64,000 nucleotides of DNA from Physcia stellaris. Lineage: Eukaryota; Ascomycota; Lecanoromycetes; Caliciales; Physciaceae. Below, one piece after another: positions 1 through 64,000 of the stretch (position 1 is its first letter; each line of letters begins with the position of its first letter). Position numbers and translations under genes: made by a program. The notes beneath the pieces were generated by a model. That model made no database searches, was not told the DNA's origin, and saw only the letters and a program-made list of their open reading frames with translations. Location of the stretch: assembly GCA_018902385.1 (NCBI GenBank), contig JABSSW010000018.1, positions 698,900 through 762,899 of the forward strand, given 5' to 3'.

Positions 1-1051
1 CGGATGTGCATCAGCCTACCAGGACTTCACATATAACCCGCGAATCGCCAAGCCTGGTGCTGATGCTGAATAGCTTCAGGGACTGCGGTTAGTGTTGACG
101 ACAACAATCATTAGGCGTGGACGATGTGGTGGAGTGATTGAGTACCTTGGGAATTGATAGAAAGACGACTACCCGTCATCGTGGCGGTGAAAGTAGATCT
201 GGTGCGATCGCCGTCAGCAGAAGCCGCCAAGCTGCAGATAAGCTTACATCTCACTGCGAACGCCAAGAAGATGAAGGCGCATTGATCTCAATTAATCCCA
301 TGACTTGCTCGGGGGCCAAAATGGGTCTTCACTCGAGCACGTCGTCGCGAGCATGGACGTATCTGGATCGACAGAGCCTCTTCTCACTGACGGTCTAGGC
401 CTGTCATCTCTACGAGCTGCTCACCGCGATGCTACCTGTCTGGAATGGAAACATCTCCGCCCGACCGCCGTCCTATCAAAGATGCAGGGGAATCCACAAT
501 GAACCCATCTTTACCCCAAGTCGATCTTCATCCATGCACGTCATGCTCTCTTCATGTTCATGGATGCGAACGCGAGATCTACTGACTACCGGCATACCCA
601 TAACCCTCCATCATCTACGTCTCTGTAATTGATTTTTCAGCATCAAATAATATGACAGAATCTTTCCATCTGCTGCCACCATCGCGAACCTCTTGTGTCC
701 GCATTTTTCCGATCTCACGCTTTCTTCGCACACCCTAACGTTGCATTCAAGGCTAAGCCATCATCCACGAAAGAAGAACTGTTGCGCCATTCAATCTAAA
801 TCCATCAGAAAGTGTGACAACCTTTGACTAGACAGTCAGCTCGATGGCTTCATCAGATGACCTTCTGCGAGCTCGAGCGAGGCACTCGGATGAACTTTCT
901 TCAAATCGTCTTGATGGGGATCTTAGTGAAGGAGGGCCATCAACCGCAGTACTTAAGCCTCCAGTTTCTGCTCTACAAAAGGACTGGAACTGTTCGATAG
1001 CAATTTTACAAGCCGTCCTAATACCTAAAAACCTATCTTGATCACCGAAGT
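1..1051. other. Left edge, no supported gene
   Basis: This stretch has only short overlapping frames of fewer than about 90 codons in several frames. None shows a recognisable domain or a convincing exon chain. An ATG at 844 opens a 65-codon frame just upstream of the lyase gene. I found no convincing splice donor that would join it to the gene at 1052, so it is left out. Confidence 0.5.
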
Positions 1052-2613
1052 ATGGTCCTCCCAATGACGGTAGTAATCACGGCAAGCACAGACAAGAACC
1101 AGAACAGTGTCATCACTGTAAAGGACCAACATGGCCAACGGACGATCGACCTTCCAACTCCGGGCAGCGAAGCGGATCCTTCTGCTGAACAGCGTGAGGA
1201 GCAGCTGATCAATGGCCATCTTACTTCGCCAGGTCCCATGGTTGTTAATGCCGACATCGAAGCTCCCGAGAGGCTAGCTACCTTGGTCAAACATGAGGAC
1301 AAGCCATCCGCACTAGCACACCATGAAGCCAAGCTATCTACACCAGTGCAGGAGCAGCTGATCAATGACCATCTCACTTCGCCGGGTCCCATGGTTGTCA
1401 GCGCCGATATCGAAGACCCCGAGACGCCAGCTAACTTTGTTAAACATGAGGATAAGCTATCCGCACCAGTGCAAGAGAAGGACAAGCCATCCGCACTACC
1501 ACACGATGAAGCCAAGCTATCCACACCAGTGCAGGAGCAGGATGAAACCCCTGCACTCGTTCCTATGAGAGTGGATACTGATGATTCCCTTCTGCCTCCA
1601 TCCACAAGGCTACAACGCTATTTGAAGGAGACGGACGAACTCATCGTTTGCCCAGGCGTCTATGACGGGTTCTCTGCCCGGATTGCGATTTCTGTGGGAT
1701 ACAAAGCAATGTACATGGTACGCTGTGTCTATAATCCTTCTCAACTTAGAAATGAGCACTGACCTTGATGCAGACAGGCGCTGGCACCACTGCCTCACGA
1801 CTTGGACAGGCCGATCTGGGCATCGCCCAGCTCCACGATATGCGCGAACATGCCGAAATGATTGCCAACCTTGATCCCAGAAAGACAACATTGATTGCAG
1901 ACATGGATACAGGCTATGGTGGTGAGTCTTCCTCACTCTTCTTCCATTTCTCGTCTTGATAAGCTGTGTACCCTGATACGTAAGGTCTAGGTCCTTTGGT
2001 TGTCACCAATGCCGTAAACCAGTATATCCGAGCGGGTGTAGCAGGGTTTCACCTCGAGGACCAAGTTCAAAACAAGCGCTGTGGCCACCTCCAGGGCAAG
2101 GAAGTCGTCGACCTTCAGACTTACCTCCAGCGCATCCGAGCCGCCAAAGCCGCCAAAGACGCAGCCCGCTCAGACATCGTGCTCATCGCTCGCACGGATG
2201 CAAATCAGAAGCTGGGCTACGACGAGTGTATATGGCGTCTCAAAGCTGCCAGAGATGTCGGCGCCGATGTCGGCCTCCTCGAAGGGTTCAAGACGAAAGA
2301 AGAAGCAAAGCAGGCAGTCATTGACCTCGCTCCGTGGCCTTTACTTCTCAACGTCGTAGAAAATGGGACCAGTCCGCGGATTACTGTGGCTGAGGCCAAG
2401 GAAATGGGATTCCGCATTATGATTTTCTCCCTGGCCGCTCTGGCGCCTGCCTACACCGCCATCAGAGATGCCTTCGAGACGTTGAAGAACGAGGGCGTGA
2501 CTAAGACAGACAAGGCATTGACCCCAAAGGTCTTATTCAATGTTTGCGGTTTGCAAGATGCCATGCTGATTGATGCTAATTCCGGGAGCTCGGCTTTTGC
2601 TGGTGGAGTGTGA
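1052..2613 (+). CDS. Isocitrate lyase/PEP mutase superfamily lyase
   Basis: Three exons, 1052-1717, 1774-1921 and 1991-2613, join in phase to give 478 residues. The (beta/alpha)8 domain starts near residue 180 (VCPGVYDGFSARIA), continues through TGAGTTASRLG and the metal-binding DMDTGYGG (about 266-273), and reaches the signature KRCGH (about 300-304). A Cys in this loop marks C-C bond lyases such as isocitrate, methylisocitrate, oxaloacetate or 2,3-dimethylmalate lyase, rather than true PEP mutases. The substrate within that group is not resolved, and no targeting signal is evident. The first ~170 residues are an added low-complexity extension with 51-residue tandem repeats that the family does not normally carry. 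The start at 1052 is the first ATG in the open frame and is uncertain. Exon junctions are well supported because they restore conserved blocks. Confidence 0.85.
1199..1545 (+). repeat. 153-bp in-frame coding tandem repeat
   Basis: A 153-bp (51-codon) unit starting GAGCAGCTGATCAATG at 1199 repeats at 1352. Shorter sub-repeats follow (KPSALxHxEAKLSTPVQEQ at protein level). It lies inside the N-terminal extension of the lyase gene and keeps the frame. Confidence 0.85.
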
Positions 2614-4612
2614 AGGGGGTTAAGCGTGCGGTTAGACCTGCTGGGTCAAATTGATTTGTCCATGGAACACTTTGCTCCTACATAACCATGTCTTGTCATA
2701 CTTTCTTGCCCTAGAACGTGTTTGGTAATAGTTTATGCTCGTTAATAGTTACACAGAATGAACATCTCCTACCGTGGCGCCATCTTTCTTCCACATTCCT
2801 CGGTACGATTCTTTAGCCACCTGACAAATCGAGAGGCAGTCTTGATCCCTGTTAATGATAGACTCCAGATGCTTACTAGACTTTGCCCTAGTCATTCACT
2901 TGGAACTTATAACAGGTAGGCAGTAGAGAGCCTTCTGCCCTGCGCCCCACGCCGCGCCCCCCACAGATCTATATGAGGTCTCACACAGACATTATTACCT
3001 CGGCTGAGATAAGTACAGGCGTTCCTCAATTGCACGTGTGATAGTGATCAAACCTTGCGGAGAAACGCGCGAGCACAGGACTCTGGAATGACATGGACAT
3101 GGTTCATTAGATCTTTGGTTTTTTTGGCGACGTGCAGCACTCGATCCGTGGTGAACGAATAGAGAACCATGCTTATTCATCTTAACAGGCTTTCCCATAC
3201 GTATTTGCCTAGCAGGACACGGGTCTGACAGGTATTAAAAATGAGGAATGTTAAAGACGGGCTCTCTTCGTCCAGTGTGGCCGTTACAAGTTTCCGCTTC
3301 GAGATCGCATCGTCCGCTCAACTTTTGCCGACTGCCTCTCCAGGATTCATCTAACGCGGCTAGACAGAACCGTCATCAGTAGTCCCATCATTCCCCGCTT
3401 GGCTTTCACTTTACAGAGGACTCCTAAATAGTCGGCAACACTCGAGAAAGAAGTTTTGTCTGGCCTTGGTCGTTGACATGCTTCGTAGCCTTGCAAGTCT
3501 CCGCTGTCCTAGTCACATCCTAAATCGGACTCGGTGAGCGTAGGACCGTCAGCAAGCGAATCAAATTTGCGTCTGGAAAGAGTTGTGCAAGCCAAGAGAA
3601 AGCATGTCTTGTCTATCTGGGTAAGTCGGAGCCCTTCCTCATACTCTTGAGCTCTTGAGCCTACCAGCTTATTTTAGTGATACTGCCAGTCTTCTCCAGT
3701 GCGCCTCGAAGCCGTACCCGTACCGCGTTTCCTACCGTATGTACCGATTTCCATGAGAGGCGGTATGCCTAATAATGCGATGGGCTTTAGAACGGAATGC
3801 ATCTACCTTTGTCATGATGGGTTTCCTATCCTCGATACTACAGCAAACTCAGAATTCTCTCAGACTCGATCCACGATGTTCAAGCCTCCTAAGGATGCAC
3901 ATTGCCGAACATCTCCTACATCTGCAGTGTCCGCTATCAGCCGTAAAGTCGTCTAATCTAAACCAATGAGATTAGAGGTTGGCGGAATCGTCGATCGACC
4001 GTGCCGCACACCAGCTTTGCAATGCACTGCCAGCCTTGGCACTCTAGGATATCGGTAGTCTCAGCCTTGCAGAACTCGAAGTCCGAGAAACATCTCGAGC
4101 TCGCTACAGATGACCAACAGCCTTGAAACATGTGTGATTCGGAGAACCTCACGCTTTGTTCCACGCTAAGTCACGCCATTTGAACATTGCTGTGCCGTGA
4201 ATCGCTTCAACACGTTTGGCCATCCAATGGATCACTCTTCCGAAGCAGCATCCCCAGAACGAGAGGGGCAAAATCTGCAAGGCTGAACCTGCGCAGCACT
4301 GATCGACCGAGTCGACGATCTAGACAGGCCTCAAGTGCGGCTCTGGAAAAGAGCACTTAGCCTGATAGCGACACCGAAATGTATCCCGCCGCTATTTTTC
4401 TCGATCTATGCGTCCTATGGGAGGAGTAGGACAGAGTGTGGGGGAAATGCGGGTAGAGTATTATCAGTGGAGCAGGGTGTGAAAGATGGTTCTATGTCCG
4501 GGACACACTTCAGCTTCAGCCTCATCAATGTTTGAGGGATTAATAGTGGGGATGGACGGGACTTTTCATTCTCAGGTCTTCGATCTCGCTGGTGATTGTA
4601 TTAACAACCAGT
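2614..4612. other. 2-kb intergenic region
   Basis: This lies between the lyase and the GPI-type protein. Only short unrelated frames occur in all six readings. I see no domain, RNA gene or repeat here. Confidence 0.5.
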
Positions 4613-6661
4613 ATGAAGCTTGCAGTGGGCGTGTCCCTTCCAGCCGTTGGCGTACTTCTTTTCATTACCCTCCTACACAATGTGGCTAGAGCTCACAGTA
4701 TGGATGTGCGCAAAGCTCTGAATGAGCGTAGCGTGTCTGCCCCAGGGCGTGAGCTGAAAGCTTCGTCATTGAGAAAATCTCTAGCCAAACGACATACTGA
4801 GTTCCGGTTGACCAACGAAGTGACCCTGAATTACGCGGAAGGTTAAAGCGCCTTGCATATGGGACTGAGTGAGTTGGCTAACCTCTACTAGGAGAGACTT
4901 TCGAGTCTGAACGCAACTTTGCAGCTTACATACATGCAAAGTCGAGCACGCCAGTCTTACTTCTCGAAGACTACGAACATCTGACAGACTATATTGACTG
5001 CCGTCCTGGCGAAATATATTTGCACCTCCTTCCTGGGCTAGAGCTTCCGGCTTCCAAGACGACCTTACTGAAGCTGAAAGGAGGAACAGTCATAACATCT
5101 CACTATGGTTGCAACGAGCATGGCGAGCGGGCTGTCTTCAGGTTCGCTAAATCAAGCCTTTGAACCTCTGCTTCTATACTGATCAGTGACAGAATTTGGG
5201 ACGTGCAGATATCCGAAGACGGATCTTCAATTACACTTTCTTCCGAGCAGACCTCATGGGAACAAGCCTTCGGCTCTATCAAAGTCAGCTTGGACCATAC
5301 TATTGAAGGGCACATCCATCGTCCTCACTCCAATCTTCACCGTCGACAATCGGCACTCGCATCCTCAAGCGTCGTCTCACTACCATCCGAGACCGTCACA
5401 GTACCAACCGCAACATCCACTGCCACCGTGAATACTCTGGACGTAAACCATGCACTGGTTGATCAAGATCTTCTACCAGCAAACTCGTCTCTACAAATCA
5501 CTTGTACGAATTGTTCCACCTACGGAAGCTTAGATTTCTCTTTCGTCAACTTCGAGTTCGCCCCAGATCTGGATGAAACCATTCAAGGAGGGTTCATTCT
5601 TGGTGATATATTCAACGGTGGTGAAGCAACAGTTGTCGCTAATGGTCTTGGCGCTCATGTTGAGCTGTACTTGAATATCTCCGAATCGAAAATTCTCGCG
5701 ATACCACTGTTTGAGATACCACTGCTGTTCGCTATCAAGGTAGTCTAAGTTGCAATCAACGATGGCAGAGCACTGACGACCCATTCAGATTGGTGGTATC
5801 GGCTCAGTCGGATTGCTGTATGCACCAACTCTGCACATCGGCTACAACCTTGACAATGGTTCCCTGTGAGTGTAGAGTATTGCAAGAAGCAAAGCGGCGC
5901 TAATCTTTGCCACCAGCGGTTTCGGCTATGGCTTCGAGCTCTCAGTAAGCTCCACCAACCTCAGCACGAAATCTTCAGACACTGACCCCTAGCTTCAGGT
6001 TCCCGACCAATCCCGCCTCTTCATTGACCTGACCGACCCCACAAACTCCACCGTCACTGGCTTCGGCGACTCTGACGTCTCACAACTCCCGTTCCAAGCC
6101 AAGGTTGACGTCGACACCGTCCAGCTAAGTGTAGCGCTACGCCATCGTGTACAGATAGGCTTCAACTTCGACGCTGGGGGCATTGGAACTAATGTTGGAG
6201 TATACCTCGATCTCCCTGGTCTCGAGGCCAATGTCACTCACCTGTCGGACGTGGACGAGAACTGCGCAAGTCTAGCTTCTAGCCAATCTACGGATAAGGC
6301 TGTCGCACAGCAAGTGTTGACCGATGTCTATGAGATCGCGCCGTCGGTGTTGTGGGGGGTCGGCTTTGATGGGGACGCTCATGTGAGTAGAATGATTGTC
6401 TGGATTGGGCTTTGCTGATGCTTTTCTTGCAAGGTCGGGCTCGTTCATGATAAATTCGATATCCCCATCGCGAATGGGACTATCGCTGACATCCCCTCGG
6501 AATGTCTGAATTTTGATGCCAAGGCTGGCACGTATGAGCCTGCGGCGGAAGTCGTCGCAAAGGCTAAGAAAGGCTCTAAAGGTGGAGCTGGACAGCTTTG
6601 GATCCCTGGCGCTGCGTATTGGGTGGCCCTCGTTTGCGGAATGGTTGTGCTGTTCTTTTGA
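4613..6661 (+). CDS. Secreted GPI-anchor-type surface protein, seven exons
   Basis: The exons are 4613-4841, 4892-5141, 5193-5739, 5789-5865, 5917-5944, 5999-6382 and 6434-6661. They join in phase into 580 residues. The ATG at 4613 gives a signal peptide (hydrophobic LPAVGVLLFITLL, residues about 9-21, then ARAHS). The body is beta-rich with a Ser/Thr-rich linker around residues 215-245, followed by alternating glycine-rich strands (FILGDIFNGG, IGYNLDNG, IGFNFDAGG). The C-terminus has small residues (KKGSKGGAGQ) followed by a hydrophobic tail ending in LVCGMVVLFF with nothing after it, as in a GPI-attachment signal. It resembles fungal two-domain secreted proteins known only as domains of unknown function; I infer a cell-wall or surface role and no enzymatic activity is claimed. 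One exon is only 28 nt long. Confidence 0.8.
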
Positions 6662-7325
6662 TCCTAGTATGGGCCTGTTGGGGAGTAAGCTGGAAATGAA
6701 AACGTCATCTAGACTTTGAAAAGGTGTGGCATGTAACGACAGGGATATTTCTTTCGAGAACTTCCCTCCTTTCCACAATCCTAAAGAAACCAGAAATCGA
6801 CTGAAAGAGAACAGTAGCTTTGTTGAGCCGTAGGCTATGAGAACTCTTCCCTTGCCGCAACAACTAGATAGAAATCAATAAAACTTTTTACTCATGATCT
6901 CACTTAGAGTGGCTTCAATTCTGCTCGTAGCTAACCCTCCGCATGCTCACTATGTAGCCTCCAATCTCTTGCAACGCCGATGCCACTCTCGGGCGCATTC
7001 CCGCCTGGTCCCCTCCCCACTTGAGCATGTGAGCTCGTCGTTTTGGTCCTCGGATCCAAGCCTGCGAGCGCAGCTTCCTGGCTCCCAGGCATCCCAGCCG
7101 GATCTCTTGACTCAACCACTGCGCTATGAGGCAGGGGACACGACAAATCCTCCATGTCATACCACTGCCTCCCCTCCTCGAGACGAGAGTGCTTCGAGCG
7201 CAGAGATTTGTTGCTGTTGAGTTGGGTGTGCGAGGATCCGTTCTCGTGACCGTGGATTCCGTGGGTTCGAGGAGTGGGCGTCGATCTTGTGGGCACGCCG
7301 GTGGCTCGCTCCATGCGGGATCGGT
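6662..7325. other. Intergenic, convergent gene ends
   Basis: This region separates the 3' end of the GPI-type gene from the 3' end of the rhodopsin-domain gene on the opposite strand. Overlapping open frames exist on both strands around 6.9-7.5 kb, but their composition is unlike a protein and no domain is visible. A weak tRNA A-box-like string at 7109-7126 (minus strand) has no matching B box. Confidence 0.5.
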
Positions 7326-8488
7326 TCAGGGCGAGAGTTGGGAGGAGAAGTACACGAAGCCGTGGTGCAGCAGGGGTTGCATGGTTACGAAGCAGGGACA
7401 GAGGATTCCGAGGTCCATTTCGGCGTGCGTCCACCATTGGATTGGCGCGAGGGCGTCTGCAGAATACTTTGTCAGTACTTCGTATTGTCGTGCTGATATA
7501 CAACTGTTTTTATAAGGGTATGATGACCGCTTGAATTGATCTTGGGGCGAAAAGGCTAGATGTGATGAGAAGGCTTAGGCTTACAATTCGGATCCATAGT
7601 GTTATACTGGTAGTATAAAGAAAGGCGGAATATGCTGGCTATGAGTGTAAGGCAGCCCAGGCAAAAAATCAGGCCCAGTCCAATCTTTCGCCATCGTGAC
7701 ATTCGTAAGTTCCAGATGGCGGCCAGCGGAAGAAAGAGCAGAATGGCATCCGTTGCAATGTTGAACCCAGTATTGGCCAGGTACAGAGCTTTAAGGTCAA
7801 TGGAATGCGTTCGCTTGACGTTGAGGTCCCAACTTGATTCAATGGGCCAGAACTGGCAAATGTCTGCGACAAATGACCCGATAGCGTAGCCGGTGTAGCA
7901 GAAGACTAGGAACCAACATGTTCCTCTAATCCATGGCTGTAAAAAGATACGGTGGTAAAGCAGGGCCAGGGAAACGCGCGCGATTGGGTAGGAGGTGGTG
8001 TACATGAGGTTCCAGGCGTACCATTGCTACAAATTCCATTTAACATGCGCGTCACTGCTTGACAGGGACTTGGCGAGAAACGCTTACCTTGCCTCCCAAC
8101 GCGAAATCCGCCTTTGTAAGAGTAGACTGGTGGTAGCACCAATGCGCGTTGAAAATGTTGCTCATGGCCATTGACTGGGCGCCAATCGTCAATACCTAGA
8201 CACGTCATGTCAGTGAACATCCAATGCGCGTATCTCAGCCGCGGCAGAGGGCTAATCCGCGGATCAAATCTAATGAGATCTTACCAACGCGAGGAGCAGA
8301 AGATAGTCATCACTCTTCAAGTTGATCCTTGCCAGCTTCCTCGACCAGAAACGTAGACATACTGCGAAAGTGATGATGACTATGCCGGTGATGGTGAAGG
8401 CATTCAAACCCGAACAAGAGAACTCGGTCGGGTGAGCCAGTTCATAGTCCCGCTGCCTCTGCTGGGCTGGGGTAAGCTCTTCTGCCAT
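7326..8488 (-). CDS. Rhodopsin-domain seven-helix integral membrane protein
   Basis: Four exons, 8488-8285, 8195-8088, 8026-7585 and 7456-7326, join in phase to 294 residues. The fungal rhodopsin-like (PTH11-related, non-CFEM) layout is visible: helix 1 FTITGIVIITFAVCLRF, then RxLxRINLKSDDYLLLLA, QWYAWNLMYTTSYPIARVSL, CWFLVFCYTGYAIGSFV, DAILLFLPLAAIWNL, IFCLGCLTLIASIFRLS, and the final exon with WWTHAEMDLGILCPC, equivalent to the family's helix-7 'E..+GI.C.CLP' block. These proteins sit in the plasma membrane and are thought to sense extracellular cues; the ligand is unknown. The protein stops about 28 residues after that block, so it lacks the long hydrophilic tail usual in the family. The splice to exon 4 (CTGCAG acceptor) is supported by restoration of the conserved block. 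Confidence 0.82.
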
Positions 8489-9409
8489 GGCTGACTTCTT
8501 TCAAGCATGAGCTGTATTTCAGCCATGCATTGCGTCTTTCTTTACCAAAAGAACGCATTGAAAGCAAGAAATTGAGCTCTGGAGGGCAGAGGCTCTCTTC
8601 AGGGCGATTTGGAACGATTTGTTACAGCCAGCAATATTGTGGCTGGACGTTAAGTGCTAGTCTAGTGACATGGCGTTCTCCCAAAGTCCACACTGTCATA
8701 GCTCGGTGGTTCCAACAACCAAGACATCGGGGAAATGTGCGCGAATCGCGGAGTCTGTAAGACTAATTGGAAGACGGGATGGTTCTAACTTCTGCTTCTG
8801 CCAAAAATTGAAGCTATTTTTTGGTCCGTTGTACGATTGTCGTAGGTGGCTTGGCTCTAAGACTCTAGGACAGATTAGTGAGGGGTAGTAGCCAATCACC
8901 AAGCGTCGCTTATAGACTCACTTAGTCCCGGCTTGATGAAAGATCTCTCGGAGTCTCCCTCGCCTCCATCCGCCTCCAGTCCCTTCCCATTACCTCCCCA
9001 CATCGCAACTCCCAATTCCATGACTCGTTGCAGCACTACTCGCAGCGAGGATGACAAGTCTTGATCGGAATCCAAACTGGAAGACGTTTCTGGGTCCTTA
9101 AAATCTCCACTCGGGGCCCAATCCGGATTCTTTCTCGTGACAATGTCCCATATGGACTGCAGACTGTGCAGAGGCTTCAACTGTCATAGCATACCGGACT
9201 GTCATGGTGTGTCGATCCTGCGCCCAAATCCTGAAAACCAACAGTTGCAGAGACACAGCGCAAAGAACATGTTATTTCAGGAAGAAACGATGGCAGAAAA
9301 TTTCTAGATGCAGGAGCCGAGAAGTTGAAAGAAGCCACTCTCTGCAAAATGTTTTACTTCTTCCGTGGACAGAAACTAATATGCGCTCATGTGCCATACT
9401 GTTTTTCTC
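8489..9409. other. Intergenic with one unexplained frame
   Basis: No supported gene. A minus-strand frame at 9180-8896 reads protein-like (rich in Asp/Ser then Gly) and ends beside a GTGAGT donor-like site. It lacks an ATG at its start and matches no family I recognise, so it could be a relic exon. Confidence 0.4.
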
Positions 9410-10357
9410 CTATTTTTTCTCTTCGGGCGGTGTCGCAATCTTTGACACCCTGTTCAGCTTGAAAAAGGTACCTTTGGCTATTTCGTGCATGCCCACAGCC
9501 ATGGTGAATTCCATTTCTAGGAACCTGCGTTCTGCGAAGAAAACTCTTTTAGCGATCAATAGCAGTCCTTCACGTAATACTTCATTAGTCAACATCGGCG
9601 CTTTGGACGGCCCTTCACTCGTACTGTGTACATTGATGACACAGTCTGCTGCGGACCCAACTCCGTATACATATGAACGGTATGCGTTCGGCCTCTCTGT
9701 GGCGGTACTGATCATCGCGTCCAGAATTGCGGTGAAGACTTCTGGAGCTGGTATAGTGAGGCCGTCAAGATCCCATTGAATAGTCAGTTGACCAAACCTT
9801 GGATTCGGATCCACGACCTTGCCGGTGTCTCGAATTCCTAGGCTACGAGGGGACCTGCCCACGATTGCGGTATGACTGCTATTCATCGACTGATGCATGG
9901 AAATCGTGGATCTGAGGTTATCGGTGATGCGGACTATTCCAACGAGCTGTCCATAATATTCGAGCCCCACTGTAAGCTCCTGATATTTGTTTCTTTCAGT
10001 CATGGCCACTATTCCGTGATAAAGACCAAGGAGAACATGGCCTAGCCTGAGTGGAGCTGACGATCCTCCTGATGCCATGTCCATGAACATGATACCTACT
10101 CCCAACCTTCTGTTCATGGCACCGCCATCGCCAGTCACGATAGAGTCCCATTCGTCATCACAGAAATTCGCCATGGCCTCGATCGCCATCAGATGTACAA
10201 CCACCGGGTTCAGCCTAGCAAAGCCAAATTGGAGGTCTGCTGTGAATCCCGCAGGATCTCGGGGAGCACCATACCCTGGGAGGGTTGGAATCGTGGAAGC
10301 GACAGATATATGGACGAAGAAGACTAGATAGGTAAACCATTGTCGCATCGTGTCCAT
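9410..10357 (-). CDS. Secreted protein of unknown family (paralogue A)
   Basis: This is a single-exon frame of 315 residues starting at the ATG at 10357. The upstream in-frame extension to 10369 begins with TTG and is not used. A signal peptide is clear (WFTYLVFFVHISVAS). The rest has alternating amphipathic blocks: 'FGFARLNPVVVHLMAIEAM', 'LRLGHVLLGLYHGIVAM', 'TIQWDLDGLTIPAPEVFTAI', 'LREGLLLIAKRVFFAERRF' and a short Lys/Glu tail. No catalytic motif is recognisable. The order and spacing of the last blocks resemble the two other secreted proteins at 18.6 and 20.9 kb, which suggests a divergent local family. It is followed by an AT-poor 3' region and has no visible intron. Confidence 0.6.
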   Translation of the reverse strand: MDTMRQWFTYLVFFVHISVASTIPTLPGYGAPRDPAGFTADLQFGFARLNPVVVHLMAIEAMANFCDDEWDSIVTGDGGAMNRRLGVGIMFMDMASGGSSAPLRLGHVLLGLYHGIVAMTERNKYQELTVGLEYYGQLVGIVRITDNLRSTISMHQSMNSSHTAIVGRSPRSLGIRDTGKVVDPNPRFGQLTIQWDLDGLTIPAPEVFTAILDAMISTATERPNAYRSYVYGVGSAADCVINVHSTSEGPSKAPMLTNEVLREGLLLIAKRVFFAERRFLEMEFTMAVGMHEIAKGTFFKLNRVSKIATPPEEKK

Positions 10358-11860
10358 GGCTGTTATCAAAGATTAGTTACTAGTTACAGAAACACTCGTC
10401 CCTGCCAACATTGAGTGCCGAATCACGACTCTCAAGGGAAATTTCCTGGGGGATCGTATGATGTGCACAGAGATGCACTGCCTAGTGTGGAATGAAACAA
10501 GCCCACAGCTGGGCTCTTATAGGATTTCTAATTTTGGCTCTGGACACGTGAATGGGAAAGACGGGAAAGTAGTATTGCAGTGAAGTAATCTGCTGGGCAT
10601 CTCGTTGAAGCAGAGGCGAGTGCAGAAATGCAAAGATCTTATCAAAGTGAGAAAAGAGGTGCTGGCTTAGTGCTTACAACGTTGTCAGCGCATATCGCCA
10701 AACTCGATCGCTGACAAGGCGGTGTGAAGCCCGAGTGAAGCGCAGGATTCAAAGGATCCATAATGCAAAAAGTGTACGGAAGACTTATCGGCAGGATTTT
10801 GCGCTGCCGCGGCGTTCGCAGATCATAGGTACCACGACTAATTGTCTGGACCAACACATCGGCGAATGGGCTTCTTCTCTCAATAAATCCGGGTATAGCT
10901 TCCGTACAAATTCGAAAACAACACCGCTTCACCATTTGGTTTTTGGGGTCATCCATGCTTTTGACCTATCTAGTCTGGTTAATGGGATTTCAGGCAGGTC
11001 TTCCTCATCACGAACTGCTTCGTCGACCTCACTCGGTCCGCTGAGTGCGTTGCCAACTCATCGGCCCCCGCATGATCGTTCATGATATCTCCATCCTTGA
11101 TCAGTGCAAGTCTTTGTACTCCGTATGCACCAGAATATCCTTAGATCGTTTCTTCACGATTGACAAAGATGATTACCGGTTCGTATACTCTTGGCTGCAA
11201 AATCATCAAAAACATATTCGAGGTTTCCGCCGAGCCTCCACATATTTGGTCACCATTAGGATTGCCATCTCACAAAAACAAAGGTCAAGCTCGGCTCGCG
11301 CACGTGATCCTGCTTATCCGCATGTCGTAGGACAATTAAAACCATAACTCTTCAGTGTGACGAGGAGATTGATCTATCAGGGTCTGTGCCTGTTCATAAT
11401 TTTGAGATACCAAAACAAAAGCGTTAATATGTGACAAGCATGCAGTATCATCAAAGCATTACAGACAAGAGAGAATGTATCTATGAGTGTGTATGCTAAC
11501 AATGAGATCTCAGGCCCTAATATGATTTCATATATGGGGAAGCCGGTTGGTACAGAGAGAAGTATCTTGAACAATGTTCTCAGTTCATCGCTTATACCAC
11601 CTTCGCAGCGTTATCAGTTTGAGGTTCCTTCCCTCACGAGTCACATACGTATGCTCAAACAGAGCAAGAGGTCATGCCAATTTTACACAACAATTCTACA
11701 GTCTTAATGGATCAGTCAAGCGATCTGACTACGACCATAACAACCAAAAGTACCTGGTATATTTCATACATAAAGTATGTGTTCTCCCCACAACATCCAT
11801 CAACACATCTCCATCATCCCACCCTATGCACTCACTACCAAAGCAAAAAAAATATTAAAC
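10358..11860. other. 1.5-kb intergenic region
   Basis: Upstream region of paralogue A and of the small membrane protein. Several frames of 60-116 codons overlap on both strands (for example 10735-11085 plus and 10956-10642 minus), but none has a domain, signal peptide or credible exon chain. Confidence 0.45.
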
Positions 11861-12337
11861 ATGCCTGCAAGCAACGCCCCTCGACTACAGCCTCGCGACT
11901 CCTGCTCTCACCCTCTCACCTCTGCCGAAATAACCTCCGGCAACCTCTGCACGCCGATGAAAACATGCATCCACTGCCAAGCCTGGTTCCAGATCTTCCT
12001 CCCCATCCTGATCATCGTGATCCTACTGCTCAGCTGCTGCTGTGTCAAAGCTATGCGCCCGAAGCATGGCAACAAGAGCAGTTTCTTCGCTAACTGGTTC
12101 GGGTCGCGTGGATTCGATAAGCCCGCTAGGATTGAGAGGAATGAGTTCGTTGGGGGAGGGAGGAGGGGAGGGAGTGGACAAAATGAAAGCCCACCCGCGG
12201 ATAGGGATGTGGAGCTAGGGACAATGCAGCTGCCGCAAACGCCGAGTCCGAGAGGCGGAGGTGGAGGACGAGTGGGAGGAGGGCAGCCGGCTGTGGTCCG
12301 GGGAGAAAGAAGAGAGGGCAATCATTGGGGGAATTAG
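11861..12337 (+). CDS. Small single-pass membrane protein
   Basis: A single-exon frame of 158 residues from the ATG at 11861. A 14-residue polar head with two cysteine-containing segments precedes one strong transmembrane helix (FQIFLPILIIVILLLSCCC, residues about 44-62). A basic juxtamembrane stretch (KAMRPKHGNK) follows, placing the tail in the cytosol by the positive-inside rule. The tail is glycine-rich and disordered (GGGRRGGSG; RGGGGGRVGGG). The CCC at the membrane edge could be palmitoylated, which is inference. Small proteins of this shape are common in Pezizomycotina and have no assigned function. Confidence 0.6.
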   Translation: MPASNAPRLQPRDSCSHPLTSAEITSGNLCTPMKTCIHCQAWFQIFLPILIIVILLLSCCCVKAMRPKHGNKSSFFANWFGSRGFDKPARIERNEFVGGGRRGGSGQNESPPADRDVELGTMQLPQTPSPRGGGGGRVGGGQPAVVRGERREGNHWGN

Positions 12338-12725
12338 GTATGCCCTGAGATAAAGTCTTTGGACAGACACCGGTTTATATGTACAGTCGTGAGACGGTGA
12401 CAGTAGGAGCTATATGAACACCAATATGAGATTTAGGTCCCAATATTCTGCATAGAACTTCCAGGCACTTTGTTTAATGGATAAAGCTCTGTGGTAGATG
12501 ATGTAGGACCTTCAGAAGAATGGTTCACACCGTGGCTAAAACCTTCATAGACATGGACGTCACTGCGACGAATATCACGCAGAAGCGGACGTGGATCGGT
12601 TGTGTCTGGTTTTTGATGCCATCGTGGTGGTAAGTTTAGCGCACTTCCATACATACATTTACTCTTTAACAAAACCCCACCCGCAAATCAAAATGTGTCC
12701 AGGTACACAGAGACCCCTGTGAATC
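12338..12725. other. Short convergent intergenic region
   Basis: Lies between two convergent 3' ends. I see no gene or repeat here. Confidence 0.5.
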
Positions 12726-13419
12726 CTACTTAACGATTTTTCTAGGTTCCATAGAATGTAGGTCGCCCGGACGTTTGATGCACATATCCTTCGATTGAAC
12801 AGTGATATTGTGTTCAACAACCTTATGTGGATCTTCATTATTGTAACAATCTTCTGTAGTATACCAGATAAAGTTGAGACCTCTACTGTCCGGATGTATC
12901 AATATGTGATCCGCCTTGCTCTGTTTCTTCCATACGGTGTAACATGAACGCTCTGCGTAATTTTCCGAGTCAGAAACGCACTTCAGTATCTTTTGCGATA
13001 TGTGGTCGGAACAAGTCGCATGACCATGATTGAAGAAAAACATGGCCTGAGATGTACTTACCGATCTCTAGCTTAATTTGATCTTTAATCCTCCCATTGT
13101 TTGAGGGGTCGCATTGAGCATTGTTGTAAAATTCGACCCAGGGAACGTCATCAGGCGGGTATATGTACGGATCGGAATCACGTGGTTCAAATGTGGAGTT
13201 GACTTTCGCTGCCGTCGGTACGACCGCGGTAGGAGTAGCTTGCGAAAGCCCACCGAGCGCTGTGGTGCTCTCAGAGCCAGCACTCAGCGGAAACCCGAGA
13301 CTGTTGGTGCTTTCAGGAACAATCGACGAGGTTGAGCTGCTGGCGGGTAGAGCATCGATTCCTTGAAAATAGCTGATGATGCCCAGGAGGACAGCGAGGA
13401 GATGAGTCGTGGAAGGCAT
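12726..13419 (-). CDS. Small secreted four-cysteine protein
   Basis: Two exons, 13419-13062 and 12952-12726, give 194 residues. The donor is a strong GTAAGT. The acceptor ACGCAG lies 13 nt after a CTGAC branch site and is the one that keeps the frame; a nearer AG at about 12991 would cause an early stop. The ATG at 13419 opens a signal peptide (THLLAVLLGIISYFQG). A Ser/Thr/Pro-rich spacer of about 50 residues follows, then a compact domain with YPPDDVPWVEFYNNAQC and three further cysteines (SCYTVW, DCYNNE, MCIKR), enough for two disulfides. Size, secretion and cysteine content resemble fungal apoplastic small secreted proteins; whether it acts on a host is unknown. Confidence 0.68.
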
Positions 13420-15307
13420 ACTGAGTGCTTGGATTGTAAAGGGTGTTGATATGAGACTAGGTTTGGGAAAAATTAATGACAGCTTCGCACGAACCTCCAG
13501 GGTATCGATCGAATTCTTGATGAGAAAAGAAGAAGGAGAAGATGCTCCGAAGAAGGTATTTATAGGTAAGATAGTTGCTGGCAAGCACGCTTGTGAGTGA
13601 TGCTTGTGTTCATGCGGTACCGTGAACAAGGCATGCTTCTCATACACTCTTCACGAAGTTTGTGACAAATTGTCGATGACAAGATCAAGGGCTGATCATA
13701 TGACGCGATGACGCTCTCAAGTCCGAGAAATTGTATAGGATAGAGTATCGAAATTGATTCACGACTTGATGATGGATCACGACAATCTGGTCGCAGCATG
13801 TAATCTACTTTGTAATGAATATTATAATTAATATTCGATCCGCTGGGGCTCGGACTGGTTCCAAATGACATTCACAAAGCAGTGTGACCAGTGTGACATG
13901 AGGAATGCGACATAAGTCTCAGGATCGATTTTGGCTTTGGCAGTCTAGATTAGCAATATGGCGTTGGGTTATTTGCTCCTTGCGATAATGAAAGACAGAA
14001 ATCCAAGACTTCTTTCGATCTGTGTGTGCAAAGGTCGTAGTCCCGAGGTTTTTGTGTCACCAAGAGACAGGATCCTTAGGGTTGAAGCTTTTTCGAGGCT
14101 TGAACATTTTTTTAGTTGCAATCTGGCTGTTGAATCTTTCCGGAGCGAAAAACAGTGCTCACCAAGTCGTGACTGTAGAAGCGGCTTTCCGAGAGAATTG
14201 ATGCAGGTAAAGATCATGATAGTGGCTTTCAGGCAAACGTCTTCCACTGCTACGGTGGTTATTTGCACAGTTGAGCTTCAGGATCCAAGATCTTAGAAGA
14301 AGAAAGGAGGGTTCTTAATGCAGTGGCAGGACGGTTTTATCACGATGTAAAAGTAGTACAGCCCAATTGGAGTAGGTTGGGTTCCTCACTTTTCCCTAAT
14401 TTACAAAGGGCCCAATGCCAAGCCCGTGGGTTATTTACAAGTACGCTCTGATTGGCTCTTTTGTCATTTCCATGTACCCCTACCTTAGCGCTGGCGGGGA
14501 AGTTGTGGGCGGGGTCTGCAGTGCAACACCCTGCAGCCCCAGCAAAATGGTCGGTAGCCAGTCTCTCCTCTCTGTCCCGACCACTGAAGCCACTACTACG
14601 AGAGTACGAAAGGGAATTCCGGAGATACTTTTGCAGTGTTGCCTTTACTTCTTCTTATCAGTGAGTAATGGCTGCTATGGTCTATTTTCGGCGAACGGAC
14701 TACGAATTCTGAGTTCGTACTCGTACACAGAGACGCCAAGTTACCTTGTACATAGGCTGCATCACGCACAATCACGAGTCGGGTGATATCGCAAACGAGC
14801 AGGATCCGTATTGACGATAAATGATTGCGGGTCCTGCATGTTCACCAAGCGATCCAGTCACTTCCCAGGAGGTGTCGTGTGATCACCAGCCGAGTCAAGA
14901 ACCAGTTTTCAGGCAGCTGTGCACTTCTCAAGCGACATCCCAGACCGAGACTGTAATCGTGGGTCAGGACCACCACTGAATGTCGGAGACTCCCTTCATC
15001 GGATCTGGTTACCACAATTGGTAAGAATTGGAGATGCGGGACAGCTGGTGCTCGATGCTACTCTGTGGCGCATGTTACATGCCCACGATGACTGCAGACA
15101 CGATGTGGATGCTACAACTACCGCCACGGGATTAGTTTCTCTTCCTTCACGATGTACACTCAGAACTTAAATACTTATGTGAGTCTCGATGTCTCGATGT
15201 TTCACTCGTCAGAGAGTTTGCTGTGAATAGATTGAAACAGTTTCACGTGTTTACCGTTACATTGCCACTCAAACGCTATCAAGAATTGAACCATAGAAAG
15301 TCACGAG
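13420..15307. other. 1.9-kb intergenic region
   Basis: Divergent upstream region between the small secreted protein and the CotH-like gene. Frames up to 123 codons (14415-14786) lack any recognisable feature. No repeats or RNA genes were seen. Confidence 0.45.
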
Positions 15308-16507
15308 ATGGCAACAACGACAACTCTTCCTATCATGAATATCACAACTGACAAGCCAGTCCCGGAAGATAAAAGCTGGGTCACTGGCAAAGGGTCACTT
15401 ATGGATGGCTCCAAGCGCATCTTCGATGGCACACTTCAAATCAAAGGTCACGGTAATTATACTTGGACCCTTCCAAAGAAGCCATATAACATCAAGCTCG
15501 ACAAAAAACAGCGACTTTTCGACATGTCGGAGGACAAGGACTGGGCTCTAATGGCCAATTTCCTGGACAAGACCCTTATCAGCACGGCTTTGGCTATGCG
15601 TGTTGGCCAAGCGTCGACATCATCCTACGCCCTAACTTGGACACCAAAGTCAAAATTTGTTGACCTTACCCTCAATGGTAAATATGTTGGAGTATACCAA
15701 CTGATGGAGACCATCGAATTGAGTGCCGAGCGAGTGAATGCTACAGAGGTCAAAGGTGACACTGGACTTTCTTCAACCGGAACCTACCTCATGGAGATAA
15801 ATCACCAAGGTCATCCTCACGATATCACGACGAATCAAGGTGTCACCATCGATTTCACAAAGCCGGACAACAAAGATATCACCCTTTCTCAAGCAGCATA
15901 TATTAAAGGCTACATCCAGGATTTCGAGAATCTTCTTTACAGTAATGACAAAGCTTTCCCATACCGAGCCAAGGTTGACCTTCAGTCTTTTGCTACATGG
16001 TACATCATCGAGGAATTAGCTTCGAACCAGGATTCCACATTCAATGGATCTTGCAAGTGTTACAAGTCGCCAGACACTGCAACTGCAAAAGGCGTGCTAC
16101 ATATGGGACCACTGTGGGATTTTGACATCTCCTTTGGGAACACCGTCAATGAAGATCATAAACCAGATCAGTTCTATGTGAGGAACACAGCCGGTCCCCT
16201 TGGCCAGACTGCCAAATGGATCATCAAGATGTTTGATGACCCCATGTTTGTCGATGCCGTAAGGGGCGCATGGCACGATCTTAAGGCGCATTTCATCACC
16301 CACGAGGGTGCAGGACTGATTGCTGCTTTGAATGATTTGACGACTAGTTTGGGTGAGTCGGCTGCGAGAGACAAGAGGCTCTGGCAGAGTGACTTCCAAG
16401 GCGCTACATCGACATGGTCTTGGGCCGACACTTCGCCCTCATACGCGACAAAAGCGGATTGGATCAAGGCTCGAGTCATATTCCTGAATGGTCATTACGG
16501 CCACTGA
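15308..16507 (+). CDS. CotH-kinase-family protein, intronless
   Basis: A single exon encodes 399 residues. It matches the CotH fold from end to end: LPIMNITTD at the N-terminus, the KKPYNIKLDKK block (about 56-66) with the conserved Lys, DWALMANFLDKTLI, a GKYVGVYQLMETIEL strand pair, the SNQDSTFNGSCKCYK block (about 239-253), and the metal-binding GPLWDFDISFGN (about 266-277). Bacterial spore-coat CotH is an atypical secretory-pathway protein kinase; related proteins occur in some fungi. No signal peptide precedes the domain, so either the product is cytosolic or an upstream exon was missed. Lack of introns in a 1.2-kb gene, among multi-exon neighbours, is compatible with acquisition from bacteria, but several neighbours are also single-exon. 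Kinase activity is inferred from the motifs only. Confidence 0.85.
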   Translation: MATTTTLPIMNITTDKPVPEDKSWVTGKGSLMDGSKRIFDGTLQIKGHGNYTWTLPKKPYNIKLDKKQRLFDMSEDKDWALMANFLDKTLISTALAMRVGQASTSSYALTWTPKSKFVDLTLNGKYVGVYQLMETIELSAERVNATEVKGDTGLSSTGTYLMEINHQGHPHDITTNQGVTIDFTKPDNKDITLSQAAYIKGYIQDFENLLYSNDKAFPYRAKVDLQSFATWYIIEELASNQDSTFNGSCKCYKSPDTATAKGVLHMGPLWDFDISFGNTVNEDHKPDQFYVRNTAGPLGQTAKWIIKMFDDPMFVDAVRGAWHDLKAHFITHEGAGLIAALNDLTTSLGESAARDKRLWQSDFQGATSTWSWADTSPSYATKADWIKARVIFLNGHYGH

Positions 16508-17055
16508 TCTGCGTCAATGAATGATGAATACACCTGCTATTATTCGGAACAGACATTCTCAGCTTGGTATTCCTTGAAAATGGCTGTAGAGACTCCTAAG
16601 GACAGTTTTGAATGGAAAACATGAGCGCAACTCAAACAGGTAGTGAGAATATAGCAAAGTCTAGGTTTTGATTCCTCTGACTGATTGCATTGTGATAAGC
16701 ACAGACATGGTTCTGCTCAAACCTAGAATTCTGGAATTTATCACGTTTGTCTTCTGATATTAGAGACTCCTTCGAAGATGCTACAAGACTAGGACTGAGC
16801 AGCGGGTCTTCAATGCTTTTTCTACGCACGCTCTCCTAGAACAGCAAATTGATTGCTTTTTACACGGGGTAAGTCATAGATGGATCTCTCAACCCTCACG
16901 CTTATGAGTAATTCATCCGGATCGCTAGTGAGACTCACTCTGTAATAGTATAGCAAGGCGCTGATTTTGCTGGCTATTTATCGTTGAGTTTAAAAAAATC
17001 TGTTTCATGATTGCGCGATGTTTTATTGTTTTTGATCGAGACAGAAAGTCACAAT
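16508..17055. other. Intergenic region
   Basis: Separates the CotH-like gene from the protease relic. Only short frames are present, with no supported feature. Confidence 0.5.
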
Positions 17056-17880
17056 CTGGTCGCCAAAGCCTTCATCTACAGTTCTACTGGCAGCATAATT
17101 TCGCTCTGGTTGATACTAATTCTGGCAACGTGGTATCTCCAGAGAGACCTCCGCCTTCCATGCCTTCGTCTACAACCGATGTTGGTCACCAGTGTTGTCT
17201 TGACAGACGAAAAGTATTTACTAGCTACAGGTCCTCCGGTAGTCCACGGAAGAACACTACCCGGGAGAGCAGTTGTCTGTCCATAGGGAAAATTTGAAGT
17301 CAGGCAGCGTGGCACCACAAGGATACTCCTAGCCACTCCCATCCTCGAATGCATCATGGGCGCCATCAATTTGAGCGCAATATGCGGAAAGAATGGATGT
17401 ATCAGCCGCGGTAGTAACAGCACCAGTATCTGTAGCACAACTCAGCTTAGCTCAGACTGCCGTATGATGAACGGTAAGCAGCTAGCTCTAAGGACATAGC
17501 GAAAGATATCGGCATGCTAAATCCATCCTCAAAATCGAACATAACCCCATCCACAATCCACGAGCTCGTACTACCATCAAAAGGCAAACTCATTAACTTG
17601 CCCTGATACGCTGAATTGTCTACCGCCCCTAGCTCAATCGTCCCACTCCCATCTGCATGCAAATTGAGCGCAAAAATTTGTGATCCAGATCGCTTTGCGC
17701 ATCCTCAAAGAAAGTAAGCATTTCATCCGGCATGATGCTATTCTGGCCTTGGAACCCAAAGCCAATGATGCCGTCTGCCACGATACTGGCGAATCGTGGC
17801 CTAGGCTGGTGGCAACACCGAGAGGCATGCGTGGGACCTGAAAACCGGCGACGGCGACGCTGCCGAAAGCGACCTGGCTG
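17056..17880 (-). pseudogene. Pepsin-type (A1) aspartic protease relic
   Basis: Read on the minus strand, the C-terminal two thirds of an A1 protease is recognisable in pieces: FGSVAVAGFQVPRMPLGVAT, ADGIIGFGFQG with TFFEDAQSDLDHK, GTIELGAVDNSAYQGKL, SSWIVDGVMF, the second active-site loop TDTGA (17421-17429 codes DTG), and PCGATLPDFKF. The frame is broken at least three ways: a one-base shift near 17793-17795, a second in the A5 run (plus strand) at 17672-17676, and an in-frame TAG at 17329-17331. A further shift is needed before the tail. The N-terminal half with the first DTG was not found, and upstream sequence turns AT-rich at 18.1-18.4 kb. The relic cannot make a working enzyme. Confidence 0.8.
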
Positions 17881-18581
17881 GAAATAAGTAATACAATGAG
17901 CGAGCATCTGAGAAATGAGGATTTGAAATATTTTTCGAATAAGTGGTATGTAGAAGAATAGAGACGAAGAGCCCAATGTCGAATCATCTTTTGAATACAT
18001 GTCCACAAGTTTGCCCGGAATTTTTTTTAAAAAAATCCTCTCAGTGCCATTCCAGGTTCCCTCAACTGACGGCTTGACACAAATCTGACAATAACGGAGT
18101 CTTCGAAGCCTCAAAACATTTGCGAAAATGTGCCGATTTCTGTCACTTTTGCAACGTTAAAATGCGTTCAATCTGCTCTACAAATTTGATTAAATAAATC
18201 AAAATCATATGTGATTGTTGATTAGTGTGCAAAATGCGCAACAATTGCACAAAAGTTTTGATGTTTTTCGTCAAGATTGATCTAATCTAATGAGATAGTA
18301 AGATTTTTAAAGAGGGAACGATATACTTTTTTTATAATATGTGTTCTATTGAAACACTCTTAGAAAGTCCTGTGCGTGAAGCCATCTACCATTAAATCTG
18401 AGAATGTCTGTTACACCATGGTTAAATCTTTCTGTAATCATCAAAAAGCTGGACTGAGCGGCATCTCCACCATCGTAGAGACTCACAAGGACCTACTAAA
18501 GATACAGATAAGAAAGTATTCAATGACTGACGAAATATTATCCGTGGGTCTTTGAATCTCGTCAATTCCAGGAACGCAATT
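17881..18581. other. AT-rich pocket upstream of the protease relic
   Basis: Positions about 18120-18420 are markedly more AT-rich than their surroundings and hold no frame of note. This is where the missing N-terminal half of the relic would be expected. A C-rich microsatellite (three ACCCCC-type units) follows at about 18625-18652, inside the next gene. Confidence 0.45.
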
Positions 18582-19298
18582 TTAGCCGTGGACATTAAAA
18601 GTCGGATCCAAGCCCACAGGAATACCACCCCCACCCCCACCCCCGTCCCCAAAATACCACATATCATGCCCTGCCTGCCCCACGAGAAAAAAAATGAAAT
18701 ATATCGATCCAATCGCTACATTATGATACACAACGTATCTGAAATCTGCGAATCCCCTTTTAACTTCATCTGTAAACTGTCTCAAAAGCTCCTCGCAGAA
18801 GTTCCAAGGTACAGCAGTCGTTGGTGAATGGACGATAATTTGTATGGAGCCAGAGGTGATGATGAAAGTCTTGACAGGAGGTTGCCGGGACCAGCTAGAT
18901 TTCAAGATCAGGTGGATCTTCACTAGGGTGGTCAAGAGGTTACGCAATCCGTTGGAAAATGCTGCGAAGGCGACGGAGCGCAATATCAATTGTCGGTCTA
19001 TGACCCTTAGGTCGAATGCCTGGCGGGGTCGGACAGCTGGACTGTTGGAGCTGTGAACTACAAGGACATCGGTGGAGCGTTCCGGCGTTGAGCCGAAAAC
19101 CCTCTTTCCATTTCGTAAATCGCTTCCCGTCGGGATGTCTCTGACGAGAGCTGGTCGAGTAGTGCCCCCGACGGCATAAGTGAAGTCTCGTCTTATATTT
19201 GCATCCGTAGTCGGCTGGGTCAGATATGAGAGTTGTAGTGGCATCGAAAAGGTGAAGCTACTGAACAATCCCAGGTAGATAATCTTCATGATGAGCAT
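18582..19298 (-). CDS. Secreted protein of unknown family (paralogue B)
   Basis: A single exon encodes 238 residues from the ATG at 19298, or 235 from the ATG at 19289 (MKIIYLGLFSSFTFS), which better fits a signal peptide. The mature part shows a strand-helix order like the proteins at 9.4 and 20.9 kb: a 'LLTTLVKIHLIL' block, a 'IITSGSIQIIVHS' strand, a 'VPWNFCEELLRQF' helix and 'GFADFRYVVYHNVAIG'. A run of seven glycines near the C-terminus is encoded by the C-rich microsatellite at about 18625-18652 and is likely length-variable. No motif indicates a function. Confidence 0.55.
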   Translation of the reverse strand: MLIMKIIYLGLFSSFTFSMPLQLSYLTQPTTDANIRRDFTYAVGGTTRPALVRDIPTGSDLRNGKRVFGSTPERSTDVLVVHSSNSPAVRPRQAFDLRVIDRQLILRSVAFAAFSNGLRNLLTTLVKIHLILKSSWSRQPPVKTFIITSGSIQIIVHSPTTAVPWNFCEELLRQFTDEVKRGFADFRYVVYHNVAIGSIYFIFFLVGQAGHDMWYFGDGGGGGGGIPVGLDPTFNVHG

Positions 19299-20900
19299 GC
19301 CGGGCGTATGCAGCCTGCATGTATGCAGGATGACCTGGACAAACCCTGTAGTTTCGAAAGTAGAAAATGGTCGACTACGCAGGACGATCTGCTTTTATAT
19401 GCAGTACGGCGGCTCGCACGGGTATCGGCAGTACAGCCGCTCTCGTATATTATTAGCAATAACCCTATCCTCGACTCTTTTAGAGGATACGCTAAGTCTG
19501 ATGAGACTTGGCACTGGGCTTGGCGCGTTGCGATGTCAGCACTCCCACCAACGAACCAAGCAATGAGACAATGATGCAACCATATGATGTTTCAACCCAC
19601 ACAAAGAACTGTCCATCAGCGCTTTACATTAATGACTACCATGAATCGCGCATGTATCGTGTGTGGCTCCGCCACATCTCGTGGAAAATTAAACACTCTC
19701 CCAACAGAATCGAATTACTTGTGCGCCTGCAAATGTTTGTTGGCTGCGATAACTGCACCGATAATGTATCTTTTCTTTTTTTTTAAAAGGCCGGAGATGG
19801 GCTCGATGCTGCAATACGAATCTGGCCTGTTGCCGATTACGGAGTATGTTTACGAGACTACTTATCCCTTACACCACCAGACACTGGTATGGCACCTTTT
19901 TTTCAGTTAAGGGTCCAGGTGAGACGTGGCCCGAGACCAGCTCCGAGACGCGATCCCAGTGCACTGAACCTCGATGGGCGGTAACCAATCTCTAGGCGGC
20001 CTCCGGGCGCCAAAAAACACCAGTGCAAGGGATACCCGACAGCACGAGTGGCGGGAGATTGTAGTAAGAAAAACAAAAGGAATAAAACAAAAATATGCTG
20101 CTGACAGATTGGGGCTGTGAGAGTCCCGAGCCATGAGACTATGGCGATTGAATTCCCTGTTCTATTACATCAGATCATTAGTCCACGATCACAGGCGAGC
20201 TGTCCGGCATGCTAGGCCATGAACTGCCAATTCTCGTGGCAATTAATCGATAAAGAAGAGATGCTGACAAGTCGTTATTTCTATTGTATTGCCGTTCTTT
20301 TCACGATCTTTTGTCCTCAATCTTGAACGTTCCAAATGCTTGATAGAAGATACATCAACAGCTCATTAGCTCGGCTTGAAAGAAATGCTGTCGCCGCCGT
20401 GTATCAACAGGATAAGTGCTGCGAGAACAGTGTTTGCATTAGATCACCGTGGTCAGGTGCAGTCTGGCCAGCCGCCAAATTTTCGCATGAAGGACGATGA
20501 CAGAAGTTAGCTAGCGATTGAAAGGAGAAGGCCGAGAACATTGCTTTTGCCTTTATAGCATGAATTAAACTGCCCCCAAGAGCCTCCAACAAGTCCCGTG
20601 ATGGATTGGAATGGACACTAGAAGTCAATACGTATCCAAGAACCCGATAGAAATATACAAAATAGTCTTTTCCAGCAATCATCCCGTTGCGTCAGACACC
20701 ATTATGCGTCTCCGCGGATGATATTATTATATTTCCGCAATGCCGAGAAGACTTCCATTGGCGATCGCGCCAGAAGTTTTATACGCGGACCATAGAACAT
20801 GCACGTCGATGGCAGACAGTGATGCATATGCACCATTGCTCATTGAACTTGTTTCAAAGATAATTGAACGAATAAATCAGAAAACATTATCGCCGCAGTA
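19299..20900. other. 1.6-kb divergent intergenic region
   Basis: Shared upstream region of paralogues B and C. Short frames only, with no supported feature. Confidence 0.45.
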
Positions 20901-21905
20901 ATGCAGTCCATATACCTCAACTTCGTAGTATGGGTAACAGCAAGTTTATTCTTCACGGCAGCAAAGCCTCTCACCCTCTCGCACCCCAAACACCTAACAG
21001 CAAGAATCCCCGTGCACCAACCGCAAGACATCGATGTCCAAATAGGCGGAGCTCCCGCCTACACCCTTCCGCAAAAAAACACAATCCTTTTCTTTCACAT
21101 AATTCAGCTAGAGATCTACAGAGACACACTCACGCGCGGCGGTGACGCCGTCCTCACAGAATCAGTATGGAAACGTAAATGGGGCGGCCTGACACTGCGA
21201 GTCCAACCTGCTCTCCCATCCACCACGACTTGGGCGGATGTGCTGTTCGGACTACAGAAGATTCTTCAGCATATGATAGACCCTGACGAACCGGAGGGAT
21301 TCCGGGAGTCGAATTGGCGAGTTGGTCGTCGAGAGCCGGGAGCGCCTTATGAAAGCATGGTGACGGTCGCAATGGTGGACCTGTATCGTGATTTACCCGA
21401 ATCTTCGCTGCAAACCCCGGCTCCGTTGACCAACACTTCTTTCAATAATTCAGGACCGTTATCTGCACCTTTTGTTGTCCCGACAACAAAATTAACCCTC
21501 TTGATAGGGCCCCACGGCGCCGACCTGAAGCGCTCACCCGTCGTTCAGTCCCTGGATGGCTTGATCAGCGATGCTTGGCGCAGAGTAGCCATCAATGGGC
21601 GAGCAGCCAAACTCGTGTCAATAACCTTTGGGAGTCGGCATCCGGATGAGATGTTCTGGGGGATCATACGGCCGCGGAGGAACGAAGCTGGTTCGCTATT
21701 TACCGAGTCAGATCTCGTGGAGACGACTGTTGGGATTGTTTATTACATGGTGCAGCATGGGTTTTATGCAACGAAAGTTACCGTGGCGAGATCGGATGAG
21801 AGGGGAAGAAGAACTGTGATTGGGGAGGTTGAGATAACGGCTGGGCAGATGCCGAGGACTGAACCGATGGATTCTATGAACGCTTCGTTGATGAAGATCA
21901 GTTAA
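20901..21905 (+). CDS. Secreted protein of unknown family (paralogue C)
   Basis: A single exon encodes 334 residues. It has a signal peptide (YLNFVVWVTASLFFTAAKP) and a likely processing region at residues 29-40. Two similar halves can be seen: 'WGGLTLRVQPALPSTTTWAD' with a following 'VLFGLQKILQHMI' helix, and a second 'WGIIRPRRNEAGSLFTESDL' with 'VETTVGIVYYMVQHGFYATK'. Each is a strand, a loop and a long amphipathic helix. The second half parallels the C-terminal halves of the proteins at 9.4 and 18.6 kb. There are no cysteine pairs or catalytic motifs. The similarity is by pattern rather than strict identity, so the family link is an inference. Confidence 0.6.
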   Translation: MQSIYLNFVVWVTASLFFTAAKPLTLSHPKHLTARIPVHQPQDIDVQIGGAPAYTLPQKNTILFFHIIQLEIYRDTLTRGGDAVLTESVWKRKWGGLTLRVQPALPSTTTWADVLFGLQKILQHMIDPDEPEGFRESNWRVGRREPGAPYESMVTVAMVDLYRDLPESSLQTPAPLTNTSFNNSGPLSAPFVVPTTKLTLLIGPHGADLKRSPVVQSLDGLISDAWRRVAINGRAAKLVSITFGSRHPDEMFWGIIRPRRNEAGSLFTESDLVETTVGIVYYMVQHGFYATKVTVARSDERGRRTVIGEVEITAGQMPRTEPMDSMNASLMKIS

Positions 21906-22454
21906 CGATATGATTTGCAGAGACAGGCATTCAGCGTGGAAAACTTACTTACGAATTCATAGCATCATCCTATACTCTCGAGGTACCAAGGCGGGACTCA
22001 GGGCCCCCATCATTGCAATGAGATAAGGGTGACGGCCCTAAGAGTCCAACACATCTGGTGCAAGCTCGTCACAGTCGAAGATTTTTCCGTCCTAAGCAGT
22101 AACAGGATTGAATAAGGCATGAATGAATTATCCCATCGTTTCACCTAGCTGTTGAGTTATAATGCAAGCAGCTCTCAGCCAGAAATAGGGAAATATTCAG
22201 ACACTCCCTGCCAGCATGGCTTTAAGGGACGCTCCACCAAAGCAATTCGAAGTGAGAATCAGGTGCAATGGCTTAGATCTCGACCATTGCATTACAATTT
22301 GGAGGGGAAGTCTAAGTCTAGATTGATTACAACCACGGACTGGACGCCAATGAAGGCTATCCTTTTTCCGATAATTCAAGCATGCTTCATCGTCAGCTCT
22401 CGCCCTCGTCTCTAACCCCCTCGACGTCTTGACTTGACAGTGATTCAAATCTGC
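21906..22454. other. Convergent intergenic region
   Basis: Between the 3' ends of paralogue C and the calpain gene. No feature seen. Confidence 0.5.
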
Positions 22455-24774
22455 TCACGATGTCCCTTTTTTGGTATTCCCATTAATATGCTTGGGCACG
22501 AACTTCTTCTGCCGAAACGGTCTAATCACTCTGATTGAACACTTCTCATCTTTGCTAAACACCCGTAGCCCGACAACGCAGACTGCATTCCATGGATTAT
22601 GCGCAAGCTCATCATCTTGGCGTTCCAATTCCCCTTGGGGCGTTTTTTCCTTGCCAGATTCATCGTCAGAAGCAGAATCAGAATCTGAGGTGTCCTTCTT
22701 ATCAGATTCATTGTCCTCCTCTACAGCACCTCTCGCCTCAGCCGATGATGAAGCATTGGCTGCGCCCGGGGTTTCGGCATCTGCAGGCGAATGGATTGCT
22801 ATCGCTTCGTTCGTCGTCGATTCTTTCGAAGCGTCAGGTGTGACTCCGACGGCAGAATCGTATGCTGGACTCTTTGCTCTTGAGACTATATTCATGTCCC
22901 CACCGTCATGGGCCAAATCTGCCTCCTCGTCGTCCTCTTCTGTACCGGTGACCCTGCCTTTGGCATGTGCATAATCGTACGCGCGTCCTTGCTGTAAGAC
23001 CTTCTCTGGTCGTTTTTTGTAATGGAGGCGTAGCACCCTCTCCGGGATCCCCTCTGCCTTCATCTCTTCTAAATCCTTGGTTTCTTCCCAGCGGCGGCGT
23101 GTGGCAGTGACCTTTATGCGTACCGAGTATTTGCCAGGAACGAGGCTTGGTAGATCGATATTAGCCGACAGCAGCTCCTTATCGGGTCTAATGCTACGTG
23201 AAATGTACTCTTCCTCGCCCTCGCTATACAAAAAGAGTTGTAGTGAGAAACCATATTCACCTCGCATGCTTTGAAAGTATCGGTCGTCGAGCCGGGACAA
23301 GACAAGGATGACCGGGCTTTCCTGGTGAATCGTCACCCTGAATTCGGTCTGATTGATCTCCCCGGTAAAGGGCACATTTATTGTGGTCCATCGCTGTGTG
23401 ATTGTCCAACTGTCATCGAACAAGCGCGTTCGCCAAATTTCATCGAACTTATCGAGCATATCCTCATAGGACATCCAGAAGGCACCTTTATCATCGCTAA
23501 ATTGGTATTGGAGGTCCTTCATCATTTGAGGTGTCCATTGTTTGCTACCGTCACTCCATTCACCTTTGAATTCACCCATTTCGGACTGAGATGGATTCCA
23601 AGGATTTCGGAGCTTGACAAGCTTTTGTCCATTCTTTTCAACGGCGTCCAGAATGGCATACGTATGAAAACTAAGAATGCCACTTCTATCAGAAGGTGAA
23701 TCCACCTTAAGGAGTTCCTTATCCTGCCAGTTATCCCTAGACCCCGTGGTGCAGCTGAGTAGGACGTCCTTTTTGACATGACAAATGTCATCGTGCCAGC
23801 ATTTCTCCTTATCCAAGATGTCGCAGATAACAAGTCGGGAGGGAGCACCACCAGTAAGATCTTCGATACCTTCATGGGGATTACCGGTGTGAAGGGCCCT
23901 GTAGTCTCCATGCGCCTTGGCATAGGCTTTCTCGAGCAATGGCAGCCAAGTCTCGTTATCTTCCCGGCACTTTGCAAAATAAAGAGCCCGACTGCCTCGT
24001 TGCAGAGCGTCTCTGAACTTGCATTCACCGTCTCTGGAATTGTATATCTGGGCGAAGGTGTTTTTCTGGGTCCAAGTTGCCTCGTACCAGTCTGGTACAG
24101 CAATATAGAGCTTGTCGTCAATAATTGTGTGAAACCATTCACCATCTCTGTGAAAGACAAAGCCATAGACCCCTGTGACCTCATCGCGGGCAACGCACAC
24201 CCTCTCTATAAGCCCTTCTATGTTGCTGATGCAGGTTATGGCAGTCATCAACCAACAGTCACCAAGAGGGCCCTGTGTAACAGCACTAGGAGAAGCACCG
24301 TTGACATAGAACTGAGGATTGGTGAATATATCCTACCCAATTAATACTTCCAGTCAGCACTCGGAATGATGAGACACAAGAATGAAAAGAACTTACAGGA
24401 ACACGCTTAGTCGATAGAGGATCCGCTTTATCTTCGGATTTGATGTCTATAGCGTCGAGACAGTCTCTCTTCTTGTCTTTCAAGTCGCTTTCAATGTCAA
24501 AATCTTGATCCCGATACTTCTGATTGAGGCGACGGCACTCCATAGCGATCTTTTCCACCGCTTTCTTGCACGCGAGGGCGGCTTCATCATAGGAGACCGG
24601 TGCGCGTTTGATATTGTCCTTCTCGGCTAAGGCTTTGGTGGGTAATACGTTGTAGACTGTTCCAGGATGTTTCGTGTAAAAGCTTGCCCAGAAGCTATCC
24701 ACATTTGCTTGTCGTGGTTTGACCTCTGGCTTGGAAGCCTTGCGTTTGGTTTTCAGCTCTTCTTTTAAGGTCAT
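22455..24774 (-). CDS. Calpain-like cysteine protease (peptidase family C2)
   Basis: Two exons, 24774-24397 and 24332-22455, join in phase 0 to 751 residues. After a charged N-terminal helix region, the CysPc domain begins at DIFTNPQFYVNG. It has the nucleophile in QGPLGDCWLMTA (Cys about 152), His in GILSFHTYAIL (about 352) and Asn in KLVKLRNPW (about 369), so the triad is complete. A C2-like beta-sandwich domain follows (FRVTIHQESPVILVL; YSVRIKVTATRRRW). After this comes an acidic Ser-rich disordered segment (about 595-695) and a short conserved-looking tail (NPWNAVCVVGLRVF). Calpains are calcium-regulated intracellular proteases. No EF-hand domain is present, as is usual for fungal members. 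It lacks the layout needed to call it the pH-pathway calpain PalB. Confidence 0.88.
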
Positions 24775-26589
24775 CGTACTTTGTGCTACGGGATGTGTAG
24801 TTCACCCTTTTTTCTCGTGGAAGTTTAGTAAGAAAAAGCTGATGGCTATAGGTTTATGAGGAGCTGGTGGGGTAGGCACCGCATATTTATAGAGAAAAAC
24901 AGCTCTTGGTTGTTCGATAGCCCTGTCAAGCTGTCAGTAACATTGCTGATGACACTCGCTATAACACAAATGTGACACGATACTTCACATGGGTGTAACA
25001 TAATACATGATGTGGCTGTGTTACTTGTATTATGATGATTCACAACCTGCCTGACAGTTATTACGCTTGGGGCTAGAAACAGACCTTGGATAGAAATCTG
25101 TCTCTGAAAAGCCATTAGCCGTCCTGATCTTCCCTACAAACTCCATATCTGTTTGCTTTCCTTGATGCATTACAAGGCCTAGAACTATATTGAGACTTTA
25201 GCTCAAAGACCCACTCTCAGCCGAGGGAATATTCTGAGTAGGCAGCGAGTACCACAGCTAAGAGTCAGGTCATCTACACACTAATACAGAAGGCAGTGGT
25301 TAAGCGCTGAGGTGACTCAATCACCAAACGTCAAATAAGTGACTTCACATATATGAATTGATTTCACTGTCTGTCAAGATCACAGCTTTCGATGAGTCAG
25401 GTTTCGCGATCGGTGATGTGGAGAGATTTAAGGTCGGCGTCGAAGGAAAGCTGCTTGGATGTGCCTGGTCCAGTAACGGCATGGAGCTTATGATCTGGGA
25501 AAGGTCTTGACCCATGTATAGTCGGGACCCGATTCATATCCGCTTAGATGGCGCAACAAATTATGTCAGACATTGTGAGGCCACAACTCCTGCACAGGCA
25601 CACAGTTAGATGCCGACAAACATAAATCAGCTGTTCTATGAGCGGAACTGTCAAAAATGATCCAAGAAGAGCAGCTGGAATGGAAACCGAAAAGGGAATA
25701 AATCGTCCAGGCCAGACATGGGTGCTGATGCAGGCATGACGAAATGAAAGGGGCTTGGAGGGGCCGACCTCCTGGTTAATAGGAGGTCAATATCCCATTC
25801 ATTCCATTTCCCATCTTTCGTCTCTTCTTTTCCCGCCCACTCATGCCTTGTCATTTGGCCTCCTTCGGCGTTTTCACCTCCTTTGGAGGCCTTTTCTTCG
25901 CTCCATAACCCAGTCGCAGAAGCAGAGATAGTAGCTAGGCTCTGAAAGCTACTTTGCTGAGCCACTATGCTCAGCAGGGGCCGCCTAGAGGCCGGCCATG
26001 CCCAAAAGGACTAGGGTTTTTGTACATAGCAACGAAAGAAGTACGCAGCATCAGGACGTGCATTTCAGTATGGCGCAACTTCATGCAATACGTTGCTCAT
26101 CCTTATACCAAGCAGCACGCTGTTTGATTTATGAATCATATTGCGTGTTTGTTAATAAATTCTAAATCTGTTCTCGAAACGAATAGTCTTCGATCAAGTT
26201 TGAGTTTGCTGTCGAAGTAAGATGTTACAGCAAATTTATATAGAATAGTCATCAAAATTTGTCGCGCAAATTTCAGTAATTTCAACAGCAACTACAAAAA
26301 AGATCAATTTCGAAGATATGAAATCTCTTCTAACGAGATTTGGCAAAAGAATAGACACAAATTTTCTATTCTCATGTCATAATCATCTATCTGCATACTG
26401 ATATTGCAATTCGGACTCGTCATAACTGAAATCGCCAGCTTCATCAATATTTGTTTCTCCTATTTGAAACATTACTCGTCGATCACAGAATTCAACCATT
26501 CAGAAAATTTAACTATGTCTCTTCGTCCGCTGTGACGGAGTCATTGAAGATGTACCATAAATGAGAACTGGAACGAACTTACCCACTGT
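24775..26589. other. 1.8-kb intergenic region
   Basis: Upstream of the calpain gene. A 104-codon minus frame at 25965-25651 starts at GTG and has no features. Positions about 26100-26540 are AT-rich and resemble the composition of the large block after 39.8 kb. Confidence 0.45.
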
Positions 26590-28016
26590 TCATTTTTTGT
26601 CCTGCTTACGCCTCTTTGACTCTGGTGCCTTCTTTCCCTGCCCCGTAGAATGAGCCCCTGACGTCTGCCTGGAACCACGTTCAGTTGATTTGGACGCATT
26701 CTCCGGATAGTTTTTTGAGACCTGTGGAGGACTGGAGGATCTAGACAGAGACACAGACGCAGACTTGGAGGTTGAGTCTCTATCATGCTTGCGGCCTGCG
26801 AGGGGGGCTAGAATATTGTCCCTTGTCTCTGGCGTCCATGGAGGAGGACCGCTCGATAATTCCCGACGTCTGCTTAAGCCTGAAGCTGCAGTGCTAGATC
26901 TAGAAGCAGACTGATAGCCCATAAAGGGATCATCACTCCCTATAGTCATCATTCTCGTAGGCTCTGGCTTCCTTGAAGCAGAGCGGCTGCGTTCCTGTCG
27001 CCTTGTCGGCTCTTCTGGAACTTCTGGTGGCTCCTCAGGTGCAAGGCTACTGTATCTAGATGACGGCGTAGAATTGATCAATAAGCTGCCCGATGAGGCT
27101 CTGTCTTCTCTTTGATGTTGGGCGAGTGATCCGCTTAGGTTCCTATACTGCTCGCTGCTTCGCTCGTTCTGAGAATTCAGGTTTTCCCGGGCAGTTATGT
27201 TCAAGCTGCGCAAACTTTCTTCTGTTGTTGTCACAGGATCGGTTGTAGTGGTATATGGATGATAGCCTTGTTGCCCTTGGCCGAGATATTGGGATTGCTG
27301 AGGATATTGAGGTTGCGAAGGATAGTGAGATTGCTGACGATACCCGGGCTGTTGAGAATTATGGCGATGTGTTGAGACTGCAGGATGTACGTCCTGGTGT
27401 GTCTGGTATGGTTGGTCTTGCTCAGGATAATGGGGATGTGGAGGAAGATGAGGTTGCTGACGATACCCGGATTGTTGAGGATTCTGACGATGTGTTGAGA
27501 CTGTGGGATGCACGTTCTGGTACGTCTGGTCTTGCTCGGTGGGTCCGACTTGTAGTTGATTTGTGCTCTGTCGCGGGTGTGTGGACCGGGATGTGGGATT
27601 TCTTATTAGGTGTGGATTCTCGGGCAATCCAGGCATCTGTAATCGGAATATCCGATGGAATGTGTCAAAAGAGGTGACAAAGCGTTCCCATTGATCTTCA
27701 CGGGATCCCACCATGGCCCAATGCCAAGACTCGGCATCCGAGCGATTTCTCCTTTTTCACTCTTGATGTAACGAGGTACCGCAGCAATCTTTGTACGAGG
27801 CCATGTCCTGGAACGAGCCCCGTGGAATAATTCGAAAGCATCAACGATCTCATTTGGAGTCCACCTAAGGTATTCAAACGCGTAATATATAAATTTTTGA
27901 TCTCGGAATGTCAGATCAGTACCCGTTGGATGCGTTATTAGATATTCAGTTCTGCCTCTATTGAATTTGTGTCCGAGCTTGCTGTAATGATCATCAGTAC
28001 TTAGTTCCCGGGGCAT
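26590..28016 (-). CDS. Gln/Pro-rich protein with small helical N-terminal domain
   Basis: Exon 28016-27780 and exon 27729-26590 are proposed to join in phase 0 through a 50-nt intron with a weak acceptor, giving 458 residues. A one-base frameshift in the same place is the alternative. The N-terminal ~110 residues look folded (LTFRDQKFIYYAFEYLRWT, then WTPNEIVDAFELFHG and WERFVTSFDTFHRIFRLQ). Next comes a Gln/Pro/Tyr/His-rich stretch with two ~41-residue tandem copies (each with xVHPxVSTHRxNxQQxGYRQQ) and QYPQQSQYLGQGQQG, which is prion-like in composition. The last ~200 residues are Ser/Arg/Pro-rich, ending in a basic KKAPESKRRKQDKK that could direct nuclear import. The helical region may bind DNA or protein, but the family was not recognised. 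The plus-strand frame at 27255-27677 is an antisense shadow of the repeats. Confidence 0.6.
27325..27540 (-). repeat. ~123-bp coding tandem repeat
   Basis: Two diverged copies of a ~41-codon unit inside the Gln/Pro-rich protein. They are visible on the plus strand as repeated GTTGCTGACGATACCCGG-like strings near 27333 and 27452. Confidence 0.7.
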
Positions 28017-28956
28017 TTTGATACTTCGAATTATGTTTTGCTGCTTTCTGGAGAGGAGCAGAGAAGGAGAGAAATATAGCAGATATTTATACATGATGGA
28101 TTGTTCGAAGCACAGGATATGAATAGATCATGATCGTGTTACTCACTTTCACGGTTATCGTGACGATGGGTTGGATGGCTTCTTTCGAGCGGATAATTTC
28201 TTCCACACAGACATGAATCGTGAATGGTAAGGATAATGATTACATAAAGATGAAGCTGTTCTCTGCTGCTCATTGCCCGCGGGTACCTGTATCGAGAGTA
28301 GACTAGTGAAAATGAGTTGAGATGCACTGACCTTATTGTAGGATACGTTTGCCGCGTCTAAATCAGGGAGCATTCATTCTAATGAGGACTCTTTGAAATG
28401 AAGATGTACTAAGTCAGGACTGAGAAGTGTTCTTGAGTGATCGAGAGAGTTCTTCAGATGTATCTATAATAAATGATATCTTGAATTGACTTGTGTTCTG
28501 TGAACTGACGATGTGAAGAAAGTGAATTGTATATTGAAAGAATTGAGTGATTATCATCGCTATCATCGCATTAGTATGAATGACGATATTCTAGAAATAA
28601 AACAGAAGTAAAAAGTGAGACAAATCTGTGTTCGAGTGTCAAGGCGCTCATTTCAAATAGTTGATTCATGCAACTGAATTCTGACGACAGTATTCGCGAA
28701 GACTATACTTTTCGACATTCATTCACAGCACTCGCTTATGCGTTTTGCTCAATATTTCAACGACTTTGATTTGAAGTTTTCGTACAAGCTTTCTCAACGA
28801 TATAGATACCAGCTCCCACAAAGCGACTAGTCTCAAACCTTTTTCCATCTCCATCGAAGTTGCTTGACACGGGCCAACTATGGTGACGAATTGCGCTAGC
28901 GCCTTTGATTTGTAATATCTCTGTAGCCATTATGCATGATCGTTCATCATCTAATC
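28017..28956. other. Intergenic, partly AT-rich
   Basis: Upstream of the Gln/Pro-rich gene. Two overlapping minus frames (28373-28155 and 28327-28139) have no recognisable content. Nothing further is supported. Confidence 0.45.
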
Positions 28957-29835
28957 TCAGCACATCTCTGCGATCCGTGTATCGTGCCGTTCCGGCATTT
29001 CCACCCGAGCGTCAGAGTCAAGTTCGCGATCAGGTTGTTCAAGTTCTACAGGCGGAGGGATATCTGCCACTTCTTCGTGAAAAGAATTTGTCTTCTCTTT
29101 CGAGTCAGGATTATTGGATCTGGCCATGGCCTCTAGCATTCGCTGCTGCTCTAAGCGAGCCTTTGCATTCCTTCTCCAGAGCAGGAAGACGACCAGCGCG
29201 ATTAGAAATGTCACTGCAAGTGCAGCGCCGGCGCCTATACCTGCCTTTACACCTGTTGAGAGACCGTTGCTAGGCTTGAGTGTTGAAGTGGGCGAAGCAG
29301 CGGTTGCCGCGGTTGGCGCAACTGCTGTCGACGAGGGTTGAGCGCTGGTCGTCAGCCGAGCTGTTGTTGAGGGAGTCGATGTGATAGTGACAATTGTGTA
29401 AAGTGGGAGATCCCGTTTTTGAAAAGCAACCTGAATAGGCTGACCAAACATAGGGATTGGACCCGATACAACTTCTTGTGTCAAGATAGCACCACTGCCT
29501 CGAGCAATTACTGTGGTCGGACCACTGGATTTTGGGTAGGTACTGAGGCAGCCCGCAAAAATCGTTGTGGTTATTGGCGTGATTTGTCGATTGTTTGTGA
29601 GTTTGGTTAAGTAAGTAAAATTACTGCCTATTGATCAGCAACATGTCGTGTTGTGTCGGTACAAGCGACCGAGCTCTGAGAACACTCACGACAAGCAGCA
29701 CACATCCGTGGTCGTCGCGCCATTGACGACTTGAGCCGTTGTGCTGTAGCCGCGTGGACAGTGCCCCAGGCTAATGATCTGTGAGATGCTATGCCGGCCA
29801 TGGTTGCTAAAGCCAGATAGTAAGACGATAGTCAA
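28957..29835 (-). CDS. Mid2-like single-pass surface protein, 5' end unresolved
   Basis: Exons 29835-29690 and 29623-28957 join in phase 2 (acceptor GGCAG) into about 270 residues. The extracellular part carries HCPRGYSTTAQVVNGATTT followed by CC, a motif common in fungal secreted and WSC/mid2-like proteins, then AGCLSTYP and a Ser/Thr/Pro/Ala-rich stalk. One transmembrane helix (GAALAVTFLIALVVFLLW) is followed by a basic stop-transfer (RRNAKAR) and an acidic cytosolic tail. The hydrophobic start (LTIVLLSGFSN) resembles a signal peptide, but no in-frame ATG precedes it: the codon is TTG right after a TAG. Either a short 5' exon was missed or the start was lost where the GT61 relic abuts. Known relatives act as cell-wall stress sensors; that role here is inference. 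Confidence 0.62.
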
Positions 29836-29869
29836 CTATTGCACTAATGCCTCATCTTTTCTACTCAAC

Positions 29870-31023
29870 TGCTCTCACACCTGGGCAATGGCCGAAAAGA
29901 TTATCTCATTCTGTATTGGTTCTCCCTCCTTTCTTGAAAATAAAGAGAAGAAATTCAAGCTAGGCTGCAAGATCCGTAACTTGACACAGCAGCAGCTTGC
30001 TAAGTGTATCCCAGAGTTCTCGAAATTCCTATCTTATTGGTATGAAATAGGGCCTGAGATGAGCTTTGCGAGACATGTGAAGCTGGACCCCCATAAGATC
30101 ATCCAGAGCCATCAAGAGAAAGGACCAAAGAGTTACACTATACTTGCTCGCAGGGAGGGACCCTAGCCCATCAACAATCCTTTCCACCATCTCATGCAGG
30201 TTTTCTCGGTCTTCCTCATCCTGAACGTTATGCAGGCGACCATTGATCCAGCGACGGGTAATTCATTCTATCGCGACGAAGACTATCAGATTACCCGAGT
30301 CGTCATCTTTGATGAGTTCGTAGAAGAACTCTTGTTCGATCAGTGAACACTTTTCGCCAAAAGACCGGTGACCAGAATTAAGATACTTAAGAGAGCTCCC
30401 TCAGACACCGTGGAAATTATTATTGTTCCTCCGACTGGGCCTGCCAATGTATTCTGGAAGATAAAATGATCCTATACAGCTGTCACGACTCTAAACTATT
30501 GCATTCTTTTCCCAGCGTATGCTGAATTTCTATGGAGTCAATGACCCGCCGGGAGCTCCCGACAGACCACTCGTTCTTACCTTATCGACCGCACAGAGAA
30601 ACGTTTGAGAGCCAACAAAGAAACTTTCATCAACGACCTGAATGGCACCCATACCGACATGAAGACCAATCTTGTTGATTTCGTGTCTCTGTCGTTCGCC
30701 GACCAGCTCAAGATTATCCAGAGCACCGATACTATCGTTGATGTACATGGCGCAAGTCTGACACATTGTCTTTTCCTCAGGTCTCCATCTGCGTTGGTAG
30801 AGATATTGCCTCCTGATTCAATCACAAAGGTTTCCGAGATATGGCCAGCGCCCTTGGGCATCGATACTTTACTACCCATGCTATTGAACATGCCAATTTA
30901 AACGACTCCAAATGGCTGGCAACGGATGATGTTTCTATTGAGCGAGACCGCTTCAAAGGCTTGATAGATATGGCAATCGCGAGCATATACCAGCGGGGTT
31001 TGCTCAATAAACATGTCAATTAA
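29870..31023 (+). pseudogene. GT61 (EOGT-like) glycosyltransferase pseudogene
   Basis: One continuous frame matches the GT61 family: FCIGSPSFLENKEKKFKLGC, LRNLT-type IRNLTQQQLAKCIPEF, YWYEIGP, FHHLMQVFSVFLILNVMQAT with DPATG, the long conserved VDFVSLSFADQLKIIQSTD, and the nucleotide-sugar site VDVHGASLTHCLFLRSPSAL. Four in-frame stops break it: TAG at 30164 and TGA at 30344, 30467 and 30542. One base is missing near 30826, after which the C-terminal part (GFRDMASALGHRYF to 31023) continues in another frame. At 30344 the TGA sits where family members have Trp (FDQ-stop-TLFAKRP). Intact family members transfer sugars such as xylose or GlcNAc in the secretory pathway. The 5' boundary is uncertain and collides with the mid2-like gene on the other strand. 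Confidence 0.85.
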
Positions 31024-32918
31024 TCAAGATCCTTTCTTATTACGTACCCACCGTTTGACGAGTGTCACCCGGAAGGGGCATCATGGAAATGTCGAATGCG
31101 CTCTACCCGCTCATCGGCTGTATGAAGGCGGCGGTCTTGTGTAATACCACAATCTTGGTATCCTCTCTAGGATCCGAAGGTCCTTCGCGAAGACTCAATC
31201 AATAGGGAGGAGCGGTTCGTAAATACCAAAAGCGTTGAGTATACCGTTTAGCCCGAGGTAGTGAGCCCTCTCCATATGCCAGGACTTTAGAACAAAGCAG
31301 GCGTATCTTGGAGGAATACAGTCAACGCGACGAGTTGACCGAATTGAGGTCAGCCATTGACCTGAACGGCGACGGGATACCCAGGAAAGAGGGAGTAGCC
31401 TTCTCCTCCATGTACACTTGCAGATGCATACGATGCTCGAAATTCCAATACCTCCTCCCCGTACTGCCAGGCTAGCTATAATGTTCAGCCTATTGAGACT
31501 CCACAAGATAATTCTTGGCACAGTGCCCTGATGAAGTATTTCGAGTCGCCCAAGATTCATCAGAGACACGCTCGAACGGGTAAGCTTGGTGGAGAGTGGA
31601 AGGCACATGATGATGAGATACTGATGCGTGGCGGTGAAAGTAGTGGCTTATCGATGGAAGAGAATTGTAGGAAACCTAGAGGAATTTGTATGTAGTTTGA
31701 GCGAAAGGGAATTTAGAAATCCACTGCTTTCGAAAAGATGGATAATATTGGGTTTCTTCTATAGCTCGTAAGATGCTATGCAGAGTCTCTGCAGCGAGAC
31801 AGATCAATGGAGACCGGTTGCTTGATAACTTGGTCATCAGTCTGTGAAGCTGTGTGTGCTGAAGCTGCGAAGCCTTGCCAGCTTTACTGTGCTCAAGTCA
31901 AGTGTCCGATTGATTCGCCAAGCATTCCCTACGACACAAGTCGGGAGCATCGAAACTCGCTCACGGCAACCCATGTTGTTGTAATGCTTTACTCTACTTT
32001 TGTCTGTCATCGCGGACCTCGAAAGCACATATTCATCTCACGCGATTCCAGGCTGTAAAAAATGTTGAACGTCGTTAGAAAAACGAGCTGAATGTCAAAT
32101 TCACGACCCCACCAGCCCCGCTTCTTACGCGCTTTCTCAATTTCTCGGGCTCTCGGCCGTTTCAGATTTCTGGCGGCTCGAAAGTCAGAACCTGTCTTCA
32201 TTGGCTCTGTCTACAGCGTCCAGCACTTAAGCGAAGGCCAGCATGTGCCACAATTTTGTCTAGACTAGTCTAATTATAGTAGAGCAATTTATTGAAATGT
32301 TCACGCGGCTCGAAAATCAGGCGTTACAAGGATTTCTAGTGAAAAGCCATCAAGTTTCATGTACCCTGCTACCTCTCAGCCTCTAACAATGCCCCGAAGC
32401 CTGTCGCGAATCTCGCCCCGAAATTTGCCCACGAAAAGAAATTTGAACTTCGTCTCTTCCAGCGTCTTTCAATCTCAAGCTTTGCGACAACGAGGCAATA
32501 TTGATCAATAAAAAAGACTGCAAAGAGATGCGAGAGAATTGTACACCCATCTCACAACATTGTCAAGAACGACCTTTTGAGGAGAGGGGGCTTCGAGGTA
32601 TTATGAGAGGCTGAGAGGTGGAAGGATACACGGATCAGTGGCGTTACAAAAGCCTGCCGGCGATATGTTGTTTCAGTAAATACGAATCGTGCTGCACCAA
32701 TCGCGGAGCTCTTATAACGCTGACAGTGACAATTCAGTTTCGTCTCCGCTTTTGCGGCGCTTGCGGCGCTGACACGGCCCCCCGACAGGCTTGCACATCT
32801 CACAGTTTTTGCAATGTCTTCATTCGCGAACCTGCTGCTCTATTATGGTTGAGCATATTCGTCATGTATTGAACTTTGATGTCGTTATCGATGAGGACAT
32901 GATACTCGCTCATAGAAG
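31024..32918. other. 1.9-kb intergenic region with possible relic
   Basis: A plus-strand stretch at about 31280-31490 reads like a helical protein fragment (RDELTELRSAIDLNGDGIPR then CRCIRC) before a TAG. The minus-strand frame 31608-31195 is probably its shadow. No family was recognised, so no gene is called. The rest shows nothing. Confidence 0.4.
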
Positions 32919-34497
32919 ATGAACGGCTCACTTCTATCTCCATCGGAATCAGGTCATGGATACAATACCACATCGTTCTTCTCAAGTCGTTCTATTTCCA
33001 GACGACTAAAGAAATCGTCTTTCATAATCGCTATTACTGTCTTCATATTCCTCTGTGTTCCAATTATCACCAATTCGTCATCGATAGAATCTACTCTTGT
33101 AGCGTCGCTACCGAAGAGCAGCTCATCGTCAGAAACATGGTCACTGAGTCCGATACCAGACTCTCCATTGAAGGCTGGTAACTCGACGTTGACTGCCATC
33201 GGAGATTCTTACGTCAAAGCCATCTTGTCACCAAACAACACCGACTTCCCAAGGCTGGAGTGCTCGAGTCCCAGTGGTGACCGCTATCTCTATTTGCAGG
33301 ATCAGTCAGCACAAGGACTTAAGTACAATCAGAAACCCACTTATTTCTTCGCTCTCAATCTCTACCAATGTCTCGATATTCTTCCGAGATTGATGGGATC
33401 TATAATCGAGGCCATACGTTTCCTTGGCCCGGAAAATTGTGTCCTCTCAATCGTCGAAGGCCGATCCAATGACGGCACATACGAGGTTCTAAAGCTTTTG
33501 AAGGATGAGGTTGATGAATGGATCGGGACTAGACTATTCTTAAACACAAGTGACATTGATCCTGGGAACTTCAACGATCGGCGGAGAATTATAGCGCTTG
33601 CCGAGCTTCGCAATCTAGCATTGCAGCCGCTTGTCGAGCATGCAGAACAGTACGATCCGAACGTCACAGTAATATTCATCAATGATGTGGCTATCTGCGT
33701 GGAAGATATATTAGAGTTAATACATCAACGACGGTTTCAACAAGCCGACATGACTTGTGCTATGGACTGGACTTTCGTCGGAGGCAAGGCCATGTTTTAC
33801 GATTCGTGGTTGGCTCGAGGTATGAACGGCGATTCGTTCTACAATATTCCAGCGGACGGTAAGTAAATCTGCGAGTTTTTAATATTATTCTGGGATGTTC
33901 CGATCCGAAAGACATGTCTCGCGACCCAACGCTTATGCGTGTTTGGCAACGCTGACTCCGAAAATTTCCTTAGGTACTTGGAATAATGCATGGACTCTTC
34001 TCTGGAACAATCCGACGGCCCAAGATCGGCAAAGCAAAGGTCAGCCCTTCCAGGTGTTCGCCTGCTGGAACGGCGCCGTCACGTTTACGCCCAATCTTTT
34101 AATAGAGAGGAAAATCGAGTTCCGCGCTCCTCGTGAATCCGAGTGCTTTCAAGGGGAGCCAGAAATATTTGCCAAAGAGATGTGGTATCATGGGTATGGA
34201 AAGATCGCTGTGATCCCGAGTGTGAATCTTGAATACAGTAACGAAAACGCGAAAAAATCAAAGCTGAGAAAGGCTACGTCTCCAAGTGGACCGGAGAGAA
34301 GCGGGATGATGAAGAAGGCTTGCGAATCAAATGGAAACCAGAGCCGCCTGAAAAAGTGCGGTGCATTCCATTACCACGATCCAATCAACAGAGTTGGGTA
34401 CCATGGGATGAGGACCTACAAGGACCTGCATGATCTCGGCTGTCTTCGACCCGCGTGTCTATCTGCAATATTCTATCCAGTACAACGACAGTCTTGA
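32919..34497 (+). CDS. Alpha-1,3-mannosyltransferase, CMT1/CAP59 type (GT69)
   Basis: Exons 32919-33858 and 33974-34497 join in phase 1 to 487 residues. It is a type II Golgi-like protein: a short cytosolic tail with basic residues (RRLKKSS), one anchor helix (FIIAITVFIFLCVPIIT, about 36-52) and a Ser-rich stem. The catalytic domain has the family blocks YFFALNLYQCLDILPRLMGS, CVLSIVEGRSNDGTYEVL, RRIIALAELRNLAL, the acidic FINDVAICVEDILELI (about 252-267), MTCAMDWT, and after the intron PFQVFACWNGAVTFTP, FRAPRESECFQGE and VNLEYSNENAK. In Cryptococcus, relatives add mannose to capsule or protein glycans with GDP-mannose; in filamentous ascomycetes the acceptor is not known. The reading frame is intact. 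Confidence 0.88.
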
Positions 34498-34906
34498 CGA
34501 TTACAACAACTATCTGTATATGGCAGCCTAGTGGCAGCTTCCGCGAAGTATGGCATCAACGATGGTAATGTCAGTCTTACTTGAGTCTTTGCCGCGTTTT
34601 CCAATCACAAGAGGATTTGATCTATCGTCTCTGTGTACGAGTTCAAGATCAACAATCATGATCGCATTTTAATTTTTAAAGAATTCAATTTTCATAAAAC
34701 ACTTAATATAAAAAATTATTCAATAAATTTGCTTAATTGCGAATGAACGCTTTTTACCAGCTCACTACTTTACTTTCCTATTCTGTCACTTAGACGAATG
34801 GGAGTAATTGATCATAGATAGCCGCATATGGAGATCCCCTAGCATTTCTTTGGCTTATAGACTAACGAGGTATCGATGTAGTTGGTCCAGCTAAGGCAAG
34901 TCCGCC
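34498..34906. other. Convergent intergenic, AT-rich terminator-like region
   Basis: Between the 3' ends of the mannosyltransferase and the PKS relic. An A/T-rich run at about 34660-34740 could serve both polyadenylation sites. No gene is present. Confidence 0.5.
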
Positions 34907-37900
34907 TCAAGTCATTTCGAGATGCTGAAGCAAGCGACTTTTGCCAACAACAGTCTTACTCAGTTGCAGCAAGGTAGTGATTTTCATGAATTCAAGAAGC
35001 GAAAGGTTCACGCCAAGCTCACTGGTCATCCAATTCCGAACTTCAACGGCCACCAAGCTGTCCAATCCATACGTATCCATGTTCTTGTGTATGTCGAGGT
35101 CCTCCTTGGGCGTGAGCGAAATCGCCGAGAGCTTATCTACAAGAGCGTCACAAATAATTCGAACAGCTTCGTCGCGGGAGGTACAATGCCTGAGCGCGTT
35201 CCGAATTGGCGCCGCTTCGTCGCCGTCGTTGGTCTCGATGTTTTCCCTTACCGCAGGAAGGACCATTGACATTTTCGAATCTTTGGCCCAGAAAGGAAGT
35301 GGTTTTGTGGGATCTATCCTAACACCAGTGATGGTCTGCGCATAATTACAATCGGGGTTCCTATCGGCGATGGCGGCCTTGACCAGTGCATGCAGCTCTT
35401 GTTCTGTTATCTTGTCGTGTACAAGAGCTTCATGACTCATATTCTTGGGCATGTTATTGGCGACATAGCCAACCCCTTCGACCAAACCAAGATCGATTGA
35501 CGAAGCTGGTAGCTGGAGATTGCGCCTATATTGGGTGAAGGCGTCAAGAAAACAATTAGTGGCAGTGTAAGCGGATTGTCCTGCGTTCCCAAGAATACCA
35601 GTAGCAGAAGAAAGTACAACGAAGAAATCGAGTTCAATTTCTTCGGCTAGCAGTGCATTGTGGATATTCCAAGCACCTTGTACGCGTGGCTCGACGACTT
35701 TGCGATAGTCCTCGATGGAGGACTTTTCAAACAGAGTATCCTGTGTGGTGGTGAGTAGCAGTCATCTAGGGAGAAGGCTCTACGTACTTGAAGCACCATC
35801 GCGCCATGCACGACACCGGCTATGGGAGGCAATGCTTGGGACACGAGGTCTCTGATCAGATGCTGTGTATCGGTCTCCGACCCAATGTCGCATTTGGTTA
35901 CTACGACACGTACGCCAATACTTTCCATTTGTTGCACTAGCATCCCAACTTCATCAGCAGCTCCACCACTCCGAGATACGAGGATGATGTGTTTTGCGCC
36001 TTCTGTCCCCATCCATCGAGCCAACGACATACCGATACCGCCGGTACCACCTGTGATCAGGTAGCTCACATCAGCGCGCAGAATTGGGGGTTCTAGTGGC
36101 AGGTCTGCCTATAAAAAAATTTCATAAGTCACAGCCATAGTTCCGGACGAACAGCAACTTACCAGCACTAGATCATCATTCTTCGCTTCAATAACGATTT
36201 TTCCCATGTGCTTGCCGGCCTGCATCGTGCGCATTGCGCCCTCGATTTGAGACATTGGGAAGGTTGTAATAGGTGTCACCGGTTTAATTTTTTCGGAATA
36301 GTTGTTGAGAGCATCAAAGACACTTCTCAGGATTCTTTGGATTGTGGGAGGATGCTCCCTTGCGAGGATCTCTAGGTCAACGGCAGCAAAAGTCAAAGCC
36401 CTCGTGAAGTTGCTCGTCTCTAAGCGGACATTCAGCGCCAGGTCTCGCTTACCGATCTCAACAAGACGTCCTAACGGTGCCAACACGTTCAACGAGAGTC
36501 TTCGCATTTCAGCAGACACAGAGCTGAGAACCAAGGCGACCCCTCGACCTTCAGTTGCATCGAGGATTCCCGTCTCAAAATTTGTCGCCCGGCTGAAGAA
36601 TATGCGATCTCGGGGGATCCCATACTTCTCCATTAACAGACCCTTCTTTTCCTCGGAGCCCACGGTGGCATAGACTCTCGCCCCTGCGTGTTGGGCAAGC
36701 ATTATTGCTGCCTGTCCAACACCTCCTGCAGCCGAATGGATGAGTACAGTCTCCCCCTCGCTTAACCTGCCGACATCGAATAGAGCATGATAAGCTGTGC
36801 AGTAGACAATCGGTATTGAAGCCGCAACCGCGAAACTCATTTCATCCGGGATTTTGATCGTGCCCTCATAAGAAGCACGCGTGCGGTGAGAGTAACATGT
36901 ATCACTAATGGCGCATACTCGATCGCCCGTCTTGAGACCAGATCTTTGGCCGTCAATTCCAACTCTTGTGATTATCCCGCTACACTCGAAACCGAGCTCC
37001 TGATGCTGGATCTGGCCAAGTCCGATCATGATGTCTTTAAAGTTCATCCCCGTGGCATACACCTCAATCTCGACTTCGTCGTCGCCCAAAGATTTGGAGG
37101 TGATGGCACTATCGACGAATCTTATCGACTGGAGAAGTCCAGGTCTGCTTATTTGGACTTTAAACTCTCGACTTGCTTGTTTATACGGCTGCAGAGCTTG
37201 AGATCTGCCAGATAACTGCTGCATAATGTATTGATCCTTGTCGGCGTCGTGGAGGAGGCGCGGCACTGTCAATACTCCATCTATCTCCGCAAATTCCTTG
37301 TCAGCATATAAGGGAAATTCTTGGAGCAAGCCGTCTTGGAGAACTGCGCATATCATGCCTGCAGCCTTCTCATACGTCGTCATAATCTGAGCGCTGATAT
37401 CCAAAGTGACAACCTTAACATTCGCCATCTCACGTCGAAGAGACCGGGTCCAACCGACGCTCATACTGACTTTTGAGCATCCAACATCAGCCCTTGCTCC
37501 GCAAGTCACCCAGAGAATACCTGCAGCCTTGGCCATAAGTTTTTGTAATGTTACTAGTCGCTGAGAATCAAGATCTGGCAGGATAGGTTGTACATGGTCA
37601 AGGAAGACGTAGTACTCGTACGTGTCGTCTAGGGCGATGCTTTCAAGGGCGATGAACAATGGTTTCTCTTTGGAGCCATTAAACCTCTGGTATATGCTTT
37701 GGATTAAGTCATCTCCAGGGGGCAGCTATAAGTGAAGGTCACAGCTCTAGAGCTCATACCATTGATAGGACTGTTAGGGCTATTGTCGCCTAAGGTACGG
37801 GATATCTGCGAGCTTCCAGTCACCTCAGCGAGAGGCTTCCATTCTAGTCTGAAGCATAAATCTCGCTTCAGCGTTTGGCGATTCAAAGCATCCTGGAGTA

Positions 37901-39752
37901 TTGCAGCTCCGGTGAACCCCTCGAGCTCAAGAAAGGGCGTCTGGTCCGCTTGATTTTGGTCAAAGACTTTTAGCGAGGTGTTCAATAACAGACCTGAGGC
38001 TCCAACCTTGTTTGTACAATAACATATATAATCTTCTGGAGGTGTTTCACTGTTGACGCTTGATATAGACATGGACTTGATAAAATTCGAAATTCGCAAA
38101 TTCTTGATCTCTAGAAACTCGCCTGCTAAAGAAATCAGAAGAGAATGAAAAAAAACATTTAAAAGAGCTGAATGCATCATCAAATCGATTTTGTGTCCAT
38201 GGGGCATGATTTCAACTATGTTGAGTCGTTTCACATGATCTACGCACATAGTAGGCGCAGCTCGAGCTTCACAAAGGTTCTGATACGAAGACCCGTACTC
38301 CAATCCGGCCTTTCCAACCGTCTGATAGAACCCTTTGCAGTCCACAGACCTCTGACAAGACTTTTCTAAGGCTTTGATAGCCTTTTCGTTGACTTCGCCT
38401 GCATGAAGTATATAGTCCTCATCAAAGCGATTGAAGTCCGCATTCTTGTTTACCAAACAAATCATTCCCTTACAATGCTCGGTCCAGCCATGATCCTGGG
38501 TCCAGGAGCTAATTGTGAACTCATTCCAGGGAGATACTGAGGACCTTGTGCCTTCCGTCAAAGCTCGCAAAACGACCGAGGTTTCTATATCAGTGGTCCT
38601 TGGAATCACCATAGGCCGGCTTACCAACAGTTCCCGGAGTTTATATCGCGAGGGTGAATCGAAATTGGTAAAGGTCATCAGAGTCCATTGCCGTAGAGCT
38701 TCGAGGGCCATCCCAATGAAGCCAGCGAAAGGAAACACTACAATACCCTGTATCTTATGATGTAGTAGCCAGGGAAGGTCCTTAGTACGAAGAATATTCC
38801 TCCAACGTGGCTCTATGTCATTGTAGTCATCCACCAACGAGCCAAGTAAGTCATTGCGGGGAAGAGCCTGAGCCGATAATTACGGCTGAGCCGTGATTCA
38901 TGCCAATAAGATTTCTCGTGATTCCAAGCATACGGAGGGAGATCCCCAAGAGGTTTGAATCCCAAGCTACCTTGTGGAAAATTCACAGCCTCCAGATCGA
39001 TCGGCTGACCCTTCGCGAAAAGCTGCGAGACGAGTTGAAGCATCTGTCCGGTTGCATGTTTCCCTGTCACCAGAGATGATAGATACGTCACGTCATGAGC
39101 CCACTGAGTCGCTCTAAGGATATCGCTTACTGCAGTTTTCAAACTCGAGTGGAGCCCAATCTCGATGAGAATCATTTGAGCGTCCTCCTCTTTCCCACGA
39201 AAATCGTAGCACATATCCTCAACAGCAGACGAAAATTGGACGGGACTGATCAGATGGTCCACCCAGTACATCCAGTTCAACGATTTTTGATCGACTCTTT
39301 GACCTCGAAGTGACGAGTAAAAGACGCTTCTCGGTCCAGAACATGCTCTAATCCCTTTAAGACATTCTAGGTACTCATCCGCGATAGCTTCCATGTGATG
39401 AGAATGATAAGCTACTTCGACATGTAGCCTCTGAACAAACAAACTGTCGAACTCCGCATGTTTTTTTATGATCTGTATGACCAATTCGTCACCGGACACC
39501 ACCACAAGAGATGGCCCATTGATACATGCAACTGATGCCTTACCACAATTCACCTTCTTGAGCATAACGTTGACTCTCGCGAATGACGCGCCTACAACCA
39601 ACATGACCTCACCACAGCCATTTTCGCTCTCTCTGAGCTTCGATGCCAGCCGCCCTCGATGATATGCGATAGACAAACATGACTCGAGTGATAGCGCGCC
39701 TATGATGTACGCAGCCGCGTACTCGCCGAAGAAATGTCCAGCAACCTTCGCT
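34907..39752 (-). pseudogene. Truncated highly reducing type I polyketide synthase
   Basis: Read on the minus strand, the order is AT (partial)-DH-ER-KR-ACP. Exons run 39752-37824 (frame-broken), 37725-36163, 36108-35788 and 35740-34907. The AT begins in the middle at KVAGHFFGEYAAAY. The nucleophile motif GHSxG has become GHFFG (Phe codon 39731-39733), while AYHSHHM is kept. DH has LLHHKIQGIVVFPFAGF. ER has LIHSAAGGVGQAA. KR has YLITGGTGGIG and LSSATGILGNAGQSAYTATN. ACP has YGLDSLVAVEVRNW with its phosphopantetheine Ser. No C-methyltransferase domain is seen. A one-base loss in the C run at 38858-38861 breaks the frame between AT and DH. The ketosynthase and the first part of AT are absent: sequence turns into the AT-rich block just beyond 39.75 kb. 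No partner biosynthetic genes adjoin, so the cluster is not functional here. Confidence 0.9.
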
Positions 39753-39754
39753 GA

Positions 39755-39771
39755 GACAATGTTTCATTGTC
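39755..39771. repeat. 7-bp inverted repeat at the PKS breakpoint
   Basis: GACAATG-TTT-CATTGTC forms a perfect short hairpin exactly where PKS homology ends and the AT-rich block begins. Confidence 0.55.
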
Positions 39772-39856
39772 GGAGTCTGAATTGTAATTGTATGTGTGTA
39801 GATTCTAGTTACATGCGATCGTGACTTATTTGATCTATTGCTCTAACATTCACTCT

Positions 39857-39953
39857 ATCGGTACCGAAGCTTCGGTACCGATTATTTTGGTGGGTGGGGT
39901 TAGGGTTCGTTAGCTTCGGTACCGATGTTCGGTGGCAACATCGGTACCGAAGC
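39857..39953. repeat. Two inverted pairs of a 14-bp motif
   Basis: ATCGGTACCGAAGC occurs four times, at 39857, 39869 (inverted), 39913 (inverted) and 39940. The first two fuse into a 26-bp perfect palindrome (39857-39882). The second pair forms a hairpin with 17-bp arms and a 7-nt loop (39913-39953). The last copy is also the start of the 183-bp satellite unit. Confidence 0.9.
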
Positions 39954-40860
39954 GATTAATTTACGAATACTTATGCTATCAAAAATCTGAGACCAGATTT
40001 GGAATCAGCGAAAAAAACTGCATCATTTTCACATACATTACGTCCCGATCGGGTTAGCGGCTGATTTTATACGAATTTTTCAATTTTTATATCTCGAAAA
40101 TTCGATTAAGTTTCGATAAAACATCGGTATCGAAACCGTTTCTCGACGAATATTTGACATATTGAAAATGTAAAATCAATTTTGAAATTTACGAAAAAAA
40201 TGAAAATAAAAAGTGATAAGATTGAATTCGATCGAATTAACGACTGATTTTTTACAAATTTTTGAAATTTTGTATCTCGAAAATTCGATTAAGTTTCGAT
40301 AAAACATCGATATCGAAATCGTTTCTCGATGAATATTTGACGTATTGAAAATGTAAAATCAATTTTGAAATCTACGAAAAAAACAGAAATAAAAAGTGAT
40401 AAAATTGAGTTCGATCGAGTTAACGACTGATTTTTTAGAAATTTTTGAAATTTTGTATCTCGAAAATTCGATTAAATTTCGAGAAATTTGTTCTAATGAA
40501 GTCGTTTTTCGACGAATAATTGATGTATCAAAAATGTAAAATCAATTTTGAAATCTATGTAAAAAATGAAAATAAAAAATGACAAAATTGAATCGAATCG
40601 AATAAATAATTGATTTTTTTATTTCGAAAATTTGATTAAATTTCCAAAATTCTGCTATATCGATATTTTTGTTCGATGAAAAATTGACGTAACGAAAATC
40701 TGAAATCGATGTTGAAATATTCGTAAAATTTGAAAATAAAAATTGACAAAGTTGAGTCGAATCGAATAAAAAATTAAATTTTTACGAATTTTTCGATTTA
40801 TTGTGTTTCGAAAATTCGATTAAATTTCGAAAATTTTGCGATATCGAAATGAATTTTAAA
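39938..40860. repeat. 183-bp tandem satellite, about five copies
   Basis: Units align at offsets of 183 bp: ACATCGGTA at 39938, 40121 and 40304, then increasingly diverged copies near 40487, 40650 and 40835. The block ATCTCGAAAATTCGATTAA recurs at 40091, 40274 and 40457, and in altered form at 40621 and 40804. The leftmost unit keeps the most CC, GG, CT and AG dinucleotides, and units to the right are progressively poorer. Confidence 0.9.
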
Positions 40861-41329
40861 TCTGTATATAAACGTTAATTGAATAAAATAATAAAACAAC
40901 AAAAACATTAATATCAATTCAACAAAATTCACATTGTTTTGATAAATTTGTTAAAAATTAACATTTTGTCGAAATGTTTGCAAAAACATATTGCGAACAA
41001 TTGTACATATTTCGTCGAATGTAAACGTGTTTTGTTTCGATAATAATGACAAAATATCGAAAATTGTTGTTAAAATGTGATTGAAATTAGAGTCGAGAAA
41101 ATATTCGAATTGATTTCGTAAATTTTCGTCTGTTATTGTTGATACAATCGAATCGAAATTGTTGTCAAGAATATATTCTAAATATTCAACAAAATCTGTG
41201 TTTGACATTGTAGACATAATGTGAATTTGTTTTGAAATATTTTCAAAAAAATGTTGATATTTCAAAACAAAAATTGAAATTAACGAGAATATATAAATTG
41301 AATAAACAATATGAACAAAATTAAAAATA

Positions 41330-42360
41330 TTCATGCACGAATAAATTTAATAATAAAAATATTAAACATTAATACATGCACAAATAAATAAATATTCATG
41401 CACGAATAAAATTATATTCATGCACGAATAAAATTATATTCATGCACGAATAAATAAATATTCATGCACGAATAAATTTAACGATAAATATAATAAACAT
41501 TATTACATGCACGAATAAATAAATATTCATGCATGAATAAATTTATATTCATGCACGAATAAATTTAATATTAAATATAATAAACATTAATACATGCACG
41601 AATAAATTTATATTCATGCACGAATAAATAAATATTCATGCATGAATAAATTTATATTCATGCACGAATAAATTTAATATTAAATATAATAAACATTAAT
41701 ACATGCACGAATAAATTTATATTTATGCACGAATAAATTTATATTCATGCACGAATAAATTTATATTCATGCACGAATAAATTTAATATTAAATTTAATA
41801 AACATTAATACATGCACGAATAAATTTATATTCATGCACGAATAAATAAATATTCATGCACGAATAAATTTAATAATTTTAACAATACAAATTAATTTTT
41901 ACACGAATCAATTTAATTCACGCACGAATAAATAAATATTCGTGCATGAATAAATAAATATTCGTGCATGAATAAATAAATATTCGTGCATGAATAAATA
42001 AATATTCATGCACGAATAAATTTAATAATTTTAACAATACAAATTAATGTTTACACGAATCAATTTAATTCACGTATCAATAAATAAATATTCGTGCATG
42101 AATAAATAAATATTCATGCATGAATAAATAAATATTCATGCACGAATAAATTTAATAATTTTAACAATACAAATTAACTTTTACACGAATCAATTTAATT
42201 CACGCACGAATAAATAAATATTCGTGCATAAATAAATAAATATTCGTGCATGAATAAATAAATATTCGTGCATGAATAAATAAATATTCGTGCATGAATA
42301 AATAAATATTCGTGCATGAATAAATAAATATTCATGCACGAATAAATTTAATAAATTCAA
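41330..42360. repeat. ~1-kb minisatellite with higher-order structure
   Basis: Short units of about 17-22 bp built from CATGCACGAATAAATAAATA repeat dozens of times. Every ~110-160 bp they are separated by longer spacers (such as TTTAATAATTTTAACAATAC), forming a higher-order unit. The minus-strand frame at 42396-42190 is a by-product of this repeat. Confidence 0.9.
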
Positions 42361-42424
42361 TAATAGAATTTTATTTTTTTTGCAATATATAAACAACGAA
42401 ATTTTCTTTGTAATTTTTTTTCAA

Positions 42425-42640
42425 TCATTCACACTTTTTACATTTTCACACATTTACACACGAAACATACACACGATACACATATTCGCAACAAATATAC
42501 AAAATATACACACGAAACACACATACGACATACATATTCAAATCACATATACAAAACACAAACACGAAACACACGTACGAAATATATATACGCAACATAT
42601 ATTCAACACATATACACGTACAACGTTTACATGTATTACA
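42425..42640. repeat. CA-rich degenerate microsatellite
   Basis: ACACGAAACACACATACGA-like strings repeat irregularly, giving a CA-rich low-complexity tract immediately after the minisatellite. Confidence 0.7.
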
Positions 42641-43719
42641 TACGCGAAATATAATAAAACATTTTTTATAAAAAAATGTTCAGTATATTCGTTTGACGCG
42701 AATGATCGATCGAAAAAATTCTGATCAATTTTGCGTTCGTATTTTTTAAAATCGATAAATTCAATCAATATTTAATTCAAATTTTCAATCGAAACATATG
42801 TTAAGATCACATGAAATGTTTTTCAATTTTTGCAATTGTTGTTTTCGTTGCATCGTCAACAAGAACAACGTTTTTTTTTTGTATGTTGATTGAAATTTTG
42901 AAATTCGTTATGCGTTTTTCAACGTCGTTGAAATAACGCGTTTTGATCAAATGATTGTAAAATTATCACGTTTTTCATTTTTTTGATTTGTTAAATTCGT
43001 CACATGTTTGTTTGTCAAGTTTTCATAACGTGTTCGTGTTTTGATATTGCATTTCATTTTTTTTCAATTTATATTTTCAATTCAAATTTTTCATTTGCAG
43101 TCAGAATGACTTTTTTCGATCGTTTTATTTTTTTGTTCAAGATCGTTTCAATCATGTTATCAATCGAATCAACAATCAAATTCGCGAACAACAATTCGTC
43201 GTGTGAATGAATTTTTATGAAATCATCATTTTGTTTTTTCATTTTGCAAATTCAACGAAAACAACGTTTAAACGATTTCTCAATGATGTTATCAATATTG
43301 TTAACAATGTGTCTTTCAAAAAACGCGATAGAAAAACAAAATATCGAAAAAACGTCACGTTTGCATCACAATCACTCAAAGTTTTTTACAATTTTATTTT
43401 TTTTGAATTTGTTGTTGTACGTTTTCGTCAAGAAATTCGACGATTTGCGCGTTTCGCGAATCGTGTTTTTCGTTTTTTCAATTTTTGTTTCAAAAAAAAA
43501 ACGATGATCACGATTTCGACGATTTTTTTCATACATGAATAGCGAGTTCGGATTAGAGTTACGAGACGAGCAGACGAGAAATTTAGAAATTTTCAATTCG
43601 ATTTGCTTGTTCTGAATCAATCAAATCGTTAATTTCAATCATTCGCTTTAATCGACGTCAAAATAAAGTCAATCAAATCGATTGTTTAAGTCATTCGTTT
43701 GAACGACGTTTCATCAAAA
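42641..43719. other. AT-rich unique-looking decayed DNA
   Basis: Frames up to about 110 codons occur here (43207-43542 plus) but contain only composition-driven Phe, Ile, Arg and Ser. No family is recognised. Confidence 0.45.
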
Positions 43720-44500
43720 TTTGAAGTAACAAATGATAAACATGTGAAATCTGATATCTGTAACGCTCGATGAAAAAAATTCAATGTTGCAAAAATGAAA
43801 ATGATGTGACAAGTGAATGAATTGCTATTCAACTGCGAAAATTTCGTTTCATACAAATTCATGACAATTCGATTTTTCAATTTGCGTTCATTCAAAATTT
43901 TCAACTCAACAATCATGATATCATTTCATAATACATTTGCAATTGATACTTAATGATAACATGATATGTGTAGCGCTCGATGAGAAAAATTCAACTTCGC
44001 AAAAATGAAAATGATGTGACAATTGCGTAAAAAATGATTCAATTGCGAAACTTTGATTTCATACAAATTTTTGAACATTTAGCAGCAAAAATCGTGCGTT
44101 TGCTTTTAATTCAATTTACAGTTCAGCGATCATCATTCGAAAATGTAAACGCAAATAATCATCATCGAAAATTTGATGTTTGACGCTTTGAACGAACGCA
44201 ATTCAACGTCGTAAAAATCAAATTCGTGTGATCAATGTGTGAATAATCAATGCGATGTGAAATTTTGATTTCATACAAAATAACGATAGTCGATTTTTTC
44301 AACTTGTTCGCGATCACATATCGCTCAACAATCATTTCAAATGAAATAATCAAATAATCGCTATCGAAATTCTTTTGTAGCATTCGAAAAGCGAAATTCA
44401 ACGTCGTCGACACGAAGTTGATTTAACGACTATGTGCAAAATCATTCAATTGCGAAAATTTCACATCATTCAAAATTATGAACGTTCAACAGCAAAGCTT
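43720..44500. repeat. Four degenerate ~200-210-bp tandem copies
   Basis: A block like TAACGCTCGATGAAAAAAAT, followed by TCAAnnTnGCAAAAATGAAA and later by TTTCATACAAATT, recurs at 43761, 43971, 44181 and 44378. The copies are much more diverged than those of the 183-bp satellite. Confidence 0.75.
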
Positions 44501-45127
44501 GCGATCAATCAAATCACGTTTAAAAATCACTCGTTTTGACTCAATCATTTCGTTTTACTTTATCGAGCACTAACGCTGAATGTCTTAGATATTTCATTTT
44601 TAGAACATGTGTTTATTTCTGCAATGCACATCAAACGTTTATCACAGTCAAACGCGATTTTCAATCGTCAATTTACAACATCAATAATCGCATTTGCATT
44701 CATCATTGTCGAGCATGATTTCGAAACAAAAAATCAAAAATGTAATTTATAAACAACATTTTTCGCTGATTACATTTATTCATTGTTTTCAATTCAAAGT
44801 TCGACAACGAGTTCGCATTATTATGAATTCGATTCGATCATCGCGCACGTTGACATTCATCGCGATCAAAACGCAATATTGCAATCAACATGCATTTCAA
44901 TTTAAAAATCGACGCGATCAAACATTTTTATCAATTGTTGATCATAATTTTTTTAAACATCAAGTCGTTCATATTGTTTTCATCAATCATGTCATTGATT
45001 TGCTTTTTATTTTTTCAAATATTTGTTTTTTTTTCTTTTCGATAGATATTTTGTTTGCGAACAACACGATCAATTTTTTGCTCATTTGTCATTTGTTCAC
45101 AGTGAAATTTATTGCATTGTTGTGACA

Positions 45128-46284
45128 ATGAATCGCTCAATCAAATATCATACTGCGAAAAAGAAAAAAACAGCGAGAAAAGTTGACATTCAAAAATATA
45201 AAACAAACAAGAAAGCGAGCATCGACATCAATGAATCAATGAACGAATTCAATACAAATACATCAATTTTTTTCATCAACACAACTTTTTCGAAAATCAC
45301 AAAATTCACGTTTTTTGTCATTTTGTTGAAATTTATCAAAATCGACATCTTTATTCACGCGACGAATTTTCAAAAGATTGCTCTTTTTCATGTGAAACGA
45401 CGACATGAATCACATTTTTTGACGACGATTGTGTCATCATCATCGACGATATTTCAAAAATTCGAGTTTGCAACACGTTCAACATCACGACAATCTCGCT
45501 CTTCTCTTCAAACGTATGTAGAGAATTCAGAAATCGCTTCGCTTTCGATTCAGACTTTATCGTTGACGTTTTCTAAAAAATCTAAAGCGAGCAGACAATC
45601 TTTCATCATCATTGATAACAGACAGCATGATGTCGAGAGCAATTTCGTTTCAACAGATTTTTCTGATTCTCGAAATCGTATTAGCATTGCAAATAAAAGC
45701 ATTACAGCATTTTTTTGAAAGCGATGTCTTTTCATGTTTCAAATGTTAACACGTCGACAATTAATTTTTCAAAAACGTTTACAATGATCGATGCGTTTAT
45801 TTTCGTCGAAATCGCGTTTTTATTCAACGTTGCGATTTCGCAGCGAATTTCTTTGTCATTTCGTCGTCAAAGTGCGTCGACGCAATTGATGATGTCGTTT
45901 TCTCGTGTCAAAAATCAATTTTTTTTATCGTTATCGTCATTTACAGCTCGTTCGCGATTCGAATCATCGACGATACAAAATTCATCGATACAATTTTCAA
46001 AACAATCTGAACAATTTTCATTTTCGTTCATTTACATCGATTTCGATTTTTTCTTTTTTTTTCAAACTTTTTTCAGTTTCTCGAGCGAGTCGAGAAAAAA
46101 CGCAAAATCAAAGCATTTTGATCATTTCAACAATGACGTGCAAAAAGACAATAGCAATCATTTGTCAAATGACAATTTTATTGTCAATCAATCAACAGCA
46201 GACATTTTGCATGAGATTTCGCGATTTTTTTGCGTTTGTGATGAGTTTATTCACGATCGTCGTGCAAATCAGAACGATCGTTAA
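45128..46284 (+). other. Two adjoining open frames, possible decayed gene
   Basis: A frame from the ATG at 45128 to 45718 encodes a Lys-rich head (KYHTAKKKKTARKVDIQKYK) and a Ser-rich middle. A second frame at 45715-46284 overlaps its end and is Ser/Phe-rich. They are the most protein-like open frames in this part of the block. No family was recognised, and the amino-acid content largely follows the biased DNA. Confidence 0.3.
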
Positions 46285-48695
46285 TGAAATCGTTCAAATA
46301 ACATCATTTCAGAAAAGAACATCATTTCAGAAAAGAAAAAAACAAATGCTTTCGCGATCATGATGAATTTTGCGCAATATTGACGTATGATGCAAAACAA
46401 TCGTTCAAAATCGTTTTTCAACATCGATGTTTTTTTACATTTTTCGACAATGTTACAACGCGACGACGCGCTTCGAAACTATAAAAACATAAATTGAAAC
46501 AATTTATTTAGCGATAAATTCTTTTTGTATCGTTTCGATATCGTCGTTTTCGAAACATTTTTCGAGCAAACACAAATCAATTTTCGTTGAAAATTGCGTC
46601 GACGTTTCGATGTCGACGATTTCGTTGCTCATTTCAAAACGCTAAAAAATTTGAAAAACGATTTGAATTTGTCGTACGTTTCATTTTATTTTCAACGTGT
46701 GATGAACGATTCAAAAATGTTCATCGACGAACACAAATCGCATGAAATCATGAATTTTCGTCTAAAAATCGATTTCAATGATCGAAATTGAAATTACAAT
46801 ATTCACGTTTTCTTTTTTCACATGAAATTCTCGAAATCTCGTCATTTGAAAAATGCAATTCAAAAAATCTGAATAAATCAAATTGTACTATTTGCGATTC
46901 GCGCAAGCGTGTCGATCAATATTCGAACGCGACATTTTTTCAACTTTGAAATCGTCAAAGTTCAGACGCACAATAAAGAGAAAATTCACATGTACAGTGC
47001 TGATCATTTCATGAACAATTTTCGATTCATTTTCGTCGACAATCTTGTCGTTTTTTGAATTTAAGTTGTCATTTTGATCAACGAATTTGCGAAATTCAAA
47101 GAATCGATGTTGATGATTTTTGAATGAAATCAAAAATTGCATTTTCAACGATCAACTTTAAAAAAAACGCGAACGACTTTCATCATTCATTTGAAATAAC
47201 GCTTTCGCATTTTCGACGAATTCATGAACGAAATTTGAATTGATTTCGAAATAAAATATATTTTTTGTTTGCATCACGTCGATTTCGTTGTCAAAAACAT
47301 CACGTTGTTGTGAAAAGACATCGTGTTTCGAACATTGAAAAACGCTTTTTCACGACAAGATTAACGTCGCTCGTCGAGTTCGCAACGCGATTTATTCATT
47401 TTTGTTGATTCGTGATGTCGAATCTTGTTTCGTCGAAATGACATTCATTAACGCTTTTCGAACGAACGATGAACAAACGTTTCACAAAATTTACGTCATG
47501 ATTCGAAATTACTGATTTATTTTCGCTCGAGATGTCAAGTTTTTCGTCAACACATATTTCGAAAATCTGTCTTTTGTCGACGAAAAGTTCGATCGATGAC
47601 ACATCGTTAATCGTCGAAATGATTTGATTTTTGAGAGCGTTCACAGCAAACTCAACGATGATCAGTCGACATCGTTCAAATTCAAAATTTATCAATTGAA
47701 AACGTAACGAACAATCAAACATCGTATCGACATTTTATTGATTGACGCGCACAATTTTTTCATACGACGTTAATCGAAGTCGTCAATGATTTACGCAAAA
47801 ATATCGTTTACGTTTGTCAATTTTTCAAAAATTGAAATTTGTGCACAATTTCGTCGAAATTGATTTTTGATCATCATGAATTGTCAACGATTCGAAAATT
47901 CGAACGTCACATTTTTTTGTTTGTGAAATTTTTTTCGCAAATTTTTTTCGTCATCGTTCATATTGAATTTTGTTCAAAAAAAAAATCGACATTTTCATCA
48001 CGATCACGTTCAATCGTTATTTTTTATTCATCGAAATCATGATCATTCAATGTCACAATGATTTCAATGATTTGAAATTCGTTTTCGTTGACGAACAACG
48101 ACGATACAATTTCATGATCAACGTTTTTTTTCGAATTTTTCAATTTATCGTGAACGAAATTTTGTTTGTCACGATAAACGAATTGTGACAAAATATCGTC
48201 AAACGACGCGTCGTTCGACAATCATATTTATTCACGATCGATTGAAATTTTGATTCGTCGAATGTCAAAATCGTTCGACAACGCGAATTCAATTATAAAA
48301 AATGCATTCAAAAATACGATTATTTTTTTTTGTTCGTTTATTTCATCATTTGAAAATCGAATTTTTTGTTTGTTTTCGATTCTCGTTCTGCTCTTCGTTT
48401 GACTTTCGTTGCCGATGACATGCAAAATCGTTTCAAAGATTGTCGTGACATCGTTGCGATCATGATCAAACAAAACAGCACATTCAAACTGTTTCGCGAT
48501 CGAGTAAAAATTTTTATTTTCGATTATGACGACAAAAACGATTTGATCAATCACAAACGCGTTCAGAAAATCATGATAATTGAAATCGAATTGATTGTTC
48601 AATTTTACATTCAAAATATTTGAAACATTCTCAAAACACGAGCTACGAAACACATCAGAAATTTCGTCGAACGACAAAAACAAAATCGTCGCTTC

Positions 48696-49372
48696 ATGTC
48701 TCGATTGTCGAAAAAGAAAGCTGCAGAGCTTCATGATCTCATTTATGTTTTTGTCGTCAAATTGCTCGATGATGTCAAGTCTAAAATTGTCTTTGAACGA
48801 TCACTCAAAAAGTACGATCCGAACAACAACAAAATCGACGTCTTTGAAAAATACTACGTCAATGACAAATGAATCGATCGTTTTCGAGTTTTCTTCGAAT
48901 GAAACGATCTTTCTCGCGACAAAAAACGCATCTGAAACAAGACTCGATTTCGTCAACTTTTGAGTCGATTGCACTACATCGTTTTCACTTTAAAGTCTTT
49001 TGTCGACGTCACATTTCAACAAATTCTTGTCGTCGTCGTTCATCAAAAACTTTTTTGTATTTCATTTTTCGATTGCGATCATCTGTTCATCGAGTTGAAA
49101 TTCAACAAAAACAATAACATTCAACGTGTGATCGAAATCGTCGATCAAATCGAATTGAAACGAACGAATTGATTTATCGTTTGTTTTTTTTTCGACACAG
49201 CAATCGCGTATCGAAATCGCATCATGACGATGTTTCGATTTTCGTTCGCGATACAAAAAAAAATAACGCAATGAATTCAACATCATATTCGCACAAAACA
49301 ATTGATCACGATCATTTTTACGAATGCATGAATCGTTTATTTTCGAAATTCAACAAATTTGCATTTGTAATC
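48696..49372 (+). other. TGA-only interrupted frame, possible relic
   Basis: One frame runs about 225 codons with six or so TGA stops and no TAA or TAG until about 49370. It contains protein-like segments such as KKAAELHDLIYVFVVKLLDD and NNNKIDVFEKYYVNDK. If TGA marks former Trp codons, the segment reads as a continuous protein. The family was not identified. Confidence 0.35.
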
Positions 49373-49485
49373 AATTTTACGATGTCGACGCGCTCAGAAA
49401 TTTCATGTCGTTGTGACAAAGACAAAAAAAACAAAATCGAACGAAATCAATGATCGATCGAAAATCTCGACGAACGAAAACGACG

Positions 49486-49509
49486 AAAAAAAAAAAAAAA
49501 AAAAAAAAA
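49486..49509 (+). repeat. 24-bp poly(A) tract
   Basis: This uninterrupted run of A is the longest homopolymer in the window. It could be the tail of a retro-inserted element, but no target-site duplication could be made out. Confidence 0.8.
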
Positions 49510-50204
49510 CAAAAAAGACGTATTTCGTAATTTGATAAATTAAAATCACGATGAATTTCAATTTTTTTCATTTTTGTTCAATTTATCATCGCAATTTCTT
49601 TTTTTATTTTTTATGAATACATTTGTTTGCAAACAACGTATTTATTGAATTTTGATATTTCGAATGCAAACAATGTGTGCATGATTGTCGATATATATAT
49701 GCGATTCGCAAAATCTATGAAAAGCAAAAAAATGAAAATTTCTTTCAAATTGTCAGAATGACATTGAATTTTAAATGTCGAAAAAATTTCATTTGTCAAT
49801 ATTTTCATCTTTCAAATGAAATTCATTTGATAAAACTTTTCAATGTAATTTCTTGAATTCAAAATCAAGTCATTCATGTTTTTAATCGAGTCAGATTTCG
49901 ATGAATCGCTTATCAACAAAACTATGCACATATTTCGTTTTTTGATTGCGTTCAAATTGTCGTAATGATTTACGTGAAAATTGATTCATTCGTACAATCA
50001 ACATCTCGATGCGAAACATTTTCAATGAAATTGATTTATTAGCAATTGTTTTTTTTGACGACATCACATCATTTTACTTTCAATTTTAGCATTTCGTCGA
50101 ACGCATCATTTAAAATTAATTAAATCGATTTGAAAATTCACATCGTTTTTCACATTTCATCAAAAAAAACACGACAATCGAATTTGAATTTAAAAAATTG
50201 CAAC

Positions 50205-50228
50205 GAATGTTGTTTATAAACAACATTC
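50205..50228. repeat. 24-bp perfect palindrome copy
   Basis: A copy of the dispersed family with the 20-bp consensus intact and complementary extension by two bases on each side. Confidence 0.9.
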
Positions 50229-52316
50229 AACGCAAATACAAACATGAACAAAATTCGCAATTTTTGATACATTGTCATCGAAAATTGTTGAACAAAACAA
50301 TTCAAAACATCATTTTCGAACTCGACTGACGCTAAACAAAAAACATATTAATATCAAATGAATTTCAATTGTCGACGCGATTATCGCAACAATCGTTTAA
50401 CATCAATTTTCATTTTTAATCAATTGCACGCTGTTGATTACACATATTTATCACTTTTCATTGCATTGTGAACGTTATTGATTATCGCAATTTCGATGTT
50501 CATTAACATTGTTTCAAAATCATGATTTCGTTTCGTGATTCGAATTTTTTTTCAACAAAATTCGAAATTTTTGTATTTGAAAATCATGAATTATTTCGCG
50601 TTCAATTTCACGATTCGTTTCATTTGTTTTGTATTATCATTCAATTTTCATTCAATTTGACATTTTTTTGATCGTTTTCGTTTTCGCGTTCAAATATCGC
50701 GAGAAAACAACATTTTCGCGTTCAAAATTTTTTCGCGATTTTCGCGTATTTCGAAACGCGTGATCGTGAACGCATTTTCAACGTTACAAACAAAAAAATT
50801 ATCGAAATTTTGAATTTGACATTTGAATCAAACGATTGTCGTCGACGAATTTTTGATTTCAAACTCATCGACAGCAAGATTCTCAAATCTGTTCGTTTTC
50901 GAAAATTTAGCTTCTTTTCAATGTTCGTTCGAATACAACGATACAAAGCAAATATCGTCGTTCAAAATGAAAAGACTCAAAAAATGCGCATTTGACTGAA
51001 ATTTTTCTTCAATTCATCATTTATATGAATAGACGTCTCGATCGTCGATTCGTCAATTTTTTTTTCGATGATTTTCGCAAAACGACATTGATCGATTTTG
51101 ATTGCGAACGTTAAATAAAAAAAACATCAAATTAAATTTTGTCGTGAATTACATTTGAATTGCGTACGTCGAATTTCGATCACAATTCGCGTCATTTTGT
51201 TTATAAACAATCGTGTTTACATGTCACGAGATTTTGATTTTATCTTGTTCACATGCACGTGATCGATATTCACATCATCGTATTTATACATTTTTTCGTT
51301 ATGTGAAAGATATTCACATCATCGTTTATATTTTTTCGTCATGTTATTTTTTCACGTTTTCACATTTGTTTTTTCATTCATCATCGTCACAAACTTTGAT
51401 CAAAAAGTCGTTTTTCAACAATCTTTACGTTTCATCAGCACAATCAAGTTGAATTGTCTGTACATCGAACTCGAAATCTTAACAGTTGTAAATTCTAATT
51501 TCGTTTTTAAAATTAAATTCAATTTTTTTGTTTTGTTTCGCGATGCGATTTTTGTCATTGATCATTGTTCACGTTCTGTCAAAAATTCGTTTATAAACAA
51601 CATCAATCGAATCGAATCAATATGTTCACATCGTCGAATCAAACGAGTTTCGAAATTTCGATCAAAATCAGACTTTCGACATTCGCAATTTCACAAATTT
51701 TGATATACGCAGTCAACAATTATATGAACGTCGTTCATTTCACAAAGACGTCAAAGAATGTATCGACAGATATGACGTCGCGAAAAATGACGTGATTCAC
51801 GATTGAGCATCAATTAGCGACTCTCAGACGCGTGATGTTCGCATCTGAAACGTCAAACAGAATCAAAAAGACAATGCAGAACAAACTTGAAATCGAAAAT
51901 AAATACTTCTTTTCTGTCGCGAAGACGACGATTTTGAAAATCGATATCTATTGCAAAATAATGCAAATCGTGTTTCATGTCATCATAAAAAATGAAATCG
52001 ATATATCGACATGACGTTTCTTTTACGTCAATGATGATCAAATTAATGCAATCATCAAAAAATATATTTTCATGTTGAGAATCGCAAACATATATCGCGA
52101 TTTGTACGAATCGTTTCGCATTCAATCGAATACGACAAAAAATTTTGAATTGTTCAAAATTTTTTCGTATTGATCGAAAAAAATCAAATTTATCGAAACG
52201 TCATGCATTACATCAATCTGATCGAATTAAAAATAATTAATCGATTTTCGTACGTCATTTGCATGCTTGAAACGTTTTTTGCGTTTAATCGATTTACAAA
52301 AACGCAAAATTGAACG

Positions 52317-52344
52317 ATTGATGTTGTTTATAAACAACATCAAT
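52317..52344. repeat. 28-bp perfect palindrome copy
   Basis: The longest perfect member of the dispersed family. Symmetry extends four bases beyond the 20-bp consensus on each side. Confidence 0.9.
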
Positions 52345-53379
52345 TCAAACTTGAATAATAAAATCAATTAGCGAAAAACATCGATCATGAAATGATAACA
52401 ATTTTCTGATTGTTGCATTTCTTGATGTCGAAATCACGAAATTGATTCTAATTCGACGAATGAACATGAATAAAAATTCAACAGATGTAAAATTAACGCT
52501 TTTTCATATTTTTTTGAAACAACGATTCAATTTCAACAATTGTCAAAAATTCACAATTTCAATATTTTTCGACGTGTAAAAATCAATCAAATTGAATACA
52601 TCACGTTCATTTCAATCATGTTCTGTTTTGATCATGAATCTTTGAATGAATAATTGCATTTTTTGAAATCGACATTTTTTTGTGTTTCGATTGCATTTTT
52701 GCTAATTGATGTCGTTTAAATCGATCATGTTCACAACGAAATCTGTTTGAAACAAAATTTCAAATTTCGATCAATGTCGTTTATAAACATCATTTTTATT
52801 CATTCAATCAATAAAAAATCGTATCGTTTATCATATCATTTGATCGATTTTTATCATCATCAAAATGATTGTGAATCGCTGAATTTATCATAATGAATTA
52901 TCGATAAAATTAATGTCGTCGAATTTATTTCAATGCACGTACAATTCGTCGTCGTCATCGATGTTGTTTATAAACAAATCAAATGACGTTAATTTTGATT
53001 AGAAATAAATTTCGTTTTGCGATTCGTTTTGCGATTATTATTTTTTTCATTTGTTTTCATTTTTTTTTCATTTGTTCATATTATCATTTGTTTGCATTTC
53101 GAATTTCACAACATCAAACAAGCAATTTGCATTCGTTTTTTGTTTTTTATTTGTTCATTGCATTTTTTATTGCATTTTTTTCAACAACATTTCTTTCGCT
53201 GCAACATTGTATCAAATGAATTGATTTTGAATTGAAACGTTTGATGAAATTGACGTTGAATTCGTTTTCAAATCACGTTAATTCGACGTTAAATTCGTTT
53301 TGACATCATTTGAAAACGCGTTCGAAATTTATAAACAACATCGATCGATTTTTTTTTTTCGTTACACGCAATTGACATC

Positions 53380-55089
53380 ATGTCGATCAAACGCAAAATC
53401 ACGTTTTCAAAGAAAAACGTTTTTATCAAGAAAGCAAAATCGTCGAAACAGCGAAAATCGATCGACATCAATAAATTCAACAAAAGCAAAACGATCGCAT
53501 ATGACGAAAAGCATGTCAAAAAATTTATGAAAAAAAATTTCGTTCACGTGTATTTCGTCGAAAATCGCATTGAGAATCACGATTTTCGCGTGACAAATTA
53601 TTTAAAACTTTCAAATATCGCACATTTCAGAATTTTTGCTGACAAAATTCAGTTCATTCTTGAAAAATGAACAAAAATTCGTGACGAAATCAGCGACTTT
53701 TTTCGTATCAAAACGTCGATTTGTTTGAATGACTGAACGACACACAAAAGTTTAATGACATTGATGTCAAAAAGAATCTGTTCATTATTAATTTTGAAAA
53801 ACAAAATTTTTCGTCACGACGATTTTTTGCTCAATGTATCAATTTTTGAAATCTGACGAAAAAATCGATCGAAATACGATGTCAAAAAATGAAATTCATT
53901 ATCACGATTTCATTTTTGAAAACTGATATCGAACATTTTGTTTTCTCAAATGATATTGACGAAACGCATTCGAAATTTTCAAAAAAACGATAAAATCAAC
54001 AAAAAACAAAACATCACAACAAAGTCATCGTTGTTTTTCAACGAAATTCAATTGCGCAATTACAAAGTCAATTTCAAAAACGCGTTGAAAATCACGAAGC
54101 AAACAAATGAAAACGATTTTAAATATGAATTCGATGTTAAATATGAGCAGAAAATTGCTCGTATCATCAAATTAAATCAAATGATAAACGATTTCATCGA
54201 TTTCAATTTGAAACAATGATTGATCGAAAATTCGTTTCGTTTTGTCGCAAAATTGAACGATACGATGAAACGTATCAAAACGCGTGACGATTACGATTTG
54301 CGAATTTTCAAACAAATTCGTCGTCATTTGTTCGATCGACGAATGAATCGTTTGATCAAACGTTTGAAAAAAAAATATCGTCTCGTTTATTCGAAATTGA
54401 TTGATGAAACGATCACGATAATCTCGAGCATCGAAAATTTACGAGAAATAATCAAACGTTTTTTCGACATTCAAAATTTTTTGTCAATTAACAAGTTCAT
54501 TTTCGAAAAACAAAACGACGTTCACGAACGTCGAATCGAAATCAGTGAAAAAAATCGAAAAAGATTTTTCGCGATTCAAAACAACATGAACACGCATACA
54601 GTCATCGTCAACGATTACGAAATTGCATGCGCAAAACTCAACATCGATTTCGTCAATTTTTTGATTTTTGAACAATACGTCGAACAAATCGAATTCGAAA
54701 CGCAATTGAAATTTCATCAAATTGTCGTTTTTAATTGAATATTTCAAATCGAAAAAGTGTTCGAAAATGCGATTTTGACAAACGACATGAAATTGAACAA
54801 AACAATCACGACGTTGATTGTTATAACAAAATACGTTTATCAACACGAAACGATTCGATTCGTCAAAACGCAAAATTCATCGACGTCGTTTATAAACAAC
54901 AACATGTCGTTTATAAACAACATAATTGATCACGTTTTTTTTGATGTCGATTTTGATATCGTTCAATCGTCGAAAAAAAACGTTGCGAACATTGAACAGC
55001 ATAAATTTTCGAATGTCGACACAAATTCAATTATTGACGTTCAATCAAAAAAAACGCGAATGAAAAAAAATGAAACAAACAATTGTTGA
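53380..55089 (+). other. Long TGA-only interrupted frame, possible relic gene
   Basis: In one frame about 570 codons pass with stops only at TGA (53668, 53734, 53854, 53890, 53917, 54217, 54736 and 55087) and none at TAA or TAG. The best part, 54220-54738, is 172 codons and reads as a basic helical protein (RIFKQIRRHLFDRRMNRLIK). The scarcity of TpA in the region lowers the weight of this observation. No family was recognised. Two palindrome copies lie inside it. Confidence 0.4.
54885..54923. repeat. Tandem pair of palindrome copies
   Basis: Two copies of CGTTTATAAACAAC lie 21 bp apart in the same orientation. Confidence 0.85.
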
Positions 55090-57013
55090 AATGTCAAACG
55101 TTGATCGCGAAAATTCAAAATCGCAAATACAAAGCGAATTTTATCGTTGTTTTTTCGCAAATTTTTTTCGTTTGAAATTTTGAAATTCAAAAGTTTTTTT
55201 CGAATTTGACGATGAAAATATTCGCAAACAATTCACGTTTTGATTTTCATCACGTTCGTCGCATGACATTGAACGACAACATGCGAAATTTGTTCAAATA
55301 TTTGATCGAATTTTTTGATATTTCGAAAATTTTCATTCACGTCATTTTGACGTTTTACATCATTTTCGTTTTGCGAACGAAATATTCGCGCAACAAAAAC
55401 GACGAGATTGCGAAAACAAAATGCGCGAAACGAAACGACGAACGCGAAAAAATGATGAAAAACATGACATCGACGATGACGAAAATATCAATGACGTCGA
55501 AAATTCGAACAACGAACAAATTGATTTGAAACGATGAATTTTTGTGAAACGAAAATGTTTTGAGCGAATGATTTTTGACGAAACGCAAAAAATTAAAATT
55601 GTTCGTTTTTTGATCACGAAACAAATTTTGTCGCTCGAAATTGTTTTACGATTGCTGTTGAACGCGACGTCTATGATCAACAAAATTTTCGATTTTTACG
55701 ATTTATTGCGCATTTTCTGAAATGAAATCTTGACGTCGATGAAAGAAAATGTGTCGAAAATCAAAAATTACGACAAAATCAAAACGACTTTGATCGATCA
55801 TCATTTGACGACGAACATGATCAAAAAATATCGATGAATTCTGAATTCATACGCTTTCAAGAAATTTGTCAAGTCATTCACAAAAGATGTTTCAATAAAT
55901 TTCGAGACGACGAATCGCGTGTTGTTTGTTATTTTCGTTTTTTGTTTTTTTCGTCGCACGTTCGTCTCGATCATTGCAAACGTGATTGACGAAATTTTGC
56001 GCATCGATCATGACATTTTTCATGCAAATTGAATGCATTGCGAAATCGAAATAAGCAATCGTCAATTGAAACAATACGCAATTATATACGATCGAACGAT
56101 TTCAGAATTAAACAGAGAATTCGATGAAAAATCGAAAATCGAATTGAAAAACATGACGACGCATAAACGTTTTTGTCACGCGACGATCGCGTCGAATTTC
56201 GATCAATTTTATCAAAAAAAAATCGTTTCGACGAGAAAGAGAAGTTTCGAGAACTGATTGAAAAAATATAAATTTGACAATGAAACATTCATGTATTGAA
56301 CGTGAATCAGATTCGCAATCAAATTCGATTGCTTTGACAATCGAAATGAATACGCATACGACATTCTGACAAACGTCGCGAAATTCTGTTTCACAATTCA
56401 TTTGTGTCATCACATTTGTCGCAAGCAAAGTCGAAAAATCATCATTTTTTGCGAATGATCGTACATTCAATGATTGACGAAAATCTCTCTACAAAACACG
56501 AACTTCGAAACGATTGTGATTCGAACAAAGCACAAGTCTGCAGAAAAAGCGATGATCATGAACGAGTTTAATCGCAAGAACAGCGACGTTGATGTTTTGA
56601 TCACGAACGTCAAATTCGACAATCTTGATTAAAATATGCAAAACGACTGTTGCGATTGCATTTTCGTCGACTTTTGATTTTCAATTTTCAACGTTTCGCA
56701 GTGTTCTGAACGCATTCATCGCATGAGTCAAACTTCGATTTGTCATTTCTATATTTTAAATCTCGATCATTCATATGATCAGATTGTTCAAACGAACGTC
56801 GCAAATAAAATGTTGATTATTTTCGAATCAATGAAAGCAATCGAAGTCATCACGAATGAAATTGACGCATTCAGAATTTTGACTGAAAACGAAATTTTGA
56901 ATTTCATTGACGATATGATCAAAGTTCGACTCGTGCAAAAAAAAACAAATCTTCTATATCAGAAACAATATGACATTCGAAGTTTTCGCACGAAATGAAA
57001 CAACGCTCGAAAT

Positions 57014-57517
57014 TTGACGCAAAAAAATGAATATTTCGTCGAGATCGAATTTCGTCAACGTTTGAACTTGAAACAATTTTCAGTCGATCATCGCTTAAAA
57101 CAATCGAAAAATGATTTCGTTGATGAAATTTTTAAAAATCGATTTCGTTACGATGCAAATATGTTGTTTATAAACAACATTTTTTTCGTTTTTTTTGTTG
57201 ACGTTTTTATAGACAAACGTCAAAACGACATCGTTCAAAAGTTCAAAATCGATGCGAAAATTTTGAAAAAAATGATCAAAATCGCGAAACGAACGCAACA
57301 AATCGAAAAGAATAAAAACAATCGACGTTCGAAACGATCACAACAAATTCAATTTGTTTTTTTGATCGCGCGTTCGAAAAGCGATTTTGAAATTTTTATT
57401 GAAAAATTTTCATTTTTCATTTCAATTTTCGACAAGAATTCGAATGATTCAAATGACGATTTTGTTTTCGATAAAATACAATCGAAACGACAAAAATCAA
57501 AAAAGTTTTTTTTATAA
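57014..57517 (+). other. 167-codon open frame in AT-rich DNA
   Basis: A basic, Lys/Asn/Phe-rich frame with an acidic end (DKNSNDSNDDFVFDK). It includes one palindrome copy in its coding sequence. It is probably a decayed frame; nothing identifies it. Confidence 0.25.
57161..57180. repeat. 20-bp perfect palindrome copy
   Basis: Exact match to the family consensus. Confidence 0.9.
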
Positions 57518-57764
57518 TGTTCAATTTGAAAAAAAAACAATCATTTCAACAATGAACATCAAAAATCGTCGTCATTTTTCAAAGTCGCGTTTTCGTCGAT
57601 CATCGCGTCACGTTCGTCGTTTTTTGTCGATCGTTTTCGACAACACGATTTCAATTTCGAAATTTCGAATATTTTGTTTTTGATCAGAAATCGACTTTTC
57701 AAACAAATCAAAAAATTCATTTATTCAATTCGCAACTCGACTCGACTCGTTTCGAACAAAAATT

Positions 57765-57807
57765 GATGTTGTTTATAAACAACATCGATGTTGTTTATAG
57801 ACAGCAT
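57765..57807. repeat. Paired palindrome copies
   Basis: A 22-bp perfect copy (57765-57786) is followed one base later by a copy with two changes, GTTTATAGACAGC (57788-57807). Confidence 0.85.
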
Positions 57808-58670
57808 CGCATGATTTTTCATCGTCGTGAACGTTGTTTCATCATTTAATCGAAATTTTGATTTCTGTTTCGTTTTCGAAATTTTTTATTTTTTCTATTT
57901 TTTAGCGCGAACTTCGAATCAATTTTTGTTGAAAATGATTCAATGATGAATATCGAAAATTGTTTTAATTTGAGATATTCACATCGCGTTAACGCACGAA
58001 ATCGTGTATTTTTTTTCATTTCGCGAATGAATAACGATCGACGAGTTTGATTTGTAAATAGTCGAAAAACGTTTGTGAACGTTCATCAACTTTAAATCAA
58101 ATTGATAAAATCGTTCAAATTCAAACAATTTTTTCAATAGTTAATATTTTGAATTTGAATGCAACAAAATTCGAATTTTTTTTTTAACATCGTATTCAAA
58201 TCGCATATATAATTAACATGTATATTTATATATATATTTGTTTTCGCGTCATCATTTACGTATTTTTAAATTTTCGTATAGTCATCAGTCGACGTTAATC
58301 GATTGATTCATTGACATTTTATGATCATTTCAGTCGAAAACGATATCATTTTTGTGAACGAGTCATCGCAATTTTCACAAATCAATTATTCGCTCGAAGA
58401 ATTTCGAATCATCTCGAACATTTCTGTAAAAAACACAAAAAGAAAACATATTTTCAAACAAACAGTCGCAATGAATTCATTTTCACATCGAACATTTATG
58501 CAAAAATTTCGCTCAAATTCAAATTTTAAATGCGTTTGAAATTAATCATCGTACATGTCGACAAAGTTCAATACATTTGATTTCACGAGTAATTTTTTTT
58601 TTTCAATCTGTTTGAACAAATTCTCGAACATCGCGAATTCGAATGAAAAATTTAATCGATGTATTTGCGT

Positions 58671-58806
58671 TCGAGTCATCGAAAACAAAACGAAACAAAC
58701 GCGACAAAAATGTTCAAAATTTAAAACGTATCATAAATCAACGCAAAATTTCAATTTCGAATGAATCAACACAAAGTGAAAACAACACATTCAAACAATA
58801 TGATGA
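58671..58806 (+). repeat. Direct repeat copy 1 (~135 bp)
   Basis: Starts TCGAGTCATC and contains AAACAAACGCGACAAAAATG. It matches 59944-60079 in the same orientation, 1273 bp away, with scattered substitutions. Confidence 0.8.
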
Positions 58807-59943
58807 CGCGACAATTGAATTGTTGACAATGATTCGTATTACGCAAAAACACGTCAAAATCGAATTAAACATTGATCGTTTTTTGATAAATTATCAATTC
58901 GATTTTTTTGAATTCAAAAAAAAATTTTTCAATGTTGAACAATGATTTAAAATCTTTTCAAATTCATTCACATTTGTTAGATTGTTGCGCATTTTCATCA
59001 TCGAAAAATTGATTTTTTTTGATTCAAACGCAAACTTCATCGTTCAACTGAAATTTTCAAACGAACGAAGCGTTTTCATTTTCGAATCTTACGAACAAAT
59101 CATTTTTTATCGCTTCAAAACTTTGAGACGACGAGAAAATCAAACAACGTTGTTATTGACATTTACGAAAACAAAAAGTTTCAATTTCGAAACAAAGAAA
59201 CATTGATTGACGCATTCGATTTTCATTTCGTTAAACGTTATTGAGATGCTCGCATTTCAATCATTATCGTCGACTCGATGAACAAAAAGTATCACGAATT
59301 GTCGAAATACATTGTTGCAAATCTTTGCGTAACTTCTGTTGCAAATCAGAACATTGTTGAAATCTTCACAAAAATCAATATTAATATTTTCGTCTTTTTT
59401 TCGATGAAATTTCATCGAGAGACTCGTCATCGTTCAACAAATTATTCAGATTTTTCTTGAAATTGACTGAAATACAAACATGAACTTTGAACTCTCGTCG
59501 ATCAAACTTGATCATGACTGTCGTGTCTGAACGAAATCAAAAAAAAAATTGATCAATGAAGAAAAATCTGATGAAAAATAGCAGTAACATCTGTTGTCGT
59601 CGAACAAACTTTCGAAAAAAATAAAACATTTGAATTGAAGCGAAATTTGTAAATGACAATTCGAAAATATCGTCGAAATTTTCATTGTACGTCAAATGCA
59701 TTATTTAATTCGAAACATTGTCATTCGAATCGACAACGTTGATTATCATAACTCGAATTCGAATGAAAAATGTTGTAAAATCGACAAATGCAATGATCAT
59801 CAATTAGTCAACACATAACATATTTGATTTTCGATCGTAATTAGCAATTTGATCATTTTTTTCATTCAATTCGTTTTTTATCATAATATTCATTTTTCTT
59901 GTTGTTGCATTCATCAAAATTCGTCAATGTATAAATATAAATT

Positions 59944-60079
59944 TCGAGTCATCACAGACGCAACGAGACAAACGCGACAGAAATGTTCGAAAATTAAAAT
60001 GTATCATGAATCAACGCAAAGTTTCAATTTCGATTGAATTAACACAGAAAAAAACAACACACTCAAATAATATAATGAT
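59944..60079 (+). repeat. Direct repeat copy 2 (~135 bp)
   Basis: Partner of the copy at 58671; shares AGACAAACGCGACAGAAATG and the following CATGAATCAACGCAAAGTTT. Confidence 0.8.
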
Positions 60080-60490
60080 TGTATGTCAATTAACGAAATT
60101 TTGATTGCTCGTTCAAAAACGATTTGATCGACAAAATTGCACTAAACAGATGTTTTTTTCACGACAATAATTTTCTGATGCGTTTGAATCGAACGTTGTG
60201 ATCATTTTACGAATGTTTTGAAATACGAAATCAATTGTTTCAATGTCATTCGTTGATTGTCTTTCAGTTTCTGAACAATGAAATGAATTTCAATTTTTAT
60301 CGTTCAAAACACATTATTTGAACGAATTTTGATTGCACATTACTGATCTGCAATGATTAACATTTTGATAACATTTTTTTTCTTCAAATCATTTCGCAAT
60401 CTTATTTCATTTGCGATCGAAATGATAATCTGTTTTGTAATTGTTGATTTTGGCAATTTGACAACGACGAAATTCAAATGAATCAAAGAA

Positions 60491-60757
60491 TGAAAGTTTT
60501 GATTGAATGCAACTTTGATCAAAGAGTATGCAACTTTGATCAAAAGTGAATGTTTTGATCAAAAATAAAAATTTCGATCAAGAATGAATGCAATTTTGAT
60601 CAAAAAATGAATGCAATTTTGATCAAAAAGTGAATGCAATTTTGATCAAAGAATGAATGCAATTTTGATCAGAAAATGAATGCAATTTTGATCAGAAAAT
60701 GAATGCAATTTTGATCAGAAAATGAATGCAACTTTGATCATAAAATGAATGCAATTT
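60491..60757. repeat. ~22-bp minisatellite, about eleven copies
   Basis: The unit GAATGCAATTTTGATCAAAA repeats with a period of 22-24 bp. Copies differ mainly at one or two positions (CAATTT or CAACTT; CAAAAA or CAGAAA). Confidence 0.9.
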
Positions 60758-60930
60758 GAATGATTCAACGTCATGCATCTTTATATAAATTTTCTTTTTT
60801 CGATTTGTTTCTGTTTTTTTTATTTACATATTCGTATCTCAAGAATGTTCGCAAAATGATCACAACGCTCGATTTAACGCATTAAAAGATTATTGTCGTG
60901 AAAAACATTTTTCAAAAGAAAATTATCGTA

Positions 60931-61178
60931 CACAGAACATCATCAACATCAATTAATACATCGTATAACAATTACATCAATCGCATTACACAAAACATCA
61001 TTAACATCAATCGATACATCGTATATCAACATCAATCGCATTACACAGAACATCATCAACATCAATCAATATATCGTATAACAACATCAATCGCATTACA
61101 CAGAACATCATCAGCATCAATTAATACATCGTATAGCAACATCAATCGCATTACACAAAACATCATCAACATTCGTTA
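60931..61178. repeat. 55-bp tandem repeat, about four copies
   Basis: CACAGAACATCATCAACATC recurs at 60931, 60989, 61044, 61099 and 61154. The spacing is 58 bp once and then exactly 55 bp. Confidence 0.9.
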
Positions 61179-61563
61179 ATTTTTGAATTTGTTATCGATT
61201 TTGTTTGCAGTTCATTCAAAGTTTTGGCACGATTTTCGATGAATTTGAATATCGTTCGATTTTGTTGTTTTCGCAATGAAAAACGAATCAATACGCAATA
61301 ACTCGACAAAATCAATTGTAAACGAAAAAAAATTTGACAAAACTTAAAAAAAACATGTATGCGAACGAAAATGCACTCATAAAAATTTTGAAAATGAAAA
61401 ATATGTTCAAATGACATGTCAATTCGAAATTTTTTGAAAACAACGAATAATGTAAAACTCGACATTCGTTTATGATTTTGTTTCGACATATTGATTTTTT
61501 TTTGAGTTTGTCAAATCAATGAAGTTTGTCAAATCAATCAAGAATTCATTCGAATTTCGAATT

Positions 61564-61640
61564 GACAAACAATGACACAACGAACACAAAATATTGAAGT
61601 TTCTCGAACGTGACAATGACACAACGAACACAAAGTAACG
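61564..61640. repeat. Short direct repeat pair
   Basis: CAATGACACAACGAACACAAA occurs twice within 80 bp. Confidence 0.7.
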
Positions 61641-64000
61641 AACGAGATTTCGTCAATTTCGAAAATCATAAATTACGAAATACAACATAGAATTTCACGT
61701 TGAAGAATTCGTACAAACATGATTTTGTATTTTTATACGATTAAATATCTCAATTCAGACTTGAACAACAGCATCATGATAAAACAAAAAATATTTGATC
61801 ACACAAATGATTTTAAGTGTTCATTTAATTTCAACGATTGCTGTTTGAAATTTTTCGATATTGCAATTGTTATGCATGTTTTGAATGACAAATATAATAT
61901 TTCGAATTTGAAAAAACATTTTTGCAATCGCTTTTTGAATTTCGAAAAAAAAACTTTTTGTGCAAAAAACAATGTTCAATCGAGAAAGTTTTTAAATTTT
62001 TGTGAAGAAATTATTCAACTTTTTATCGTTAAAATCGTTGTTCTTGAACGACAATCGTTTGTCGATTCAATCGAATGAATTTTGATCGTTATTGCGACGA
62101 CGACTCGACAACGATCATGACATTAATTTCGAGTTGCAAATGATGTCGTCGAAAAATATTGTTCATAAAATCGTCGTCATTTCGTTTTCATTTTCAATAA
62201 TCGCTTGTCGTCTTCGAGAAATTCGAATCAATAACGACGACTTTGACGTTTTGCGCGTCGTAAGAATTTGATATTGTTCATTGTGTCGATGATAAATTTC
62301 ATCACGAAAACGTTTAATCGAATTTTGATCAACGACAACGTCATCAATTTACGATTTTTTCGTTTTTTGTCGTTCGTTTTTTTTTCAAATTCGTTTTCGT
62401 GAACTTTTTTGTTCTTGATTCGATTCGCCGATTCTGAAATTCAACGTTTGATCGAAAATTCAATTGTCGATCGCTCGATCAAACGTTAAATTTCATCGAT
62501 TATAATTTGATACGCGCGACGATAACGCAAAAAAAAAAAAATTTGAAATTGATGCGTTTAATTAACATTATAATGATATTTTGTCGTTTCGACAAACAAT
62601 TTTTTGATAAACAATTGAAACGAAAAATTTACAAAGAAACCGTTTTGTAAAAAATATTCCAAAATCAAAACGTCGTTAAAAGTGTGTTTCGTTCGACGTC
62701 GTAATTTTATTTTTGAATATCATTATTAAATTATTGCATATTTCATTCTATGTTTTAAAACGCGCAAAAGTCAAAAAAAAATATTTGAATACAATCGCGA
62801 TTATCGATGAATATCGATTGATAAATCATTTTTGTATTATCGATTTCTACAGCATATTCAGAAAGTTTGTTCGTGAATTTTTTTTCAAAAAAAAAATTCA
62901 TATGCAAAACTTCGCGAATTCAAAACTTCACGTCAATTTTAGCATCGACACTCTAATTTTGACACGATTCTGCGAACAATGTTGTTAATTATTCAAATCG
63001 ATTTATATTATTTTTTATTTGTTTATCGTACGATTATTTCAACGTATATGTAAAAACGTGAATTTGCAAAGTTTTCGCATTGCGTATAGAATGTGAAATT
63101 GATTAAACAAATTCTTTTAAATGAAATTTCAAATTATAACGAAAAAATCATCCGAAATTTCAAATAAAATCACATTTCATTTTAGAGTTTTGTACCGACG
63201 TTGTTTATAGACAACATTCGATGTGTCAACATACGAATAATCGTAATAAATTCTGATTTTGATCAATTTCGATAATGTTGCGCGTAAATCGTGATATTGA
63301 CATGAAAAATTTTCTTTCGAAAATGCGTTTTCAAAAGACGAAAAAGTACATATCGAAATTTCGATTTAAATTGATTAGACAAAAGTGTCGAAACTAACGA
63401 CTGAACATGAAAAGTTTTCGTGAAAATGACAACAACATTTGAACAAATAATCGAATTTTATCAACGCAACAACGACATTTATCGTCGCGTTAATTACAAA
63501 TTATTTTCTGACTTTGAAATTAACGCAAATCTACGTATATTTCGCATATGAAAAAATATTACGCTCAAAGATTGGCATTCTCGTAACATTGATTTTCGAA
63601 CATAAGTTTCATGACAACGTCAAATTGTTTCGTCGTCGGGAGCAAAATGTCATTTTCAATCGTTTGTTTTCTGATTTACATCAACGAACGTGATTTCGTA
63701 TATTTGATTTAACTAAAGAATTCAACTATGAATTAAAATAGTTTCGTAACATTGCTTTTTGAACGTTTCGACTAAAACGAAACTTGTTAAATGAAAATTT
63801 TTGAATTTTTGCTATAGTAAATTCGACGAAACAATTCAAGAAAATCTCAAACGAACTAAATTCGTATTCAGTTCGTATCGTAAAATTGACTAGTTGATAC
63901 GAATTTTCGCGAGATGAATTGGAAAACAAACATGAAAACGATGAAACAGCGACGACAATCTGAAAATGTTGCGAGAAATCTGAAAATGCGAAAAATCGAT
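61641..64000. other. AT-rich tail of the window, no gene
   Basis: Frames reach about 119 codons (61719-62078) without recognisable content. One diverged palindrome copy lies at 63200-63215. Nothing else is supported. Confidence 0.45.

Follow-up and report, generated by a model that had tools for sequence, protein, structure and literature searches.

Repeat-induced point mutation (RIP) has reportedly been surveyed earlier by Clutterbuck in 2011 and by Testa in 2016 (OcculterCut). Two full dinucleotide orders were found in print, both in the available portion of one article (PMC5496416): in Neurospora crassa the order is CpA>CpT>CpG>CpC, and in Trichoderma reesei, where RIP was seen in crosses, CpA and CpG come about equally first, so that both orders put CpC last. 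As far as the available portions of other articles go, CpA, CpT and CpG signatures are described, with CpT leading in Magnaporthe and in one Botrytis strain (PMC4352252), CpA and CpT are targets in Anisogramma (PMC10998396), CpT to TpT is the dominant form in alignment-based analyses (PMC7882544), and CpT change is high in Neurospora Tad1 and in some Stagonospora repeats (PMC2621366). CpC itself appears in excerpts on Monilinia, where double mutations of CpC to TpT accompany the classical CpA type (PMC8959702), on the methylation of MAGGY, where CpA is preferred over CpC and CpT (PMC7979813), and on Rhizoctonia, where a table gives the shortest spacing (214 bp) to CpC changes and the text calls the bias CpG (PMC4014442). 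In the available parts of PMC4352252, PMC10998396 and PMC7882544 a text search did not turn up CpC. Agnostic k-mers were applied to 1,239 fungal genomes in a 2025 survey, which concludes, in the portion available, that a preference for CpA is common to RIP-like defences (PMC12543289). CpT as a RIP target is accordingly familiar, and an order headed by CpC in which CpA is spared was not found in the literature searched; the full-text search, which covered main texts, partly as excerpts, gave no report of a CpC-led RIP, and an earlier report may exist.

The locus described here lies in a window of 64,000 nucleotides (C18:698900-762899), taken from a host genome of about 44 Mb and reaching the contig end at 762,899. 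The GC-rich, gene-bearing part of the window (1..39900, 48% GC) has ordinary dinucleotides, with observed/expected ratios of 0.92 for CpC, 1.04 for CpT, 1.13 for CpA and 0.89 for CpG, and served as an internal control. From 40 to 64 kb, running up to the contig end, the window is occupied by an AT-rich block (40000..64000, 29% GC), the start of which is a satellite array. In this block the corresponding ratios are 0.02, 0.29, 1.29 and 2.98, with TpA at 0.37, and for 42,620-64,000 they are 0.01, 0.31, 1.29 and 2.92. It is clear that the regional depletion of CpC and CpT is far beyond chance: CC and GG together occur 14 times in 42,620-64,000, compared with a mean of 975 and a minimum of 898 in 200 mononucleotide shuffles. 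Relative to the GC-rich part, the triplets CCA, CTA and CTG are reduced to 0.007, 0.17 and 0.23 of their level and TCA and TCG are raised 1.7-fold and 2.1-fold; the loss of CCA and CTA and the gain of TCA imply that the mutated base is the first C of CpC, which thereby becomes TpC.

The junction between the gene-rich DNA and the repeat block (39938..40043) was followed by GC per 50 bp and CpY counts; GC falls from 0.54 (39,901) to 0.30 (39,951), and CpY declines gradually to 40,150. Just outside the array, at 39,858-39,950, the palindrome TCGGTACCGA occurs four times and flanks a single TTAGGG at 39,900, possibly as the end of a mobile element. On the minus strand at 34,900-39,770, reading of the open frames gives a putative polyketide synthase gene that reaches the AT-rich junction and looks truncated there. 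Within the AT-rich block no Pfam family was found above the cut-off in eight open frames scanned. TRF places ATTCATGCACGAATAAAT-type tandem repeats with no CpC remaining at 41327..42353, and the CpC share is zero across 41,001-43,000. The part at 54000..58000 has further copies on C114, C34 and, for a portion of it, C92 (identity 95%, 95% and 91%), and in the stretch compared one CpC remains among the three copies from the window, C114 and C34. C/T differences in this part lie at CpT in 116 of 165 cases against C114 and in 116 of 158 against C34. The C34 and C92 copies are situated near a contig end, and the copies of this part are perhaps subtelomeric or centromeric.

A sequence-only reading of the window had started from the satellite array (40044..40860), which consists of about five units of first 183 and then about 164 bp and was analyzed here with TRF and unit comparisons. 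TRF reports 3.1 copies of period 183 (40046-40619) and 2.0 copies of period 164 (40448-40783). The least mutated unit is that at 40044, and the next one starts at 40227. Between the 17-base blocks CCCGATCGGGTTAGCGG at 40044 and TTCGATCGAATTAACGA at 40227, 183 bp further on, six sites differ over the two strands, of which five are CpC and one is CpT, and all CpG cytosines of the block are kept, in agreement with that reading. The unchanged CpA that it placed in the block does exist, but lies outside the 17 bases, in CTGA at 40061, and the strict context rule holds within the 17-bp block but fails across the whole 183-bp unit, where unit 2 has lost the C of unit 1 at 6 of 7 CpC, 2 of 7 CpT, 2 of 26 CpG and 1 of 12 CpA sites, in the company of five reverse-direction changes and three transversions. 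The noise grows in units 3 and 4, which have 13 and 27 transversions.

The array matches at least 100 places in the genome (40 of 58 candidates scored), of which nine were aligned (L024-L032). The best match is an array on C5 (L024), relative to which the window has lost CC at 23, CT at 19, CA at 11 and CG at 3 sites and gained little; in the opposite direction the C5 copy has lost 0, 2, 3 and 1. The C5 array retains more CpC and CpT, which speaks against the GC-richer unit being derived, the outcome that would have contradicted the sequence-only reading. The eight other copies (L025-L032) differ in mixed contexts that include CpA, CpG and transversion differences; against L031, for example, the window has lost 12 CC, 30 CT, 13 CA and 15 CG, with 90 transversions. 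With eight copies less clean in this way, the CpC/CpT rule could not have been established from the satellite by itself. The idea that the gradient along the array is a natural record of the process became less likely: the C5 array shows the same gradient (CpC per unit 16, 12, 3, 0, 0), both arrays are less mutated at their outer edge, and at a transposon edge elsewhere (see below) mutation tapers over about 200 bp, so that an edge effect is more likely than a record of time.

The rule was tabulated by next base in pieces of three transposon families, comprising 16 mutated copies that were each compared with an unmutated copy. L023, a 1,500-bp reverse-transcriptase piece whose frame is open, served as the Ty3/Gypsy reference; at least 39 further genomic places were found for it (40 of 191 candidates scored), and 12 of them were aligned. 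One of these (L033), 96% alike to L023, is a second nearly unmutated copy and was excluded from the totals, which thus cover 11 copies. Pooled over these, C was mutated at 1,678 of 1,802 CpC (93%) and 1,584 of 2,156 CpT (73%), compared with 90 of 1,913 CpA (4.7%) and 67 of 1,903 CpG (3.5%), and the individual copies range over 82-98%, 46-94%, 2-8% and 2-7%, respectively; with L033 included the totals are 1,693/1,996, 1,599/2,376, 92/2,109 and 76/2,090. C>T makes up 3,428 of the 3,589 substitutions in the 11 copies. The 5' base has a small effect, the mutated fraction varying with the preceding base between 0.92 and 0.94 for CpC and between 0.67 and 0.81 for CpT. When the counts were fitted to 1-exp(-kt), rates relative to CpC came to 0.34-0.92 for CpT, 0.011-0.031 for CpA and 0.007-0.025 for CpG, values that are less certain where CpC is saturated. 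One copy (L034) has 241 C>T, three transversions and seven T>C in 1,455 bases, an excess which implies that the mutations accumulated much more rapidly than by ordinary divergence. MIP, a methylation without mutation, leaves the sequence unchanged, which is not the case here, with up to 380 C>T per copy (L044, 1,454 aligned bases). Nearly unmutated repeat copies coexist with the mutated ones, and the process must therefore be leaky, rare or extinct.

A Copia piece (L045), compared with the four further matches detected, and a pogo-like piece (L046), compared with its single match, gave the same context order: in these five copies 93-99% of CpC, 81-95% of CpT and 5-12% of CpG were mutated, and 5-11% of CpA in all except one. 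Over all 16 copies the mutated fractions are 82-99% for CpC, 46-95% for CpT and 2-12% for CpG; for CpA they are 2-11% in 15 of the copies, the remaining one having 30%. A CpA-dominated pattern is absent, and the enrichment that the sequence-only reading had predicted for dispersed repeats was borne out in all three families. The exceptional copy, a Copia element on C15 (L052), has 30% of CpA mutated together with 97% of CpC and 95% of CpT, which suggests CpA as a slow third target, or else a second process. Two further DDE_1 pieces (L047 and L048) are only 60% alike to the pogo-like piece, with 164 and 171 transversions, and were treated as other families. Their rates (CpC 0.32 and 0.30, CpT 0.25 and 0.28, CpG 0.25 and 0.21, CpA 0.15 and 0.14) do not display the CpC/CpT rule, and being too diverged for this purpose they were dropped from the counts. 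In summary, a dense signature of CpC > CpT >> CpA ~ CpG on both strands is present in the Ty3/Gypsy, Copia and pogo-like families and, less cleanly, in the satellite.

Both strands are mutated in all 11 Gypsy copies, at 0.55-0.93 of the CpY sites on one and 0.68-0.97 on the other. The copies were mutated largely independently, the correlation at CpT sites between copies being -0.01 to 0.31, with the exception of L034 and L035 (0.78), which have most of their mutations in common and probably descend from a common mutated ancestor. At about 1,050-1,350 in L023 coordinates (150-bp bins) L034 has 4 of 42 CpY sites mutated on the top strand and 29 of 40 on the bottom strand, compared with 29 of 41 and 28 of 40 in L035. 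This nearly untouched top-strand stretch, missing in the near-twin, suggests that each mutated tract arises on a single strand.

A single junction, in L017, was examined closely, and there mutation ends where the repeat ends. Between base 3 and about 2652 this stretch matches many places in the genome and is devoid of CpY; beyond about 2652 the sole match listed (39 of 189 candidates scored) is at 7367-7709, and the sequence past the edge is probably single-copy. Counted per 50 bp over 2,301-3,300, CpY rises from 0-1 up to 2450 through 4-6 at 2451-2650 and 9-10 at 2651-2750 to 10-17 beyond. The 343-bp duplication at 7367-7709 has a normal composition (101 CpY, 90 CpR), and in this single pair 22 of 33 C/T differences lie at CpY, a mild excess, next to 19 transversions; the minimum repeat length for RIP in Neurospora is about 400 bp. 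In L014 the mutated DNA at 93 to 5,818 and 8,913-9,500 matches other places, and for the last 500 bases, which are low in CpY too, no match was among those listed (28 of 766 candidates scored). A GC-rich stretch within this heavily mutated DNA (5.8-8.8 kb) was rejected as a single-copy control because it is itself repeated, its best listed match being on C2 (78-82%), and we read it as a probably less mutated repeat copy. All four mutated stretches searched for copies (the array, 54-58 kb of the window, most of L014 and the start of L017) turned out to be repeated, with candidates partly scored, and in what was tested mutation was thus confined to duplicated DNA.

A genome sample of 18 stretches at chosen, non-random positions had the signature in four (L006, L014, L019 and, over its first 2.4 kb, L017) and lacked it in the other 14. 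The general hallmark of RIP, a large excess of C>T over other changes in both strands of repeated DNA, is evident, but classical CpA-type RIP is not: the CpA sites are nearly spared as given above, and at the usual thresholds (TpA/ApT >= 0.89, substrate index <= 1.03) none of 41 windows was called, with values of 0.33 and 1.38 in 42,620-64,000. The stop codons in transposon matches differ accordingly. In 150 RVT_1 matches scored, out of 527 candidates, we counted 250 TGA, 33 TAA and 3 TAG, with 10 of the 150 free of stops, and in 10 DDE_1 matches 44 TGA, 3 TAA and no TAG. The excess of TGA is expected if the TGG codon for Trp changes at GpG and CAA, CAG and CGA are mostly spared; genes hit in this manner would lose Trp codons to TGA and mostly keep those for Gln and Arg. 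The 33 TAA and 3 TAG in turn require changes of CpA type, or older ones. By eye, the stops in the RVT_2 matches also look mostly like TGA.

Candidates for the methyltransferases that the sequence-only reading had thought of are encoded in the genome. The PF00145 profile gave four matches in three C5-methyltransferase genes, on contigs C6 (L001), C5 (L003 and L004) and C3 (L002). We take the first two as RID/Masc1-like and the third as DIM-2-like from their motifs. The C6 and C5 proteins are 36% alike, retain PPCQ, QxRxR and GNAVPP, and have PF00145 as the sole Pfam domain in the exon pieces scanned, and this absence of other domains together with the motifs classes them as RID/Masc1-like; the RID/Masc1-like gene expected of a RIP system is hence found twice, to judge from sequence. 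At motif VI the C6 protein carries EET and the C5 protein EQT, which we take to be the mark of RID, and the C3 protein carries ENV. Two TGA inside L001 fall at introns according to our reading of the frames, and the last exons of both RID-like genes lie behind introns.

The DIM-2-like gene makes it necessary to consider a slow deamination of 5-methylcytosine, in which this enzyme would methylate the repeats at CpC and CpT and the methylated base would decay to T. Among its copies the block of the window varies mainly at CpT, and the available part of a table in a 2026 review attributes a CpT preference to DIM-2 (PMC13297926). We nevertheless regard such decay as improbable, as L034 has changed 233 of 374 CpY sites against its three transversions, and the repeat-edge and strand-tract structure argues against it as well. 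The ratio of CpY changes to transversions in L034 is far above that of ordinary 5-methylcytosine decay.

Still considerably less credible is the editing of retrotransposon cDNA or single-stranded DNA by an APOBEC-like cytidine deaminase, which would yield C>T in a dinucleotide context and fits the one strand-specific stretch in L034; the two strands are mutated to a similar extent, however, and the pogo-like element, a DNA transposon, was mutated too. Known deaminases read the 5' base, whereas the rule here is set by the 3' base with little effect of the 5' one, and the triplet shifts (TCA and TCG up, CTA and CTG down) show CpC going to TpC and not to CpT. We attach hardly any weight to UV or other dipyrimidine damage, or to a general AT mutation bias, even though CpC and CpT are dipyrimidines: the dipyrimidines in TpCpA and TpCpG were spared in the Gypsy copies (20 of 607 and 36 of 781 mutated), contradicting such damage, and both the halt at the L017 repeat edge and the share of C>T among all changes (over 95%) speak against either cause.

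We are thus fairly confident that a RIP-like system with an unusual target, CpC > CpT >> CpA ~ CpG, is or until recently was present in this genome. The homology-linked process sparing CpA and CpG that had been suggested from the array is strongly supported by the three transposon families and the repeat edge in L017, with the homology link itself coming from few places and one junction. In such a system the C-to-T changes would arise in bursts through a RID/Masc1-type pathway that is triggered by homology and, by analogy with Neurospora, may act in the sexual phase. RIP in the general sense takes place between fertilisation and meiosis and depends on RID. The altered specificity could reside in one of the two RID-like proteins (EET on C6, EQT on C5) or in the DIM-2-like one, and the mutation is probably carried out by one of the two RID/Masc1-like enzymes. 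More specifically, we see about an even chance that a RIP of reversed order, a CpY-specific genome mutator, operates most likely through the diverged RID-like EET paralogue on C6.

If this is RIP, its target can be reversed, and the genome would offer a natural contrast for locating the determinant of specificity in RID or DIM-2. Indices based on TpA can miss heavily mutated repeats. Since those in common use respond to a gain of TpA and a loss of CpA, a CpY-type RIP, if the reversed order is true, may be carried by other lineages without having been noticed.

Compared with RIP in N. crassa and most Pezizomycotina, the process described here shares a high density of C>T in repeats, with both strands affected, and the presence of RID-like and DIM-2-like genes, and Neurospora RIP is likewise weaker at repeat ends. 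It differs from N. crassa in its order, CpC>CpT>>CpA~CpG, and in that TpA is depleted instead of enriched. T. reesei also departs from the N. crassa order, with CpC last there and first here. Two RID/Masc1-like proteins are listed for each of Botrytis and Sclerotinia in the available part of PMC4352252, the same number as here, and within Botrytis, Sclerotinia, Magnaporthe and Anisogramma CpT is a main target in some; in the portions at hand (PMC4352252, PMC10998396), however, CpT accompanies CpA, whereas in the present genome CpC comes first and CpA is almost unaffected. With the RIP-like CpG and TpCpG mutation of the Basidiomycota Microbotryum and Rhizoctonia, as excerpted, the present process has in common a context other than CpA, but CpG is named as the target there and is the best preserved dinucleotide here (PMC2621366, PMC4014442). 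Measured against the shared CpA preference stated in the available portion of the 2025 survey (PMC12543289), this genome breaks the rule very cleanly.
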